Shown piece after piece: positions 1-64,000 of a stretch of 64,000 nucleotides of DNA. A program made the translations under genes and the position numbers. The notes beneath the pieces are model-generated. The model made no database searches. It was not told the DNA's origin and was given only the letters and a program-made list of their open reading frames with translations. Within the stretch, counting starts at the first letter, position 1, and each line of letters opens with the position of its first letter. The stretch comes from Williamsia sp. 1135. Lineage in GTDB: Bacteria > Actinomycetota > Actinomycetes > Mycobacteriales > Mycobacteriaceae. The stretch covers positions 1-64,000 of the forward strand of contig NZ_MJEI01000098.1 in assembly GCF_002095395.1 (NCBI RefSeq). Reading direction: 5' to 3'.

Positions 1-276
1 GGTGGGAGCTCATGGGTGAAACGCTAACAATATCGAGGTTTCCGGTTACGGAGGCTTTGGTGCTTGTCCCTGCGAGGGGATGAGGCATTGACACACTATT
101 GGGTCCTGAGAGAACACACGTGTTCTTTCTAGGGTTAGACAAAGATGCCGGCTGATGCGGGTGCTTGTTATCAAGTGAGTGTGAAGACATTTGTTTGGAG
201 TACCGGTTGGTTGGTGTGTGTTGTTTGAGAATTGCACAGTGGATGCGAGCATCTTTATTTTTTGTTTTGTTTATTG
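1..276 (+). other. 16S-23S internal transcribed spacer (3' part)
   Basis: This stretch precedes the 23S gene and has no protein-like reading frame and no tRNA cloverleaf. At 111-126 there is a short inverted repeat (AGAACAC and GTGTTCT), followed by TGTTCTTTC at 121-129, which resembles an rRNA antitermination boxA. Bases 216-248 form one arm of the 23S processing stem. The 16S gene itself lies outside the window, so the operon is seen only from the spacer onward. Confidence 0.85.
216..248 (+). other. 5' arm of pre-23S processing stem
   Basis: Bases 231-248 are perfectly complementary (18 bp) to 3438-3455, on the far side of the 23S gene. Bases 216-226 pair with 3461-3471. A small internal loop separates the two helices. 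Such a stalk brackets 23S rRNA in pre-rRNA and is the usual RNase III cleavage site. The pairing is seen in the sequence; the enzyme is inferred. Confidence 0.85.
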
Positions 277-3412
<3,136 letters not shown>

Positions 3413-3437
3413 CAAAACAAGTAATGAAACTTTTGTT

Positions 3438-3471
3438 TCGCATCCACTGTGCAATATCTGAAACAACACAC
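3438..3471 (+). other. 3' arm of pre-23S processing stem
   Basis: This is the reverse complement of 216-248, as described for the 5' arm. It lies between the mature 23S end and the 5S gene. Confidence 0.85.
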
Positions 3472-3526
3472 AAACAAAACGACGGTTCTTCATCCGGCTT
3501 TGTTTGGGTGTGGATTGTTTCATAGA

Positions 3527-3644
3527 GTTACGGCGGCTATAGCGGTGGGGAAACGCCCGGTCCCATTCCGAACCCGGAAGCTAAGCCCACCAGCGCCAAT
3601 GGTACTGCACCCTAATCAGTGTGGGAGAGTAGGACACCGCCGAA
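3527..3644 (+). rRNA. rrf: 5S ribosomal RNA
   Basis: The approximately 118-nt segment has the canonical 5S core: CGGTGGCTAT-like start, GGGGAAACGCCCGG, CCATTCCGAACCCGGAAGC and GGGAGAGTAGG. Its ends GTTACGGCGG and CCGCCGAAC can pair as helix I. It sits about 115 bases after the 23S gene, completing the usual 16S-23S-5S order. Confidence 0.95.
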
Positions 3645-3652
3645 CACAATTT

Positions 3653-3703
3653 GCGAATACCCCGTATTCACAGCCCAACAGCTGCGAATACGGGGTATTT
3701 TGC
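3653..3703 (+). terminator. rRNA operon terminator
   Basis: A perfect 14-bp inverted repeat (3656-3669 with 3686-3699) has a 16-base loop and runs into a short T-rich tail (ATTTTGCT). It stands directly behind the 5S gene and fits an intrinsic terminator for the rRNA operon. Confidence 0.85.
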
Positions 3704-3750
3704 TATCCCCACACACGGTTGACCGGCACCCCCGGCACCCCCCCGGTACC

Positions 3751-3774
3751 CAAGTGGGTCATACGACCCACTTG
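3751..3774. promoter_or_regulatory. Palindromic operator candidate before amine oxidase
   Basis: A perfect 10-bp inverted repeat, CAAGTGGGTC-ATAC-GACCCACTTG, lies 29 bases before the amine oxidase start. It covers the expected -35 position of a promoter whose -10 hexamer (TACGAT) is at 3791-3796. That placement suits a repressor operator of the TetR or GntR type. No T-run follows, so a terminator is less likely. The regulator is unknown and is not encoded next to it. Confidence 0.6.
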
Positions 3775-3790
3775 CATCGCTCGGAGCGGT

Positions 3791-3796
3791 TACGAT
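3791..3796 (+). promoter_or_regulatory. -10 element of a leaderless promoter
   Basis: TACGAT ends seven bases before the ATG at 3804, so transcription would begin at or next to the start codon. This TAnnnT-N7-start arrangement recurs at several other genes in the window. Confidence 0.5.
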
Positions 3797-3803
3797 TCCT
3801 GCC

Positions 3804-5333
3804 ATGTCGAGTTCGCTGCACAGCGTCAGTCCTTCATTCCGCACCGTTGCGTCGCTCAACCGCCGCCGGCTCCTTGGTGGGGTAGCTGTCGGCGCCGCCG
3901 GACTCGCACTCGGTGGCCGAATGTTCGGAGCCGGTGTCGCGTCGGCCTCTCCTGGGGGGAGTATCGGTGCTCAGACGTATGACGCTGTGGTGGTCGGCGG
4001 AGGCCTGTCCGGTCTCGCCGCGGCCAAGACGATTGCCGAAGCCGGCCGGTCGGTCCTGGTTCTCGAGGCCCGGGAACGGGCAGGTGGGCGCGTTCACAAC
4101 ATCTCGACCCCGAAGCTGGGCGTGACTCTCGACGCAGGTGCGGAGTTCATCGGGCCGACTCAGACGCATATCGCGGCCCTGGCGAAGGAATATGGCGTCG
4201 CCTCGTTACCGACCTACAACGAAGGCGACAGCGTCTACTGGAACAGCGGACGTCGCTCCACGATGCCCAGCGCTCTCGGTCTGCCCATCGACCCCGCGTC
4301 ACCCGAGGCAGCGCTGGCCCTGTCTCAGCTCGAGCTCGAACCGCTGCTCGGGTTTCCGGTGGGTGAGCCCTGGAAACACCGCGATGCGGCGTATCTGGAT
4401 TCCGTAACCTGGCAGCAATGGCTCGAGTCGCGGACGATATCTCCGACGGCGCGGATGCTCTTGAGTCTGGCGAGTTCTGCGGCACTGTCGGTCGAGGCGC
4501 ACGAGCTGTCGGCGCTGTATTTCTTCAACTACGTCGCCTCGGCAGGCGACGAGGCCAACCCCGGCAGTCTCATCCGCCTGCTCAGCACTGCGGGCGGCGC
4601 GCAGGAGCGTCTCTTCGTCGGCGGCGCGGCCCTGATCCCGTTGCGAATCGCGAATGCGCTGGGCGAGCGGGTGGTCTACAACGCTCCCGTGCGATCGATC
4701 GGCTGGACCGATGAGGTGGCGACCCTCGAGAGCGATGCCGGGACAGTGAAGGCGAAAAAGGTGATCGTTGCGATGTCGCCGGCGATCAGTGGCGGTATCG
4801 ACTACAGGCAGGGTCTTACGTCGGCGCGCGCCGGCTTGCATGCCGGTTACCGGATGGGCGCGATCAGCAAGTTCGCCGCGGTGTATCGCGAGCCGTTCTG
4901 GCGTAAGAAGGGGCTGTCGGGGCAGGTCATCGGCAACGGCGATCCCATTGACGTGTGCTTCGAGAACTACGCCGAGGGCAATCACGTGTTGATGGGGTTC
5001 ATCTCCGCCGACTCGATGCGTCGCCTGGACCAGGCGCCTGAAGAGCAGATCACCGCGGAGTGTACCCAGAACTTTGTCGACTACTTCGGCCCCGAGGCCC
5101 GCGATCACGTGGATCACGGCATCTTCAAGTGGGACCTGGAACCGTGGTCGCAGGGTGGCCCGGTGGCCGTGAGTAGGCCGGGAACGCTGACCCGGTACGG
5201 AGCTGCCCTTCGCGCTCCGGTTGGCCCCGTGCACTGGGCGGGAACCGAGACCTCTGACTACTGGACCGGATACATGGACGGTGCGGTGCGTTCGGGTCAG
5301 CGCGCGGCGAAGGAAGTGTTGGGCGCGCGTTGA
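3804..5333 (+). CDS. Tat-exported flavin monoamine oxidase family protein
   Basis: The 509-residue protein begins with a twin-arginine signal (residues about 19-45: NRRRLLGG followed by a hydrophobic Ala/Gly stretch), so it is probably exported in folded form. From about residue 60 it has the FAD-binding Rossmann motif VVVGGGLSGLAAA, followed by LEARERAGGRV, the hallmark of the amine oxidase family (Pfam Amino_oxidase). The C-terminal FAD-contact region (WAGTETSDYWTGYMDGAVRSG) is intact. Family members oxidise amines to aldehydes with release of ammonia and peroxide; the substrate cannot be read from sequence. It is a lone gene between the rRNA terminator and the next block, with a palindromic operator and a leaderless-type promoter directly upstream. 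Confidence 0.88.
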   Translation: MSSSLHSVSPSFRTVASLNRRRLLGGVAVGAAGLALGGRMFGAGVASASPGGSIGAQTYDAVVVGGGLSGLAAAKTIAEAGRSVLVLEARERAGGRVHNISTPKLGVTLDAGAEFIGPTQTHIAALAKEYGVASLPTYNEGDSVYWNSGRRSTMPSALGLPIDPASPEAALALSQLELEPLLGFPVGEPWKHRDAAYLDSVTWQQWLESRTISPTARMLLSLASSAALSVEAHELSALYFFNYVASAGDEANPGSLIRLLSTAGGAQERLFVGGAALIPLRIANALGERVVYNAPVRSIGWTDEVATLESDAGTVKAKKVIVAMSPAISGGIDYRQGLTSARAGLHAGYRMGAISKFAAVYREPFWRKKGLSGQVIGNGDPIDVCFENYAEGNHVLMGFISADSMRRLDQAPEEQITAECTQNFVDYFGPEARDHVDHGIFKWDLEPWSQGGPVAVSRPGTLTRYGAALRAPVGPVHWAGTETSDYWTGYMDGAVRSGQRAAKEVLGAR

Positions 5334-5478
5334 GCGGAGTTCGACCAATTCGCGTGTCGGTGGTGTCGGCGGCTAGTCTGGCGTGCGGCCGATCGGCCGG
5401 TACAGGTAACTACATAGCGTGAATCCATCGGCTCCGTCTCTCGGGCGTGAGTGGTGTGATCGTGACGAAGAGGCAGAC

Positions 5479-7440
5479 GTGAACGACAGAAACAATCGTG
5501 GTGGCAACGGTCGCGGCAACTCGGGCGGTGGACGACCGACCGACCGTCGTGACGGTCCGAGCGGCCGCAATTTCCGTAATGACTCGGACGCTCGCCGCGG
5601 TACCGGATCCGCGAACCGCCCGCCCGAGCCGCCCTTGCCCGACGACGTCGTCCCGCAGGACCTCGACACCGAGGTACGTCGCGACCTGCTGAGTCTCGAT
5701 CGCACGAATGCCGACACGGTTTCACGACACCTCATCATGACCTTCCGGCTCCTCGACGAGGACCCCGTGTTGGCCCTCGAGCACGCCCGCGCCGCGCGAC
5801 GCCGCGCAGGCCGTATTGCGATGGTTCGCGAGGCCGCAGGCATCGCCGCCTACACCGCGCATGAGTGGGCCGAGGCGTTGTCGGAGTTGAGGGCCGCGCG
5901 GCGCATGTCCGGCGGCAACGCCCTGCTGCCGATGATCGCCGATTGTGAGCGTGGACTGGGACGTCCCGAGCGTGCGATCGATGTCGCCCGCAGCGAAGAG
6001 GGCCGGGCTCTGACCGACGAGGACGCTGCCGAGATGCGGATCGTCGAGTCGGGTGCGCGTCTTGATCTCGGAGAGTTCGACAAGGCGATTGTCACGCTGC
6101 AGACGAAGGATCTCGACCCGGCTCGAGTCGGTACGGATGCTGCGCGGTACTTCTACGCGTATGCCGCTGCGCTGCTCGCAGCCGGTCGGCGCGAGGACGC
6201 GATCACGTGGTTCATGAACGCCGCCTCTGCGGATGACGATGACGTGACCGACGCCGAGGACCGGTTGATGGAATTGGCAGCGCCGGAATCGGCTGCCGAT
6301 GAATCCGACGCCGAGTCCGCACTCCTCGCTCCCGTGCACGCGGAAGCCCCGAAAGCAGTGTCTGAGGTCAGCGCCCCGCCCGCGTTGAAGGAGGTGCCGG
6401 AACAGGTTGTGCCGCAACTGGTGCCGGCGGCTCCCGCCGAGCCCGGTGCGCGCCTGCGGGACGGGTACGACGTCCTGCTGCTCGATCTGGACGGAACTGT
6501 CTACGCGGGGAAGAGCGAGATCCCCGGTGCGAAGGACGCTCTCGACGCCGGCGAGCAGCGCAACTACTACGTGACCAACAACGCCAGCCGTTCTCCAGTG
6601 GACGTCGCAGAACATCTGCAGGAGCTGGGTTTTCGGGCCGAGCCCGACGAGGTCGTCACCAGTGCACAGTCGGCGGCGCGGCTCCTGGCAGAACAACTGC
6701 CGATGGGATCGCGAGTCCTGGTCGTCGGAACCGACGCACTGGTCCATGAGGTCCGGTCTGCGGGCCTCGGGGTGACCCGGAGCGCGGACGACCGACCGGC
6801 CGCTGTGGTGCAAGGACATTCACCGGACACCGGCTGGGCGATTCTGTCCGAGGCGGTACTCGCGATTCGAGCGGGTGCGCTATGGGTGGCGTGCAACGTC
6901 GATGCGACCCTGCCGACCGACCGCGGTCTCCAGATGGGCAACGGTTCGATGGTGGCCGCCGTCGCGAACGCCACGGGAGCGCAGCCGCAGGTTGCCGGGA
7001 AGCCCGCGTCACCGCTGATGGTCGACGCCGTCAATCGAAGTGGCTCGAAAACACCCCTGGTGGTCGGCGATCGCCTAGACACCGACATCGAAGGCGCGAA
7101 CGCGATCGAGGCCGACAGCCTCTTGGTGCTGACCGGTGTGAGCACCGCGGCCGATGCCCTCAATGCCCCGGAGGCGCAGCGTCCGACGTTCATCGCAGCG
7201 GATTTGCAAGGTCTCAACGCCGCCGCAGACGATGTGATCGTCGGCCCGCGGCCCGGGTGGCACGTCAGCGTCCTCGACCACACCCTCACGGTCGTGGCGC
7301 AGGACGGCGCCGACCCGGCGGCCGTGCTCTACGCCGTGTTGCACGAGGCCTGGTCGCGCGAGACGTCGACGAAGTGGATCGTCGAGGCCGCCGAAGAGGT
7401 GGCCCAGTCGGCGTTGATGAGCGCCGGTCTGCTGGCCTGA
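5479..7440 (+). CDS. TPR-like region fused to HAD-IIA phosphatase (Rv1691-Rv1692-like)
   Basis: One continuous frame encodes three parts. First is a disordered Arg/Gly/Asp-rich N-terminus (about 50 residues). Second is an alpha-helical, Ala-rich TPR-like region (about 55-270). After a Pro/Ala linker comes a complete HAD-IIA phosphatase (about 330-653), with nucleophile motif DLDGTVY near 336, YYVTNNASRSP (motif II), a GKP lysine and the VVGDRLDTDIEGA acidic motif. In M. tuberculosis, as I recall, the two halves are separate neighbouring genes, Rv1691 and Rv1692, the latter a glycerol-3-phosphate phosphatase. The GTG at 5479 is preferred for the GAAGAGG ribosome site before it and a Rv1691-like start; an in-frame GTG at 5419 would add 20 residues. 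Substrate is inferred from the homologue. Confidence 0.85.
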   Translation: MNDRNNRGGNGRGNSGGGRPTDRRDGPSGRNFRNDSDARRGTGSANRPPEPPLPDDVVPQDLDTEVRRDLLSLDRTNADTVSRHLIMTFRLLDEDPVLALEHARAARRRAGRIAMVREAAGIAAYTAHEWAEALSELRAARRMSGGNALLPMIADCERGLGRPERAIDVARSEEGRALTDEDAAEMRIVESGARLDLGEFDKAIVTLQTKDLDPARVGTDAARYFYAYAAALLAAGRREDAITWFMNAASADDDDVTDAEDRLMELAAPESAADESDAESALLAPVHAEAPKAVSEVSAPPALKEVPEQVVPQLVPAAPAEPGARLRDGYDVLLLDLDGTVYAGKSEIPGAKDALDAGEQRNYYVTNNASRSPVDVAEHLQELGFRAEPDEVVTSAQSAARLLAEQLPMGSRVLVVGTDALVHEVRSAGLGVTRSADDRPAAVVQGHSPDTGWAILSEAVLAIRAGALWVACNVDATLPTDRGLQMGNGSMVAAVANATGAQPQVAGKPASPLMVDAVNRSGSKTPLVVGDRLDTDIEGANAIEADSLLVLTGVSTAADALNAPEAQRPTFIAADLQGLNAAADDVIVGPRPGWHVSVLDHTLTVVAQDGADPAAVLYAVLHEAWSRETSTKWIVEAAEEVAQSALMSAGLLA

Positions 7441-7442
7441 CG

Positions 7443-8288
7443 TCAGCTGCGGGAGAACTCGGACGCCGCCTCGATCTGGGCGTCCGAGGGGCGCATCCCG
7501 GTGTAGAGGACGAACTGCTCGGCCGCCTGCAAGGCGATCACCTGAGCGCCCGTGATCACGGGGCGGCCGTCGAATGCGCTGATCAATGGCGTCCGGGCGG
7601 GCATCGCGACAACGTCGAAGGCGGCTTTCGCCTCGTCCACCGCGGCGGACGGAAACGGCAACCCCTCGGCATCGGGACCGCCGGCCATCCCCACTGGAGT
7701 CGTATTGACCAGCAGATCCGGACGTGCGGTCCCGAGCTCGGGTTGCCAGGTGAATCCGTACCGCTCGGCGAGTGCCCGTCCGGTCTGCTCGTTGCGGGCG
7801 ATCACTGCGGTGTCGGAGTATCCCTCGTCGCGGAGCGCCGCCACCACGGCCTTGGCCATGCCGCCACTTCCGGACACGGCGACTGTGTAGTCCGTCGGAA
7901 TGGAACTGTCTCGCAGCAGGTTCGCTGCCGCTTGGTAGTCGGTGTTGTAGGCATGCAGGGTGCCGTCTTCGTTGACGATGGTGTTGACGGAGTCGATGGC
8001 CGATGCCGAGCCGTGCATCACGTCGACGAGGTCGATGATCTTTTCCTTGAAGGGCATCGAGATGCCTGCGCCTCGGATGCCCAGAGCGCGGATACCTCCG
8101 ACCGCCGCAGGCAGGTCCGCAGTGCTGAATGCCTTGTAGACGAAGTCGAGTCCGAGCTCGTTGTAGAGGTAGTTGTGGAACTTCGTGCCGATGTTGCTCG
8201 GTCGCCCCGACAGCGAGATGCACAGCTGCGTGTCGCGTCGTAGAACTCGGGCATCTGGTGCGCCGGCGCCCGCGGTGGTGGAGGTCAT
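7443..8288 (-). CDS. Shikimate 5-dehydrogenase family protein (AroE-like)
   Basis: The 281-residue protein has the AroE fold signatures: LCISLSGRPSNIGTKFHN near the N-terminus (shikimate-binding Ser region), GISMPFKEKI with the catalytic Lys, NTDYQA, the nucleotide-binding loop VSGSGGMAKAV, and NTTPVGM. The wording of these motifs (ISMPFKE, SGSGG) is that of AroE-like paralogues rather than the biosynthetic AroE, so the substrate may differ. ATG at 8288 follows a TAGCGT -10 hexamer by six bases, suggesting a leaderless transcript; a GTG at 8291 is also possible. It is the only - strand gene within the housekeeping block and is divergent from the small gene at 8325. Confidence 0.85.
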   Translation of the reverse strand: MTSTTAGAGAPDARVLRRDTQLCISLSGRPSNIGTKFHNYLYNELGLDFVYKAFSTADLPAAVGGIRALGIRGAGISMPFKEKIIDLVDVMHGSASAIDSVNTIVNEDGTLHAYNTDYQAAANLLRDSSIPTDYTVAVSGSGGMAKAVVAALRDEGYSDTAVIARNEQTGRALAERYGFTWQPELGTARPDLLVNTTPVGMAGGPDAEGLPFPSAAVDEAKAAFDVVAMPARTPLISAFDGRPVITGAQVIALQAAEQFVLYTGMRPSDAQIEAASEFSRS

Positions 8289-8324
8289 CACTAGACGCTA
8301 ACAATCGACTAGCCTTGGCAGGCA

Positions 8325-8597
8325 ATGAACCAACCTCTGCCCGGACCCCGACCGACACCCGGTCCTGTCCCCGGACCCCGACCCGCCGCGCCGCCCGACG
8401 AGTCGGCGCACACTGTGGATCCCGATGAGATCCGGCGCCAGGTGTCCGAGCTGCTCGAACAGGCCGACGACATCGCGGCCTCGGTCGGCGACACCGCCGA
8501 CAGTGAGGCGCTGGCGCAGCTCGCCCGGCAGGCGCACCTGCTCGAAAAGGCGCACGGCGTGCTCACGGATGCTTTGGAGAAGGTCGATCGTGCCTGA
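8325..8597 (+). CDS. Small conserved hypothetical protein (Rv1693-like)
   Basis: This 90-residue protein has a Pro-rich N-terminal 25 residues and a helical remainder (DPDEIRRQVSELLEQADDIA and LARQAHLLEKAHGVLTDALEKV). It looks like a short coiled coil or helical hairpin. Its position between the HAD fusion and tlyA matches M. tuberculosis Rv1693, a protein of about 100 residues with no known function. TAGCCT lies nine bases before the ATG. No catalytic motif is visible. Confidence 0.75.
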   Translation: MNQPLPGPRPTPGPVPGPRPAAPPDESAHTVDPDEIRRQVSELLEQADDIAASVGDTADSEALAQLARQAHLLEKAHGVLTDALEKVDRA

Positions 8598-8641
8598 GGC
8601 TGCGCAATCGAAGGGTCCGGACGCGCTATGCCGTCCGAGTC

Positions 8642-9460
8642 ATGGCGCGTAGGGCCCGCCTGGACGCAGAGCTCGTGCGCCGCGGCGAGGCGCGATCGCG
8701 GGACCACGCTCGCGAACTGATCGAAGCGGGCCGGGTGAAGGTCAACGGCACGGTTGCGGGCAAGCCTGCCACCAACGTCGATCTCGGTGCTCCGATCGTG
8801 GTGGCCGAGGGCGACGACGAGGGGTGGGCCTCACGGGGCGCGCACAAGTTGCTCGGCGCTCTGGCAGCGTTCGAACCGCAGGGCGTCAGCGTCGCCGGAC
8901 GTCGTTGTCTCGACGCCGGCGCATCGACGGGCGGATTCACCGACGTACTGCTGCGACGGGACGCTCAGCAGGTGGTGGCGGTCGACGTCGGGTACGGCCA
9001 GCTGATCTGGCGTCTGCAGAATGACGCCCGCGTCGAGATCCACGACCGGACCAATGTCCGGAGCCTGACTGCCGAGCAGATCGGGGGACCGGTGGACCTC
9101 GTCGTCGCGGACTTGTCGTTCATCTCCCTTAACCTTGTCCTCGAGGCGTTCGCCAGCTGTGCGAAGCCCGGCGCAGACCTGCTACCGATGGTCAAACCGC
9201 AGTTCGAGGTCGGCAAAGATCGGGTGGGATCGGGGGGCGTGGTGCGCAGTCGCGAGTTGCGAACCGAAGCGGTGACCGCGGTGGCCGAGACGGCGGCGAG
9301 CCACGGGCTCGCCACGCTCGGTGCGGTGGCGAGCCCGCTGCCCGGTCCGTCGGGCAATGTTGAATACTTCCTCTGGCTGCGAAAACAGCCGGAACCGGCA
9401 TCGGTGGATGACACGGTGCGGGCGGCGATAGCAGACGCGATCGAGAAAGGGCCCCAGTGA
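8642..9460 (+). CDS. tlyA: TlyA family rRNA 2'-O-methyltransferase
   Basis: The 272-residue protein has an N-terminal S4 RNA-binding domain (residues about 1-60, ARRARLDAELVRRGEARSRDHARELIEAGRVKVNG) and a C-terminal FtsJ/RrmJ-like SAM methyltransferase fold. The SAM site is CLDAGASTGGFTDVLLRRDA, and the catalytic-tetrad segments include DLVVADLSFISL and MVKPQFEVG. In mycobacteria TlyA methylates cytidines of 16S and 23S rRNA, and its loss gives capreomycin resistance; the same role is inferred here. The stop overlaps the start of nadK by four bases, so the two are probably translationally coupled. Confidence 0.93.
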   Translation: MARRARLDAELVRRGEARSRDHARELIEAGRVKVNGTVAGKPATNVDLGAPIVVAEGDDEGWASRGAHKLLGALAAFEPQGVSVAGRRCLDAGASTGGFTDVLLRRDAQQVVAVDVGYGQLIWRLQNDARVEIHDRTNVRSLTAEQIGGPVDLVVADLSFISLNLVLEAFASCAKPGADLLPMVKPQFEVGKDRVGSGGVVRSRELRTEAVTAVAETAASHGLATLGAVASPLPGPSGNVEYFLWLRKQPEPASVDDTVRAAIADAIEKGPQ

Positions 9461-10446
9461 CGAACCCAGCGGGTGGCACGGCTCCGACGGCGGGGCCGCA
9501 GGGACGGGAGTTCCTTGTGGTTGCCCACACCGGCCGGGACAACGTCCACGAGACCATGGCCGTCATCGCACGGTCATGTGCCGAGGCCGGAATCTCTCTT
9601 CGGGTCGTCGATCACGACACGATGCCGAGCCATCCGGGACCGCAATACCTGAGCACGGTGTACCCGCTCGATCCGGTGGAGCTGCGCGAGATCGGTGCCG
9701 ACGTCGCGGTCACGACGGGGAACGAGTCGTCCGCGGCCGGATGTGAGGTCGTCATCGTGCTCGGCGGCGACGGAACCTTCTTGCGTGCAGCAGAGCTCGC
9801 CCACCCGGTAGAAGTGCCGGTACTGGGAATCAACCTGGGTCACATCGGCTTTCTAGCCGAAGCCGAGGCAAACCGCGTCGACGAGGTGATGGCCAAACTC
9901 GTCGACCGCGACTACGAGGTCGAGGACCGGATGACGCTCGACATCACCGTGCATGTCGACGGGCAGGTGGTGGCCAAGAGCTGGGCCCTGAACGAAGCCA
10001 GCATCCAGAACCTGTCCAGGCAAGGTGTGTTGGAGCTCATCACGGAGGTCGATGGCAGACCCGTCTCGGCATTCGGAGCCGACGGCATCCTGGTGTCCAC
10101 ACCGACGGGATCCACCGCGTACGCGTTCTCGGCAGGCGGTCCCGTGATGTGGCCCGACCTCGAGGCGATTCTGCTGGTCCCGTCGAACGCCCACGCCCTG
10201 TTCGCCCGGCCCATGGTCACCAGTCCGCGGTCACTGGTGGCGATCGAGGTGCTGGCGCGTGGACAGGATGCCCTGCTGGCGTGTGACGGTCGCCGCAACA
10301 TCGAGGTCCCGGCCGGTGGCAGGGTGGAGATCGTCCGAGGTGAACGACCGGTGCACTGGGTCCGCATCGATTCCGATCCTTTTGCCGACCGGTTGGTGCG
10401 CAAGTTCGAACTGCCGGTCACCGGGTGGAGGGGAAGGCAACTGTAG
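9457..10446 (+). CDS. nadK: NAD kinase
   Basis: At 329 residues this is the expected size for an actinobacterial PpnK. It carries the GGDGTFLRA motif (ATP/NAD kinase motif I), LGINLGHIGFLAE, the NE-S motif (WALNEASI) and GILVSTPTGSTAYAFSAGG, the conserved diphosphate- and NAD-contact loop. The enzyme phosphorylates NAD to NADP in the cytosol. It starts with GTG inside the last codons of tlyA and ends in TAGTG, whose G starts recN, so it is the middle gene of a tightly packed operon. Confidence 0.95.
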   Translation: MTNPAGGTAPTAGPQGREFLVVAHTGRDNVHETMAVIARSCAEAGISLRVVDHDTMPSHPGPQYLSTVYPLDPVELREIGADVAVTTGNESSAAGCEVVIVLGGDGTFLRAAELAHPVEVPVLGINLGHIGFLAEAEANRVDEVMAKLVDRDYEVEDRMTLDITVHVDGQVVAKSWALNEASIQNLSRQGVLELITEVDGRPVSAFGADGILVSTPTGSTAYAFSAGGPVMWPDLEAILLVPSNAHALFARPMVTSPRSLVAIEVLARGQDALLACDGRRNIEVPAGGRVEIVRGERPVHWVRIDSDPFADRLVRKFELPVTGWRGRQL

Positions 10447-12218
10447 TGCTCGAAGAGATTTCGATCAGCGGACTCGGCGTCATCGACAAGGCCGGTGCCG
10501 AGTTCCATGAAGGACTGACCGTGCTCACCGGTGAGACGGGCGCGGGTAAGACGATGGTCGTGACGAGTCTGCACCTGCTCTCGGGGGCGCGCGCCGACGC
10601 CGGCCGCGTCCGTTCGGGCCAGAGTCGCGCTGTCGTCGAGGGACGATTCCGTGCGACCGGTGCGGAGGCCGCGGAGGTACTGGATTCGTCCGGTGCCGAG
10701 CTCGACGAGGACGGCACCGTCATCGCGGTGCGCACGGTGAATGCCGATGGTCGATCCCGGGCTCATCTGGGTGGCCGATCGGTGCCAGTCGGGCTCCTCG
10801 GACAGTTCACCAGCGGGCAGCTGGCAATTCACGGCCAGAACGACCAACTCCGCCTGCTGCGGTCGGAGCATCAGCGCGATGCGCTCGACCGGTTCTCTGC
10901 CGAGGCGATCACCAAACCGCTCAAGGCCTACCGCGAGGCTCGAGAACGCTGGATCGCACTGGCCGATCAACTGCGCGACCGGCAGGCCAACTCCCGCGAG
11001 ATCGCCCAGGAAGCCGATCGCCTCAAGTTCGGACTCGACGAGATCGACAAGGTTGCGCCGCAACCCCACGAGGACGAAGAGATCGCCGCGACGGTCCGGC
11101 GGCTCAGTGATCTCGAGACCATCCGTACCGCGGCGGTCTCCGCGCTCGACGCGGTGACCGGCGCGGGCCCCGACGCAGATGTGGCGAGCGGTGCCTCGGT
11201 TCTCGACGGCTTGGGTGCGGCCAGGACAATGCTGGAAACCCAGGCTGACGACACGTTGCGAGCTCTGCTGCCCCGGATCGAGGAAGCTCTCACCGTGGTC
11301 GGCGACATCGGCGAAGAACTCAGCTCGTTCGTCTCCGGGCTACCGGTCGACGCGGCCGAGCTGGAGCAACTGCTGCAGCGCCAGGCCGAACTGAAGTCTT
11401 TGGTGCGCAAGTACGCCCCAGACATCGACGGCGTCATCGGCTGGGCGGATTCGGCGCGGTCGCGGTTGGCCGAGATCGGTGACTCGTCAGAGTCGCTCGA
11501 TGAGCTTGCGGTCCGCGTCGGTGCGGCGCGCGACGACGTCGCCGTCGCCGCGGTGAAGCTCACCAAGGTGCGCGTCAAGGCCGCGAAGTCGCTTGCTGCC
11601 AAAGTGAGTTCGGAACTGACGGGGCTCGCGATGGGGGATGCGCAGCTCGAGGTCACCGTAGTGCCCGACGAATCCGCGGACTCGGACCGTCGTGCCATCG
11701 ACATCGACGGCCGAGCGCTACACGCCGGTTCCCACGGCGTCGACAAGGTGGAGTTCGGATTGACCGCTCACGCCGGTGCGCAGGCGCGACCGATCGCGAA
11801 GTCGGCCTCCGGTGGCGAGCTGTCTCGTGTGATGCTCGCACTCGAGGTGGTACTCGCCGGTCCGGGCGGCGGTTCGACGATGGTGTTCGACGAAGTCGAC
11901 GCGGGGGTCGGTGGCCGGGCGGCCGTCGAGATCGGGCGACGGCTCGCCAAGTTGGCGCGCGCGCATCAGGTCATCGTGGTGACCCACCTGCCGCAGGTCG
12001 CGGCTTTTGCCGACAACCACCTGCTGATCGGTAAACAGACGTCCTCCGGGAAGTCGTCCAAGTCGAGCCGTGTGACGAGCTCGGTCGAGGTTCTCGACCG
12101 CGATGAGCGGGTGGCGGAACTGGCCCGCATGCTGGCGGGCCTAGGAGATTCCGATACCGGCCGCGCGCATGCGGAAGAGCTCCTGAGCACAGCCGAAAAC
12201 GAGAAATCTGCCTTCTGA
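10446..12218 (+). CDS. recN: DNA repair protein RecN
   Basis: RecN is an SMC-like ATPase that acts at double-strand breaks. Walker A is GETGAGKTMVV near residue 30 and the ABC signature is SASGGELSRVMLALEVV. Walker B is STMVFDEVDAGVGG, followed by THLPQVAAFADNH. Coiled-coil arms lie between them (about 150-400). I place the start at the GTG 10446-10448, which overlaps the nadK stop (TAGTG) and gives an N-terminus VLEEISISGLGVI matching the RecN family start. An upstream in-frame ATG at 10425 would add seven non-conserved residues. Confidence 0.93.
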   Translation: MLEEISISGLGVIDKAGAEFHEGLTVLTGETGAGKTMVVTSLHLLSGARADAGRVRSGQSRAVVEGRFRATGAEAAEVLDSSGAELDEDGTVIAVRTVNADGRSRAHLGGRSVPVGLLGQFTSGQLAIHGQNDQLRLLRSEHQRDALDRFSAEAITKPLKAYREARERWIALADQLRDRQANSREIAQEADRLKFGLDEIDKVAPQPHEDEEIAATVRRLSDLETIRTAAVSALDAVTGAGPDADVASGASVLDGLGAARTMLETQADDTLRALLPRIEEALTVVGDIGEELSSFVSGLPVDAAELEQLLQRQAELKSLVRKYAPDIDGVIGWADSARSRLAEIGDSSESLDELAVRVGAARDDVAVAAVKLTKVRVKAAKSLAAKVSSELTGLAMGDAQLEVTVVPDESADSDRRAIDIDGRALHAGSHGVDKVEFGLTAHAGAQARPIAKSASGGELSRVMLALEVVLAGPGGGSTMVFDEVDAGVGGRAAVEIGRRLAKLARAHQVIVVTHLPQVAAFADNHLLIGKQTSSGKSSKSSRVTSSVEVLDRDERVAELARMLAGLGDSDTGRAHAEELLSTAENEKSAF

Positions 12219-12312
12219 CCGAATGACACGGGTGTTACTCGTGTGACAAAAGTGGCGTGTGTTACGGCGCGCCTCCACCAAAACTGTCGAGTGGTGGTTC
12301 AGTGTTTCTCGC

Positions 12313-13500
12313 ATGAAGATGCCTGCCCTGCTGTCACGCACAACCGAAACTCTGCCTGGGATCAGCGGTATCGCCAGGATCGACAAGAACACCAAACGAC
12401 TCCTGTCCCGGGTCGGCCCCGGGGACATCGTGATCCTCGACGAGGTCGACCTCGACAGGGTCACGGCCGATGCCCTCGTCGCCGCCGACGTACTGGTGGT
12501 GGTGAACGCCTCACCGTCCATCTCCGGGCGGTACCCCAATCTCGGACCCGAGTTGCTGGTGGCATCGGGCATCACACTGATCGACGACGTCGGTGTCGAG
12601 GTTTTCAAACGCATCAAGGACGGCGCCAAGATCCGCGCCGACGAAGGTGGCCTGTACACCGGTGAGCGTCGGCTCGCCAAAGGCACCGAACTGGGGGAGC
12701 GAGAGATCGCCGACCTCATGATCGACGCCAAGACGGGACTCGTCGATCATCTGGAAGCGTTCTCCGGCAACACCATCGAGTTCATCCGCAGCGAATCGCC
12801 GCTGCTGATCGACGGTGTCGGCGTACCCGATGTCGACGTGCGCATCGACGGTCGGCATGTGGTCGTGGTGGCCGACGGTGCCGATCATGTCGCAGACCTC
12901 AAGCGACTCAAGCCGTTCATCAAGGAATATCAGCCGATCATGGTTGGCGTCGACGGTGGCGCAGACACCCTGATGGATCTGGGCTACCGGCCAGACCTGA
13001 TCGTGGGCGACCCCGAGGGCATGAAGTCGGCAACCCTCAAATCCGGCGCGCAGGTTGTGCTGCCCGCAGATCCCGACGGTCACGCTCCCGGTCTCGAACG
13101 CATCCAGGACCTCGGGATCGGTGCCATGACGTTCCCGGCGGCCGGTTCGGCCGCCGACCTCGCGCTGCTCTTGGTGGACCATCACGAAGCCGCTCTGATC
13201 GTCACCGTGGGACACGCCGCGTCGCTCGACGAGTTCTTCGACCGCAGCCTGCGCGAGTCGAACCCGTCGACGTTCCTCACCCGGCTCAAGGTCGGACCCA
13301 AGCTCGTCGACTCGAAAGCAGTTGCGACGCTCTATCGTTCGCGGGTGTCGGGAGCGGCCATCGCATTGCTGATCCTGGCCGCCCTGGTTGCGCTGATCGT
13401 CGCGGTCCTCATGTCGAGTGCCGGCGGTGAGGTCACCGAGTGGATCGTCGACCAGTGGAACCGGCTGACCGAGTGGGTCCAGCAGGTCTGGAATGAGTGA
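12313..13500 (+). CDS. steA: Cytokinetic ring protein SteA (Rv1697-like)
   Basis: The 395-residue protein has a conserved N-terminal part (RIDKNTKRLLSRVGPGDIVILDEVDLDR, NASPSISGRYPNLGPELLV). A central domain resembles thiamine pyrophosphokinase (VDGGADTLMDLGYRPDLIVGDPEGM), and one C-terminal membrane helix (AAIALLILAALVALIVAVLM) comes before a short tail. In Corynebacterium glutamicum SteA and SteB are partners at the division septum; function here is inferred from that family and from the adjacent steB. The start is set at ATG 12313 because conserved sequence begins there; the frame stays open 54 bases upstream without conserved content. Confidence 0.82.
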   Translation: MKMPALLSRTTETLPGISGIARIDKNTKRLLSRVGPGDIVILDEVDLDRVTADALVAADVLVVVNASPSISGRYPNLGPELLVASGITLIDDVGVEVFKRIKDGAKIRADEGGLYTGERRLAKGTELGEREIADLMIDAKTGLVDHLEAFSGNTIEFIRSESPLLIDGVGVPDVDVRIDGRHVVVVADGADHVADLKRLKPFIKEYQPIMVGVDGGADTLMDLGYRPDLIVGDPEGMKSATLKSGAQVVLPADPDGHAPGLERIQDLGIGAMTFPAAGSAADLALLLVDHHEAALIVTVGHAASLDEFFDRSLRESNPSTFLTRLKVGPKLVDSKAVATLYRSRVSGAAIALLILAALVALIVAVLMSSAGGEVTEWIVDQWNRLTEWVQQVWNE

Positions 13501-13528
13501 GCCCGCTGGGGCTTGGATCGGATAAGTA

Positions 13529-14452
13529 GTGATTTCGCTTCGCCAGCACGCTATTTCGCTGGTCGCGGTCTTCCTTGCTCTTGCCGTGGGTGTGGTGCTG
13601 GGATCCGGATTTGTCGCTGACACGTTCGGATCGTCCAGCGATGCCCAGGACAAGCGTGAGCAGGAATTGCGTGACGAGAATCAGCAGCTGACCAACAATG
13701 TCAACGCCGCCAACAACTTCGACACCGCGATAGCCGGTCGTCTGCTCGAGGGCACCTTGCGCGATCGGCCGGTACTGATCGTCACCACACCCGGTGCCGA
13801 TGAAGGTGACGTGGCGGCGGTCAAGGACAACCTGAACAAATCAGGTGCGGTCTTCAACGGGCAACTCGCGCTCACCGACGAGTTCGTCAGTGATCAGAAC
13901 GCCGAGAAGATCCGGTCGATCATCGATCAGTCGATCCCGGCCGGAAGTACGCTGCGCACCGAACTGACCGATTCGGGCGGTCGCGCGGGCGATCTGCTGG
14001 GTCTGCTGTTGCAGCTGTCACCTCGAGATGCCGAACCGCAGGTGTCCGGGAGCGACACAGATGCCGGGCTCGCGGCCCTCAAGCAAGGCGGTTTCGTCGA
14101 CTACGCCAACGGTGCGATCGAGCCTGCCCAGTTGGCGATCATTGTGACCGGCAACAAGTTTGCCGACGACTCGGGTGCACGAGGTCAGGTCGTGGCGCGT
14201 TTCGCGGCAGCGTTCTCCGAGCGCGGCGCGGGCACCGTTCTCGTCGGAAGGACCGGATCTGCCGAAGGGTCCTCGCCGATCGCTGTGGTCAGGGCGGACC
14301 CGTCGCTGAACTCGGAGGTGTCCACGGTGGACAACGTCGATCAGGCGACCGGTCGGATCACCACCGTGCTGGCTCTCGCCGACGAGTTGGGCAACAAGCA
14401 AGGCGCGTACGGCACCGGTCCCGGTGCCACCGCGATCGCGCCCGAGAGCTGA
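13529..14452 (+). CDS. steB: SteB/MctB family membrane-anchored protein
   Basis: The 307-residue protein has an N-terminal membrane helix (LVAVFLALAVGVVLGSGFVA), then a coiled-coil segment (DAQDKREQELRDENQQLTNNVNAANN) and an extracytoplasmic domain. This is the architecture of M. tuberculosis Rv1698, described as the channel-like copper protein MctB, and of corynebacterial SteB, the SteA partner. The start is GTG, 28 bases after steA, so they are one operon. The two published roles, copper efflux and septum function, cannot be told apart by sequence. Confidence 0.82.
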   Translation: MISLRQHAISLVAVFLALAVGVVLGSGFVADTFGSSSDAQDKREQELRDENQQLTNNVNAANNFDTAIAGRLLEGTLRDRPVLIVTTPGADEGDVAAVKDNLNKSGAVFNGQLALTDEFVSDQNAEKIRSIIDQSIPAGSTLRTELTDSGGRAGDLLGLLLQLSPRDAEPQVSGSDTDAGLAALKQGGFVDYANGAIEPAQLAIIVTGNKFADDSGARGQVVARFAAAFSERGAGTVLVGRTGSAEGSSPIAVVRADPSLNSEVSTVDNVDQATGRITTVLALADELGNKQGAYGTGPGATAIAPES

Positions 14453-14464
14453 CCGAGGCCGATG

Positions 14465-14494
14465 GCTCGTCGGCCTCCGCTGATGCCGACGAGC
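14465..14494 (+). terminator. Hairpin after steB
   Basis: GCTCGTCGGC (14465-14474) and GCCGACGAGC (14485-14494) form a perfect 10-bp stem with a 10-base loop, just after the steB stop. There is no T-run, as is common for actinobacterial terminators. It separates steB from the pyrG leader. Confidence 0.55.
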
Positions 14495-14552
14495 GATCGC
14501 CCGTGTCAAGGCCGAGAATTCGGCCCAGTGGTGTTACCGTGGAGTCCCGTAG

Positions 14553-17014
<2,462 letters not shown>

Positions 17015-17030
17015 GCTCGGCCGGACCGTC

Positions 17031-17957
17031 ATGACCTTGGCCGACCAGGTGCAGATGTACCTGGATCATCTCGAGGTCGAACGCGGTTCGGCTCCCAACA
17101 CCCTGCAGTCCTACGCCCGTGACCTGCGCCGGTACCAGGAGTATCTGGAGTCGCGGGGGATCGATGCCCTGGCGGACGTGCACGAATCCGACATCCGGGA
17201 GTTCTTGGTCGCCCTGCGACGCGGTGATGCGGACAACGACCGCCCACCACTGGCGGACAGTTCGATCGCGCGAACGCTGGTGGCCACGAGAGGTTTTCAC
17301 AAATTCGCTGCCGCCGAGGGCATCGTCGTCGCCGACGTCGCCCATGCAGTGGCACCCCCGAAAGCCCCGCGCCGACTCCCGAAGAGTCTTCCGGTGGACG
17401 AGGTGCTGGCGATCCTCACCGCGAGTGGAGGCGGAGACGTCTCCGACGGACCACGGGCACTGCGCGATCGCGCACTGCTCGAACTGCTCTACAGCTGTGG
17501 GGCACGCATCTCCGAGGCCGTCGCCCTCGACGTCGACGACATCGAGACCGAATCACGCTCGGTCTTGCTGCGCGGCAAAGGTGGCAAGGAGCGCATCGTT
17601 CCGGTGGGCAGACCCGCCATCGCAGCTCTCGACGCGTATCTCGTCCGGGGTCGGCCGGCGCTGGTGTCGCGGTTCAATCCCGCCCTGTTCCTCAACACCC
17701 GGGGTGGCCGGCTCAGTAGGCAGAGCGCATGGCAGGTGCTCGTCGACGCGGCGGCCCGCGCCGGACTGGACAAATCGGTCTCGCCGCACACGCTGCGGCA
17801 CAGCTTCGCGACGCACCTGCTCGACGGCGGGGCAGACGTGCGTGTGGTCCAAGAACTCCTGGGCCACGCATCGGTGACCACCACGCAGGTGTACACCCTG
17901 GTGACGGTCGGAACCATGCGTGAGGTCTACGCCCTGGCACACCCGCGAGCGCGGTAG
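17031..17957 (+). CDS. xerD: Site-specific tyrosine recombinase XerD
   Basis: The 308-residue enzyme has the SAM-like DNA-binding N-domain ([26 protein letters not shown]) and a catalytic domain with all key residues. These are Arg in [13 protein letters not shown], Lys in [41 protein letters not shown] with the final His and the Tyr nucleophile. It resolves chromosome dimers at dif with XerC. The genome position after the Nudix gene and before the ParA-ScpAB genes matches M. tuberculosis Rv1701, which argues for XerD rather than a phage integrase. ATG at 17031 begins the conserved sequence. Confidence 0.92.
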
Positions 17958-18004
17958 AACGTCTGGTGACGGTGAGCCTCCACAGCCGCGCAACGCCGAC
18001 GCAC

Positions 18005-18010
18005 TAGGCT
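18005..18010 (+). promoter_or_regulatory. -10 element of leaderless promoter for the ParA gene
   Basis: TAGGCT stands seven bases before the GTG at 18018. It would give an mRNA starting at the initiation codon and open a new transcription unit after xerD. Confidence 0.5.
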
Positions 18011-18017
18011 CGCAAGG

Positions 18018-18965
18018 GTGACAACGCCACAGCCACCTCATCGGCCCGGGCGTGATGCGAATCAGTTGATGATCTCCACGCCGCAACGTGGCGATGACGA
18101 CCACGACCGCGAGAAACCGGGCACCCCCGGCGAGCTCGGCCCGACAGGGCGGCCGCTGCGCGAGGTACCCGAGCCGACTCCGCTCGACCGGCACGGTCCG
18201 GCGACGGTCGTCGCCATCTGCAATCAGAAGGGTGGCGTCGGTAAGACGACGTCGACCATCAACCTCGGAGCCGCGTTGGCCGAGTGCGGACGCCGCGTGT
18301 TGCTCGTGGATCTCGATCCGCAGGGCGCACTGTCGGCGGGCCTGGGCGTTCCGCACCATGAACTGGATCTGACAGTGCACAACATGCTCGTCCCGCCGCA
18401 GGTGTCGGCAGACGAGGTGTTGATGCGCACCCGCGTCGACGGCATGGACCTGCTGCCGTCGAACATCGACCTCTCGGCGGCGGAGATCCAGCTCGTCAAC
18501 GAGGTGGGCCGCGAACACACCCTCGGCCGCGCTCTGCATCCTTTGCTCGACCGCTACGACTACGTGTTGATCGACTGCCAGCCCTCACTGGGATTGCTGA
18601 CCGTCAACGCCCTCGCCTGCGCGGACACGGTCGTGATCCCGATGGAATGCGAGTACTTCAGCCTGCGTGGACTGGCACTGCTCAGCGACACCATCGACAA
18701 GGTCCGCGACCGCCTCAATCCCCGTCTCAAGCTCGGCGGCATCCTCGTGACCATGTTCGACGCCCGCACCCTGCACTCGCGTGAGGTGATGGCCCGAGTC
18801 GTCGAGGTGTTCGGAGACAAGGTCTACGACACGGTGATCAGCAGGACGGTGCGTTTCCCCGAGACCAGTGTCGCGGGTGAACCCATCACGTCGTGGGCGC
18901 CGAAGTCGGCCGGGGCCAGGGCGTATCGGGCCCTCGCCCGCGAAGTCATCTTCCGTACCCGCTAG
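18018..18965 (+). CDS. ParA/Soj family ATPase (Rv1708-like)
   Basis: The 315-residue ATPase has a variable 65-residue N-terminal extension. Then come the deviant Walker A loop ICNQKGGVGKTTSTINLGAALA, VLLVDLDPQGALS (Walker A') and YVLIDCQPSLGLLTVNAL (Walker B). It is a second, scpAB-linked ParA homologue of the type of M. tuberculosis Rv1708, and it is followed by scpA after three bases. Coupling to ScpA and ScpB suggests a role in chromosome organisation rather than plasmid partition; no ParB gene is adjacent. Confidence 0.88.
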   Translation: MTTPQPPHRPGRDANQLMISTPQRGDDDHDREKPGTPGELGPTGRPLREVPEPTPLDRHGPATVVAICNQKGGVGKTTSTINLGAALAECGRRVLLVDLDPQGALSAGLGVPHHELDLTVHNMLVPPQVSADEVLMRTRVDGMDLLPSNIDLSAAEIQLVNEVGREHTLGRALHPLLDRYDYVLIDCQPSLGLLTVNALACADTVVIPMECEYFSLRGLALLSDTIDKVRDRLNPRLKLGGILVTMFDARTLHSREVMARVVEVFGDKVYDTVISRTVRFPETSVAGEPITSWAPKSAGARAYRALAREVIFRTR

Positions 18966-18968
18966 CCG

Positions 18969-19850
18969 ATGACCGAGACTTCACCACCGGAGCTGGACAC
19001 CACCGAAGCCCCTCGTGCCGCGATCGCATCTGTGGAGGTATCGGCGGAAGAGCCGCCCGCAAAGACCGGTTTCCAGGTCAAGCTGAGGAACTTCGAGGGT
19101 CCGTTCGATCTGCTGCTGAACCTCATCGGTCAGCACCGCCTCGACGTGACCGAGGTGGCGTTGCACGAGGTCACCGACGACTTCATCGCCTACACCAAGC
19201 TTCTCGGCGCCGAGATGGACCTGGATCAGACGACGCAGTTCTTGGTGGTCGCGGCGACCCTGCTCGACCTCAAGGCCGCGCGGTTGCTGCCCTCGGGCGA
19301 GGTCGAGAACGACGAGGATCTCGCACTACTCGAAGCCCGCGACCTGCTCTTTGCGCGACTGCTGCAGTACCGGGCCTACAAGCAGGTCGCCGTGTTGTTC
19401 GCCGAACTCGAAGCTGCTGCGCTGCAACGCTATCCGCGGGCAGTGTCGCTGGAGCAACGTTTCGAGTCGCTCCTCCCCGAAGTGACCATCGGAGTGTCGC
19501 CGGGAGTGTTCGCCGAGGTCGCGGTCGCGGCGATGACGCCCAAACCGGTGCCTCAAGTCGGACTCGGGCACTTGCACGTGTCGACGGTGTCTGTCCCCGA
19601 GCAGGCGCTGCGCATCGGCGAGATCCTCCGCAATGCCGGCGCAGGTGCGTGGGTCAGCTTCACCGAACTCGTGAGCGAATGCGACAACGGTCTCGGTGTC
19701 GTCGCCCGCTTCCTGGCGTTGCTCGAGCTGTACCGGGAACGCGCGGTGGCATTCGAACAGCCCGAGGCCCTCGGCGCCCTGATGGTCAGCTGGACCGGCG
19801 AGCGTGACGAGGCCGAAGTGACAATCGACAAGGCAGATGACTATGGATGA
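18969..19850 (+). CDS. scpA: Segregation and condensation protein A
   Basis: ScpA is the kleisin subunit of the bacterial SMC condensin. Its 293 residues contain the family signature FQVKLRNFEGPFDLLLNLIGQHRLDVTEVALHEVTDDFI near residue 35, then LVVAATLLDLKAARLLP. A C-terminal winged-helix region follows (FTELVSECDNGLGVVARFLALLELYRERAVAFEQ). The first 35 residues are acidic and variable. The gene overlaps scpB by 14 bases. Confidence 0.92.
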   Translation: MTETSPPELDTTEAPRAAIASVEVSAEEPPAKTGFQVKLRNFEGPFDLLLNLIGQHRLDVTEVALHEVTDDFIAYTKLLGAEMDLDQTTQFLVVAATLLDLKAARLLPSGEVENDEDLALLEARDLLFARLLQYRAYKQVAVLFAELEAAALQRYPRAVSLEQRFESLLPEVTIGVSPGVFAEVAVAAMTPKPVPQVGLGHLHVSTVSVPEQALRIGEILRNAGAGAWVSFTELVSECDNGLGVVARFLALLELYRERAVAFEQPEALGALMVSWTGERDEAEVTIDKADDYG

Positions 19851-20544
19851 ACCGGACACCGCGACCGACGTCGAACCCGAGATGCTGTTCGAAACAGACA
19901 CCGACACCCTCGACGACGACGAGCTCCGGTCGGCACTCGAGGCGATGCTGCTGGTGACGGACAGCCCCGCGACAACCGACCAGTTCGCCAAGGCGCTCGA
20001 GGAGAGCGCCGTGCGGGTCGAGGCGATGCTCCGGCAGATGACCGCTGAACTGAACGACCGGCGTAGCGGTATCGACCTGCGTTTCGCCGGCGACGGGTGG
20101 CGGTATTACACCCGCAACGAGTTCGCTCCCTACGTCGAGCGTCTGCTCCTCGACGGCGCGCGGTCCAAGCTCACCAGGGCGGCGCTGGAGACCCTGGCGG
20201 TCGTGGCCTACCGGCAGCCGGTCACCCGCTCACGCGTCAGTGCCGTCCGCGGGGTGAACGTGGACGGCGTGATCAGAACCCTCTTGGCCCGTGGACTCAT
20301 CAGCGAAGCGGGCACCGATGTCGACTCGGGAGCCGTGACGTACAACACCACGGAACTTTTTCTGGAACGTCTGGGGTTGGCATCTCTGGGTGAACTACCG
20401 GATCTGGCGCCACTTCTGCCGGACGTCGACGTGATCGACGCCCTCGGCGATGAGATCAACGCCGACCCGCGATTCGCCAAACTGGCAGGTAACACGTCAG
20501 ACTTGAACAACAAAACACACAACATCACCGTCGACGACGACTGA
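19837..20544 (+). CDS. scpB: Segregation and condensation protein B
   Basis: The 235-residue protein has two winged-helix domains: ELRSALEAMLLVTDSPATTDQFAKAL, and TRAALETLAVVAYRQPVTRSRVSAVRGVNVDGVIRTLLARGLI, the ScpB signature. It pairs with ScpA and SMC. Starts at ATG 19837 or 19843 are both inside the scpA end. The N-terminal 25 residues and the C-terminal tail are acidic and probably disordered. Confidence 0.92.
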   Translation: MTMDEPDTATDVEPEMLFETDTDTLDDDELRSALEAMLLVTDSPATTDQFAKALEESAVRVEAMLRQMTAELNDRRSGIDLRFAGDGWRYYTRNEFAPYVERLLLDGARSKLTRAALETLAVVAYRQPVTRSRVSAVRGVNVDGVIRTLLARGLISEAGTDVDSGAVTYNTTELFLERLGLASLGELPDLAPLLPDVDVIDALGDEINADPRFAKLAGNTSDLNNKTHNITVDDD

Positions 20545-20590
20545 TTTCGCGCTGCGGAACGGTTGTTCGACGGGAATTAGGGATACGAGC

Positions 20591-21925
20591 ATGGCACCCG
20601 CTAGCCGAGACGGCAGACCGGACAGAAGCAAAGACAAAGGTAAGAGGCGCGGATCGCGTGAGGAAGGAAACTCCTCGGGCGATCGTGATCGGAAGCCTTA
20701 TGGGGACAAAGGCGCCAGAGCCGAACATCGTGGTGGCAGGCCCGCAGAAGATCGCGGCGGCCGCCCCGCGGGAGATCGGCGTGGGGCACCGTCCCGCGAT
20801 CGCGGTGGACGATCGTCTGAGGAACGTGGTGGACCCCGGCATCCTGAGCGCGGCGAACGCCGAGGCGAAGGCACTGGTCGTCCTACCGGCGAGCGCGGCC
20901 GTCCCAGCGGGGAGCGCGGTCGTCCGACCGGCGATCGCGATCGATCCCCGGGTGCAGTTGCCGGCGGCAGGCCCGCCGGTGGAAAACCGACCGGCAAACC
21001 TACTGGCGGCAAGCCGACCAAGGGCGCCGCGACCGAGCGTTTCCGTAAAGCGCACCGTAAGGGGCCGGGTCCTGAGGGCAAGCCGAAGTCGGCTCCCGAT
21101 GTGAAGAGCGGGCAGGTTCGGCTCAACAACGCCAAACCCGCGCGCGACCAGAACCCGCTCGACGTCGGCGGCGACGGAGCGACCTACGTCAAGGGCGGGA
21201 CGCGCCTGCAGAAGGTGCTGGCGCAGTCCGGTGTCGCATCGCGTCGCGGCGCTGAAGAACTGATCGCGGCCGGTCGCGTCGAGGTCGATGGTGAGGTCGT
21301 CACGGAGCAGGGTCTGCGCATCGATCCCGAGACCGCTGTGGTGCGTGTCGATGGCGCTCGGGTTGTCGTCAACGAAGAACATCAGTACCTGGCTCTGAAC
21401 AAGCCGAAGGGCTGGCAGTCGACGATGGCCGACGAGTTCGGTCGTCCGTGCATCGGTGACCTCGTCGCCGAGCGGGTCATGGCGGGGCAGAGGCTCTTTC
21501 ACGTCGGCCGGCTCGACGCCGACACCGAGGGCCTGATCCTGCTCACCAACGACGGCGAGCTCGCGCACCGGTTGATGCATCCCTCGTTCGAGGTACCCAA
21601 GACCTACATGGCGACGGTCCGAGGTGAGGTCAACCGCAGCCTGGGCCGCACCCTGCGTGACGGTATCGAGCTCGACGACGGACCGGCAAAGGTCGACAAG
21701 TTCGCTCTGCTCGACGTGAACGAAGGCATCTCGCTGCTCCGGTTGACGCTGCACGAGGGACGCAAGCGGATCGTGCGCCGCATGCTCGATGAAACGGGCC
21801 ATCCGGTGATCCGCCTGGTGCGCACCGACATCGGCGCCGTGAACGTCGGCGAGCAGCGCCCGGGCACCCTGCGGGTGATGGGTAACGACGAAATCGGCGC
21901 GCTCTACAAGGCGGTGGGAATGTGA
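20591..21925 (+). CDS. RluB-type 23S rRNA pseudouridine synthase with long disordered N-terminus
   Basis: Residues about 200-444 form an RsuA/RluB-family pseudouridine synthase: an S4 domain ([31 protein letters not shown]), then the catalytic segment [28 protein letters not shown] with the Asp nucleophile, and [10 protein letters not shown]. The first about 200 residues are low-complexity, rich in Arg, Gly, Asp and Pro with repeats such as GRPTGER and RGGRPA. They probably form a flexible RNA-binding tail. The product modifies 23S rRNA, by family. It overlaps cmk by four bases. Confidence 0.88.
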
Positions 21926-22623
21926 CGAACCGTGCAGTGATCGCGATCGACGGGCCTGCTGGCACCGGTAAATCGAGTGTGTCGCGTCGGGTCGCAACTG
22001 CGTTGGGCGCCAACTACATCGACACCGGTGCGATGTACCGCGTGGCGACGTTACGCGTTTTGCGTGCAGGCGTGGCGCTGGACGACGCCGAAGCGATCGA
22101 CAAGGCAACCGAAGGGCTGACCATCTCGGTGACGAACAGCCCGGTCAAGCAGATCGTGCTGATGGATGGCGAAGACGTGAGCGGCGAGATTCGCGGCGAC
22201 GATGTCACCCGCTCGGTGTCGGCGGTGTCGGCGGTGCCGGCGGTCCGCACCCGGTTGGTGCAGGCACAGCGTGACCTGGCCCAGAGTGGGCTCAGTGTGC
22301 TCGAAGGCCGCGACATCGGGACCGTTGTGTTTCCTGACGCCGACCTCAAGGTGTTCCTGACCGCCTCGCCCGAGGCCCGCGCCCAGCGGCGGCACGATCA
22401 GAACACGGCAGCAGGCAGAGACAGTGACTACGCAACGGTGCTCGAGGACGTGATCCGGCGGGACCATCTGGATTCGACGAGGTCGACCTCGCCGTTGCGA
22501 CCGGCCGATGACGCCGTGCAGGTCGACACCACCGACCTGGGCATCGAAGAGGTGATCGCCAAGCTGGTCGAGTTGGCGCGTCGCCGCATTCACGGAGAGA
22601 GCTCGAGCGAGGTTAAGGCATGA
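21922..22623 (+). CDS. cmk: Cytidylate kinase
   Basis: The 233-residue enzyme phosphorylates CMP and dCMP. The N-terminal P-loop is [18 protein letters not shown], followed by [13 protein letters not shown] (nucleoside-binding region), [29 protein letters not shown], and [21 protein letters not shown] near the C-terminus. The start GTG lies within the pseudouridine synthase stop and the end overlaps der (ATGA). This gives a continuous operon from the ParA gene to der. Confidence 0.95.
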
Positions 22624-24047
22624 GTGACAGTTTTGATGGAGCAGGCGTCGGCGACGACGGTCTGTGGACAGACGAATCCGACTGGGATATCAGCGAGTTC
22701 ACCGAGCTGGGCGAAGAAGGGTCCGCAGTCGCGGTACCCGTCGTCGCCATCGTCGGACGGCCCAATGTGGGTAAGTCGTCGCTGGTGAACCGCATCCTCG
22801 GCCGACGTGAAGCCGTCGTCGAGGACATCCCGGGCGTGACCCGCGACCGCGTCTCGTACGACGCATCATGGGCCGGCAGGCGTTTCATGGTGCAGGACAC
22901 CGGCGGCTGGGAGCCCGATGCCAAGGGTATGGCGCAGTCGGTGGCACGGCAGGCCGAGGTGGCCATGAAAACCGCCGACGCCATCGTGCTCGTGGTCGAT
23001 GCCACCGTCGGTGCCACCACCACCGACGAAGCGGTCGCCAAGGTGTTGCGTCGCTCGAAGACCCCGGTGTTGCTCGCGGCCAACAAGGTCGATGACGAGC
23101 GGATCGAAACCGAAGCCGCCGCGCTGTGGTCGCTGGGCCTGGGGGAGCCGTACTCGGTGTCTGCCGCCCACGGCCGCGGTACCGGCGATCTTCTCGACAA
23201 GATCCTCGAGGCGCTGCCCGAAACCCCCAGAGAGACAACGCTCACCGGTGGCCCGCGTCGTGTGTCGCTGGTCGGCAAGCCCAACGTCGGCAAGAGTTCG
23301 CTGATGAACAAGCTCACCGGTGAAGACCGCGCCGTTGTCGACAACGTTGCGGGCACCACCGTTGATCCGGTCGATGAGCTCGTCGAACTCGGCGGCAAGA
23401 TCTGGAACTTCGTCGACACCGCCGGACTGCGCAAGAAGGTGCAGCAGTCGAGTGGCCACGAGTTCTATGCGTCTCTGCGGACCCGTTCGGCAATTGAAGC
23501 GGCCGAGGTGTCGGTGTTGCTGATCGACGCCTCCGAGCCCATCACCGAGCAGGACCAGCGCGTGCTGACGATGATCATCGACGCCGGTCGCGCGTTGGTG
23601 ATCGCCTTCAACAAGTGGGATCTGGTCGATGAGGACCGCCGACTGCAGCTCGAGAAAGAGGTCGACCGCGACCTCTCGCGGGTGCCCTGGGCGCGCAAGG
23701 TGAACATCTCGGCGCACACCGGTCGGGCCGTGCAGCGGCTCGTCCCCGCGCTCGAGACGAGCCTGGCGTCCTGGGACAAGCGGGTGTCCACCGGGCAGCT
23801 CAACACCTGGCTCAAGGCGGTTATCGCCGAGACCCCGCCGCCGATGCGTGGCGGCCGGTTGCCGCGTGTCCTGTTCGCGACGCAGGCCGCAACGCGCCCG
23901 CCTACGTTCGTCTTCTTCACCACGGGCTTCCTGGAGGCCGGCTATCGCCGCTTCCTGGAACGCAAACTGCGTGAAGAGTTCAACTTCGACGGCTCGCCGG
24001 TCAAGGTGAACGTGCGGGTGCGCGAGAAACGCGAACGCAAGAAGTAG
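22620..24047 (+). CDS. der: Ribosome biogenesis GTPase Der (EngA)
   Basis: The 475-residue protein has two tandem GTPase domains. The first has [25 protein letters not shown] and ANKVDDE; the second has [26 protein letters not shown] and [12 protein letters not shown]-terminal KH-like domain ([44 protein letters not shown]) completes the fold. The N-terminal 40 residues are acidic and variable. Der assists 50S subunit assembly. A strong hairpin follows and ends the operon. Confidence 0.95.
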
Positions 24048-24056
24048 TGATGTCGA

Positions 24057-24095
24057 GACGTCGGCCCCGGTCAGAAAGTGACCGGGGCCGACGTC
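24057..24095 (+). terminator. Terminator after der
   Basis: A perfect 17-bp stem (24057-24073 with 24079-24095) with a GAAAG loop starts nine bases after the der stop. It has no T-run, as often seen for actinobacterial terminators. It closes the housekeeping block. Confidence 0.8.
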
Positions 24096-24130
24096 GTCGT
24101 ACGAACCGGCCATGAGGCCAAACCGCATGC

Positions 24131-24170
24131 GAATCAAGCCCTTACCATTGAATCAAGACGTTGATATAAA
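24131..24170 (+). promoter_or_regulatory. Promoter/operator of MFS-MarR operon
   Basis: GAATCAAG occurs twice as direct repeats (24131-24138 and 24150-24157). The second copy overlaps an inverted repeat ATCAA-GACG-TTGAT (24152-24165). A promoter TTACCA-N17-TATAAA (24142-24170) runs through these elements. The MarR protein encoded at the end of the operon is the natural candidate to bind here. Confidence 0.5.
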
Positions 24171-24202
24171 GTCCTTGCTACTACGCGTCGAGAGGTTTGA
24201 GC

Positions 24203-25798
24203 ATGACTGGTTTAAATTCCGCGATCGCGCCTACACGCCGCAACCACGTCGAGGTGAACGTCCTCAGGACCGTGCTGATCGCCTGTGCGGGCCTGTTTGT
24301 CGCGTTCGCGCCGATCACGATGCTGTCGGTGTCGCTCAGTTCGATCGCCCGCTCGACAGGGGCCGACACCGCCGGCCTGCAGTGGGTGATCTCTCTGCTC
24401 GTCATCCCGATGGCGGCGCTCATCCTGTCGTTCGGTGTGCTGGGGGATCTGTACGGCCGACGCCGGATCTTTCAGGCCGGTCTGCTCTTGTGTGCGGTCG
24501 GTGGCACGACGTCGTTTGCTTCCGGATGGCTTGACGGCTCCTCGTCACTGCATCTGCTCTGGCTCGGCCAGCTGATCTCGGGTATCGGTGCGGCAGCGAT
24601 CATCCCGTCGAGCCTGGCCCTCATCAGCGCGGTGGAGACCGACTTCCGCAAGCGCAGCCGGTGGATTGGTCTGTGGGCGGCGACCATGGTGCTCTCGCTG
24701 GCGGTCGGCGGGTTCGTCGGCGGCGCGGTACTCCAAGTCGCCAGCTGGCACTGGATATTCGTCGTCATCATTCCGCTCGCCCTGATCGTGGGTCTGGTGG
24801 CGCAGTGGGCGATGGGCGAATCGTCGGCAGCACACGGCCGGCGTGCCGACCTCCCGGGACAGGTACTGGCCATCGTGGCGATCGTCGGCATCGTGGACGG
24901 GGTCATCGAAGGGGGCGCGGGAGGATTCGGGTCACCCCACTCGTGGGTCGCAATTGTGATCGGGCTACTCGCGCTGGGTGGTTTCATCGCGATCGAGCTG
25001 CAGACCGATTCGCCGATGCTCGACATGAAGCTGTTCGCCAACCCGGTATTCGCGGTGGCGGCCGGCGCCGCGGCCGTCGCGATGTTCGCCTACCTGGGTC
25101 TGGTGTTCCTGCTGTCGATCTTCCTGGGAGGCGCACAACATCTCGACGCCCTCATGATGGCCGGGCGGCTGGTCTTCTTGTTCGTCGCTTGCGCCATCGG
25201 CTCTCAACTAGCCGGAGTGCTGATCCACCGACTGGGAACGGGCGTCGTGCTGGTGACCGGTCTGGTGGTGTTGGCCCTCGGATTCGTCGTGCTCTCGGGC
25301 ATGGAGTTGCACTCGTCGCTCTGGGACGTTGGCTGGAGGCTTGCGATCGCTGGCTTCGGCATGGGGATCGTGCTGCCGACCGTCACGTCGGCCGCGGTGA
25401 ACGCCGTTCCACTGCATCAGGCGGGTATGGCGAGCGCAGGTATCAACGCGATCCGCCAGTTCGGCGGGGCGATGGGTCCTGCGGTCTTCGGTGTGCTCCT
25501 CGTGTCGTGGGCCAATACCGCTGCCACTGAGAACATCTCGAAGGTCGCGGACACAGGCGCTCGGCGGGATGGAGCGGCGCTGCTCGACGAGTACGGCGTG
25601 CAGCGCGGTGGCGCGCTGGCACACAGTGCCGCGCCGGGATCTCCGGTTGCCGAGGCATTCGGCATGGCACAGACGAGCGCTCTGCACAACACGGCCCTGG
25701 TGGCGGCCGCCGTGGCGCTGGTGGTGGCGGTAGTCTCCGGGGCAGTGTTTGCGCGATTGGCCGTCAACGCGCGCAACGTTCGGGCATCGGCGAGGTGA
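24203..25798 (+). CDS. MFS transporter, DHA2/EmrB-QacA-like drug exporter
   Basis: The 531-residue protein is strongly hydrophobic with about 14 membrane helices, the size of the 14-TM DHA2 drug:proton antiporters. Motif A is seen as LGDLYGRRRIFQAG after helix 2, and helix 5 has a motif-C-like region (LAVGGFVGGAVLQVASWHWIFVV). ATG at 24203 is preferred because GAGAGG lies seven bases upstream. Its stop overlaps the MarR gene, and such pairs typically form a substrate-inducible efflux unit. The substrate is not readable from the sequence. Confidence 0.85.
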   Translation: MTGLNSAIAPTRRNHVEVNVLRTVLIACAGLFVAFAPITMLSVSLSSIARSTGADTAGLQWVISLLVIPMAALILSFGVLGDLYGRRRIFQAGLLLCAVGGTTSFASGWLDGSSSLHLLWLGQLISGIGAAAIIPSSLALISAVETDFRKRSRWIGLWAATMVLSLAVGGFVGGAVLQVASWHWIFVVIIPLALIVGLVAQWAMGESSAAHGRRADLPGQVLAIVAIVGIVDGVIEGGAGGFGSPHSWVAIVIGLLALGGFIAIELQTDSPMLDMKLFANPVFAVAAGAAAVAMFAYLGLVFLLSIFLGGAQHLDALMMAGRLVFLFVACAIGSQLAGVLIHRLGTGVVLVTGLVVLALGFVVLSGMELHSSLWDVGWRLAIAGFGMGIVLPTVTSAAVNAVPLHQAGMASAGINAIRQFGGAMGPAVFGVLLVSWANTAATENISKVADTGARRDGAALLDEYGVQRGGALAHSAAPGSPVAEAFGMAQTSALHNTALVAAAVALVVAVVSGAVFARLAVNARNVRASAR

Positions 25799-26256
25799 TG
25801 ATGACGCAGGCGTACGGCGATGGGGAATCCACGCCTGATCTCACCTCGTTCGGCTTGCTGGTCAAAGACATCCACCATCTGTCGGTGCGTCGCGCGGATC
25901 CGCTGGTCACCCGGATCGGCTTGACGTTCGCCCAGTTCAATCTCCTCAAGGCCATCTCCAGGCAGCCGGGTATCACCGGGGCTGATCTTGCTGTCGTCAC
26001 GTTGGCCACCCCGCAGGCCGTCGCCCAGTTGTCGGCTCGGATCGAGGAAACCGGATACATCCGTCGCGAGCAGCTCAAGGGCCGGTCGATCGGGCACTAC
26101 GTGACGGACTCGGGATCGAAGGTGCTCGCCGAAGGCCACGAACTCATGTGGAGTGTCCATCAGAAGACCTTGTCGGTGCTCACCGAGCAAGAAAAGGTCG
26201 AGCTCGTTTCGATGCTCGGCCGGTTGCGAGCAAAGCTGATCGAAGACCTGGAGTAG
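25798..26256 (+). CDS. MarR family transcriptional regulator
   Basis: The 152-residue protein has a winged-helix core: LTFAQFNLLKAISRQPGITGADLAVVTLATPQAVAQLSARIEETGYIRREQLKGRSIGHYVTDSG. It covers recognition helix and wing, flanked by dimerisation helices. It starts within the exporter stop (TGATG), so it is cotranscribed and probably represses the operon through the repeats at 24131-24170. Starts at 25795, 25798 and 25801 differ by one or two residues. Confidence 0.85.
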   Translation: MMTQAYGDGESTPDLTSFGLLVKDIHHLSVRRADPLVTRIGLTFAQFNLLKAISRQPGITGADLAVVTLATPQAVAQLSARIEETGYIRREQLKGRSIGHYVTDSGSKVLAEGHELMWSVHQKTLSVLTEQEKVELVSMLGRLRAKLIEDLE

Positions 26257-26330
26257 CTCTTCTGCCAGGCGATTTTCGGTGCAGGTGGTGCCTGAGGTAA
26301 TCTCATTCGGCGGCCGGAAAACAGCCGCAA

Positions 26331-26404
26331 CGGGCTGTGGCGCAGTTTGGTAGCGTGCTTGACTGGGGGTCAAGTGGTCGCAGGTTCAAATCCTGTCAGC
26401 CCGA
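26331..26404 (+). tRNA. tRNA-Pro (anticodon GGG)
   Basis: A 74-nt cloverleaf is seen. The acceptor stem is CGGGCTG with CAGCCCG, and the anticodon stem is CTTGA/TCAAG with loop CTGGGGG, anticodon GGG (codon CCC). The T-loop is GGTTCAAATCC. The discriminator is A and CCA is not encoded. The gene stands alone; no integrase or duplicated 3' end was found beside it. Confidence 0.93.
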
Positions 26405-26408
26405 CAGT

Positions 26409-26440
26409 ATGGCCAGGTTGATCTTCATCGACCTGGCCAT
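26409..26440 (+). terminator. Terminator after tRNA-Pro
   Basis: ATGGCCAGGTTGAT and ATCGACCTGGCCAT form a 14-bp stem (one G-U pair) with a CTTC tetraloop, starting five bases after the tRNA. Confidence 0.75.
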
Positions 26441-26552
26441 TGTCGTTTCGCAAGGCCAGTTGGCCACAAACCCACTCGTTCCAGGGAAACCCAGGTGCAG
26501 CGACACTGGGTGTGCCTGGAGCTGCTGGGTCTGTGGTGCTGGGACGCGACCA

Positions 26553-27887
26553 TTAAGAGCGGTCTCCAGCCCAAATCGTGTCGTATGGGACCGGTCGTCC
26601 CAGGATTTGTTCGGCCGTTCGATGTCCTGATTTCACGGCAGCGGTCACGGTCGATGGATCGTCGGTCCAGGTGGCTTCGCCGGACAGGTAGAGCACGTTC
26701 TCGATCGGGATGGACAGGTCATCGTGATCGCTTCGGTCCGACCCCACTGTCATGTACGAGTACGAGCCGCGCGAGTACGGGTCGTCTTGCCAGCGGGTGA
26801 CGTGCACTCGATCGGGTTCGACGACACGCTCGCCGTACAGCCCGCGGAGTGCGTCGAGGACGGAGTTCGCGATGTGCTCGTCCGACCACGCGCGCGTTTC
26901 CCGGGCACAGGGGCCTGCCGCGAAGGTCAACAGTGTCGGGGAGCCATGCGCGTCGGATACGTCGTACCAGGAATGCCACCATCGACCGGCCTCACCCTGT
27001 TGACGAATCGCGTAGACGTCGTCGTCCCAGAACTTGTGGGGGAAGCGCAGGAAAACCTTCTCGAACGCGTTCATCTCGAGCCTGTCCAAGGCCTGCGAAT
27101 GGTGTTCGGGCAGTGGCGGATCGATCACGAACCCTGGTGACTTCAGCACCCCGATCGGGATTGTGACCACGATTCGGGTGGCGGAGAACGGGCCATGGCG
27201 GGTGTCGGCGGTAGCACCGCCGGGCGTCCACGTCACACGCGTCACCTCATGTTGGAGCCTCACATCGAGTCCCTGGGCCAAATGCGTGGCGAGTTCGTCG
27301 TAACCGTCGGGGAACACGACTTCGTCCCCGTCGATCGCATCGTCGTCGAGACCGTGCGCGTCGAGGTCGTCGAGCCACACGCCGAGTTGCTCCTCGGTCC
27401 GGTGGCGTAGGAACTCCCGAACTCGCATCGCCCGGTCGTCGTCCCACTTCAATTGGCTGAACGTCGTTTCCACCGCCTCGCCGAAGGAAGTGTGGGGTGC
27501 CGATGTTGCGATGGTCGTCGCGAAGTACTCATTGAACGAGTAGATATCAGACACAAATCGCTCGGTGGCCTCGTCGCTCAGACGCGTTCCGGTGGGGGAG
27601 TAATAGGCGATCGGTCGCCCGTCGGGTTGGTAGCTGCCGACGGTGAACTCGACGGTCCGCATGCCGAAGGCGTCGACTGCGTCGGCGACAGGGTTGCCGT
27701 CGACACCGTGAATCCAGGACGCGCCCTGGTCGACGACCTCACCGTCGCTGCGCGACGTCCAGACCCGGCCGCCCACCCGGTCACGTGCCTCCAGGACGAC
27801 GACCTGCCGGCCCTGGCTCGCAAGGATTCGTGCAGCGGTCAGTCCGGCAATCCCTGCGCCGACGATCAGAGTGTCAAAATCTGTCAA
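26553..27887 (-). CDS. Flavin monoamine oxidase family protein
   Basis: The 444-residue protein begins with the FAD-binding motif LIVGAGIAGLTAARIL, followed by VVLEARDRVGGRVWT and the family segment DQGASWIHG. It ends with YLSGEATWTDDPSTVTAAVKSGHRTAEQIL, the second flavin-contact region. There is no signal peptide, so it is cytosolic, unlike the Tat-exported homologue at 3.8 kb. It starts with TTG. The probable activity is FAD-dependent amine oxidation with unknown substrate. The DNA glycosylase gene lies upstream on the same strand, 74 bases away. Confidence 0.88.
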   Translation of the reverse strand: MTDFDTLIVGAGIAGLTAARILASQGRQVVVLEARDRVGGRVWTSRSDGEVVDQGASWIHGVDGNPVADAVDAFGMRTVEFTVGSYQPDGRPIAYYSPTGTRLSDEATERFVSDIYSFNEYFATTIATSAPHTSFGEAVETTFSQLKWDDDRAMRVREFLRHRTEEQLGVWLDDLDAHGLDDDAIDGDEVVFPDGYDELATHLAQGLDVRLQHEVTRVTWTPGGATADTRHGPFSATRIVVTIPIGVLKSPGFVIDPPLPEHHSQALDRLEMNAFEKVFLRFPHKFWDDDVYAIRQQGEAGRWWHSWYDVSDAHGSPTLLTFAAGPCARETRAWSDEHIANSVLDALRGLYGERVVEPDRVHVTRWQDDPYSRGSYSYMTVGSDRSDHDDLSIPIENVLYLSGEATWTDDPSTVTAAVKSGHRTAEQILGRPVPYDTIWAGDRS

Positions 27888-27961
27888 GGTCGTTCCGATC
27901 TATCGGCAGTTCGTGAATGCGACATGCACTGCTGGCGCTGGCCCCATCGAAGCACGAAAAA

Positions 27962-28780
27962 TCACGACTGTTCGCGCGAACACCACCATGTCGTTCGTCC
28001 GCCGACGGTTCCACGCGACATCGGGGCGTCACATCGTGGGCACGTGGCGTCCGTCTTGCGGTACGGGATGATCTCGCCGGTGTGGACGCCACCCTTCTTG
28101 ATCGCGGACCGGATGGCACGGCGCAGGATCACCCGTAGCTCGTCCAGTTCGTCTGTGGTCAGGGTTTTGGCGCGACGCGACGGTGACAGCTCGCTTTGCC
28201 ACAACACTTCGTCGGCGAGCAGATTGCCGATGCCGGCGATGGCAGCTTGATCGAGCAGCCTCGCTTTGAGCGGGGCTCCGCTGGAACCGATGCGGCGTCG
28301 GAACTCGTCGCGGCTGATCTCCGCGGCGTCGGGGCCGAGGGCGTCGATGTTCGGTTCGAGACGAACCCTGCCGAGGCGTCGCTTGTCGAAGAGGCGAAGT
28401 TGACCACCGTCGTCGAACGTCATGGCGAACCGCGTCCACTCGGGCTTGTCGGTGTCGCGTTCACCGACGTGGGGATCACCACCGCCATAGCGCGACGTCT
28501 GCTCACCATCCGGCGCGGTGACGATGATTCGCCCGCCCATACCGAGATGGATCCCGAGAGTGGGACCGGGTGTCCCGTCCGCGGTCACGGTTTCGCACCA
28601 CATGGCTTTGCCGCGTCGGCAGGCTTCGGTGAGTTGGCCGCCCTTGAGTGCCCGGGCGATCTCGCCCGGGCGATGCGGGCGGCACTCGAAGGTGTCGGTG
28701 TCGTCGATGTCGACGATGACCCGGTTCAGTGCTTTCTCGACGACTTGCCTGGCGTTCTCGACCTCAGGTAGTTCCGGCAT
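27962..28780 (-). CDS. Fpg/Nei family DNA glycosylase
   Basis: The 272-residue protein starts MPELPEVE with the catalytic Pro and Glu of the Fpg/Nei family, followed by a beta-clamp Lys (RRGKAMW). The helix-two-turn-helix is at LLDQAAIAGIGNLLADEVLW and a C-terminal zinc finger begins at TCPRC. The enzyme excises oxidised bases and nicks the abasic site. The zinc finger ends WWCSREQS: three Cys are present but the place of the fourth ligand is Glu. The product may therefore be a Nei-like or divergent Fpg2-type enzyme. Confidence 0.85.
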   Translation of the reverse strand: MPELPEVENARQVVEKALNRVIVDIDDTDTFECRPHRPGEIARALKGGQLTEACRRGKAMWCETVTADGTPGPTLGIHLGMGGRIIVTAPDGEQTSRYGGGDPHVGERDTDKPEWTRFAMTFDDGGQLRLFDKRRLGRVRLEPNIDALGPDAAEISRDEFRRRIGSSGAPLKARLLDQAAIAGIGNLLADEVLWQSELSPSRRAKTLTTDELDELRVILRRAIRSAIKKGGVHTGEIIPYRKTDATCPRCDAPMSRGTVGGRTTWWCSREQS

Positions 28781-28872
28781 TCATCCGGTGTACCCCGTCC
28801 TGGCGCGAAGCAACACGGGCGAATCGGGCCGGCGAACGCTCCGCCGTGCGATGAACGGGGGAGTGAGGAGGA

Positions 28873-29223
28873 TCAGCTCGGCTGTAGTCGGCCGAGGCGG
28901 GCGCGCAGAGCGGTTGCCGGCCTTCGCCTTCCGGAGCAGTGCTTGGACCACGTCCATGGTCGGCCGGATGGTGCCAAGGCCAGGGCCGCTGCGTTGAACA
29001 CCGAGACGGAGTCGTAGATCTTCGGGAGCGAAGTCATCGTGACACCAGAGCAACCGCCGAGGTTCGCGATCACGAAATCCCAGAAGTCGTGCTCGGGCGG
29101 AAACACGACGTGTAAGTGCGATCCTGACGGCGTCGACCTCACTGCGTCCGTGATCTCACCGAGCCATCGATCGTGCGCACCCGACCTCGTCAGCTGCACG
29201 ATCGTCACGTGTCCGTCCGACAT
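28873..29223 (-). CDS. Small hypothetical protein, probably frameshifted near 28972
   Basis: ATG at 29223 has a good ribosome site (GAGGGG six bases upstream). The first about 84 residues read as a real protein (TIVQLTRSGAHDRWLGEITDAV, LHVVFPPEHDFWDFVIANLGG). I do not recognise the family. After ALALA the frame turns to sequence with poor codon use (WTWSKHCSGRRR). A -1 shift near 28972 opens a better frame with high third-position G+C (TIRPTMDVVQALLRKAKAGN) that runs to 28781. Either the gene carries a one-base deletion or the read does; the intact protein would have about 147 residues. Confidence 0.55.
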   Translation of the reverse strand: MSDGHVTIVQLTRSGAHDRWLGEITDAVRSTPSGSHLHVVFPPEHDFWDFVIANLGGCSGVTMTSLPKIYDSVSVFNAAALALAPSGRPWTWSKHCSGRRRPATALRARLGRLQPS

Positions 29224-29338
29224 GTTATCCCCTCAGCACACCCGGTAGTGACGCTCGTCACGTCATGGTTGACCGTATTGTGCCCTACGCCACACAGTGC
29301 CGATGAACTTCCGCAGATGTTGCTATGTCATGTCGAAG

Positions 29339-30055
29339 TCACCGAGCCTGTAGTGACGTCATCATGTGCGCCTCTGCGGCGACCTTCGTCAGCCCGAGTG
29401 CGGACAAGGGGCCCTCGCCGTTCTCATACTCCAGCAGGGCAAGCAGGATGTGTTCGGTCCCGGCGTTGTCGGCGCCCAAACGCAGGGCTTCGCGAAAAGT
29501 CAGTTCCAGAACCTTCTTGGCTCCCATGTCGAAAGGAACGAGTGCCGGCATGTCGGTGGCCCGCGCAGGGAACGTGCCTGCCACTGCGGTACGCAGCTCA
29601 TCGAGATCTACGCCGAGTCCCGAGATGATCCGAACGGCCATCGAGTCGAGGTCGCCGATGAGACCCAGGGTGAGGTGTCCTGTCGTGATCTCGGCGTGCC
29701 CGGCCGAGCGCGCTTCTTCCTGTGAGGCGACAACGACGTTCCGGGCGCGCAGCGTGAAACGGTTGAATCCCTGGCTCGGGTCGAGAGCCGGTATCGACGA
29801 ATCGGCCTTGGTTACAAAGCGCTTTTGCGCCGCCTGCTTGGTGACACCCATGCTCACTCCGATGTCGGTCCAGGACGCGCCAGAACGTCGCGCTTGATCG
29901 ACGAAGTGGCCGATCAGGTGATCGGCGATATCGCCGAGATGGTCCGCAGTGAGTACAGCGGTCGACAGTTGTTCGAGCGTATTGGTGTGGACAGTGGTGA
30001 TGGCTTCGATCAGGTCGTCGAGGCGAACCTGCTTGATCGGTGTGGGGGGCGTCAT
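29339..30055 (-). CDS. HTH plus Clp N-terminal domain protein
   Basis: The 238-residue protein has an N-terminal helical region with a helix-turn-helix (SGASWTDIGVSMGVTKQAAQKRF, about 55-80). A Clp N-terminal (ClpA/ClpC repeat) domain follows, with two half-repeats: FTLRARNVVVASQEEARSAGHAEITTGHLTLGLIGD and KKVLELTFREALRLGADNAGTEHILLALL. There is no AAA+ module. It looks like a DNA-binding regulator with a Clp-N sensor or adaptor domain. ATG at 30055 is chosen because conserved sequence starts there. Two identical-pattern palindromes directly upstream suggest autoregulation. It is the last gene of a three-gene - strand cluster. Confidence 0.75.
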   Translation of the reverse strand: MTPPTPIKQVRLDDLIEAITTVHTNTLEQLSTAVLTADHLGDIADHLIGHFVDQARRSGASWTDIGVSMGVTKQAAQKRFVTKADSSIPALDPSQGFNRFTLRARNVVVASQEEARSAGHAEITTGHLTLGLIGDLDSMAVRIISGLGVDLDELRTAVAGTFPARATDMPALVPFDMGAKKVLELTFREALRLGADNAGTEHILLALLEYENGEGPLSALGLTKVAAEAHMMTSLQAR

Positions 30056-30058
30056 GCC

Positions 30059-30075
30059 GTCAACCGTAGGTTGAC
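30059..30075. promoter_or_regulatory. Operator copy 1, GTCAAC-N5-GTTGAC
   Basis: A perfect inverted repeat GTCAAC-CGTAG-GTTGAC begins four bases upstream of the Clp-N/HTH gene start. A second copy lies 28 bp further upstream. It is a likely operator of the adjacent HTH protein. Confidence 0.65.
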
Positions 30076-30086
30076 GGCAAGGATTC

Positions 30087-30103
30087 GTCAACCTTTAGTT
30101 GAC
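30087..30103. promoter_or_regulatory. Operator copy 2, GTCAAC-N5-GTTGAC
   Basis: The second copy, GTCAAC-CTTTA-GTTGAC, has its centre 28 bp from copy 1. It overlaps the stop codon of the MerR-HEAT gene, so the site is embedded partly in coding sequence. Confidence 0.65.
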
Positions 30104-31125
30104 GAGCCGGGGTGTTTCCGGGTGGATCTCGCGTTCCGGCTGCTCAGCACCGCTCTCGCCGTATAAGCGACCGCGAGGTCCCCGTCATCAATGAGTCGCG
30201 ACAGTGCGAGATGGGCAGCCACGCCTGGGATCTCCGTCAGTGCCTGGGTCAGGCGAGAACGCACCGGGGGTTCGCTGCTCTCGTCCAGAGCCTCCAGCAG
30301 CGCACCGGTCAGTTCGTCAGCGGTTTGCTGAGTCTGCGCGAGAGCGCCCAACGCGTCAGCTGCCTCTACGTCGCGCGAACCCGCGACGATCGCATCGATG
30401 AGGGTCGGTGCGGCGCGGATCAAACCTCTCGAACCCAATTCGATGGCCGCCTGACTACGAATGGTGATGTCGTCGTCTGCGAGAGCGAGTTCAAGGAGCG
30501 TGGTTGCCTCGGGCCCGTCAATTTTCGCAATGGCCATAGTTGCGCGACGCCGGACGTCGGTGTCCGATGACTCGAGTCCGCGCGCCAACGCAGCGACGGC
30601 GTCGTTACCCAGCCTCGCCAGCGACCAACCAAGTGCGCCTGCGACGTTCGGGACGACTTCGACGAGGAGCGCGTCTGCGAGCACGTCGGCAGGCGCAGAA
30701 CCGTCCTCCGTCGCAGAAAATACTGCCTGTTGGCGGCGAGCTGGGCGATCCGACCCCAGATCACGCACGAGTTCGATCAGACCGAGCACGTCGCTCCAGG
30801 TGCCCGGGTCGGTGTCGTTCACCTGTTGAAGCCGTTCGAGCAACTCCTGTTCGCGCGCAAGTCTTTCGCGGGTCTGGTCGACGAGCTCGCCGACCAATGC
30901 GGTCGGGGTGAAGTCCGGGTCATCGAGAGCCCGTTGGACCTCGCGCAAGGACAACCCCAGCGACCGAAGGCTTTCGACTCGAAAGATTCGGAGTATGTCA
31001 TCGTTCGAGTACTCGCGATATCCACCGTCGCTGCGATCCGGCGGGCTCACGAGACCAAGGGAGTCGTAGTGCCGCAGCATGCGCGCGCTGACGCCCGTTC
31101 GCCGCGCCAGCTCTCCGATCAGCAC
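30088..31125 (-). CDS. MerR family regulator fused to HEAT repeats
   Basis: Residues 1-110 are a MerR domain: MLIGELARRTGVSARMLRHYDSLGLVSPPDRSDGGYREYS, then the dimerisation helix. Residues about 140-330 are HEAT-like repeats (LARLGNDAVAALARGLESSDTDVRRRATMAIAKI, LALADDDITIRSQAAIELGS). The HEAT array takes the place of the small effector domain of classical MerR proteins and probably binds a protein. It follows the HEAT-repeat gene by two bases, so both are cotranscribed. A MerR-type operator sits at the head of the operon, at 31818-31846. Confidence 0.82.
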   Translation of the reverse strand: MLIGELARRTGVSARMLRHYDSLGLVSPPDRSDGGYREYSNDDILRIFRVESLRSLGLSLREVQRALDDPDFTPTALVGELVDQTRERLAREQELLERLQQVNDTDPGTWSDVLGLIELVRDLGSDRPARRQQAVFSATEDGSAPADVLADALLVEVVPNVAGALGWSLARLGNDAVAALARGLESSDTDVRRRATMAIAKIDGPEATTLLELALADDDITIRSQAAIELGSRGLIRAAPTLIDAIVAGSRDVEAADALGALAQTQQTADELTGALLEALDESSEPPVRSRLTQALTEIPGVAAHLALSRLIDDGDLAVAYTARAVLSSRNARSTRKHPGSSTKG

Positions 31126-31127
31126 CG

Positions 31128-31802
31128 CTACTCGTCCTGCATCGCGTTGCCTGCATTGACAATTCGCTTGGCGTCGTCGGCGGTGATGGTGAACTCACTT
31201 TCGGGATCGGCCAGGAGCCGCTCGGTGGCCCTCGCGTGAGCGCGGATGGCGGGTTCGTTGCTCGTCGTCGCGGTGTTCAAGAGCGGAGATATCGCGTCGC
31301 TCAGAGCGATCAACGCGCGACTCAGACTGCGCTTCATGTCGCGATCTCCACGTCCCAGCTCGGTGATCAGTTCGCCCGCGAGATCGTTTTCCTCGTCATG
31401 TGGGACCAGGACAACGGCTGTGCGCCAGGCGGCGCGGGCGACCTCGTCGTCGGCGTCGTGCAGCAGGCTTTTCGGAATACTCCGCCACAAGTTCTTGTCC
31501 GCGATTTTCGACAGGGTGTGCAGCGACTGACTTCGGGCCTGCGGGGTGTTCGAATGGAGTTCGGTCAGCAGTGTCGGAACGGTGAGCTCCACCGAGTGCC
31601 GGGTCAGTGCCCAGGTCAGCATGTCGCGGACGAAGAAGTCCGGTTCAATTGCACACCGCTCGACCAACACCTGGACGAAGCTGGGGTCGGGAGTCGTCCC
31701 CGCCGCGAGCGCTGCCCTCAGGCGGATCGACGAGTTCGGTGCGCTCAGCGCAGATCGCAACCGGGTGTTCTGGTCGTTGTGTGGCGTGCTGATGGGAACC
31801 AC
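31128..31802 (-). CDS. HEAT-repeat protein
   Basis: The 224-residue all-helical protein is made of HEAT-like repeats (SSIRLRAALAAG, PDFFVRDMLTWALTRHS, TPQARSQSLHTLSKIADK, DDEVARAAWRTAVVL, EPAIRAHARATERLL). No catalytic motif is seen. It heads the operon with the MerR-HEAT gene and may be its protein partner. GTG at 31802 is the annotated start, but the AGGAGG ribosome site (31807-31802) overlaps that GTG. The triplet at normal spacing, eight bases further on, is ATC (31793-31791). Either the transcript is nearly leaderless at GTG or the start is a rare ATC. Confidence 0.72.
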   Translation of the reverse strand: MVPISTPHNDQNTRLRSALSAPNSSIRLRAALAAGTTPDPSFVQVLVERCAIEPDFFVRDMLTWALTRHSVELTVPTLLTELHSNTPQARSQSLHTLSKIADKNLWRSIPKSLLHDADDEVARAAWRTAVVLVPHDEENDLAGELITELGRGDRDMKRSLSRALIALSDAISPLLNTATTSNEPAIRAHARATERLLADPESEFTITADDAKRIVNAGNAMQDE

Positions 31803-31817
31803 CTCCTGGCTACCAGT

Positions 31818-31846
31818 CTTGACCTTCTCACTGTGTCAAGGTCAAG
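31818..31846 (-). promoter_or_regulatory. MerR-type operator/promoter of the HEAT operon
   Basis: CTTGACCTT-N11-AAGGTCAAG is a perfect 9+9 inverted repeat. Read on the - strand it starts with a TTGACC -35 element, followed 19 bases later by AAGACT, the long spacing characteristic of MerR-activated promoters. The MerR-HEAT product of the same operon probably binds it. Confidence 0.65.
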
Positions 31847-31931
31847 CCTGGGACGCACTATTTCGGCCCCTCATGATTGCGGGACCACTACCATTTCCAC
31901 GATCACCCCCCGACTGTGGAGGACCGACGCG

Positions 31932-32826
31932 ATGACAGCTCACTTCGATCTTCCGGCCGGTCGCGTCGCGCAAACGTCCGTAGGCCCCATCGAATACCTC
32001 GACATCGGCACCGGGTCACCGGTCCTGTTCGTTCACGGCTCCCCGGGCGGATGCGAACTGGGCGCTCTGATGACCCGGTTCCTGGCCGATCGGCACCGTG
32101 TCGTCTCGGTCTCACGACCGGGGTATCTCAATACTCCACTCGCGGAGAACAATCGGACCCCCGAGCAGCAAGCGGTAGTGCTGGCAACACTGTTGTCGGA
32201 GTTGGACATCGAGCAATTCGCAGTGGTCTGCTGGTCGGGTGGAGGACCCGCGACCTACGCCCCTCGCGGCACTGTATCCGGAGCGCATCACCGCGGTCGT
32301 TGCAGTCGCGGCCGTAAGCACCGAGTTCGATCCCGCCGGGACGCTGCGCGGACGGGTCGAACTCGGGGAAGAGAAGATGCTGTTCGGACGGCTCGGCACC
32401 TGGTTTGCCACCACCTTGGCCGAGAAAGCGCCGGCTACCGCCATCTCCACGTTGATGTTGGGTGAAGGCGATCTCACCCGTTCGCAAGCGAAGCAGCTGA
32501 CGTCCGAGATCATGGCGGACGACAGTCAGCGGGAGTTCGCGACGACACTCTTCGACACCGTGACGGGACCACGAAAAGACGGCTTCGAGAACGATTTCCG
32601 CCAATTCAAGGATCTGGACCTGCCGCTGACCGACGTGAGAGTTCCGGTCCTGTTGATCCATGCCAAAACCGACGCGGACGTGCCGTACGAGCAGAGTGCT
32701 CACGCGGCCGGATCGATTGCGAACTCGCGACTCATCACCGTGGACGTCGGCACGCACCTGTCGGCGTGGCTGGGTCCTGACGCAGCTGAGATTCAAGCGG
32801 CCGTCGTCGAGCACATACGGATGTGA
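31932..32826 (+). pseudogene. Alpha/beta hydrolase, interrupted by a frameshift
   Basis: The first frame reads an alpha/beta hydrolase start (MTAHFDLPAGR, VLFVHGSPGGCELG, then the nucleophile elbow VVCWSGGGPATYA). After the C4 run at 32260-32263 it goes out of phase. The rest continues one frame over as LAALYPERITAVVAVAAV and runs to 32826 with the acid region IHAKTDADVP and the His region GTHLSAW. Removing one C restores a protein of about 297 residues. The elbow has Cys where most family members have Gly. This is a one-base insertion, either real or a sequencing error in the homopolymer. It is divergent from the HEAT operon. Confidence 0.75.
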
Positions 32827-32939
32827 GGTTTCCCCACCGGGCAGGTCCTGCAGTATCGCCCGGGATGAGTTCGCAACAATTACACGTTCGACGGGCCAAC
32901 CGGTCAGGAATCGAGAAGCGCGGCGCGACCGGGAGTACA

Positions 32940-32945
32940 TAGTGT
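32940..32945 (+). promoter_or_regulatory. -10 element of leaderless promoter
   Basis: TAGTGT ends seven bases before the ATG at 32953, the TAnnnT-N7-start arrangement. Confidence 0.4.
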
Positions 32946-32952
32946 CCTCGGC

Positions 32953-33717
32953 ATGACCAACGCGAAGCTGTCACTCGACGTACTGACCATTGCTGTGCCC
33001 ACGATCGACGATGCACGTTCGTTCTACTCGTCGACTTTCTCGCTGCCGGACACGTCGCTCGATCTGCACGGTGCGGGTGTTCTGGCCCTTGAAGCCGCCG
33101 TGACCTCGGGTGCGGTAACTGACTTCCAGGGGCTCGTCGTCAGCTACATCGTCGATCAGCCGAGCGAGGTGGAGTCTCTGCTCGCTGCTGCTGCCGCAGC
33201 GGGCGGGGAGATCCTCAAGCCCGCGAAGAAGGGATTCTTCGGCGGATTCACCGCAGTCTTCCGCGCACCCGACGGTGCGATCTGGAAGCTCGCCACTGAC
33301 AAGAAGAAGGACTCCGGTCCGGCCGCAGAGCCCCCGAAGCCCACCGAGACCGTCTGCATCCTGGGCGTCGATGACCCGAAGGCGTCCAAGTCGTTTTATA
33401 CCGCGCTGGGAATGACGGTCGACCGCGACTACGGCAAGAAGTTCATCGATTTCAAGTTCGACGCGGGCGCCTCGAGGCTCGGTCTGCTCCGCCGCTCGGA
33501 GTTGGCGAAAGACGCGGGTGTGTCGGATGCGGGTAGCGGGGGCGGCACGTCAGTGTTGGTCAGCCGCCAGCTGTCCCGCGAGGCAGTCGACGGATTGCTG
33601 GCTGCAGTAACCTCGGCGGGAGGCCAGATCTCCGCACCGGCCTCCGCGGTCGAAGGTGGGTACGCGGGACGGTTCACCGACCCGGACGGATTCACTTGGA
33701 AGGTCACGACCGACTGA
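32953..33717 (+). CDS. VOC family protein (glyoxalase/bleomycin-resistance fold)
   Basis: The 254-residue protein contains two VOC modules. The first starts LDVLTIAVPTIDDARSFYSSTF and ends with GGFTAVFRAPDGAIWKLATD. The second starts ETVCILGVDDPKASKSFYTALGMTVDRD and ends GGYAGRFTDPDGFTWKVTTD. The paired beta-alpha-beta modules form one metal- or ligand-binding site. Substrate and reaction cannot be assigned. The gene stands alone ahead of the two-component operon. Confidence 0.82.
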   Translation: MTNAKLSLDVLTIAVPTIDDARSFYSSTFSLPDTSLDLHGAGVLALEAAVTSGAVTDFQGLVVSYIVDQPSEVESLLAAAAAAGGEILKPAKKGFFGGFTAVFRAPDGAIWKLATDKKKDSGPAAEPPKPTETVCILGVDDPKASKSFYTALGMTVDRDYGKKFIDFKFDAGASRLGLLRRSELAKDAGVSDAGSGGGTSVLVSRQLSREAVDGLLAAVTSAGGQISAPASAVEGGYAGRFTDPDGFTWKVTTD

Positions 33718-33728
33718 CCCGAACTGCC

Positions 33729-33747
33729 TTCAGCTGAGATTCAGCGA
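33729..33747 (+). promoter_or_regulatory. Response-regulator box TTCAG-N6-TTCAGCGA
   Basis: Direct repeats of TTCAG with 11-bp period end 13 bases before a TAGGCT -10 hexamer (33761-33766). An identical arrangement occurs before the PepSY gene at 35904-35922. Tandem repeats with about one helical turn spacing are typical OmpR/PhoB-family sites, so autoregulation is likely. Confidence 0.65.
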
Positions 33748-33781
33748 GCTGACCGGACACTAGGCTGGAACACCCAGCTGT

Positions 33782-34483
33782 GTGCCCCGACGTTCGAAGG
33801 AGATCGGTATCCGCGTCCTTGTGGTCGACGACGAGGCCGGCCTGCTGCGGGCCATCGCAGCTGGTTTGGAGGCAGAGGGCTTCGCGGTCGACACCGCGAC
33901 CAACGGCACCGATGGGTTGTGGCTGGCCCAGGAAAACGACTATGCGGTGATCGTGCTCGACATCATGCTTCCGGGGATGAACGGCTACCAGATCTGCGCG
34001 CAGTTGCGTTCGGCGCAGAACTGGACGCCGGTCATCATGCTCACCGCAAAGGACGGTGACCTCGACCAGGTCGAGGCTCTCGACACCGGAGCCGACGACT
34101 ACCTCACAAAACCGTTCTCGTTTCCGGTGCTGCTCGCGAGGCTACGGGCCCTGATCCGTCGGGGCGGTGGAGAGCGACCCACGGTGCTCACGGTGGGTGA
34201 TCTGGCGATAGATCCGGCGGCCAAACGCGTGTCCCGCGGTGCCACCGCGATCGAACTCACCGCGAGAGAGTTCAGTGTGCTCGAGTTCCTGGTGTCGAAG
34301 AAGGGCGCGGTGGTGTCGAAGTCGGAAATCCTGGGTGCCGTATGGGACTTCGACTTCGACGGTGACCCGAACATCGTCGAGGTCTATATTCGCCATCTGC
34401 GCAACAAGGTTGATCGGCCATTCGGTCGGTCGTCGATCGAGACAATGCGCGGTGCCGGCTACCGGGTGGTCGACGATGCCTGA
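33782..34483 (+). CDS. OmpR/PhoB-family response regulator
   Basis: The protein has a receiver domain with acidic pocket DDE, phospho-acceptor Asp in VIVLDIMLPGMNG, Thr in MLTAKD and Lys in YLTKPFSF. A winged-helix DNA-binding domain follows (ELTAREFSVLEFLVSKKGAVVSKSEIL to VYIRHLRNKVD, GAGYRVVD). GTG at 33782 is the conventional start (233 residues). However, the only ribosome site, AAGGAG at 33797-33802, stands six bases before an ATC at 33809, exactly where family proteins begin (xRVLVVDDE). A rare ATC start is therefore possible. The stop overlaps the sensor kinase gene by eight bases. Confidence 0.9.
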   Translation: MPRRSKEIGIRVLVVDDEAGLLRAIAAGLEAEGFAVDTATNGTDGLWLAQENDYAVIVLDIMLPGMNGYQICAQLRSAQNWTPVIMLTAKDGDLDQVEALDTGADDYLTKPFSFPVLLARLRALIRRGGGERPTVLTVGDLAIDPAAKRVSRGATAIELTAREFSVLEFLVSKKGAVVSKSEILGAVWDFDFDGDPNIVEVYIRHLRNKVDRPFGRSSIETMRGAGYRVVDDA

Positions 34484-35837
34484 CAAGAACCGGCGGCGCC
34501 TGAAGTCGGTGCGCGCTCGCATCACCCTCATCGCCACCACAGTCGTGGCGCTTGCACTCGTCGTCGGGGGAGTGGCCTTCGTCATGATCCTCTCTGCCAC
34601 GCTGCGCGACTCCGCCGAATCAGCCGCCGACAGTGAGGCTTCTCGCTACGAGACGATCGTCGAACAAGCGGGCGGGTCGACGCGGGCCGCAGCAGCGTTG
34701 GCCGACATCGACGGATACGCGCAGTTGATCTCAGCAGGCCGGGTCGTCGGCGCGACCGATGAACTCGAGGGGGCTGCGCCGCTCGTGACCGCCGACCTCG
34801 AAGACCCCGCGGCCGTGACGGTCGTCGAGTCCGATGGTGACGAGGGTGACCGGCTGGTCATCGTGACGAAAGAACGCGATGACGGAACAGTGTTGGTGGC
34901 GGGCGTCGACGACGAAACCCGTGCCGATGCCGTCGATGCCACGCGAACCCTGCTCTTCTTCGCGGTGCCGGTCGTTGTGGTCTTCGTCGGGCTGACCTGC
35001 TGGATCGTCGTCGGACGTGCGTTGCGGCCGGTCGAGCGGTTGCGCCGTGAAGCCGAACAGGTCACCGCCGCTGATCTGAGCCGGCGGGTCGGCATCCCGG
35101 GTTCTGGGGATGAGATCGACCGGTTGGCCTCGACCCTCAACGGCATGCTCGGCAGGCTCGAGACATCGCAGGTTCGCCAGCGCCGTTTCGTCTCGGACGC
35201 ATCGCACGAATTGCGTTCGCCCATCAGCTCGTTGCGTCAGAACGCGGAGGTCGCACTGTCGTATCCCGGCCAGATCTCGCCGGACGAGTTCGCCGCAACA
35301 GTGAAGGCCGAGTCCGAGCGGATGGGTGGCTTGGTCGACAGCTTGCTGCTGCTTGCCCGCGCCGACGAGGCGACTCTGCACCTGACTGTCCGCGACGTTG
35401 ATCTCGACGACGCGGCACTCCGCGAGGTCAGCCGTGTTCGCGCCGATGCAGCTGAGTTGGTCGTCGACGGGTCGAAGATCACAGCTGCTCGGGTCCGAGG
35501 CGACGAGGCGATGCTCGGACGTGCCATACGCAACCTGGTCGACAATGCCGTGCGACACGCAAGCGAGAAAGTCGCGATCTCGACGCAGGTGGTGGATGGC
35601 CGCGAACCGGTCGCCCTGGTTGCCGTGGAGGACGACGGCGCCGGTGTGCCGGAGGGTGACCGTGAGCGCATCTTCGAACGCTTTGTGCGCCTGGATGAAT
35701 CACGTGCGCGCGATGCCGGTGGCGCGGGTCTGGGGCTGGCGATCGTCGCCGAAATTGCTGCGGCGCATGAGGGTTCGGTGCGAGTGGTCGACAGTGCCCT
35801 CGGTGGGGCACGATTCGAGATCAGACTGCCCATGTGA
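34476..35837 (+). CDS. Sensor histidine kinase
   Basis: The 453-residue kinase has a first membrane helix (ITLIATTVVALALVVGGVAFVMIL), an extracytoplasmic sensor region of about 100 residues and a second helix (LLFFAVPVVVVFVGLTCWIVV). The HAMP domain is GRALRPVERLRREAEQVTAADLSRRV and the H-box is SDASHELRSPISSLRQN. The ATPase has N-box NLVDNAVRH, DDGAGVPEGD and GGAGLGLAIVAEI. It forms a two-component pair with the overlapping upstream response regulator. The stimulus is unknown; the downstream PepSY target points to an envelope signal. Confidence 0.92.
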   Translation: MPDKNRRRLKSVRARITLIATTVVALALVVGGVAFVMILSATLRDSAESAADSEASRYETIVEQAGGSTRAAAALADIDGYAQLISAGRVVGATDELEGAAPLVTADLEDPAAVTVVESDGDEGDRLVIVTKERDDGTVLVAGVDDETRADAVDATRTLLFFAVPVVVVFVGLTCWIVVGRALRPVERLRREAEQVTAADLSRRVGIPGSGDEIDRLASTLNGMLGRLETSQVRQRRFVSDASHELRSPISSLRQNAEVALSYPGQISPDEFAATVKAESERMGGLVDSLLLLARADEATLHLTVRDVDLDDAALREVSRVRADAAELVVDGSKITAARVRGDEAMLGRAIRNLVDNAVRHASEKVAISTQVVDGREPVALVAVEDDGAGVPEGDRERIFERFVRLDESRARDAGGAGLGLAIVAEIAAAHEGSVRVVDSALGGARFEIRLPM

Positions 35838-35903
35838 GAGCCGACCGTGTACTTGTTGCGGCATCGCCCGTGTGAGTTTCGCGACAACTACACGCTGGGT
35901 GGT

Positions 35904-35922
35904 TTCAGGCTGGGTTCAGCGA
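35904..35922 (+). promoter_or_regulatory. Response-regulator box TTCAG-N6-TTCAGCGA
   Basis: The second copy of the motif at 33729-33747, with the same spacing, lies 46 bases before the PepSY start. It suggests that the adjacent response regulator controls this gene. Confidence 0.65.
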
Positions 35923-35968
35923 CTGCGCGAGAAGGTGATGCCACTACCCCAACGAGAAGGAGCATCAC

Positions 35969-36562
35969 ATGCCCAAGAAGACCATCGTCATCGCCGGAGT
36001 CGCCAGTGCAGCAATCTTGGCTCTCGGTGGCACCGGCATCGCCTACGCGGTGACGGACGGTTTCGGCGGATCAGATTACCTGAGCGGCAACGATCTGGAT
36101 CGGGCGACCGGCGCCGCCATCGCCGAGGTCGGTGGGGGATCGGTCACCAGCGCCGACAGGGACGACGACGGCGGCATCACCACCTACGACCTCGACGTCA
36201 TCGGCTCAGACGGGGTCGAGTACGAGATCACCCTCGATGAAGGCTTCAAGGTGTTGAAGGTCGACCGCGATGACGACGATGCTGCGCCGACGAACGGCGA
36301 GCAGACCGCGCCTCCCGTGGCGCCCACCACCGCACCGCCGGTCGCCGCTCCGGTGGACCCCGACGATCTCGTCGGCGAAGAACTCCAGCGGGCCTCCGAC
36401 GCCGCGATCGCAGCTGCCGGCGGCGGAACGGTGACCGATGCAGAACGCAGCGACGACCCGGGCCATGCGTTCGACGTCGAAGTGCGGCTCGCCGATGGGT
36501 CTGAGGTCGACGTTGATCTGAATGTTGATTTCAGCGTACTGGCGGTTTCTATCTCGCGCTAA
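35969..36562 (+). CDS. Secreted PepSY-domain protein
   Basis: The 197-residue protein has an N-terminal signal or anchor helix (VIAGVASAAILALGGTGIAYAV) and then two PepSY-like units. Unit one is LDRATGAAIAEVGGGSVTSADRDDDGG to VEYEITLDEGFKVLKVD; unit two is LQRASDAAIAAAGGGTVTDAERSDDPG to VDVDLNVDFSVLAVS. A Pro/Ala/Thr linker joins them. Acidic PepSY proteins next to two-component systems are thought to act as extracytoplasmic inhibitors or sensors. The gene has a good ribosome site (GAAGGAG) and the shared regulator box upstream. Confidence 0.82.
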   Translation: MPKKTIVIAGVASAAILALGGTGIAYAVTDGFGGSDYLSGNDLDRATGAAIAEVGGGSVTSADRDDDGGITTYDLDVIGSDGVEYEITLDEGFKVLKVDRDDDDAAPTNGEQTAPPVAPTTAPPVAAPVDPDDLVGEELQRASDAAIAAAGGGTVTDAERSDDPGHAFDVEVRLADGSEVDVDLNVDFSVLAVSISR

Positions 36563-36581
36563 ACCGAGACTTTAATTTATG

Positions 36582-37145
36582 CTACATCCTTCTTGCTGCG
36601 GGATATTTCGCGATGACGAGTGCATCTAGATGCACTGTGAAATCTCTAAGGATGGATATAGCAAGGTCTCCCGTCGTCGGTGAAAAAACCAGTTTCCGTC
36701 CGGAGCATACTATGTCGAGGTCTGCTTTTAGGTTCTTTCGTAGTTGGATTAGCTGATTTAGCTTGCCGAGTTGCCTATCTGTCAGGCTGCCTTCATTGTG
36801 AATTATTGCATTTCTTGCTGCATTGACTCGCTGAAGTTTCTGATACGTATGTTCGCCGGTTATGGAGACGCCAAACCCTTTGCTTAACCAACTCATTCGT
36901 TGGTCCCAATTGTCTACGAAGTCGTCAGCTAACGTGTTGATCATCGATTCTGCAAAAATGTTACCCCTAATCGGACTTTCGTCTATAAGACGGCCAACCA
37001 TCCGCGAGACATGTGCCTCGACCGGAGCGAGGCCGCTTATCAAGAGCTGCTGCGGTGGAAGCGCGTATCCGAGTAGTGCGTTCAGGGACAAAATGCAACG
37101 CTCGCCAGATTCGGACAGCTGTCGTGGTTCTATTTTTCGGCCCAT
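36582..37145 (-). CDS. HEPN-like protein paired with the reverse transcriptase
   Basis: The 187-residue all-helical protein carries R-N-A-I-I-H at residues 111-116 within NAARNAIIHNEGSLTDRQ. This matches the R-x4-6-H motif of HEPN ribonucleases, including the polar residue after Arg. Its ATG lies inside the last 16 bases of the reverse transcriptase gene, so the two are translationally coupled. The G+C content is visibly lower than in neighbouring genes. In AbiA-type defence RTs a HEPN domain is fused at the C-terminus of the RT; here it is a separate chain. By family analogy, a toxin RNase role is proposed. HEPN identity rests on one motif and the helical make-up. Confidence 0.7.
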   Translation of the reverse strand: MGRKIEPRQLSESGERCILSLNALLGYALPPQQLLISGLAPVEAHVSRMVGRLIDESPIRGNIFAESMINTLADDFVDNWDQRMSWLSKGFGVSITGEHTYQKLQRVNAARNAIIHNEGSLTDRQLGKLNQLIQLRKNLKADLDIVCSGRKLVFSPTTGDLAISILRDFTVHLDALVIAKYPAARRM

Positions 37146-38653
37146 GCCGCCGCTGCCTTACCAAGTTGGTCTTGCTTTAATTGGTTTAGAGTAGATTTCG
37201 GGAGGCTGCCTTGTTTCACGGCTGCGGCGACTAGCCCGGGTTGCGTTAATGGCGATGAGGTTGCGAAGACGCGGGTAAAAGTGTCGTCGGTCAGGAGAGA
37301 TTTCTTCGCTAGCGACCATGCGGCTTCGGCGCGGACAATCTCATGACTGTCTTCGAGTTGTCCAGAAACCCAGCGACATGCTTCATCAACCGAGTTAGAA
37401 TCTGCATCAGGTAGGGCTTGGAAAGTAGCCAGTAGCCATAGTTTCGCCCATGGGCTTTGTCGTGACACCGAACTGAGCGCATTGAACCGGTCCCACTGTG
37501 CGTCTGCGGTATCGAGATTGCCGGAAGTGTCAGTGGCGCGATTGATCGCGTAATTGCAGATGTTCTCCAGGGACCTTCGGTCCCTGGAGGCTACAAATTG
37601 CAGGAGTTCAGCGGGTACCGCGTCATTGTCCGATTCCAACAATCGGAGTGAAGTGCCCAAGGAACTGCGTTGAACGGGAGAGATTCCGTTTTCTGTCGTC
37701 CATGATCGCTTAATGTCACTGAGAATGTTGCGCGCGGCCGTGCGAACGTTGTCAACAACACTTACATCCTCGTGCGTATGGCTCGAATCATCATCGTTGA
37801 GTTCGTCCTCTGAGTCGTCCCCGTACGGCCCGCTTGCGAAAAACTGAACGACAGTCATTTGGCTGTCAATTGCATTCATATACTTTAGGAAGAACTCGTC
37901 TTCGTCTGATCGTGCACGAATCAGAGTCTCCCTCTTGGAGATCTTTGTCTTTTCTGAAGATAAAATCAACCCAATTTTCCGAAGTTGACTAGCGTAATCC
38001 TCAATTATGTCATTGGCTGACTCCCAGTCGCGTGAAGCGATCTTTATATCGTCGGCGAAACGATTGTGAGAGAGTTCCCTGCGTAACAATGATCGGTCGA
38101 TAATGCTCAAGTAAGTGTCCGCGAGTCTGTCGCTTGAGTGCAGCATCTGGGGCAATCCGCGAGGCCTGCTAAAGAACTGTCCGAGTAGATCAACGATTGC
38201 GGTGCTAAGGGCTCGATCTGAGGATCGTAGCATTAACTCATCCTGAAGAATGGCATGATCTATATATTCGTAGCACGACGCGACATCCAAATCGACAATG
38301 TACTCGTGTTCACCTTCGGTACCAAATGAACGATGGTTCTGCCAGCCCGTTGCACGGGACTCCTCGGGCAGTGTTGGGCCAATTTGATTTACCAAGGCCG
38401 TGTATGTGGCTCGCGCTCCAATTGATATAACGTCTACGGGGCGAGTGCCGAATCTTCCCTTTGGCATGGCGATGGTTTCCGTGGAAACGCCTAGTCCACT
38501 TTTGTGGTTCTTCGTGATGTTGTCGACAAGCTCCTGTTGAGCGTTTTCCAGGCACCGATCAGAGATTAGCTTGGGAAAGTGTTCGAGCGGGGTCGACGTT
38601 GAGACTTTTGCGGCCGTCGCCAGGTCAAGTGTCGTGAACTTTAATTCTTGCAA
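37130..38653 (-). CDS. Reverse transcriptase of the unknown-group/Abi type (AbiA-like)
   Basis: The 507-residue protein has an RT palm. Motif A is VDLDVASCYEYIDH (120-133) and motif B region RGLPQMLHSSDRLADTYL (165-182), with Met in place of the usual Gly after PQ. Motif C is RFADD (198-202) and the motif D region is LSSEKTKI (231-238). After an acidic linker (about 279-292) comes a helical C-terminal half with HEAT-like repeats (SHEIVRAEAAWSLAKK). There is no maturase or endonuclease domain and no group II intron or retron RNA. The TTG start has AAGGA five bases upstream. AT-rich codons indicate transfer. With the overlapping HEPN-like gene it resembles a split AbiA anti-phage module. Confidence 0.83.
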   Translation of the reverse strand: MQELKFTTLDLATAAKVSTSTPLEHFPKLISDRCLENAQQELVDNITKNHKSGLGVSTETIAMPKGRFGTRPVDVISIGARATYTALVNQIGPTLPEESRATGWQNHRSFGTEGEHEYIVDLDVASCYEYIDHAILQDELMLRSSDRALSTAIVDLLGQFFSRPRGLPQMLHSSDRLADTYLSIIDRSLLRRELSHNRFADDIKIASRDWESANDIIEDYASQLRKIGLILSSEKTKISKRETLIRARSDEDEFFLKYMNAIDSQMTVVQFFASGPYGDDSEDELNDDDSSHTHEDVSVVDNVRTAARNILSDIKRSWTTENGISPVQRSSLGTSLRLLESDNDAVPAELLQFVASRDRRSLENICNYAINRATDTSGNLDTADAQWDRFNALSSVSRQSPWAKLWLLATFQALPDADSNSVDEACRWVSGQLEDSHEIVRAEAAWSLAKKSLLTDDTFTRVFATSSPLTQPGLVAAAVKQGSLPKSTLNQLKQDQLGKAAAAWAEK

Positions 38654-38878
38654 GTTTTTCCTTCGTAAGTTCGGTCACCCCGAGTCGGATCGAGTATGAA
38701 GAGCAAGGTACCGGGCTGAAGGGTCCGACTTTGGTTGGCGCGCCGGACTAAACTAGACGGCTCGCCGTTGTTTGCGACTGCCAAGACGACGTGCTTGAGT
38801 CAACCCCATCAAACTGGTTGGGAGCCCTTCGTGGCGCCTCTATCTATCCGGCCGCGATGCTTCGGTAGGGTTCACCGG

Positions 38879-41260
38879 GTGAATTCGATCGCAGCTGTGA
38901 AGTCCGTGAATGCCCGTATCGCCGAGGAACTGTCTGTCGCAGAATCGCAGGTGGCGGCCGCTGTTCGACTACTCGACGAGGGGTCGACGGTGCCGTTCAT
39001 CGCGCGGTATCGCAAGGAGGTCACCGGCAGCCTCGATGACGCTCAGCTGCGGTTGCTCGACGAGCGCCTTCGCTATCTGCGCGAACTCGACGAGCGTCGC
39101 ACTGCGGTCCTGGCGTCCATCGAGGAGCAGGGCAAGCTCACCGATGAGCTGAAGGCCGCGCTGAACGCTGCGGAGACCAAGTCGCGGGTCGAGGACATCT
39201 ACCTGCCGTACAAGCCCAAGCGCCGGACCAAGGCACAGATCGCCCGGGAGAACGGTCTCGAGCCGCTCGCGGACCGGCTCCTCGCCGACCCGTCGCTGGT
39301 TCCCGACGAGGTGGCAGCCGAATACGTCGCCGGCGAGGTCCCGGATGTGGACAAGGCACTCGAGGGTGCGCGCCACATCCTGATCGAGCGGGTGTCGGAA
39401 GATGCCGAGCTGGTCGGTGCCGTCCGCGAGAAGTTCTGGGCCGAGGGTGCCTTGCGAACCCAACCGCGCACCGAAGAGGTCGGGAAAAGTGCTGCCGCGC
39501 AAAAGTTCCGTGACTACTTCGACTTCTCCGAACCGCTGGAGAAGATGCCATCCCATCGCGTTCTTGCCGTGATGCGCGGCGAGAAGGAAGAAATCCTCTC
39601 GCTGAGTCTCGACGGAGGCGAAGACGAGGCCTACCAGGCGATGGTGGCGGCGACCCTCGGTGTCGACACCACGCAGGCCGGTCCGACCACCCCCTGGCTG
39701 CTGGGCACCGCCCGGTTGGCATGGCGAGCAAAACTGATGATCACGGCAACGCTGGATGCACGTGTGCGTCTGCGCCGTCGCGCCGAAGACGACGCGGTGG
39801 CGGTGTTCGCCGAGAACCTCGGCGACCTGCTGCTGGCCGCTCCCGCTGGGGCCCGCACCACCCTCGGCCTCGACCCGGGTTTCCGCACGGGTGTGAAGGT
39901 GGCGGTGGTCGATGGCACCGGCAAGGTTCTCGACACCGCGGTGATCTACCCGCATCAGCCACAGAAGCAATGGGACGCCGCACGCGCGACCCTCGGCGCT
40001 CTCGTTGCCCGCCACGGCATCGAGTTGATCGCAGTCGGGAACGGCACCGCCTCCCGAGAGACCGATGCCCTGGCGACCGAACTGATCGCCGACGTCCAGA
40101 AGTCCGGTGGCACCCTCACCAAAGCAATGGTCAGCGAGGCCGGCGCGTCGGTGTACTCGGCGTCGGAATACGCCTCGCGCGAGTTCCCGGACATGGATGT
40201 CTCGCTGCGCGGCGCGGTCTCCATCGCCCGTCGCCTCCAGGATCCCCTGGCCGAACTCGTCAAGATCGAACCGAAGTCGATCGGTGTCGGTCAGTATCAG
40301 CACGACGTGACGCCGGGCGTGCTGGCGCGCAGCCTGGACGCGGTGGTCGAAGACGCGGTGAACGCGGTCGGCGTCGACCTCAACACCGCGTCCGTCCCGT
40401 TGCTGGCCCGGGTCTCCGGGGTGACGACGACCCTGGCCGAAGCCATCGTGGCGCATCGCGACAGCACCGGACCCTTCAAGAGCCGCAAAGCCCTCCTGAA
40501 GGTTCCGCGCCTGGGACCCAAGGCATTCGAGCAGTGCGCAGGCTTCCTGCGCATCCGAGAAGGCGACGACCCGCTGGACGCCTCCGGCGTGCACCCGGAG
40601 GCCTATCCGGTGGTCCGAAAGATCCTCGACCGGTCGGGGGTGTCGCTGGCCGAACTGATCGGCAATGAGCGGACGCTGCGCACGCTGCGGCCGGCCGAGT
40701 TCGCCGACGACCGCTTCGGTGTTCCCACGGTCACCGACATCCTCGCCGAGCTGGAGAAGCCGGGCCGCGACCCGCGGCCGGCGTTTGCCACTGCCACCTT
40801 CGCCGCGGGTGTCGAGAAGGTCGCTGACCTCAAGCCCGGCATGGTGCTCGAGGGTGTGGTCACGAACGTCGCCGCTTTCGGCGCATTCGTGGATGTCGGC
40901 GTCCACCAGGACGGGCTGGTGCATGTCTCTGCCATGGCCAACAAGTTCGTGTCCGACCCACATGAGGTGGTGAAGTCAGGGCAGGTTGTCCGGGTCAAGG
41001 TGATGGAGGTCGACGTCGACCGGCAGCGAATCGGTCTGTCACTGCGACTCGATGACGAACCCGGTGCGGGTAAGCCCAAACCAGAACAGCGGTCGAACAA
41101 TTCAGGCCAGCGTCCGGGTAAACGCCCCGAAGGCCGCAACCAACCGAACCAGCGCAATCAATCCCGGCGCGACAACAACTCCGGACGCAAACCGGCCGCA
41201 GCGCCCGCTGCGAACGGCTCCCTTGCACAGGCATTGCGCGACGCCGGGTTTGGCAAGTAG
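38879..41260 (+). CDS. tex: Tex family RNA-binding transcription accessory protein
   Basis: The 793-residue protein has the Tex order. An N-terminal helical domain has STVPFIARYRKEVTGSLDD; a YqgF/RNase H-like domain has TLGLDPGFRTGVKVAVVDGTGKVLDT. The tandem HhH region has VGVDLNTASVPLLARVSGV and KVPRLGPKAFEQCAGFLRI, and the S1 domain is PGMVLEGVVTNVAAFGAFVDVGVHQDGLVH. A basic Asn/Gln/Arg-rich tail follows. I start at GTG 38879 (VNSIAAVKSVNARIAEEL), the family N-terminus; the open frame extends 144 bases upstream without conserved content. A GACTTT-N16-TAAACT promoter candidate lies about 130 bases upstream. Confidence 0.92.
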   Translation: MNSIAAVKSVNARIAEELSVAESQVAAAVRLLDEGSTVPFIARYRKEVTGSLDDAQLRLLDERLRYLRELDERRTAVLASIEEQGKLTDELKAALNAAETKSRVEDIYLPYKPKRRTKAQIARENGLEPLADRLLADPSLVPDEVAAEYVAGEVPDVDKALEGARHILIERVSEDAELVGAVREKFWAEGALRTQPRTEEVGKSAAAQKFRDYFDFSEPLEKMPSHRVLAVMRGEKEEILSLSLDGGEDEAYQAMVAATLGVDTTQAGPTTPWLLGTARLAWRAKLMITATLDARVRLRRRAEDDAVAVFAENLGDLLLAAPAGARTTLGLDPGFRTGVKVAVVDGTGKVLDTAVIYPHQPQKQWDAARATLGALVARHGIELIAVGNGTASRETDALATELIADVQKSGGTLTKAMVSEAGASVYSASEYASREFPDMDVSLRGAVSIARRLQDPLAELVKIEPKSIGVGQYQHDVTPGVLARSLDAVVEDAVNAVGVDLNTASVPLLARVSGVTTTLAEAIVAHRDSTGPFKSRKALLKVPRLGPKAFEQCAGFLRIREGDDPLDASGVHPEAYPVVRKILDRSGVSLAELIGNERTLRTLRPAEFADDRFGVPTVTDILAELEKPGRDPRPAFATATFAAGVEKVADLKPGMVLEGVVTNVAAFGAFVDVGVHQDGLVHVSAMANKFVSDPHEVVKSGQVVRVKVMEVDVDRQRIGLSLRLDDEPGAGKPKPEQRSNNSGQRPGKRPEGRNQPNQRNQSRRDNNSGRKPAAAPAANGSLAQALRDAGFGK

Positions 41261-41261
41261 C

Positions 41262-42059
41262 TCACATGTCAAGCGCGTCACCGGGTGCGATCTCGGTGGC
41301 GCGCACTCCGGCCCGGCCGGCGAGAGTGACGAACTCCCCGCCGGGGCCGAAGAATCGATCGGGCTTGATCAGGCCGAGCCCTATCGGCCATAGCGTTCCG
41401 AAATGAATCGGAACCACGTGGCGCGCGGACACCTCCTGCGCTGCACGCACAGCACGCGCCGGATCCATATGTCCGACACCGAGAGTGGGGCCCCAGCCGC
41501 CCACAGGTAGCAGCGCGAGGTCGATGCCGGAAACCCAGTCGCCCAAAGCGGGGTACAGGTCGGTGTCGCCGGCGAAGTAGGTGCGCCGATCACCGGTGAT
41601 CACGTAGCCCAAGGCGGAGGTGGTGGCGGGGCCGCGACGCCACCGCCGACCGTCGTGGTCGGCAGGTACAGCGCGGATCGTCACATTGCCGACGGGCACC
41701 TCATCGCCCGCGCGCACCTCGATGAGCCGGTCGCCGACGCCACGCAGCGATGGGAGTACATCGGGTGCCCCGGCGGGGACCACGATCGGCACGTCGTGGG
41801 ACAGCAGATGCAGCGACCGTAGATGCGTGTGGTCGGCGTGCAGGTGCGAAAGCAGGACCGCGTCGGATGTGTGTACTTCTCCGCCTGAGGGGTTCGGCCC
41901 ACGCCGGCGCCGTAGATGCGCGACCCGCGAGGTGAGGACTGGGTCGGTGAGCACCACGGTTCCACGATCTCTGATCAGAACGCTCGCATGTCCGAGCCAG
42001 CGAACCGTGGGCCGCGCAGGGGTGCCGTTTGCGTCGTTGTCCCTGGGTATGGCGGCCAT
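41262..42059 (-). CDS. MBL-fold metallo-hydrolase
   Basis: The 265-residue protein has the metallo-beta-lactamase fold in the UlaG/RomA-like form. It shows TVRWLGHASVLI, the metal motif LLSHLHADHTHLRSL (HxHxDH), YFAGDTDLYPAL (bridging Asp) and VVPIHFGTLWP. ATG 42059 is the first start in frame after a long non-coding reading. Relatives include N-acyl-phosphatidylethanolamine phospholipase D-like and L-ascorbate-6-phosphate lactonase-like enzymes; the substrate is unknown. The stop lies one base after tex, convergent with it, and the start is divergent from the membrane phosphatase. Confidence 0.85.
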   Translation of the reverse strand: MAAIPRDNDANGTPARPTVRWLGHASVLIRDRGTVVLTDPVLTSRVAHLRRRRGPNPSGGEVHTSDAVLLSHLHADHTHLRSLHLLSHDVPIVVPAGAPDVLPSLRGVGDRLIEVRAGDEVPVGNVTIRAVPADHDGRRWRRGPATTSALGYVITGDRRTYFAGDTDLYPALGDWVSGIDLALLPVGGWGPTLGVGHMDPARAVRAAQEVSARHVVPIHFGTLWPIGLGLIKPDRFFGPGGEFVTLAGRAGVRATEIAPGDALDM

Positions 42060-42096
42060 GGGCACTACGATTCCAGAGATCAGCGAAAGGGGTGCG

Positions 42097-44070
42097 ATGC
42101 GCACCACAACCAAAGTCATTCGGTTGTTCATCGAGTTCGTGGTGTTGTGGCTCTCGTCCGCTGTGGCGATCCTCGTGCTCGATACCGTGTTCGACGGGAT
42201 CTCTCTCGACTCGATCAACATCGGTATCCCGAGTCTGTCGACCCTGCCGTCCGCGCTGGTGGTCGCTCTGGTCTTCGGTGTACTCAGCGCGGTGTTGTGG
42301 CCGGTGATCGTGCGGCTGATGTCATGGGTGGGTCCGGCGGTGCTCTTCTTGCTGGTCTTCTTCGCCAGCGGCGCGATCATGTGGTTGACGCTGCACATCA
42401 TCCCGATGGCGTCGGTCGACAAATCCTGGGACGCCGTGGTGATGGCGGCGCTGCTGTCGCTGTTCAGTTCCTTTGTCGGAGGCGCGGTCGCGTCGCGATC
42501 CGACACCTCCTACCGCCTGATGCAGGTACGCAGGCAACGACTCCGATTCCGTCGCAATCCCGGTGGTTCGGCGGCAACACCCGGACTACTGTGTATCCAG
42601 ATCGATGGCTTGGGCCACGATGTGTTGCGGCGCGCGATCGCCGATGGTGTCACCCCCGGTCTCGCGGCGATGGTCCGCAACACGCACTCGTTGATTCCGT
42701 GGCATACCGACTGGAGTAGCCAGACAGGTGCCAGCCAGCTCGGCATCCTGCATGGTTCGAACCACAACGTGCCCGCATTTCGGTGGTACGACAAGACATC
42801 CGGGAAGATCGCGGTCTTCAGCAACCCGCGCGCCAACGAGGATCGAGAAATCGAACGCGCCGAGATCCCCGGACTTTTGTCCGCCGATGGCGCGAGTCGG
42901 GGCAATCTGTTCACCGGTGGCGCCGAGGACAATGTGCTCGTCGTGAGCCGGATGCGTGGCGCGCGGCTCGGCGGCGGTGCGGGGTACTCGTCCTACTTTG
43001 CCGATCCATCGAGCACGTTGCGCACCCTGATCCGGATGATCGCCGAAGTGCAGCGGGAACTGAGGCAGGCATGGCGCCAGCGCCGCGCCGACGTCCGGCC
43101 GAGGGTGCCCCGCGGCGGTTCCTACCCGCTGGTACGGGCATTCGCGAATGTGCTGGCAACCGACGTCACGGCGGCGGCGGTCGTCCGCGACCTCATCCAG
43201 GGCCGGAGCATCATCTACGTCGACCTGATCGGCTACGACGAGGTCTCGCATCACTCCGGGATCTCCCGACCGGAAACGCTGTCGGTGCTGACCAAGATCG
43301 ATGAGGTCATCGCGATGCTGCTGAAGGTGATCGAACAGGCCGACCGTTCGTACCGCGTCGTGGTGCTGTCCGATCACGGTCAAAGTCAGGGTGCGACGTT
43401 TCTGCAGCGGTATGGCGAAAGTCTCGAGCAACTTGTCTTGCGGTTGTGCGGTACCGAGGAGCTCGCGCCGGTCACGGACTCCCGACCGGGGGCCGAAGGG
43501 ATCGAGTACGCGGCAGCAAGCGTGCGCCCGCCGAAGGCGGGCGAGGAGCCGGCCACACCTGAGGGAGTTCCGATCGTCCTGGGATCGGGAAACCTGGGCT
43601 TGATCAGCTTTCCACGCATACCGCACCGCGCCACCGTCGAGACGGTTGCTGCCGAATACCCCGGTCTGGTGGAGGCCTTGCGGGTCCATCCCGGCATCGG
43701 ATTCGTGTTACTCGCTCGGTCGACGGGTGGGTCGGTGGTTCTCGGTGCCGATGGTTCTGTAGACGTCGACACCGGTGCGGTCGAGGGTGTCGACCCACTC
43801 GCATCCTTCGGATCCGATGCTCTCGAAAAGATTCGCAGGACAGACTCATTCGACAATGTCGCCGATATCATGGTCGGCGGTGCCTACTGGCCGGAGACGG
43901 ACGAGGTGGCTGCGTTCGAAGAGCAGGTCGGGTCGCACGGCGGTATGGGTGGACCCCAGAGCACGCCATTTCTGCTCTACCCTGACGATGTACCCGCGCC
44001 ACCGAATCGCGTGTACGGGGCGGAACAGGTGCACGCAGTGCTCGCCGGATGGCGGGATCGCGACGACTAG
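42097..44070 (+). CDS. Membrane protein with holin-like TM domain and alkaline-phosphatase-fold domain
   Basis: The 657-residue protein has four N-terminal membrane helices (residues about 5-135: FIEFVVLWLSSAVAILVLD, ALVVALVFGVLSAVLWPVIV, AVLFLLVFFASGAIMWLTL, AVVMAALLSLFSSFVGGAVA) of the phage-holin-like type. A phosphodiesterase/alkaline-phosphatase superfamily domain follows, with CIQIDGLGHDVL (metal Asp), YVDLIGYDEVSHHSG and VVVLSDHGQSQGATF. The catalytic Thr/Ser region is TDWSSQTGASQLGILHG. It likely cleaves a phosphodiester or nucleotide in or near the membrane. The holin label is structural only. AAAGGGG precedes ATG 42097. It is followed nine bases on by the EEP gene, so the two are one operon. 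Confidence 0.82.
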   Translation: MRTTTKVIRLFIEFVVLWLSSAVAILVLDTVFDGISLDSINIGIPSLSTLPSALVVALVFGVLSAVLWPVIVRLMSWVGPAVLFLLVFFASGAIMWLTLHIIPMASVDKSWDAVVMAALLSLFSSFVGGAVASRSDTSYRLMQVRRQRLRFRRNPGGSAATPGLLCIQIDGLGHDVLRRAIADGVTPGLAAMVRNTHSLIPWHTDWSSQTGASQLGILHGSNHNVPAFRWYDKTSGKIAVFSNPRANEDREIERAEIPGLLSADGASRGNLFTGGAEDNVLVVSRMRGARLGGGAGYSSYFADPSSTLRTLIRMIAEVQRELRQAWRQRRADVRPRVPRGGSYPLVRAFANVLATDVTAAAVVRDLIQGRSIIYVDLIGYDEVSHHSGISRPETLSVLTKIDEVIAMLLKVIEQADRSYRVVVLSDHGQSQGATFLQRYGESLEQLVLRLCGTEELAPVTDSRPGAEGIEYAAASVRPPKAGEEPATPEGVPIVLGSGNLGLISFPRIPHRATVETVAAEYPGLVEALRVHPGIGFVLLARSTGGSVVLGADGSVDVDTGAVEGVDPLASFGSDALEKIRRTDSFDNVADIMVGGAYWPETDEVAAFEEQVGSHGGMGGPQSTPFLLYPDDVPAPPNRVYGAEQVHAVLAGWRDRDD

Positions 44071-44079
44071 GAGCAATCG

Positions 44080-45231
44080 ATGGGAATGTCGGTCGACAGC
44101 AACGTCCACACGGTCTCGCGTGCGCCCATTGCCAACGGGCCGCGACTGCCTGCGTTGGACGCGCCGACTCATCAGCCCGCGGGAATCGATCAGGTGGGCA
44201 CGCTCGTGCGAACCTACGCAGCGCCCGTTGCAGCCGGCACCGCGCTGGGCGCTGTCGTCGGTGGCCTCACCCGCGTCGGCGAGGGATCAGGTGCCCTGGT
44301 GGGTGCGGCCGCAGGTCTGGCAGGCGGCTACTTGCGAGGTCTCACCGGGGCCGGCACTGTCGTGCCGACGTCCACGGTGTCACGACCGGTGGCCGATGAG
44401 CGGTTGCGCGTCATGGAGTTCAACGTCCACGGCGGTATGGGTGGCCCAGGCAAATTCTTTGCCACGCCAGCGACTTTGGCGCATCTCGCCAACACGATCA
44501 AGCAGCAGAATCCGGACATCGTGCTGCTCCAGGAGCTCGACCATTTCGCCACGCGGTCGAACTACACAGACACTCTCCGTCAACTCGCGAAACGTCTGCA
44601 CGCAGACGGTGCCGTGATGTCTCCGGCGATCGACAAGGGCACCGGACGTCGCGAGGGGACCGGTATCTTGACGTTCAACGGGAACCTGATCACCGACGCA
44701 CGAAGTCTGCGAATCGGTGACGCGCTCGGTGACGACTCGGCCCGGCGACTGCGGGCAACCATCGATGCGTGGGCTGGCGTGGTCACGTCCAAACTCGGCC
44801 ACAGCAAACTGCCCTTCGGTGGTGTCACCGAGTACCAGCCTCGGGTCGCTACCGACGTGATGATCCGCACCGCGGGCCACAACTCGATCAGGGTGTTGTC
44901 GGGACATTTCAGTCCACCGCATCACGGCATCGACGAGCCGCGTCGCCAAGTGGACCCGATCGTCGCGACCCTGGAGACGTGGATGGGCCCGACGATCTTC
45001 GGTGCCGACTTCAACGTGCGCGACGGTTCAGCCGAATTCGTCAGAGAGCGCGAGGTTTTCGCTGCAGCTGGACTGACCGAGGCGACCGCGGGGGCGCCAC
45101 CGAACAGCGATCGGGTGTACGTCTCCGACCACTTCGCCGCCGAGAATCCTCAGAAGCTCGATACTCCCAAAGGCGCGGTCCCGGCCAGTGACCACTCGCC
45201 GGTCGTCGTCGACCTCGCACTTCGCCTCTGA
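44080..45231 (+). CDS. Endonuclease/exonuclease/phosphatase (EEP) family protein
   Basis: The 383-residue protein has an N-terminal part with a Gly/Ala-rich, glycine-zipper-like segment (AAPVAAGTALGAVVGGLTRVG, GALVGAAAGLAGGYLRG, residues about 45-85) that may insert into a membrane. Then comes a DNase I-like EEP domain: LRVMEFNVHGGMGGPG, IVLLQELDHFA (catalytic Glu), IFGADFNVRDGS and AVPASDHSPVVVDLAL (terminal Asp-His). AGGAG stands before ATG 44080. It is cotranscribed with the phosphodiesterase-like membrane protein; both are phosphoester hydrolases, but the substrate is not evident. Confidence 0.82.
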   Translation: MGMSVDSNVHTVSRAPIANGPRLPALDAPTHQPAGIDQVGTLVRTYAAPVAAGTALGAVVGGLTRVGEGSGALVGAAAGLAGGYLRGLTGAGTVVPTSTVSRPVADERLRVMEFNVHGGMGGPGKFFATPATLAHLANTIKQQNPDIVLLQELDHFATRSNYTDTLRQLAKRLHADGAVMSPAIDKGTGRREGTGILTFNGNLITDARSLRIGDALGDDSARRLRATIDAWAGVVTSKLGHSKLPFGGVTEYQPRVATDVMIRTAGHNSIRVLSGHFSPPHHGIDEPRRQVDPIVATLETWMGPTIFGADFNVRDGSAEFVREREVFAAAGLTEATAGAPPNSDRVYVSDHFAAENPQKLDTPKGAVPASDHSPVVVDLALRL

Positions 45232-45399
45232 CCCGTCCCTCACAGCTGGGCGCCGACGTCGGAACCTGCAGGTCGTGCCCTTCCACGGCGCCGGACGACA
45301 GCTAACAGCCCCGAAGCTGCTCTGGAGGCCGTCGCGAACGGCCCACGGCCTGACAGAGCAACCCCAGCCTGAAACTCCACGATCGCGGAGGGACGTGCG

Positions 45400-45442
45400 C
45401 GTCATCCGGGCCCGGCGCGAGCGTAGCCGGACCCGGACGACG
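45400..45442. terminator. Bidirectional terminator hairpin
   Basis: CGTCATCCGGGCCCGGC (45400-45416) pairs with GCCGGACCCGGACGACG (45426-45442) with two non-Watson-Crick positions. It lies between convergent genes ending at 45231 and 45447. The rest of the gap (45232-45399) shows nothing recognisable. Confidence 0.6.
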
Positions 45443-45446
45443 TGGG

Positions 45447-46268
45447 TCACTTCTTGATGAACTCGAGGATGTCTTTGTCGAGTTCTTGCTGGTACGCGCC
45501 GAAGATGCCATGGGGCGCTCCGGAATAGACCTTGAGAGTGCCGTCCTTGACGAGGTCGATCGACTTCTTCGCCGCCGCGTCGATCGGAACGATCTGGTCG
45601 TCGTCGCCGTGAGCGATGAAGATCGGAACGTCGAGCGCTTTGAGGTCTTCGGTGAAGTCGGTCTCGGAGAACGCCTTCACACAGTCGTAGGCCGCCGCCA
45701 AGTTGACGAGCATGCCCTGACGCCAGAAGTCGTCCTTCGCGCCCTGCGAGACCTGTGATCCTTCGCGGTTGGCACCGAAGAACGGCTCCGTCAGGTCTTG
45801 GTAGAACTGCGAGCGGTCGCCGAGCACACCCGCCCTGATGCCGTCGAAGGCTTCGATCGGGGTGCCTTCGGGGTTGGTCTCCGACTTCACCATCACCGGT
45901 GGCACTGCGCCGGCGGTGATGACTTTGACGACACGGCCCTTGCCGTACTGCGCCGCATACCGCACGACCTCGCCGCCTCCGGTCGAGTGTCCGATCACCA
46001 CAAGGTCTTTCAAATCCAGTGCCTCGACCAATTCGGACAGATCTTTGGCGTAAGTGTCCATGTTGTTGCCGTCGTACGTCTTCGACGAGCGGCCGTGTCC
46101 GCGGCGATCGTGGGCGATTGCCCGGTAGCCTGCGTCGGCGAGGATCTTGAGTTCGGTCTGCCAGGCGTCGGACGACAGTGGCCAGCCGTGGCTCAGAAGG
46201 ACGGGCTGTCCTGAACCCTGCTCGGTGTAGTAGATCTCTGTTCCGTCAGAAGTAGTGATGTAAGGCAT
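45447..46268 (-). CDS. Alpha/beta hydrolase, non-heme haloperoxidase-like
   Basis: The 273-residue protein has the oxyanion-hole segment LLSHGWPLSSDAW, HDRRGHGRSS and the nucleophile elbow VVIGHSTGGGEVVRY (Ser). The acid region is FIAHGDDDQIVPI and the catalytic His is in GAPHGIFGAY. This wording is that of cofactor-free chloroperoxidase/esterase proteins. ATG 46268 has AGGTGA eight bases upstream. There is no signal peptide. The in vivo reaction is probably esterase or perhydrolase; substrate unknown. Confidence 0.85.
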   Translation of the reverse strand: MPYITTSDGTEIYYTEQGSGQPVLLSHGWPLSSDAWQTELKILADAGYRAIAHDRRGHGRSSKTYDGNNMDTYAKDLSELVEALDLKDLVVIGHSTGGGEVVRYAAQYGKGRVVKVITAGAVPPVMVKSETNPEGTPIEAFDGIRAGVLGDRSQFYQDLTEPFFGANREGSQVSQGAKDDFWRQGMLVNLAAAYDCVKAFSETDFTEDLKALDVPIFIAHGDDDQIVPIDAAAKKSIDLVKDGTLKVYSGAPHGIFGAYQQELDKDILEFIKK

Positions 46269-46416
46269 TCTGCAGTTCACCTCAGCGCATATCGGTGGTG
46301 TTCGGATGACCCTTCGAAACTACTGCTCGCACCCGACTTCAAGGTAGGTACAACCGTAGGCAAAACTCTCGACAATTGTCGGAAATCATTCGAACCCGGA
46401 ACGGCGCCACACGCCG

Positions 46417-46449
46417 AGATCCCCGGCTCGGAACCCGAGCCGGGGATCT
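46417..46449 (-). terminator. Terminator of the ClpC-like gene
   Basis: A perfect 15-bp stem (46417-46431 with 46435-46449) closed by a three-base loop lies 13 bases beyond the ClpC-like stop, read on the - strand. Confidence 0.8.
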
Positions 46450-46462
46450 GGAGTGCATCTCG

Positions 46463-48883
46463 TCAGGCGATGATCAGGTCGAGCTCGTCATCGGTGACGC
46501 TCACCGACACCTTGCCGCCCTCGGTCAAGACCTCGTCGAGCAACAGGTCGGCGATGCGATCGTCGACCACCCGCTGGATCGACCGCCGCAACGGCCGGGC
46601 GCCGAACTCGGGCTGGTGTCCGTGTTCAGCGATCCAGTCCACCGCAGCAGAGCTGAACTCGATCTCGATACCCTTGGCGCCGAGCCGCTTGCGGCTGTCG
46701 GCCAGGAGTAGATCGGTGATCTCGTGCAGCTGGACGGTGTCGAGCTTGCGGAAGATCACGATCTCGTCGATGCGGTTCAAGAACTCGGGCCGCATCGACT
46801 CGCGCAGCCGCCCCATGACCTTCTCGCGCATCGGCTTCTCGGCCGCCCCGGTGTCACCCGAGTTGAAACCGAGGCCACCCGACTTGCTCGAGATGATGTC
46901 CGATCCCAAGTTGCTGGTCATGATCAGCACGGTGTTCTTGAAGTCGACCGTTCGACCCTGTCCATCTGTCAACCGGCCGTCGTCGAGAACCTGGAGCAAC
47001 GTGTTGAACACATCCGGGTGGGCCTTCTCGATCTCGTCCAGCAAGATGACCGAGTACGGGTTGCGCCGAACCTGTTCGGTGAGCTGACCCGCTTCGCCGT
47101 AGCCGACGTAGCCGGGAGGCGCCCCGATGAGGCGGCTCACCGTATGCCGTTCGCCGAACTCGCTCATATCCAGTCGCAGCAGCTTCTTCTCGTCGCCGAA
47201 CAGCGACGTCGCCAAAGCCTTTGCCAGTTCGGTCTTTCCCACACCGGTGGGTCCGAGGAACAGGAAGCTGCCGACGGGACGGTCCGGATCGCTCATACCG
47301 GTACGGCTCCGGCGCACCGCGCGAGCGATGGCCTTGACCGCATCATCCTGGCCGACGACACGCTGGTGCAGCTCGTCTTCGAGTCGGCGGAGGCGCTCCT
47401 TCTCCTGTTGGGTCATCTGACTTGCAGGTATCCCGGTTGCACGGGAGACGACGTCAGCGATGTGATCGGCAGTGACCTCGGGTGTGGACACAGGCGCGTC
47501 CGGACTTCCGTCGAGACGGGCCTGAACCTGCGCGGTCTCGTCACGCAACGCCGATGCCTTCTCGTAATCCTCTTGAGCGACAGCCTCTTCCTTAGCGGTC
47601 TCGAGTGCGGCCAGCTTCTTCTGCAAGGCCTCGATATCGTTGCCGGGGGAAGCCAGTTGCATGCGTGCACCGGCCTGGTCGATGAGGTCGATCGCCTTGT
47701 CCGGCAAGAACCGGTCGCCGATGTAGCGCGACGACAACTCGACGGCGGCAGTGATTGCCTCGTCGGTGTATCGGACGCCGTGGTGCTCCTCGTAACGGCC
47801 GCGCAGGCCGGTCAGGATCGCGACCGCGTCGTCGACGCTCGGCTCGGGGACCGTCACCGGCTGGAATCGCCGCTCGAGAGCTGGATCCTTCTCGATGTTC
47901 TTGCGGTATTCGTCGAGCGTGGTCGCGCCGACGATGTGCAGTTCGCCGCGAGCGAGCTTCGGCTTGAGGATGTTCGAGGCGTCCATGGACCCTTCGGCAC
48001 CGGCACCTGCCCCTGCGATGGTGTGCACCTCGTCGATGAAGACGATCAGTTCGTCCGAATGCGCGACGATCTCATCGATCACGCCGTTGAGGCGTTCCTC
48101 GAAGTCACCGCGGTAGCGGGTTCCCGACACCATGCTCGACAGGTCGAGTTGCACGATGCGTTTGCCCGAAAGACGTTCCGGTACCTCACCGTCGACGATC
48201 CGCTGAGCGAGACCTTCGACGATGGCGGTCTTGCCGACACCTGCTTCTCCTACCAGGACCGGGTTGTTCTTGGTCCGCCGGGAGAGGATCTCGATGGTCT
48301 GCGCGATCTCGTCGGCGCGGCCGATCACGGGGTCGACTCCGCCGGTGCGAGCGCGTTCGGTGAGGTCGAAACCGTACTTGTCCAGGTTGGGGGTCTCGCT
48401 GGGGGAGACCTCGTCTGATGAACCACCCTGCAGCGCGGTCTGCAGACGTTCGGGGGTCAGTCCGGCAGCGGCCAACAGGCGGCCTGCCGACCGATCCCGA
48501 TCGCCTGCGAGGGCGACGAACAGGTGCTCGGGATCGATGTAGGTCGAGCCCAGTGCCTGCGCGAGCTGATGCGCTTCGAAGACCGCGGTACGGACCGCGG
48601 CGCTCAGGGTGGTGGTGCCGATCCCTGCGGACGGACTCCCGCCGGGGAGACGTTGCTCGACGGCCGCAGCCACCGCTGCGGGGTCGGCGCCGGCCCGCTG
48701 CATCAAGCCGCGCGTCGGGTCATGCTCGGCCATGACGTGCAGAACATGCAGTGCATCGAGCTCCGCGTCGCCGCGACCGGCTGCGAACTGCGCCGCCTCG
48801 GCGATGAGGTCCTGGGTGGACTTGCTCATCAGACGACTGATGTCGATGCGCCGCGGGCCGTCGGGCCCGAAGAATGCTGCCAT
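46463..48883 (-). CDS. ClpC-like AAA+ unfoldase (Clp ATPase)
   Basis: The 806-residue protein has a Clp-N domain (residues about 20-140). The first AAA+ domain has Walker [22 protein letters not shown] and the R-finger region. A UVR-type coiled coil follows ([20 protein letters not shown]), not the long middle domain of ClpB. The second AAA+ domain has [28 protein letters not shown] and SNLGSD. That makes it ClpC-like, an unfoldase for ClpP or a disaggregase. ATG 48883 has AGGAGG nine bases upstream; the frame extends 42 bases further but lacks support. An HspR-type box lies about 25-40 bases upstream, suggesting heat-shock control. It is probably a second ClpC paralogue, not the main clpC1. 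Confidence 0.88.
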
Positions 48884-48906
48884 TCGGGAAAGCCTCCTGT
48901 GAAGAG

Positions 48907-48937
48907 TTGAGTGCGTACGACTCAATCAACATGAGTC
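48907..48937 (-). promoter_or_regulatory. HAIR-like HspR box upstream of the ClpC-like gene
   Basis: TTGAGT-N7-ACTCAA at 48907-48925 is the core of the HAIR element (consensus CTTGAGT-N7-ACTCAAG) bound by the heat-shock repressor HspR in actinobacteria; only the outermost base on each side differs. A further half-site TGAGTC at 48932-48937 continues the spacing. The position just before the ribosome site fits repression. Confidence 0.75.
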
Positions 48938-48961
48938 GGGTGCTATCAATTCCCGGCGGGG

Positions 48962-49357
48962 CTAGCGATCCTTGTCGTCGCGCACTGCCCCTGGTCCCGT
49001 CACCTGTGCGCCGAGAGACTGCACACGTGCGCGCAATTCCCGGTCTGCGGTGACCACCCAGGTTGCGCAGTGGGTGTGCGCGGCGACGAGTTCGACGATG
49101 TGGTCGTCGCCCGAACCCGGGGCGCTTTCCACCTCGACCGTGGGAGTGGAGGTGATTCCGGCCGCTTGGCCTTCGACCACCAGAATGACCCGAATCGGTG
49201 GGTCGACACCACTGAAACCGTGCTCGCACAGCGACTCGAGCGAGTCCCGCAGACGCTCGTTCGCTCCGCGACGATCGCGCCACCAGCCATCTGGCCGGGA
49301 TCCGACGACGTTGGCCGCGTCGATGATCACCACCGGGTGTAGGTCGTCTGCTGTCAT
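48962..49357 (-). CDS. NYN/PIN-like domain protein
   Basis: The 131-residue protein reads VVIIDAANVVGSRPDGWWRDRRGANERL at the start, with SGDDHIVELVAAH and WVVTADRELRARVQSLGAQVTGPG later. These are the acidic residues of a NYN/PIN-type RNase fold (DxxN, DD, TxDxxL). Homologues are often labelled NTP pyrophosphohydrolase without evidence. The start ATG 49357 follows GACAAT by six bases. It is divergent from the cupin gene and 78 bases beyond the ClpC-like start. Confidence 0.75.
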   Translation of the reverse strand: MTADDLHPVVIIDAANVVGSRPDGWWRDRRGANERLRDSLESLCEHGFSGVDPPIRVILVVEGQAAGITSTPTVEVESAPGSGDDHIVELVAAHTHCATWVVTADRELRARVQSLGAQVTGPGAVRDDKDR

Positions 49358-49446
49358 CTGCCCATTGTCGCCGAGCGCGACCCTGGGACGGGGAAAGGCG
49401 TTAGCGTTGGCGTATCGCGGGGACCGACGGAAAGGGAATGCCAGTA

Positions 49447-49797
49447 ATGGTCGACACCGATTCCAACCTCGACGATCTGGCGGTGAAGCATCTGCGGCTC
49501 GCACATGATGACCCGCACGGTCGGAGCGCCGACATCCTCGTCCACGATGGCCCGCTGAGGCAGACCTTGATCGCGATGGTCGCGGGTTCGGAATTGGGCG
49601 AGCACAATTCGCCTCCGGCGGCGAGTGTCCTTGTGCTGTCCGGTGCGGTCACCGTGATTGCGGGTGACGATCAGGTGACGCTCCGATCGGGGGAGCTGCG
49701 CGGTCTCAGTCATCATCGGCACAGTGTCGCTGCCTCCGAGGATTCTGTATTCATCCTCACCACGGTGACTGGAACCGGCGAGCCGTCCCGCCGCTGA
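49447..49797 (+). CDS. Small cupin-domain protein
   Basis: The 116-residue single-domain beta-barrel protein has a cupin-like core: RQTLIAMVAGSELGEHNSPPAASVLVLSGAVTVIAGDDQVTLRSGELRGLSHHRHSVAASEDSVFILTTV. The metal-binding His/Glu set is partly present (GEHNSPP, HHRHS). No reaction can be assigned. ATG 49447 is preferred because AAAGGGA lies about ten bases upstream; the earlier ATG 49438 is too close to it. Confidence 0.72.
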   Translation: MVDTDSNLDDLAVKHLRLAHDDPHGRSADILVHDGPLRQTLIAMVAGSELGEHNSPPAASVLVLSGAVTVIAGDDQVTLRSGELRGLSHHRHSVAASEDSVFILTTVTGTGEPSRR

Positions 49798-49805
49798 GCT
49801 TAAAT

Positions 49806-49841
49806 ACTTAGCCCTTGCGGTAAGTGTCAGCTCTTGATACT
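49806..49841 (+). promoter_or_regulatory. Operator and -10 of the first ArsR/AHSA1 pair
   Basis: ACTTA-N10-TAAGT (49806-49825) lies upstream of a GATACT -10 (49836-49841), which ends seven bases before ATG 49849. The same ACTTA/TAAGT half-site occurs as CTTATATAAG in the promoter of the second ArsR gene (53039-53048). Confidence 0.5.
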
Positions 49842-49848
49842 TTTCCTT

Positions 49849-50187
49849 ATGGCTCAGTATCAGCAAGAGTTGAACGGCGTTTTCCAGGCGCTCGCGGACC
49901 CCACCCGGCGTGCGGTGCTGGGCCGTCTGGGGCAGGGACCGGCGAGCATCAGCGAACTGGCCGGGCCGTTCGACATGGCGCTGCCGTCTTTCATGAAACA
50001 CATCCGGCTGCTGGAGGCGAGCGGCTGGATTCGCACAGAGAAGGCCGGGCGGGTTCGCACGTGCGTGATCGAGAAGCAGCAATTCGAGGTCGCCGAGTCC
50101 TGGCTCGCGGGGCAGCGCGCCATCTGGGAGGGCCGGACCGACCGGCTCGAAGCATTTGTCACCACATCCGAGGAGCACAACCAATGA
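49849..50187 (+). CDS. ArsR family HTH regulator (paired with AHSA1 protein)
   Basis: The 112-residue winged-helix protein starts NGVFQALADPTRRAVLGRLGQGPASISELAGPFDMALPSFMKHIRLLEASGWIRTEKAGRVRTCVIEKQQF, the ArsR fold. It has no clear metal-binding Cys set. ArsR genes of this subgroup precede SRPBCC/AHSA1 genes in many bacteria. The stop overlaps the next start (ATGA), so the pair is coupled. The likely effector is an organic ligand bound by the partner protein. Confidence 0.88.
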   Translation: MAQYQQELNGVFQALADPTRRAVLGRLGQGPASISELAGPFDMALPSFMKHIRLLEASGWIRTEKAGRVRTCVIEKQQFEVAESWLAGQRAIWEGRTDRLEAFVTTSEEHNQ

Positions 50188-50654
50188 CCACATACATCGA
50201 CACCGAGCGCGACCTGGTGGTCTCGCGCATCATCAGAGCACCGCGGGCCGCAGTGTGGTCCGCCTGGACCGAGCCCGCAAAGTTCGAGAAATGGTGGGTC
50301 CCGGCTCCAGCCGAATGCAAGGTGGCGGCTTTCGACCTGCAACCCGGCGGCGACTTCAGGACCGAGATACGCGAGAGCGGTGGTGATTTCTCACCGCATA
50401 TCGATGGATGCTTCCTCGCGGTAGACCATCTCGAACGCATTGTGTTCACCACTGCGTTGGTCGGCGGATGGCGTCCAGCTCTGAACCCCTTCATGACGGC
50501 CACCATCACGTTCGCGGATCACCCGGACGGTACCGAGTACACCGCCACCGCGATGCACAAAGACATCACAGATCGAAACATGCATGACGAGCTGGGCTTC
50601 CAGGACGGGTGGGGCACGGTCACTCGGCAACTCGCCGAACTCGCCGAGGCCTGA
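50184..50654 (+). CDS. SRPBCC/AHSA1-domain protein
   Basis: The 156-residue protein has the AHSA1-type START fold: DLVVSRIIRAPRAAVWSAWTEPAKFEKWWVP at the start, GGDFRTEIRESGG in the middle and HDELGFQDGWGTVTRQLAELAE at the end. The fold makes a hydrophobic ligand pocket; the ligand is unknown. It is translationally coupled to the ArsR regulator ahead of it. A paralogous pair lies 1.4 kb downstream on the opposite strand. Confidence 0.87.
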   Translation: MTTYIDTERDLVVSRIIRAPRAAVWSAWTEPAKFEKWWVPAPAECKVAAFDLQPGGDFRTEIRESGGDFSPHIDGCFLAVDHLERIVFTTALVGGWRPALNPFMTATITFADHPDGTEYTATAMHKDITDRNMHDELGFQDGWGTVTRQLAELAEA

Positions 50655-50701
50655 CCGGCCGCCGAGCGCTGCTGCACCAAGGGGCGGAGCTGTCCCGAGT
50701 C

Positions 50702-50707
50702 TAGGAT
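50702..50707 (+). promoter_or_regulatory. -10 element of leaderless promoter
   Basis: TAGGAT ends seven bases before ATG 50715. Confidence 0.45.
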
Positions 50708-50714
50708 CGAGTCC

Positions 50715-51701
50715 ATGCGATTCGGATTGTTTGTTCCTCAGGGTTGGCGTTTGGACCTGGTCGGTATCGACCCCGCAGATCAGTGGGCGGTGATGCGCGA
50801 TTTCTCGGTCCGGGCGGATCAGGGATCGTGGGACTCGTTGTGGGTCTATGACCATTTCCACACAGTCCCGGCGCCGACCGAGGAGGCCACGCACGAGGCC
50901 TGGACCCTCATGTCTGCTCTCGCGGCATCGACCTCACGGATTCGGCTCGGCCAGATGTGCACGGCGATGAGTTACCGCAACCCGGCATACCTTGCCAAAG
51001 TGGCAGCGACAACAGACCTGATCTCCGGCGGGCGGGTCGAGATGGGTATCGGCGGCGGGTGGTACGAGCATGAATGGCGAGCGTACGGCTACGGATTCCC
51101 TTCGGCCGGAGAGCGTTTGGGGCGCCTCGACGAAGGTGTGCAGATCATGAAGCAGGCCTGGACCACTGGCGTTGCGACGCTTGACGGCAAGCACTACCAG
51201 GTCGATGGCGCCATCTGCCGTCCACTTCCGTTGCAGGACGGAGGTATTCCGATCTGGATCGCGGGCGGCGGAGAAAAGGTGACACTGAAGATCGCGGCGA
51301 AGTACGCGCAATACACCAACTTCGACGGCACCCCCGAGGGCTTCACTCAGAAGTCGGAGATCCTCCGTGCGCACTGCGACACGGTCGGTACCGACTTCGA
51401 CGCCATCGTCCGCTCTGCCAATTACAACGTGGCCATCGGATCAACCGAGGCCGAGGTCGAGCAGCGTTTGGCGACCTTGGTGGAGCGCCTGACGCCGCAT
51501 GTCGGAGCGGAGAAGGCCGAGGCGGCGCTAGGGGCGTTCCGGAACCTGCCCGGAGTCGGTACTCCGCAGCAGATCATCGACAAACTGTCGGCGCTCAAGG
51601 AGAAGGGGATGTCGTACGGAATCTTCTACTTCCCCGAGGCCGCCTACGATCTGTCGGGCATCGAACTCTTCGAGCAGGAAGTGGTGCCCGCACTGCGCTG
51701 A
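50715..51701 (+). CDS. LLM class F420-dependent oxidoreductase
   Basis: The 328-residue luciferase-like TIM barrel starts MRFGLFVPQGWRLDL. It shows SLWVYDHFHTVP, RIRLGQMCTAMSYRNPAYLAKVAATTDLISGGRVEMGIGGGWYEHEWRAYGY and GGIPIWIAGGGEKVTLKIAAKYA, the hallmarks of F420-dependent members of actinobacteria. It would use reduced F420 for hydride transfer; the substrate is unknown. It has its own leaderless-type promoter. Confidence 0.88.
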   Translation: MRFGLFVPQGWRLDLVGIDPADQWAVMRDFSVRADQGSWDSLWVYDHFHTVPAPTEEATHEAWTLMSALAASTSRIRLGQMCTAMSYRNPAYLAKVAATTDLISGGRVEMGIGGGWYEHEWRAYGYGFPSAGERLGRLDEGVQIMKQAWTTGVATLDGKHYQVDGAICRPLPLQDGGIPIWIAGGGEKVTLKIAAKYAQYTNFDGTPEGFTQKSEILRAHCDTVGTDFDAIVRSANYNVAIGSTEAEVEQRLATLVERLTPHVGAEKAEAALGAFRNLPGVGTPQQIIDKLSALKEKGMSYGIFYFPEAAYDLSGIELFEQEVVPALR

Positions 51702-51727
51702 TCGTCTCGCCGGCGAACGAGCCCGCG

Positions 51728-51967
51728 TCAGGCCTGGCCCCGGAACTGTTCGACCTGGCTGCGCAGTCGGGCGATGTCGTCGGCAAGGGCCGCCGCTCGC
51801 GCTTCCGTTCGCTGTGTCGCTGCCTCCTCCGAGGGCGTATCGGCCTCGGAGGAGGCGGTGTTTTCGGTGGTGAGTCCATCGATCAGACCGTCCAGTGCTG
51901 CTTCGGCCACGGCAAGCGCCTCGCGTAGTCGCTGAATCTCCGCTGCGTCCGACCCTGGTGCTGACAT
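51728..51967 (-). CDS. Small coiled-coil hypothetical protein
   Basis: The 79-residue acidic protein has two helical heptad segments: AEIQRLREALAVAEAALDGLIDGL and RAAALADDIARLRSQVEQF. A Ser/Glu/Thr-rich stretch joins them. No family is recognised. A TAGACT -10 ends six bases before ATG 51967 (GTG 51970 is an alternative), which supports it as a real, leaderless gene. Confidence 0.6.
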   Translation of the reverse strand: MSAPGSDAAEIQRLREALAVAEAALDGLIDGLTTENTASSEADTPSEEAATQRTEARAAALADDIARLRSQVEQFRGQA

Positions 51968-52012
51968 CACGCCAGTCTATGGGGCGTCGGTAGTTACTCT
52001 GGTCGAGCTTCG

Positions 52013-52672
52013 CTACGCTTCGTCGCCTTCGGTCCCGAGGTAGAACGCCGTCGTACGCATCTCGAATGCTCGGGCGAGCGCCTCGGGAGTGCCGGCGGAT
52101 ACCGCTGCGTCGGCCCACCGCCTACTGCTGTCGGACATGAAGTGCTGAGCCTGGTCGGTGTGCACCCACTGCGTGCTCTCCGCGGGTGCAGACGCGCCTG
52201 TCGTGAGATGGTGTGCCAGGCCCAGTAGACCGAGGTCCCAACCGATGCCGACAGAACCGGGTCCGTACTCGGTCCAGCGATCCGCGGCGACATCGGCTCC
52301 GTGCTCGATGGTCAACCGGCTGCGATCGGAGTCCAGGGACTCCAGACGAACGGTCAATTCGCTGACCTCGCCGCCGAACTCCCAGCTCAGGGTGTAACCG
52401 TGGGGCGGGTCGCAACTCTTGACAGTGCCGCCGGCGTTGCCTTCGATCTGGTACGTGCCGCCGAGTTTCAAGTCCCCGGTGACGGGTGCGAACCAGCGGG
52501 CCAGTCGGTCGGCGGTGGTGCACGCTTCCCACAGGTCATCGATATCGGTGTCGTAGCTCTGACTCAGACCCGCAACGATGCTGAACGTCCTTCCGTTGTC
52601 GGTCGTGGTCACACTGCGGGTCACTGCGTCGAGTTGCCCGTCAGCGGTGGTGGTGAGGTCCTGCTCGGTCAT
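52013..52672 (-). CDS. SRPBCC/AHSA1-domain protein (second pair)
   Basis: The 219-residue protein has an AHSA1-like domain (FSIVAGLSQSYDTDIDDLWEACTTADRLARWFAPVTGDLKLGGTYQIEGNAGGTV) and an extra C-terminal helical region (QAQHFMSDSSRRWADAAVSAGTPEALARAFEMRTTAFYLG). ATG 52672 has GGAGAAGAG directly upstream and overlaps the stop of the ArsR gene before it. Function as a ligand-binding partner of the regulator is inferred. Confidence 0.85.
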   Translation of the reverse strand: MTEQDLTTTADGQLDAVTRSVTTTDNGRTFSIVAGLSQSYDTDIDDLWEACTTADRLARWFAPVTGDLKLGGTYQIEGNAGGTVKSCDPPHGYTLSWEFGGEVSELTVRLESLDSDRSRLTIEHGADVAADRWTEYGPGSVGIGWDLGLLGLAHHLTTGASAPAESTQWVHTDQAQHFMSDSSRRWADAAVSAGTPEALARAFEMRTTAFYLGTEGDEA

Positions 52673-53016
52673 CTCTTCTCCTCGGGGTGAAGTCTTCGAG
52701 CTCGTTTTCCACGTGCGATCTCGGTGTCGAGGGCGGCAAGCTTCGGTGCCCAGAACCCTCGAAACTGATCGAGCCAATCGTCCACGGCGCGTAGGGGATC
52801 GGCGTCGACGGAGTACAGGCGACGAGCGCCGTCGGGCCTGACGGTCGTGAACCCGTTCTCGCGCAACAGCCGAAGATGCTGTGAGACCGCCGGCTGACTG
52901 ATCCCGTACTCCTCGCAGATGACCTCACTGAGCCGGCCTGCGGGAAGCTCACCGTCGGCAAGCAACTCGAGCAGCCGCCGGCGGACGGGATCACTGAGTA
53001 CATCGAACGCGTGCAC
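52669..53016 (-). CDS. ArsR family HTH regulator (second pair)
   Basis: The 115-residue winged-helix protein starts with GTG. It has AFDVLSDPVRRRLLELLADGELPAGRLSEVICEEYGISQPAVSQHLRLLRENGFTTVRPDGARRLYSVDADPL, and a C-terminal WLDQFRGFWAPKLAALDTEI helix typical of ArsR regulators that accompany SRPBCC proteins. The promoter on the - strand has TTGACT-N18-AATACT, with the -10 six bases before the start and a palindrome at the -35 edge. Confidence 0.88.
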   Translation of the reverse strand: MHAFDVLSDPVRRRLLELLADGELPAGRLSEVICEEYGISQPAVSQHLRLLRENGFTTVRPDGARRLYSVDADPLRAVDDWLDQFRGFWAPKLAALDTEIARGKRARRLHPEEKR

Positions 53017-53022
53017 AGGGCT

Positions 53023-53052
53023 AGTATTTCAGGGCTGGCTTATATAAGTCAA
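53023..53052 (-). promoter_or_regulatory. Promoter and operator of second ArsR gene
   Basis: TTGACT (53052-53047), an 18-bp spacer and AATACT (53028-53023) form a promoter. The perfect palindrome CTTATATAAG (53039-53048) overlaps the -35 side, as expected for an autorepressor. Confidence 0.6.
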
Positions 53053-53094
53053 CACGCAACTGATGGCCGTCTCTGAATTTGTGACAATGTCCGG

Positions 53095-53589
53095 GTGAGC
53101 GACATCGATCCCGATCGGCATCTCTACGGGGACCCCGACGCACCCGTCCGCATCGTCGAATACGGCGATTTCGAATGTCCGTATTGCCAAGCGGCGGCTC
53201 CGATACTCAAAAGGGTGGTGGACGAGTCGAAGGGCCGGACGTGTCTGATCTTTCGACACTTCCCACTGTTCGAGGTGCACCCGTTCGCGCTCACTGCGGC
53301 CTTGGCGGCCGAGGCGTCGGGACAACGGTTCTGGGACATGCACGACGAGCTGTTCGCCCACCAGAACCATCTCGACGACTCACACCTCGCGGAATACGCG
53401 TACCGGGCGGGGGTGGTCGATTCGGTGATCGGCCTGGCGGCACAGCCCTACAGGGCGGCGGTCGAAGCGGATTACAACAGGGGAGTCGGCGAGGGTGTCC
53501 GCGGGACCCCGAGCCTGTTCATCGACGACGTCCGGTACACCGGCGAGGTGGAGCTCGAAGCCTTACGCAGGGCCACCGGCTCTGCTTAG
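53095..53589 (+). CDS. DsbA-like thioredoxin-fold protein
   Basis: The 164-residue protein has the DSBA/thioredoxin-like pattern: VRIVEYGDFECPYCQAAAPILKRVV with a CPYC active site near residue 27, FRHFPLFEVHPFALTAALAAEAS, and the cis-Pro loop GTPSLFIDDVRYTG. No signal peptide is seen, so it is probably cytosolic. It ends 14 bases from the convergent nhaA stop. Thioredoxin-like domains of this sort are known as C-terminal fusions in some actinobacterial NhaA proteins, which suggests a link. Confidence 0.85.
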   Translation: MSDIDPDRHLYGDPDAPVRIVEYGDFECPYCQAAAPILKRVVDESKGRTCLIFRHFPLFEVHPFALTAALAAEASGQRFWDMHDELFAHQNHLDDSHLAEYAYRAGVVDSVIGLAAQPYRAAVEADYNRGVGEGVRGTPSLFIDDVRYTGEVELEALRRATGSA

Positions 53590-53603
53590 GCGTGCGCGGG
53601 ACA

Positions 53604-55037
53604 TCAGCGGAGGGTGGGGTCGATCCACGGCCCGACGGGCAGGCTCGGCGGGTTGTCGGCGTCGGCGAGACTGCACAACGGAAGCCGCTCACCGAGATAA
53701 CGCAGTAACACCGAGCCCAGGATGGCCGCGATGGCAGAACCGGCGAGCACACCGATCTTCGCGTCCTGCTGCAGCACCGGGTCGTCGAAGGCGAGGTCGG
53801 TGATGAACAGCGAGATCGTGAATCCGATGCCGGCGAGCACCGCGCCGCCGATGAGATGTCCGTAGCGGACCTGACCCGGCAGGTATCCGAGTCCGAACTT
53901 GAGGGCCAGTCCCGCGGCGATCGAGATCCCCACACCGTTGCCGACGACCAACGCCACGATGATGCCGATCGTCACCGAAGAGCTGGAAGCCGCACTCAAG
54001 GCGTCCGCGCTCAGCACCACGCCGGCATTGGCCAGACCGAACAAGGGGACCACCACCAGTGCGCTCACGGGGTGCAAGGAGTCCTGGAGACGCTCGTTCG
54101 CGGGAACAGTCGCCCGGACCGCTGCCGACGCCAACCTCGCACGGGTGGCGTCCGCGCGTTGTATCGCGAGGCGGCCATAGGCACGAACTCGCTCGCGCTG
54201 TTCGGGTTCGACTGCCGCGGTAGGGATGATCACGCCCAGAATCACGCCGGCCAGCGTGGGATGGAGTCCCGATTCGAAGACCGCACACCACAACGCGATG
54301 CCCACCAGGATGTAGGGCCGCAGTTTCCACATGCGCGCCCAGCGCATGAACACCAGTACGGCGATCAGCACGACGACCACACCCAGGGCCGGTAGTGACA
54401 CGTCATCGGTGTAGAAGATCGCCATGACGGTGATCGCGCCGATGTCGTCGACGATCGCCAGGGTCAGCAGGAACAAACGGATCTGATCGGGGCACCGAGG
54501 CCCGAACAGCGCCAAGATGCCGAGCAGGAAGGCTGTGTCGGTCGAGATCGGGATACCCCAGCCTGCGGCGGCGGGGCCCGTGGGTTGGAAGGCCAGATAG
54601 ATCAGGGCGGGCAGGACTAGACCGCCGATGGCACCGAGGACGGGGACGATCACTGTGCGGCGATCGGTGAGTTCACCGACCGTGACCTCGCGGCTGATCT
54701 CCAAGCCGACCACCAAGAAAAATATGGCCATCGCGGCGTCGTTGACGATGTGCTGGAAGTCCAGCGCCGTCGACCATGAACCGATGCTGAGCACCACATC
54801 GGTGTGCCAGAACGAGTCATACTCGGCGCCGGGGACATTCGCCCACACCAAGGCCAGAACGGTCGCGGCCAGCAGCAATCCGGCGCTGCCCGACTCCTTG
54901 GAGAGGAACTGCAGCGCCCGCGGCGACACCGAGGTCCTCGACGATGTCAGCCGGGTGGTCGGCCCGGGTCCGATCGTCAGTCCAGAACCGACCGAATTCG
55001 CTGCCGGTCCGTGATCATCACTTGCCACGCCGATCAT
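53604..55037 (-). CDS. nhaA: Na+/H+ antiporter NhaA
   Basis: The 477-residue membrane protein has about 12 helices. Family signatures include FLSKESGSAGLLLAATVLALVWAN, VNDAAMAIFFLVVGLEISREV, GWGIPISTDTAFLLGILALFG (antiporter Asp-containing helix), LAIVDDIGAITVMAIFYT (the paired Asp residues) and LIGGAVLAGIGFTISLFITDLAF. NhaA exports sodium in exchange for protons and sets internal pH. The first 40 residues are variable, so the exact start is uncertain. There is no C-terminal thioredoxin fusion; a DsbA-like gene lies next door instead. Confidence 0.92.
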   Translation of the reverse strand: MIGVASDDHGPAANSVGSGLTIGPGPTTRLTSSRTSVSPRALQFLSKESGSAGLLLAATVLALVWANVPGAEYDSFWHTDVVLSIGSWSTALDFQHIVNDAAMAIFFLVVGLEISREVTVGELTDRRTVIVPVLGAIGGLVLPALIYLAFQPTGPAAAGWGIPISTDTAFLLGILALFGPRCPDQIRLFLLTLAIVDDIGAITVMAIFYTDDVSLPALGVVVVLIAVLVFMRWARMWKLRPYILVGIALWCAVFESGLHPTLAGVILGVIIPTAAVEPEQRERVRAYGRLAIQRADATRARLASAAVRATVPANERLQDSLHPVSALVVVPLFGLANAGVVLSADALSAASSSSVTIGIIVALVVGNGVGISIAAGLALKFGLGYLPGQVRYGHLIGGAVLAGIGFTISLFITDLAFDDPVLQQDAKIGVLAGSAIAAILGSVLLRYLGERLPLCSLADADNPPSLPVGPWIDPTLR

Positions 55038-55066
55038 TGTGCGTCAGCGCGCGGCGTCCGGCTCGG

Positions 55067-55891
55067 TCAGCCCTGCGCTTCGACGGCGACCGACTGCCAC
55101 TCTTCCCACGTCTGCAACCGGCTCGCGTAGTCGGCCTTCGCGATGTCGAGCGGTGCAGCACCGAAAAACACCCGCAGCGGCGGTTTCTCGGCGTCCACGA
55201 CCTTCAGGATCGCGCGCCCCGACGCCTGCGGATCGCCGGGCGCGGACGTGCGCTTCTTGCGAGCTTCCGCTGCTGCCTGGTGTGCGTCGGCGTAGTCGTC
55301 CAGCGGCGTCGCGTGCTTGGCGGACGAGCCACCCCAGTCGGTGTCGAACCCGCCGGGTTCGATCAGGGTGACGTGAACCCCGAATGACTCGACCTCCAGC
55401 GACAGGGCCTGCGAGAAGCCCTCGAGGGCCCACTTGGAGGCGTGGTAGATGCCGACGTTCTGGAAGGCGCTGATGCCGCCGATCGACGACACCTGGATGA
55501 TGTGGCCGCTGCGCTGTGCCCGCAGGAACGGCAGTGCCGCCTGGGTGATCCAGAGCGCGCCGAACACGTTGGTCTCGATCTGGTCGCGAGCCTCGGACTC
55601 ACTGAGTTCTTCGACGAAACCGAACTGGCCATATCCGGCGTTGTTCACCACCACATCCAGGCGGCCGAAGTGCTCGTGGGCGCCGGCCACAGCTGCGAAA
55701 TCGGCGTCGCGGTCGGTGACATCGAGTTCGATCGGCAGGATCGAATCGCCGTACCAGTCGACGAGGTCGGCCAGGGACGCGGTGTCACGTGCTGTCGCCG
55801 CGACCTTGTCCCCGCGTTCCAGGGCCGCAATCGCCCATTCGCGGCCGAATCCACGGGAAGTGCCGGTGATGAACCAGATCTTGTTGCTCAT
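55067..55891 (-). CDS. SDR family oxidoreductase
   Basis: The 274-residue short-chain dehydrogenase has the cofactor loop ITGTSRGFGREWAIAAL, VVNNAGYGQFGFVEELS (NNAG motif), VSSIGGISAFQNVGIYHASKWALEGFSQALSLE (catalytic Ser, Tyr and Lys) and LIEPGGFDTDW. The cofactor is NAD(P)(H); the substrate cannot be deduced. GAAAGGG lies upstream of ATG 55891. Confidence 0.9.
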   Translation of the reverse strand: MSNKIWFITGTSRGFGREWAIAALERGDKVAATARDTASLADLVDWYGDSILPIELDVTDRDADFAAVAGAHEHFGRLDVVVNNAGYGQFGFVEELSESEARDQIETNVFGALWITQAALPFLRAQRSGHIIQVSSIGGISAFQNVGIYHASKWALEGFSQALSLEVESFGVHVTLIEPGGFDTDWGGSSAKHATPLDDYADAHQAAAEARKKRTSAPGDPQASGRAILKVVDAEKPPLRVFFGAAPLDIAKADYASRLQTWEEWQSVAVEAQG

Positions 55892-56035
55892 TGTCGATAG
55901 CCCTTTCGCAGGTGGACCGTGCCGCGGGTCGGCGGCACACAGTACTGGTCAACGCGACGGTCGTCTCGCGGCATTCCCGACGACCTTCGTTAGTGTGGCA
56001 ACAGAGCGCACTTCGGCGGCAGGGAGAACTTCGAG

Positions 56036-57583
56036 ATGGCAGACGATGGCAGCGTGGTGGAGACCACCAACGGACCGGTCCGCGGACTCGATGACGGGAT
56101 CACGAAGTCGTGGCGGGGGATTCGTTATGCAGCGGCGCCGGTGGGGGAGCTGCGGTGGCGCGCCCCGGTGCGCCCCGAGCCGTGGACCGAGGTGGCTGAC
56201 GCCGGCGTCTTCGGTCCGGTCGCGCCGCAGCCGAGCAACCCGGTGATCAGGCTCGGTGACGGCATCGTCCAGGACGAGGACTGTCTGAGCCTCAACGTGT
56301 CGACGGCGTCCGCGGTGGTGGCCGGGGACGCCAAACCGGTGATGGTGTGGGTGCACGGCGGCGCATACATCTTCGGGTCGTCGAGCCAGCCGCTCTACGA
56401 CGCCCGGGCACTGGTGTCCGATGGCGACGTCATCGTGATCACCGTCAACTACCGGCTCGGCGCATTGGGATTCCTCGACCTGTCAGGGTTCAGCACCGAC
56501 GAACACCGTTTCGACACGAACCTGGCGCTGCGCGACCTCATCCTGGCTCTGGAGTGGGTCCGGGACAATATCGCAGCGTTCGGAGGGGACCCCGACCGCG
56601 TGACCTTGTTCGGTGAGTCGGCCGGCGGGTCGATTGTCACGACCATGCTGACCATTCCCGCAGCACGAGGCCTGTTCGCTCGCGCGATAGCCCAGAGTGC
56701 GCCCGCGACATCGGTGTACGACAGTGCGCGTGCCAAGCGGGTGGCCACGACTTTTCTGGGGCTGCTCGGCCTCGAGGAGGGGGATGTCGGGACCCTCCAG
56801 GATCTGCCCGTGGACAAGATCGTCACCGCGGGTCTGACGCTGTTCAGCGACGTCCCGGCCACGGCCCCCGGGACGCTCGCATTCGCACCTACCGTCGATC
56901 GCGACCTGCTGCCCGACTATCCGCTGGCAGCGTTCCGGGCCGGACAGTCGCATCCGGTGCCGCTCATCATCGGGACGAACAAGGACGAGGCCGCGCTGTT
57001 CAAATGGATGAAGTCGCCGCTGATGCCGATCACGCCGGATGCCATCAGAGCGATGTTCACCGAGATCGCCGCAGAACAGCCCGAACTCAAACTGCCCAGC
57101 GAAGCCGAGATCGGCTCGGCCTATTCGGGTATGAAACTCAAGGCGGCCGGCCTTGCCGTCGCCCGGGACATCGGCTTCCGCATGCCGACGATCTGGCTGG
57201 CCGATGCCCACAGCGCGGTGGCGCCGGTATACCTCTACCGATTCGATTGGGCGACACCGATGTTGCGTGCACTCCGCGTCGGAGCGACTCATGCGACCGA
57301 ATTGCCATATGTGTGGGGCAATCTCGTGATGGGTCGCAAGGACATCACGTTCAAACTCGGTGGACTGAAGGTGGGTAAGGCATTGTCGGCGCGCGTGCAG
57401 AACCGCTGGGTTTCCTTTGCGGTCGACGGACATCCACGCGGTCTGCCCGGGGATCCGGAATGGTTCCCCTACGAGCGCGAACAACGAGCGACCCTCGTGA
57501 TCGATCGTCAGGACTCGGTGATCGACGATCTCGACCGAGATCTGCGTGAGGCGTGGGGCGATGACGTCCTGAATTTCCTGTAG
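56036..57583 (+). CDS. Type B carboxylesterase/lipase family protein
   Basis: The 515-residue protein has the family pattern from the N-terminus: SWRGIRYAAAPVGELRWRAP, EDCLSLNVSTAS, VMVWVHGGAYIFGSS (oxyanion hole), NYRLGALGFLDLS, and the nucleophile elbow VTLFGESAGGSIVTTM. The His region is VGATHATELPYVWGN and the Glu/Asp region TNKDEAALF. It hydrolyses carboxylic esters; there is no signal peptide, so it is intracellular. GGGAGA lies nine bases upstream of the ATG. Confidence 0.9.
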   Translation: MADDGSVVETTNGPVRGLDDGITKSWRGIRYAAAPVGELRWRAPVRPEPWTEVADAGVFGPVAPQPSNPVIRLGDGIVQDEDCLSLNVSTASAVVAGDAKPVMVWVHGGAYIFGSSSQPLYDARALVSDGDVIVITVNYRLGALGFLDLSGFSTDEHRFDTNLALRDLILALEWVRDNIAAFGGDPDRVTLFGESAGGSIVTTMLTIPAARGLFARAIAQSAPATSVYDSARAKRVATTFLGLLGLEEGDVGTLQDLPVDKIVTAGLTLFSDVPATAPGTLAFAPTVDRDLLPDYPLAAFRAGQSHPVPLIIGTNKDEAALFKWMKSPLMPITPDAIRAMFTEIAAEQPELKLPSEAEIGSAYSGMKLKAAGLAVARDIGFRMPTIWLADAHSAVAPVYLYRFDWATPMLRALRVGATHATELPYVWGNLVMGRKDITFKLGGLKVGKALSARVQNRWVSFAVDGHPRGLPGDPEWFPYEREQRATLVIDRQDSVIDDLDRDLREAWGDDVLNFL

Positions 57584-57592
57584 CTCAGCACC

Positions 57593-57598
57593 TATGCT
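57593..57598 (+). promoter_or_regulatory. -10 element of leaderless promoter
   Basis: TATGCT ends seven bases before ATG 57606, which fixes that ATG as the likely start rather than the ATG at 57594 inside the hexamer. Confidence 0.5.
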
Positions 57599-57605
57599 GG
57601 GCCAC

Positions 57606-58376
57606 ATGCCCCACGCCGCTGCCGACCTCACCACCGCGGCACCAGGGTCAGCGAGGCGGGTGGCGGACGTCTGGACTGATCTGGCCACCGACACGACCAC
57701 GCCCGCCGACTTCTCCGTGGACATGGTCTCGGGACTGCCTGAACCGGTGGCACGGTGGCTGTTGCGCTCGATCGACGTGGGTGCTGCGCTGCGAACGTCA
57801 GTGATCGTGACCATGAGCGGACAGATCAGAATCGGCGCGTGGAGAGCTTTCGAGGCGAGGCAGATCATCGCCGCCCGCCGTGGATATATCTGGGCCGCCG
57901 TTGCTCGATTCGGCCCGCTGCCCGTTCGTGGGTTCGATCGCTACAGTGATGGCAGCGGTGAAATGCGTTGGCGTCTAGGGCGTCTGATCCCTGTTGTCAC
58001 TGCAACAGGTGATGATGTGTCGCGCAGTGCCGCGGGCAGACTGGCCAGTGAGTTGATTCTGACACCGGCCGCCGCGTTGTCGCCCGGGGTCAACTGGACT
58101 GCAGTGGACGGGGACAGCGCGATGGCCGCGGTGGAGGTCGACGGCACGATCCACGACGTGACCATTCATGTCGCCGCCTCTGGAACGCTTGACTCGATCG
58201 AATTACTGCGGTGGGGCGATCCGGACCAGACCGGGTTCGGGCTTCATCGCTTCTCTGCCGTCTGCACGGGCGAACTACGCTCCGACGGGTTCGGTGTGCC
58301 CGCACACACTCGAGCGGGTTGGGGCGACCTCGAAGCGTTCATCGACTTCGACACCGAGAGGACAGTGTTCCTTTGA
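57606..58376 (+). CDS. DUF6544-like protein
   Basis: This 256-residue protein has no membrane helix. Recognisable stretches are LPEPVARWLLRSIDVGAALRTSVIVTMSGQIRIG, WRAFEARQIIAARRGYIWAAVARFGPLPVRGFDRYSDGSGEMRWRLGRLIPVV and AAGRLASELILTPAAALS. I recall this pattern as the uncharacterised DUF6544 family, with moderate certainty. The stop overlaps the start of the PH-domain gene, so it is the first gene of a three-gene operon with two membrane PH-domain proteins. Confidence 0.72.
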   Translation: MPHAAADLTTAAPGSARRVADVWTDLATDTTTPADFSVDMVSGLPEPVARWLLRSIDVGAALRTSVIVTMSGQIRIGAWRAFEARQIIAARRGYIWAAVARFGPLPVRGFDRYSDGSGEMRWRLGRLIPVVTATGDDVSRSAAGRLASELILTPAAALSPGVNWTAVDGDSAMAAVEVDGTIHDVTIHVAASGTLDSIELLRWGDPDQTGFGLHRFSAVCTGELRSDGFGVPAHTRAGWGDLEAFIDFDTERTVFL

Positions 58377-58885
58377 CGTCTGCTGATTCTGCGTTGCGCG
58401 CCACAGAACCCAGGCCACCACGAAATCGGATCGACCCGCGGTCACGCTGGTATTGGCTCCTCGAGTGTCTGTTCGTGTTGACGATCACTGTGGCCGGGCT
58501 GGTCGCTCCGGCCATCATCTGGTCGGGTGTCCGCTCGGGTTTTCTGATCGCCGCGGCGATCGCCGGCGTAACTCTGCTCGGGTGGACGGTGACCATGCCG
58601 TTCCTGCGCTATCGGGTCCATCGGTGGGAAGCCAGTGGTACCGCCGTGTATGCGAAGACCGGATGGTTGTCCCGGGAGTGGAAGGTGGCGCCGCTCTCAC
58701 GCATCCAGTCTGTCGAGGCCAAACGGAACCCGCTGCACCAATTGCTGGGTTTGGCACAGGTCTCGGTCACCACGGCATCAGCGCACGGCGAGATCGTCAT
58801 CCAGGGTCTCGACCAGGTGGTCGCCGACGACCTCGTGGCCGAATTGACCGTGGCGACGGAAAGCACTGTCGGGGATGCGACATGA
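58373..58885 (+). CDS. Membrane PH-domain (bPH2/YdbS-like) protein
   Basis: The 170-residue protein has two membrane helices (WYWLLECLFVLTITVAGLVAPAIIW and GFLIAAAIAGVTLLGWTVTMPFL), followed by a bacterial PH domain (YRVHRWEASGTAVYAKTGWLSREWKVAPLSRIQSVEAKRNPLHQLLGLAQVSVTTAS). TTG 58373 is the likely start: it overlaps the previous stop (TTTGA) and AGAGGA lies about ten bases upstream. YdbS-like proteins commonly pair with YdbT-like proteins, as here; their function is poorly known. Confidence 0.83.
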   Translation: MTSADSALRATEPRPPRNRIDPRSRWYWLLECLFVLTITVAGLVAPAIIWSGVRSGFLIAAAIAGVTLLGWTVTMPFLRYRVHRWEASGTAVYAKTGWLSREWKVAPLSRIQSVEAKRNPLHQLLGLAQVSVTTASAHGEIVIQGLDQVVADDLVAELTVATESTVGDAT

Positions 58886-60447
58886 GCGGAGATCCCGCCG
58901 CGGGGTCGCTCGTTTCCCTGGCCAACCTGCCCTCCGACGTCCCGTGGCAGCGGCTCGACAGCCGGATGATCGGCGCCGCGCTCACCCGGATGCTGGTCAT
59001 GGTCGGTCCAGTGGCTTTTGCATGGGTCTTTCTGGGACAGCGGGATTCGTCGGTGTCGGGCACTCTCGTCGCATTGACGGTGGTGGCCATCGCCGTACCG
59101 TGCTTTTACATCCTGCAATACGTCAGGTTTCGGTACCGGATCACCGGCACCGAACTGCAGATCACCTCAGGTCTGTTCGTCCGACGTGTCCGTAGGGTCC
59201 CGCTGCACCGGATCAGGACGGTCGACATCACCGCCAAACCGATTCTGCGGCTGTTCTCTCTGGCGATAGTCACCATCGGCACCGGACAGCAGGTGGGGGC
59301 CGGTGACTCGGGTCTGCAGCTCGATGCGGTGCGCAAGCCGGTTGCCGCTTCGCTGCGGGCCGAACTGCTTGCCGCGGCCGGAAGACAAGGCAACAGAGAA
59401 TTATTCGAGGACGCAGCAGAGATACCCCTCAGTGAGGTGGAGGTGTCGTCGCCCGCGGTACTCCGGATCCGATGGGCCTGGATGGTCTATGCGATCGTCG
59501 GAGTGTGGTCGGTGGTTGCGCCCACCGCGATCTTCGGGTTCGTCTATCAGGGCATGCAGTTTCTCGGCCGCAGCCCCGATACGTACGTCGGGTGGTACTT
59601 CTCCGAGTATCTGGACCGCGTTTCCTGGGGGCTGTGGCTGCTCACCACGGTCGGTTGCTTCGTGCTGGTCGGCATCGTCGGCGCGGCAGCGGTGTTCGTC
59701 GAATCCTGGTGGAACTACACCCTTGTGCATGAGCAGCGAGGTCGGTTCGTCGCGACGCGGGGTCTGTTGACAACTCGTTCCTTCACCGTCGATCAATCCC
59801 GGCTGCGGGGCGTGACCGTGGCGGAGGCCCTGACCACCAGGGTGTTGCGCGGTGCGCGGTTGCTGCCCATCCTCACGGGCGTCAGCGCCGATCAGCAGAA
59901 CAAGGAATCGGGGGTGCTGGTACCGACGACCACCCGCGACATTCCGGTGGCCCTGGCAAACACACTGCTGGGCGAGACCGTACTCTCTGCGGACAGGCTC
60001 CGAACAGGCTGGCTGCACCGGCATCCCGCGGCGGCCCTGCGGCGCATCCTGTTCCACTACGAGTCTGCGGTGGTGGTCGGGGCAGCGGGGCTCGGGGCCG
60101 CAGTGTGGTTCTGGCACTTGCCGATCGCCCTGCTGGCGATCCCGGTCCTGGCAGCTGTGCTTCTGATCCCGGCGGCGCTCGGCAACTATCGCGGCCTGGG
60201 ACATCGGATCGAAGACGGTTACCTGTTCAGTCGGCGGGGATACTTCCTCCGCCGATTCGACGCCGTTCAGCTGCGCGGGGTCAGCGGGGCGTCCGTGCAG
60301 CAGTCGATCTTTCAGCGCAGGCTCGGCCTGGCGACCGTCACGGCGACCACGGCATCGGGGGAGAAGGCCTACTACGTGGTCGACGTCGGGGTCGGCGAGG
60401 CAACCCAACTCGCCGCCGCGCTCGGTGGCCGCGAGTTCCTCAGCTGA
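58882..60447 (+). CDS. Membrane PH-domain (YdbT-like) protein
   Basis: The 521-residue protein has about six membrane helices in pairs, interspersed with three bPH2-type domains. These are FRYRITGTELQITSGLFVRRVRRVPLHRIRTVDITAKPILRLFSLAIVTIGTG, LVHEQRGRFVATRGLLTTRSFTVDQSRLRGVTVAEALTTRVLRGARLLPI, and RIEDGYLFSRRGYFLRRFDAVQLRGVSGASVQQSIFQRRLGLATVTATTAS. This is the YdbT architecture. It starts in the stop of the YdbS-like gene (ATGA) and ends eight bases into the convergent AraC-type gene. Confidence 0.85.
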   Translation: MSGDPAAGSLVSLANLPSDVPWQRLDSRMIGAALTRMLVMVGPVAFAWVFLGQRDSSVSGTLVALTVVAIAVPCFYILQYVRFRYRITGTELQITSGLFVRRVRRVPLHRIRTVDITAKPILRLFSLAIVTIGTGQQVGAGDSGLQLDAVRKPVAASLRAELLAAAGRQGNRELFEDAAEIPLSEVEVSSPAVLRIRWAWMVYAIVGVWSVVAPTAIFGFVYQGMQFLGRSPDTYVGWYFSEYLDRVSWGLWLLTTVGCFVLVGIVGAAAVFVESWWNYTLVHEQRGRFVATRGLLTTRSFTVDQSRLRGVTVAEALTTRVLRGARLLPILTGVSADQQNKESGVLVPTTTRDIPVALANTLLGETVLSADRLRTGWLHRHPAAALRRILFHYESAVVVGAAGLGAAVWFWHLPIALLAIPVLAAVLLIPAALGNYRGLGHRIEDGYLFSRRGYFLRRFDAVQLRGVSGASVQQSIFQRRLGLATVTATTASGEKAYYVVDVGVGEATQLAAALGGREFLS

Positions 60448-61324
60448 TCGCCGCCGGACTACGGTCGTCGGCCGGCTCGATCGGCAACCACAGTTCGCCG
60501 GTACCCGACTGCTTGTCGTCCGAGAGCCGGACACGAACGATCTCCGGGCCTTCGACGAGTCGAAAAGGGTTGGCCGGAAACCACTCCGAATAGGCCGCCG
60601 GCCAGAGCTGCTGAAGCGACTCCGGCAGGGGGCCTGACGATTCGAAGACCACCCACAGTCCGGCGGCGACCTCGAGGGAGTCGAGGCCCTCAGGGACAGG
60701 CCGCGAGGTGGCCACCGCGTGGTAATAGTCGATTTCCGTGCCCTCGGCCCGTGTTTCATCGAAGTCAGTGCACACGGCGAGTGTTCCGGCGGGGTCCTGA
60801 TCGCTCAGCTCGGCGAGGAGGTGATCGACATCGGCGGGGAAGTTGCGCTCGAAGTCGATGATCGCCGGGTTGGGGCCGGTGAACACCAGCGGCACCCGGA
60901 TTCGCGAGCCGACCAGGCGGAAGGCGTCCTTCTGGACAAGGCGGTAGTGCATGTCGTTGCTCCCTTCGATGGTGAGGTGAAATGAAAGGCGTGGCTGCGA
61001 GCGCAGATGCGCGCCCGCGCGTCGTGCCTCGGCCGGGCCGACGCCGTGCATGCGCTTGAAGGCCCGGGTGAAAGCGTCGGCCGAGGTGTAGTCGTATCGG
61101 GTGGCGATGTCGATGAGGTGCTCCTCGCCGGCGACCACAGCTGCGGCCGCGACGGTCAGTCGTCGCCTGCGGATGTAGTCCGACAACGACATACCGGCGA
61201 GCGCCGAGAACACCCGTCTGAAGTGATACTCCGACGTCAGTGCCAAGCGGGCGAGCTCCGGCACGTCGATCGAGCCCGCGAGGTTGTCCTCGATGGCGTC
61301 CATTGCGCGGTTCCAACGTTCCAT
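60440..61324 (-). CDS. AraC family regulator with GyrI-like effector domain
   Basis: The 294-residue protein has two AraC helix-turn-helix motifs in the first 105 residues: VPELARLALTSEYHFRRVFSALAGMSLSDYIRRRRL and LIDIATRYDYTSADAFTRAFKRMHGVGPAEARR. A GyrI/BmrR-type effector domain follows, MHYRLVQKDAFRLVGSRIRVP to ELWLPIEPA. It would sense a small hydrophobic or cationic ligand. ATG 61324 is supported by a TAGCGT -10 ending seven bases upstream, and thus the mRNA is leaderless. The stop overlaps the end of the convergent PH-domain gene. Confidence 0.87.
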   Translation of the reverse strand: MERWNRAMDAIEDNLAGSIDVPELARLALTSEYHFRRVFSALAGMSLSDYIRRRRLTVAAAAVVAGEEHLIDIATRYDYTSADAFTRAFKRMHGVGPAEARRAGAHLRSQPRLSFHLTIEGSNDMHYRLVQKDAFRLVGSRIRVPLVFTGPNPAIIDFERNFPADVDHLLAELSDQDPAGTLAVCTDFDETRAEGTEIDYYHAVATSRPVPEGLDSLEVAAGLWVVFESSGPLPESLQQLWPAAYSEWFPANPFRLVEGPEIVRVRLSDDKQSGTGELWLPIEPADDRSPAAIS

Positions 61325-61331
61325 GCGAACC

Positions 61332-61337
61332 ACGCTA
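61332..61337 (-). promoter_or_regulatory. -10 element of leaderless promoter (AraC-type gene)
   Basis: TAGCGT on the - strand is followed by seven bases and then ATG 61324. Confidence 0.45.
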
Positions 61338-61379
61338 AGAGATCAGCAGGTCCTGATGCCCGATGATCGGTGCCCGTAA

Positions 61380-62237
61380 CTATCGGGTGTGACCTGCCGA
61401 GCGGTCAACCCTCGCGGTGTCCGAGATCAGCGACTCCAAGTACGTCGCGACACCGTCGTCGTCGTTGCTGGGCAGGACGTGATCGGCGACCGAGAGCGCG
61501 TCGACACTGGCGTTGGCCGGACACAGCGCCCGACCGGCCCAGGTGAGCATCGGGAGGTCGTTGATGGCGTCACCGCAGGCCGCGACCTCGGACCGGTCGA
61601 TGTCCCAGCGAGCACATAGTCGGGCCAGGGCGGTCGCCTTGGAGACGCCGAGAGCGGCCATCTCGAGATAGGGCGCGCCCGAGTGGGTCGGCGTCACGTT
61701 CGGCATTCCCTCCGCCTGGACGCGGCGGAAGAGGACCTCGCTTGCGATGTGGGGATGTCTGGCGACGATCTTCACGATGGGCTCGTCGTCGAGCGATGTT
61801 GCATCGGAACGCTCCATCGTGCCCGGGTCGCGATGGTGATCGGTGAAAACACACAGGGCGGCATACTCGGGATCTGCGATGAACCTCGTCGGGCCGACGG
61901 TGGCGAACACGGTGCCGGGGACGAGTTCGCGGACCCGTTCGGTCGCGGCCCGGGCGACATCGAGCGTGAGTGGTTGCACGTCAACGATATTCGGTGTGCC
62001 ATCGGCAAGGTCGATGAGAACCGCGCCGTTGGCGGCAACCGCGATCCCGCGGAACCCGCAGGTGGTGGCGAGGGCGTGCACCGAATGTTTGGCGCGGGCG
62101 GTCGCCCAGACCACGACGATCCCGGCGTCGGCGGCTGCGGCCATGGCTGCAGCCGTTCGCGGACTGATCGCGCGGGCGGAGTTGAGGAGCGTGCCGTCGA
62201 GGTCGGTGGCGACCAGTCGAATGTTCACATCGACCAT
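61380..62237 (-). CDS. Cof-type HAD family phosphatase
   Basis: The 285-residue protein has motif I LVATDLDGTLLNSARAISPRTAAAM (Asp nucleophile), motif II VVWATARAKHSV, AVAANGAVLIDL, the Lys of GVSKATALARLCARW and motif III VAACGDAINDLPML. This is the HAD-IIB (Cof) layout, typical of sugar-phosphate or flavin-precursor phosphatases. ATG 62237 gives a family-like start (MVDVNIRLVATDLDGT). It is divergent from the sterol-desaturase gene, with two palindromes between them. Confidence 0.87.
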   Translation of the reverse strand: MVDVNIRLVATDLDGTLLNSARAISPRTAAAMAAAADAGIVVVWATARAKHSVHALATTCGFRGIAVAANGAVLIDLADGTPNIVDVQPLTLDVARAATERVRELVPGTVFATVGPTRFIADPEYAALCVFTDHHRDPGTMERSDATSLDDEPIVKIVARHPHIASEVLFRRVQAEGMPNVTPTHSGAPYLEMAALGVSKATALARLCARWDIDRSEVAACGDAINDLPMLTWAGRALCPANASVDALSVADHVLPSNDDDGVATYLESLISDTARVDRSAGHTR

Positions 62238-62262
62238 GGTGCCAAGCTGGACGGACTTTTGC

Positions 62263-62278
62263 GGTACGCTTGCGTACC
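62263..62278. promoter_or_regulatory. Perfect 16-bp palindrome, operator candidate
   Basis: GGTACGC-TT-GCGTACC lies between the divergent HAD and sterol-desaturase genes, 25 bases from the HAD start. Symmetric 16-bp sites of this kind are typical of TetR-family operators. No regulator is encoded adjacent to it in the window. Confidence 0.6.
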
Positions 62279-62286
62279 AATAATGG

Positions 62287-62311
62287 GTTACATGTTGGCC
62301 CACGGTGTAAC
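62287..62311. promoter_or_regulatory. GTTACA-N13-TGTAAC inverted repeat
   Basis: A second, wider inverted repeat in the same intergenic region lies on the sterol-desaturase side, 44 bases before its start. It could be a further operator or a stem in the 5' leader. Confidence 0.4.
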
Positions 62312-62355
62312 GTGAGCACGGTCGGGTCGGTGCTGACCTGCGTGAAGGAGTGGAC

Positions 62356-63309
62356 GTGGACCCTCTCGTATCGGCGTTCGACACGCTGCCGCAGCCACTG
62401 CGGGATCCGGTCGCGCTGGCCATCCCGTTCTTCATCCTGCTGCTTGTCATCGAGTCCGTGGCGGCCCGGGTCCTAGAGCACCGTGAGAACACAGACCGGC
62501 CAGATGACCGCGAACGACCGCGACCTGGTGCCTACCGTGGCGCAGACGCCCGGGCGAGTATCTCGATGGGGCTGGTCTCCATCGCCACCATGGCGGTGTG
62601 GAAGGGCCTCGCCCTATTGGGCTACGCAGCGCTTTTCGCCTACGTGGCGCCATGGCAGTTGCCTGCCGACCAGTGGTACACCTGGGTCATCGCGCTGGTC
62701 GGCGTGGACGTCCTCTTCTACTTTTATCACCGCACGGCACATCGGGTCCGATTGATCTGGGCAACCCACCAGGCCCACCACTCCAGCGAATACTTCAACT
62801 TCTCCACCGCTCTGCGCCAGAAGTGGAACAACAGCGGCGAGATCGTCATGTGGCTGCCTTTGCCGCTGCTCGGAGTGCCGCCATGGATGGTGTTCTTCGC
62901 GTTCTCGATCAGCCTCGTCTACCAGTTCTGGATTCACACCGAACGCATCGGGCATCTCCCTCGGCCCTTCGAGTTCGTCTTCAACACACCGTCGCATCAC
63001 CGGGTCCACCACGGCCGCGACCAGGACTATCTCGACAAGAACTACGGCGGGATCCTTATCATCTGGGATCGGATCTTCGGATCATTCCAGAAAGAGCTGC
63101 AACGTCCGACCTATGGACTGACGAAGCCCGTCGACACGTTCAACATCTGGCGACTCGAGACACGCGAGTATGTGGCGATCGCCGCCGACGTCCGCAGAAC
63201 ACGATCGGTGAAAGACAAGATCGGCTACATCTTGGGTCCTCCCGGGTGGCAGCCTCGGCGCCGCGGTACCGGGGTCGATGTGGGTACCGCATCTGCGTCC
63301 TCAACCTGA
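62356..63309 (+). CDS. Sterol desaturase/fatty acid hydroxylase family protein
   Basis: The 317-residue membrane enzyme has several helices and the di-iron His clusters of the family: YHRTAHRVRLIWATHQAHHSSE and TPSHHRVHHGRD, with FWIHTERIG between. It would hydroxylate or desaturate a lipid at the membrane. GTG 62356 is preferred because AAGGAG (62345-62350) stands five bases upstream. The GTG at 62350 overlaps that site. Confidence 0.87.
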   Translation: MDPLVSAFDTLPQPLRDPVALAIPFFILLLVIESVAARVLEHRENTDRPDDRERPRPGAYRGADARASISMGLVSIATMAVWKGLALLGYAALFAYVAPWQLPADQWYTWVIALVGVDVLFYFYHRTAHRVRLIWATHQAHHSSEYFNFSTALRQKWNNSGEIVMWLPLPLLGVPPWMVFFAFSISLVYQFWIHTERIGHLPRPFEFVFNTPSHHRVHHGRDQDYLDKNYGGILIIWDRIFGSFQKELQRPTYGLTKPVDTFNIWRLETREYVAIAADVRRTRSVKDKIGYILGPPGWQPRRRGTGVDVGTASASST

Positions 63310-63346
63310 CCACGGGCCAGTATCCTCGTTGCAGGAGGCCCTGCCC

Positions 63347-64000
63347 ATGATCCTCGAGTACATCAGATATCGCATTCCCGAGTCCGCCGCAACAGCTTTC
63401 GAAGACGCGTACCGCCGAGCCCAGGAGTGGCTTGCGACATCACCACACTGTGTCGACTTCGAGCTGTCGCGTGGCGTGGAGGAGCCCGATCGATACATCT
63501 TGCAGATTCGCTGGGACTCCCTCGACGGGCACATCGGTGGATTTCGATCGAGTCCCGAGTTTCGAGAATTCTTCTCCGAGATCCGGACGTACGTCGACGT
63601 GATCGAGGAGATGTCCCACTACGAGCCGACGAGCGTCGTCGGTGTGGGGGCGGGCACCAGCGTGCCGCCCACACTCTACGAGTGGGCCGGCGGTCAGGAG
63701 GCTCTGGAGAAACTGTTCGTACGGTTCTACGAGATCGTCCCCGCCGACGATCTGCTCGGGCCGCTGTTCGCCGGGATGGATCCGCATCACGCCCAGCACG
63801 TCGCGATGTGGGTCGGCGAGGTCTTCGGTGGGCCGTCGGACTACACCGATCACCGGGGCGGTTACGAGAACATGCTCGGCCACCACATCGACAAGGCGAT
63901 CACGCCGCAGCAGCGCCGGCGGTGGGTGACCCTGTTGATCGATGCGGCAGACGAGGTCGGACTGCCGGACGACGCCGAGTTCCGGGCCGCCTTCATGAGC
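63347..64000 (+). CDS. ABM-domain/truncated hemoglobin fusion (partial)
   Basis: The frame is open from ATG 63347 (AGGAGG eight bases upstream) to the window edge: 218 residues with no stop. Residues about 1-95 are an antibiotic-biosynthesis-monooxygenase-like (ABM) ferredoxin-fold domain (ILEYIRYRIPESAATAFEDAYRRAQEWL, YILQIRWDS, SPEFREFFSEI). Residues about 108-218 are a truncated hemoglobin of group II type (LYEWAGGQEALEKLFVRFYEIVPADDLLGPLF, GGYENMLGHHIDKAITPQQRRRWV) with the proximal His in LGHHID. The globin is probably near its end at the window edge. Chimeras of these two domains are known in actinobacteria; a heme- or oxygen-dependent role is inferred. Confidence 0.83.
   Translation, partial: MILEYIRYRIPESAATAFEDAYRRAQEWLATSPHCVDFELSRGVEEPDRYILQIRWDSLDGHIGGFRSSPEFREFFSEIRTYVDVIEEMSHYEPTSVVGVGAGTSVPPTLYEWAGGQEALEKLFVRFYEIVPADDLLGPLFAGMDPHHAQHVAMWVGEVFGGPSDYTDHRGGYENMLGHHIDKAITPQQRRRWVTLLIDAADEVGLPDDAEFRAAFMS

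Follow-up and report, generated by a model that had tools for sequence, protein, structure and literature searches.

A 64,000-nucleotide stretch of the genome of Williamsia sp. 1135 (GCF_002095395.1, contig NZ_MJEI01000098.1, positions 1 to 64,000 of the forward strand; hereafter the window) contains two overlapping genes, one for a reverse transcriptase (RT) and one for a separate HEPN protein, which their profile matches place in the UG22 type of DRT systems and not in AbiA. We somewhat favor the reading that the pair forms a two-gene UG22-type DRT system in which the RT, together with the DNA that it makes, would restrain the separate HEPN RNase until infection. The initial annotation of this DNA had described two overlapping minus-strand genes, RT palm motifs in the first product, the R-x4-H motif of HEPN domains in the second, and a HEPN part encoded by a separate but coupled gene. 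All of these were found (Table 1), the HEPN part being an ORF of its own in a frame that overlaps the RT gene, and the RT palm was also matched by Pfam RVT_1 (E = 1.1e-13). The stated AT-richness of the genes relative to their neighbors was likewise evident, the insert having a GC content of 0.512 and the remainder of the window, counted from 3.7 kb onward, one of 0.651.

Table 1. Features of the RT-HEPN module, in coordinates of the window
Feature	Position	Strand	Description
RT gene, type UG22	37130..38653	-	507 aa, TTG start, AAGGA before start
RT-associated HEPN gene	36582..37145	-	187 aa, ATG start; PADLOC RTasHEPN
Overlap of RT and HEPN genes	37130..37145	-	16 bases
RT motif A, DLDVASCYEYID	38258..38293	-	RT residues 121-132
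RT active-site motif FADD	38048..38059	-	RT residues 199-202
RT helical-repeat half	37133..37765	-	About residues 297-507; AlphaFold2 model and profile matches
HEPN motif RNAIIH (R-N-x3-H)	36798..36815	-	Residues 111-116 of the small protein
Region upstream of module	38654..38859	-	206 bp; promoter presumably within
Inserted module	36520..38859		2,340 bp; no counterpart at the same site in two congeners

Among the PADLOC families, the window RT was matched best by RT_UG22 (PDLC03760; residues 6-505, E = 1.2e-146, 487.5 bits), followed at a distance by UG21 (E = 2.8e-31, 106.9 bits), while the small protein matched RTasHEPN (PDLC03820; E = 6.5e-38). Both proteins covered essentially the full length of their models. 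Given these matches and the one to RVT_1, both genes are more than chance ORFs. The two models are described as DRT in PADLOC, and by its matches to them the pair belongs to a catalogued DRT type. No difference was found from this type, whose relatives likewise carry the two genes side by side. Since both proteins are already catalogued, the arrangement is not new; the existence of the pair is known, and its open parts are the mechanism and the insertion site. RT_UG22 was the best family for all 13 RTs scanned (from loci bearing the HEPN gene), and RTasHEPN for all 14 HEPN proteins.

An RT of the UG/Abi type had been suspected from the outset, and the search with UG RT profiles returned UG22 over the full length. 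The more specific proposal of a split AbiA system did not hold: the RT is UG22, and AbiA was not among the best 25 of the 61 PADLOC families matched. The RT of one relative (L043) scored 25 bits on AbiA vs 470 on UG22, and AbiA membership was also rejected on gene structure, RT and HEPN being separate ORFs and not fused. Two further families were tried and discarded, namely (i) group II intron RTs, for which the window RT reached 63 bits vs a cut-off of 300, and (ii) retron RTs, for which the St85 model gave 22 bits vs a cut-off of 235 and the upstream region contained no structured or shared RNA. On model scores alone, the RT was thus not placed in the group II intron or retron clades, the placement that the initial annotation had named as contrary to its reading.

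The catalytic residues D123, D201, and D202 were kept in all 13 aligned RTs, as were Y128 and Y130 of motif A; E129 of the same motif was replaced by Q in both plasmid RTs. Within the first 60 residues of the aligned RTs, no Tyr, Ser, or Thr was conserved as an obvious primer for DNA. In the AlphaFold2 model of the RT (mean pLDDT 83.9, pTM 0.85), an acidic, poorly modelled linker (residues 261-296) precedes the helical-repeat half. That the second half is helical and HEAT-like, as first described, agrees with this model and with a PDB search, in which the profile matched designed alphaRep proteins and also the helical repeats of AP complexes. An RT fused to HEAT-like repeats characterizes class 1 of the UG/Abi RTs (PMC12489045), and profile matches, model, and fold search all assign this trait to the window RT.

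The solved whole fold nearest to the RT model was that of DRT6 (9wy8; E = 1.1e-10, TM 0.67/0.68), followed by DRT4, UG15, Abi-P2, and AbiK (TM about 0.5). AbiA ranked lower (TM about 0.4), and group II RTs appeared interleaved among the matches, with lower TM values (query TM 0.35-0.40). DRT6 and DRT4 resemble the window RT in combining an RT with helical repeats, but they are described as single-gene systems (PMC13213688), whereas the module has two genes. In a search of the RT profile against the PDB, group II intron RTs scored best (E = 7e-14), followed by DRT9 (E = 1.6e-9) and Drt3a (E = 1.7e-5), with UG15 (E = 0.002) and AbiK (E = 0.012) behind them; in PADLOC, Drt3a and UG17 scored above AbiP2. 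In sequence, the core of the RT thus resembles RNA-copying RTs more than Abi enzymes. Class 1 and class 2 traits are thereby split, the whole fold being nearest DRT6 and the core sequence ranking DRT9 and Drt3a above UG15 and AbiK.

The small protein is probably an RNA-cutting enzyme. Its R-N-x3-H agrees with the catalytic HEPN motif, R-x4-6-H in which R is followed by a polar residue. All three residues (R, N, and H) were unchanged in 14 of 14 distinct proteins (12 aligned and 2 from plasmids), some of which are only 13-19% identical to the window protein. Residue 43, located within the long second helix, is acidic (E; D in L052); an acidic residue in the second helix has been described for HEPN RNases (PMC3710099). 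The predicted structure (pLDDT 84.8, pTM 0.82) is all helical but for one hairpin, with R-N-x3-H at the end of helix 99-117. Of the expected HEPN fold, the helical bundle and the motif at a helix end were recovered, which is not the outcome that the initial annotation had named as contrary to its reading, but the agreement with solved structures was weak: the best match in the PDB was MtlR (E = 0.22, TM 0.41-0.45), none fell below 1e-3, and non-HEPN folds appeared from rank 3 downward. Six of 12 members matched Pfam HEPN_RiboL-PSP, with E = 0.023 at best; the window's own HEPN protein was not one of them. The lowest E-value in the same Pfam table belonged to MtrB (2.6e-4, one member), which is unrelated. 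Searched against the PDB, a profile of the HEPN alignment retrieved no AbiA chain and four weak, unrelated matches.

The likeness to AbiA, in which RT, helical repeat, and HEPN are also present, raises the question of whether the HEPN protein cuts RNA at all. In an AbiA-like arrangement it would be structural, dimerizing the RT and perhaps binding nucleic acid, and defence would come from the DNA made by the RT. The HEPN domain of AbiA has R-x6-H, yet it is reported to show no RNase activity on four RNAs; it holds the dimer together, and AbiA without it loses polymerase activity (PMC11077055). The same source considers MtlR, the best solved match of our HEPN model, a non-catalytic HEPN, and DRT4 is described as defending by its RT alone via random ssDNA (PMC13213688, PMC13314766). 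We nevertheless regard a purely structural role, the leading alternative to our reading, as unlikely. AbiA is a single chain according to PMC11077055, whereas the HEPN protein of the window is encoded by a separate gene and has a four-residue spacing between R and H (R-x4-H). Furthermore, had the domain a purely structural task, loss of the motif in some lineages would be expected, but R, N, and H persist in the whole set, in spite of the low identity of some members.

Relatives came from a two-row RT alignment, and an RT-pattern scan of genome contigs yielded 11 loci, one of which (L047) is also a row of the query alignment. The initial annotation had proposed looking for the same two-gene order elsewhere, and it recurred throughout: the HEPN ORF directly followed the RT in 11 of 11 genome loci, and a HEPN gene stood beside the RT in both plasmid loci examined. 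With the starts used, the two frames overlap by 4-23 bases in 10 of 12 relatives, or in 11 of 12 when an in-frame GTG at 5536 is taken as the start in L042; in L049 the genes are separated by a 5-base gap. RT and HEPN distances agreed over 13 loci (Mantel r = 0.891, a value reached in 0 of 10,000 permutations). No HEPN match was found within the 15-16 kb around L080 and L081, which are diverged UG22-like RTs. Searches with single sequences retrieved no relatives from viral contigs (HEPN and RT), genome contigs (RT), or plasmids and phages (HEPN). Against phages, the RT gave weak partial matches to its core in 35 records (20 of them listed), none covering 80% of the query.

A tightly linked pair of this kind could also be a plain toxin-antitoxin module, in which mere contact with the RT protein would neutralize a HEPN toxin, with no need for DNA synthesis. 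It would fit the overlapping two-gene operon, in which a small candidate HEPN RNase is paired with a larger protein bearing helical repeats. Such operon architecture occurs in many HEPN toxin-antitoxin pairs. This alternative is improbable, however, since the catalytic aspartates of the RT are kept in every aligned sequence, and in DRT1 the active sites of both RT and effector are reported to be needed (PMC13275509).

We also give little credence to a retron-like or class 2-like module, in which the RT would copy a hidden non-coding RNA beside or inside the module and the resulting DNA would control HEPN. In its favor are the scores of DRT9, Drt3a, and group II RTs, which are RNA-templated, above those of UG15 and AbiK, and the precedent of retron-Kva2, which couples RT, non-coding RNA, and HEPN RNase (PMC13405049); in addition, the upstream stretch could harbor a short RNA. 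However, the fold z-score of this stretch was +0.74, i.e. it gave no sign of a structured RNA, its best blastn match among 13 loci had an E-value of 0.09, and an Rfam scan of the module returned nothing at gathering scores. An upstream non-coding RNA template is thus unsupported by all three analyses. The whole-fold comparison, in which DRT6, DRT4, and helical-domain Abi types came closest, also speaks against this alternative. The promoter scan gave no match on the strand of the module, and the promoter and terminator scan was uninformative.

Alignment to congeners indicates that the 2.3-kb module is an insertion into a variable chromosomal site. When positions 33001-42500 of the window were compared by blastn, the congener alignments stopped at 36519 and resumed at 38860, and the bases between the two blocks at the empty site numbered 74 in G396 (L063) and 105 in G402 (L064). 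In this alignment, the left-hand ORF (35969-36562) contains the left edge of the module in its final 43 bases. A third congener encodes a NACHT protein at the site of the module, probably a different defence gene. The initial annotation had labelled the genes flanking the module PepSY and tex. In five congeners of greater distance, the roughly 9 kb preceding the gene so labelled tex yielded neither the left-hand genes nor a clear low-GC insert adjoining it. A drop in GC to 0.58-0.61 near tex was seen in some of the more distant congeners.

In each of 13 loci, GC content was lower in the module than in its flanks, the difference ranging from 0.015 to 0.16. Of 396 genomes sampled from the phylum, 3 matched the window HEPN protein, the window's own among them. 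The flanks were surveyed with 94 script-picked ORFs from 11 relatives in pooled PADLOC and Pfam scans, without a background set. Restriction-modification and other defence families, as well as two phage-integrase matches, none of them assigned to particular loci, were among the first 25 families listed (of 124 and 82), and we place no weight on this survey. That a housekeeping or mobile-element RT lies beside an RNA-binding protein by chance, with no role in defence, is very improbable: the window's own neighbors do resemble ordinary chromosomal genes, but the sporadic presence in the phylum, the NACHT protein at the same insertion site, the relatives on plasmids, and the PADLOC listing all argue against it. 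The first proposal of a candidate defence system is supported, as a candidate.

In the UG22-type system that we favor, the RT would form an oligomer and synthesize self-primed DNA without an RNA template. The RT plus its DNA would bind a HEPN dimer and keep it in check, the two R-N-x3-H sites of the dimer forming one RNase center. On infection, a phage product such as a single-stranded-DNA-binding protein, a nuclease, or a helicase would alter the DNA or the RT and thereby free or activate the dimer, which might cut tRNA or other RNA, so that translation stops and phage growth is aborted. Our literature search found no experimental study of UG22 and no paper joining UG22, reverse transcriptase, and HEPN.

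Precedents for this reading come from other systems. In type IX retron Kva2, a HEPN RNase dimer is held by a complex of RT and DNA and cuts tRNA once triggered (PMC13405049, a preprint); as in the module, an RT and a stand-alone HEPN RNase share one operon. Kva2 differs in its non-coding RNA, its msDNA, and its winged-helix protein, all described there, and in a HEPN protein that lacks the canonical motif. By its model score, the window RT falls outside the retron RTs. DRT1 (RT-nitrilase) is likewise a polymerase whose protein-primed DNA adducts regulate an attached effector domain (PMC13275509), but it is one chain of class 3 with a nitrilase effector. Protein-primed ssDNA of random sequence is described for DRT4 (PMC13213688, PMC13314766).

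More tentatively, UG22-HEPN may be a 'retron without an RNA', in which untemplated, self-attached DNA would serve as the antitoxin-sensor that silences a separate, canonical HEPN tRNase. The module is small (2.3 kb) and sister genomes have the site empty, which makes it easy to move and compare, and a polymerase possibly wired to a separate, apparently intact RNase would allow clean tests, the two halves being separable. The purpose of the undefined ssDNA from Abi-type polymerases is described as unsettled (PMC13275509). If true, this tentative reading would link retron-style control of an effector with polymerases of the untemplated Abi/DRT4 kind, and the random DNA of class 1 enzymes would gain a suggested use.

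Two genes of the window matched a UG22-type defence-associated reverse transcriptase (RT) and an RT-associated HEPN protein. Their ORF coordinates upheld the initial annotation, which had described an RT gene and a small gene on the minus strand, overlapping by 16 bases; the AT-richness it had noted was also evident (GC content 0.512 in the gene-pair insert against 0.651 in the rest of the window from 3.7 kb on). The entire RT matched the PADLOC profile RT_UG22 (E = 1.2e-146; second-ranked family UG21, 2.8e-31), and the small protein matched the RTasHEPN model (E = 6.5e-38). NCBIfam models for group II intron and retron RTs scored far under their own cut-offs with the window RT, and both identities were rejected. 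Since UG22 RT and RTasHEPN are in PADLOC-DB (version of 2023), the proteins of the pair were catalogued before. Among the papers searched, none joined UG22, reverse transcriptase and HEPN; a 2022 classification paper probably describes the pair.

Coordinates of the gene pair, of related loci and of the insert in a congener
Feature	Locus	Coordinates	Strand	Remarks
RT gene	window	37130-38653	-	507 aa; TTG start, AAGGA upstream
HEPN gene	window	36582-37145	-	187 aa
HEPN gene	L042 (plasmid pCP209)	5536-6198		
Split UG22-like RT	L053 (Acidimicrobiia MAG)	4586-6105		two reading frames
Diverged UG22-like RT	L080 (G340)	about 6486-8282	-	no HEPN gene nearby
Diverged UG22-like RT	L081 (G078)	about 6930-8858	+	no HEPN gene nearby
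Stand-alone RNFIVHN protein	L007	1471-2169	-	
Stand-alone RNFIVHN protein	L008	1111-1830	+	
NACHT insert	L065 (G397)	about 2779-6990		low GC

Among 396 sampled genomes of the phylum, with the window's own counted, the window HEPN protein matched three and the PADLOC HEPN model seven (E ≤ 0.001). RT_UG22 exceeded 200 bits in four sampled genomes (own, G316, G340, and G078), with a maximum of three candidates scored per genome; the HEPN gene was present in the first two. Scanning genome contigs with RT patterns derived from the window and G316 yielded 11 loci, from Lentzea (two), Pseudonocardia, Cellulosimicrobium, Microbacterium (the contig of G316 itself), Nocardia, Glaciihabitans, Dactylosporangium, an unclassified Microbacteriaceae, as well as two MAGs whose titles read Actinomycetota and Acidimicrobiia; every one of these taxa belongs to the Actinomycetota. 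A HEPN ORF directly followed the RT in all 11, and also lay beside the RT on two Rhodococcus plasmids, which were the two examined out of 1,048 RT-matching plasmid records. All 13 RTs that were scanned from loci with a HEPN gene had RT_UG22 as their best PADLOC hit (the window, L013, L042, L043, and nine more; L053, with its RT in two frames, was left out), and all 14 HEPN proteins had RTasHEPN. The HEPN profile found no match in 26 loci with other RTs (L016-L041), a partial control, as these extend at most about 1.5 kb past the RT core. In L053, the HEPN ORF is open, and the split of the RT may reflect assembly error or decay. We also noted two stand-alone proteins (L007 and L008) with weak similarity to RTasHEPN and no RT profile match within the fetched 3.3 kb; the one in L008 lies upstream of an ORF which we take to resemble a DUF1156-type methyltransferase.

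The anatomy of the pair was conserved. With start codons picked by us and L053 omitted, 10 of 12 relatives had the two frames overlapping by 4-23 bases; L049 had a 5-base gap. In L042, the annotated HEPN start (5716) leaves a 176-base gap and is probably too late, judging from an in-frame GTG at 5536 that would overlap the RT stop by four bases, giving 11 of 12, or 12 of 13 loci with the window added. RT residues D123, D201, and D202 were invariant in 13 aligned RTs, and motif A YEY was replaced by YQY in both plasmid RTs. The R, N, and H of the HEPN motif R-N-x3-H were invariant in 12 aligned proteins and kept in both plasmid copies (14/14 distinct proteins). Over 13 loci, the distance matrices of the RTs and of the HEPN proteins agreed (Mantel r = 0.891; 0/10,000 permutations as high), as expected if the pair was inherited together. 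Module GC was below that of the flanks in 13/13 loci, by 0.015 (one plasmid) to 0.16.

The RTs of G340 and G078 were diverged and still scored best with UG22 (312 and 252 bits). Because no HEPN match was found in the 15-16 kb fetched around either, the HEPN partner is not universal. At their active sites, [YF]xDD is replaced by HGDD or VGDD; possibly, these two RTs form a separate subgroup.

In the predicted RT structure (pLDDT 83.9, pTM 0.85), a disordered acidic linker connected the RT core to a helical-repeat half. Among solved structures, DRT6 ranked first (9wy8; E = 1.1e-10, TM 0.67/0.68), followed by DRT4 and UG15 (TM about 0.5), then Abi-P2 and AbiK; AbiA matched less well (TM about 0.4), and group II intron RTs were interleaved (TM 0.35-0.40 of query). 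By sequence, the RT core favoured other RTs, with group II RTs (E = 7e-14), DRT9 (1.6e-9), and Drt3a (1.7e-5) ahead of UG15 (0.002) and AbiK (0.012). Assignment to the class 1 UG/Abi RTs, which are described as carrying fused HEAT-like repeats (PMC12489045), is therefore based on the helical half and the whole fold. The HEPN model (pLDDT 84.8, pTM 0.82) showed helices and one beta hairpin; the motif ends helix 99-117, and a nearly invariant acidic residue (43) lies within helix 31-56, the layout given in a HEPN survey (PMC3710099). PDB comparison lent weak support: the best match was MtlR, a HEPN-superfamily member (E = 0.22, TM 0.41-0.45), none fell below 1e-3, non-HEPN folds appeared from rank 3, and Csm6 and HepT entries lay at E about 2. 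Pfam HEPN_RiboL-PSP was matched by 6 of 12 HEPN members (best E = 0.023), the window's own protein being unmatched.

From this anatomy, we favour with modest confidence a mechanism in which the RT, by making DNA, would hold a HEPN RNase in check. Untemplated, protein-primed DNA is described for class 1 UG/Abi RTs (PMC13275509) and for DRT4 (PMC13213688; PMC13314766). Precedents for effector coupling are retron-Kva2, whose RT-msDNA complex is reported to sequester a HEPN dimer until tRNA cutting is triggered by a phage protein (PMC13405049, preprint), and DRT1, in which a nitrilase is under the control of DNA adducts (PMC13275509). AbiA offers the strongest counter-precedent: its HEPN domain reportedly showed no RNase activity, yet dimerisation and polymerase activity depend on it (PMC11077055). 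We prefer a putative active RNase to such a structural role because R-N-x3-H is invariant at low overall identity. Several observations count against restraint of an RNase by DNA synthesis: the sequence matches of the RT core, the weakness of the HEPN fold match, no obvious residue for priming close to the RT N-terminus, and the two diverged RTs with no HEPN match in the DNA fetched around them. Rechecking those core matches slightly lowered our confidence in this mechanism and raised, from very slight to slight, that in an RT copying an RNA template. The latter is favoured by the ranking of group II RTs, DRT9, and Drt3a ahead of UG15 and AbiK, but remains improbable: no RNA element was detected in the 206 bp upstream of the RT gene by blastn among 13 loci (best match not below E = 0.09), folding (z-score +0.74), or Rfam (no match).

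Comparison of the window with congeners (blastn) identified the module as an insertion. Alignments with G396 and G402 broke off on the left at window position 36519, within the final 43 bases of the left-hand ORF, and resumed at 38860; the intervening DNA measured 74 and 105 bases, respectively. In another congener (G397), the corresponding gap held about 4.2 kb encoding a single 1,219-aa NACHT-domain protein (Pfam E = 1.2e-9, above cut-off), which also matched the PADLOC candidate PDC-S73 weakly (E = 1.9e-6). Known antiphage proteins include the NACHT type. The genus search covered nine genomes, own included; the five other congeners showed neither the left-hand genes within about 9 kb upstream of tex nor a clear insert beside it. 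Among the four genomes keeping the left-hand neighbours, the slot was thus empty in two and held the UG22-HEPN pair in one and the NACHT protein in one. The presence of a different low-GC insert in the same chromosomal slot of G397 suggests that defence genes have a small insertion hotspot there, between the left-hand gene block and tex.
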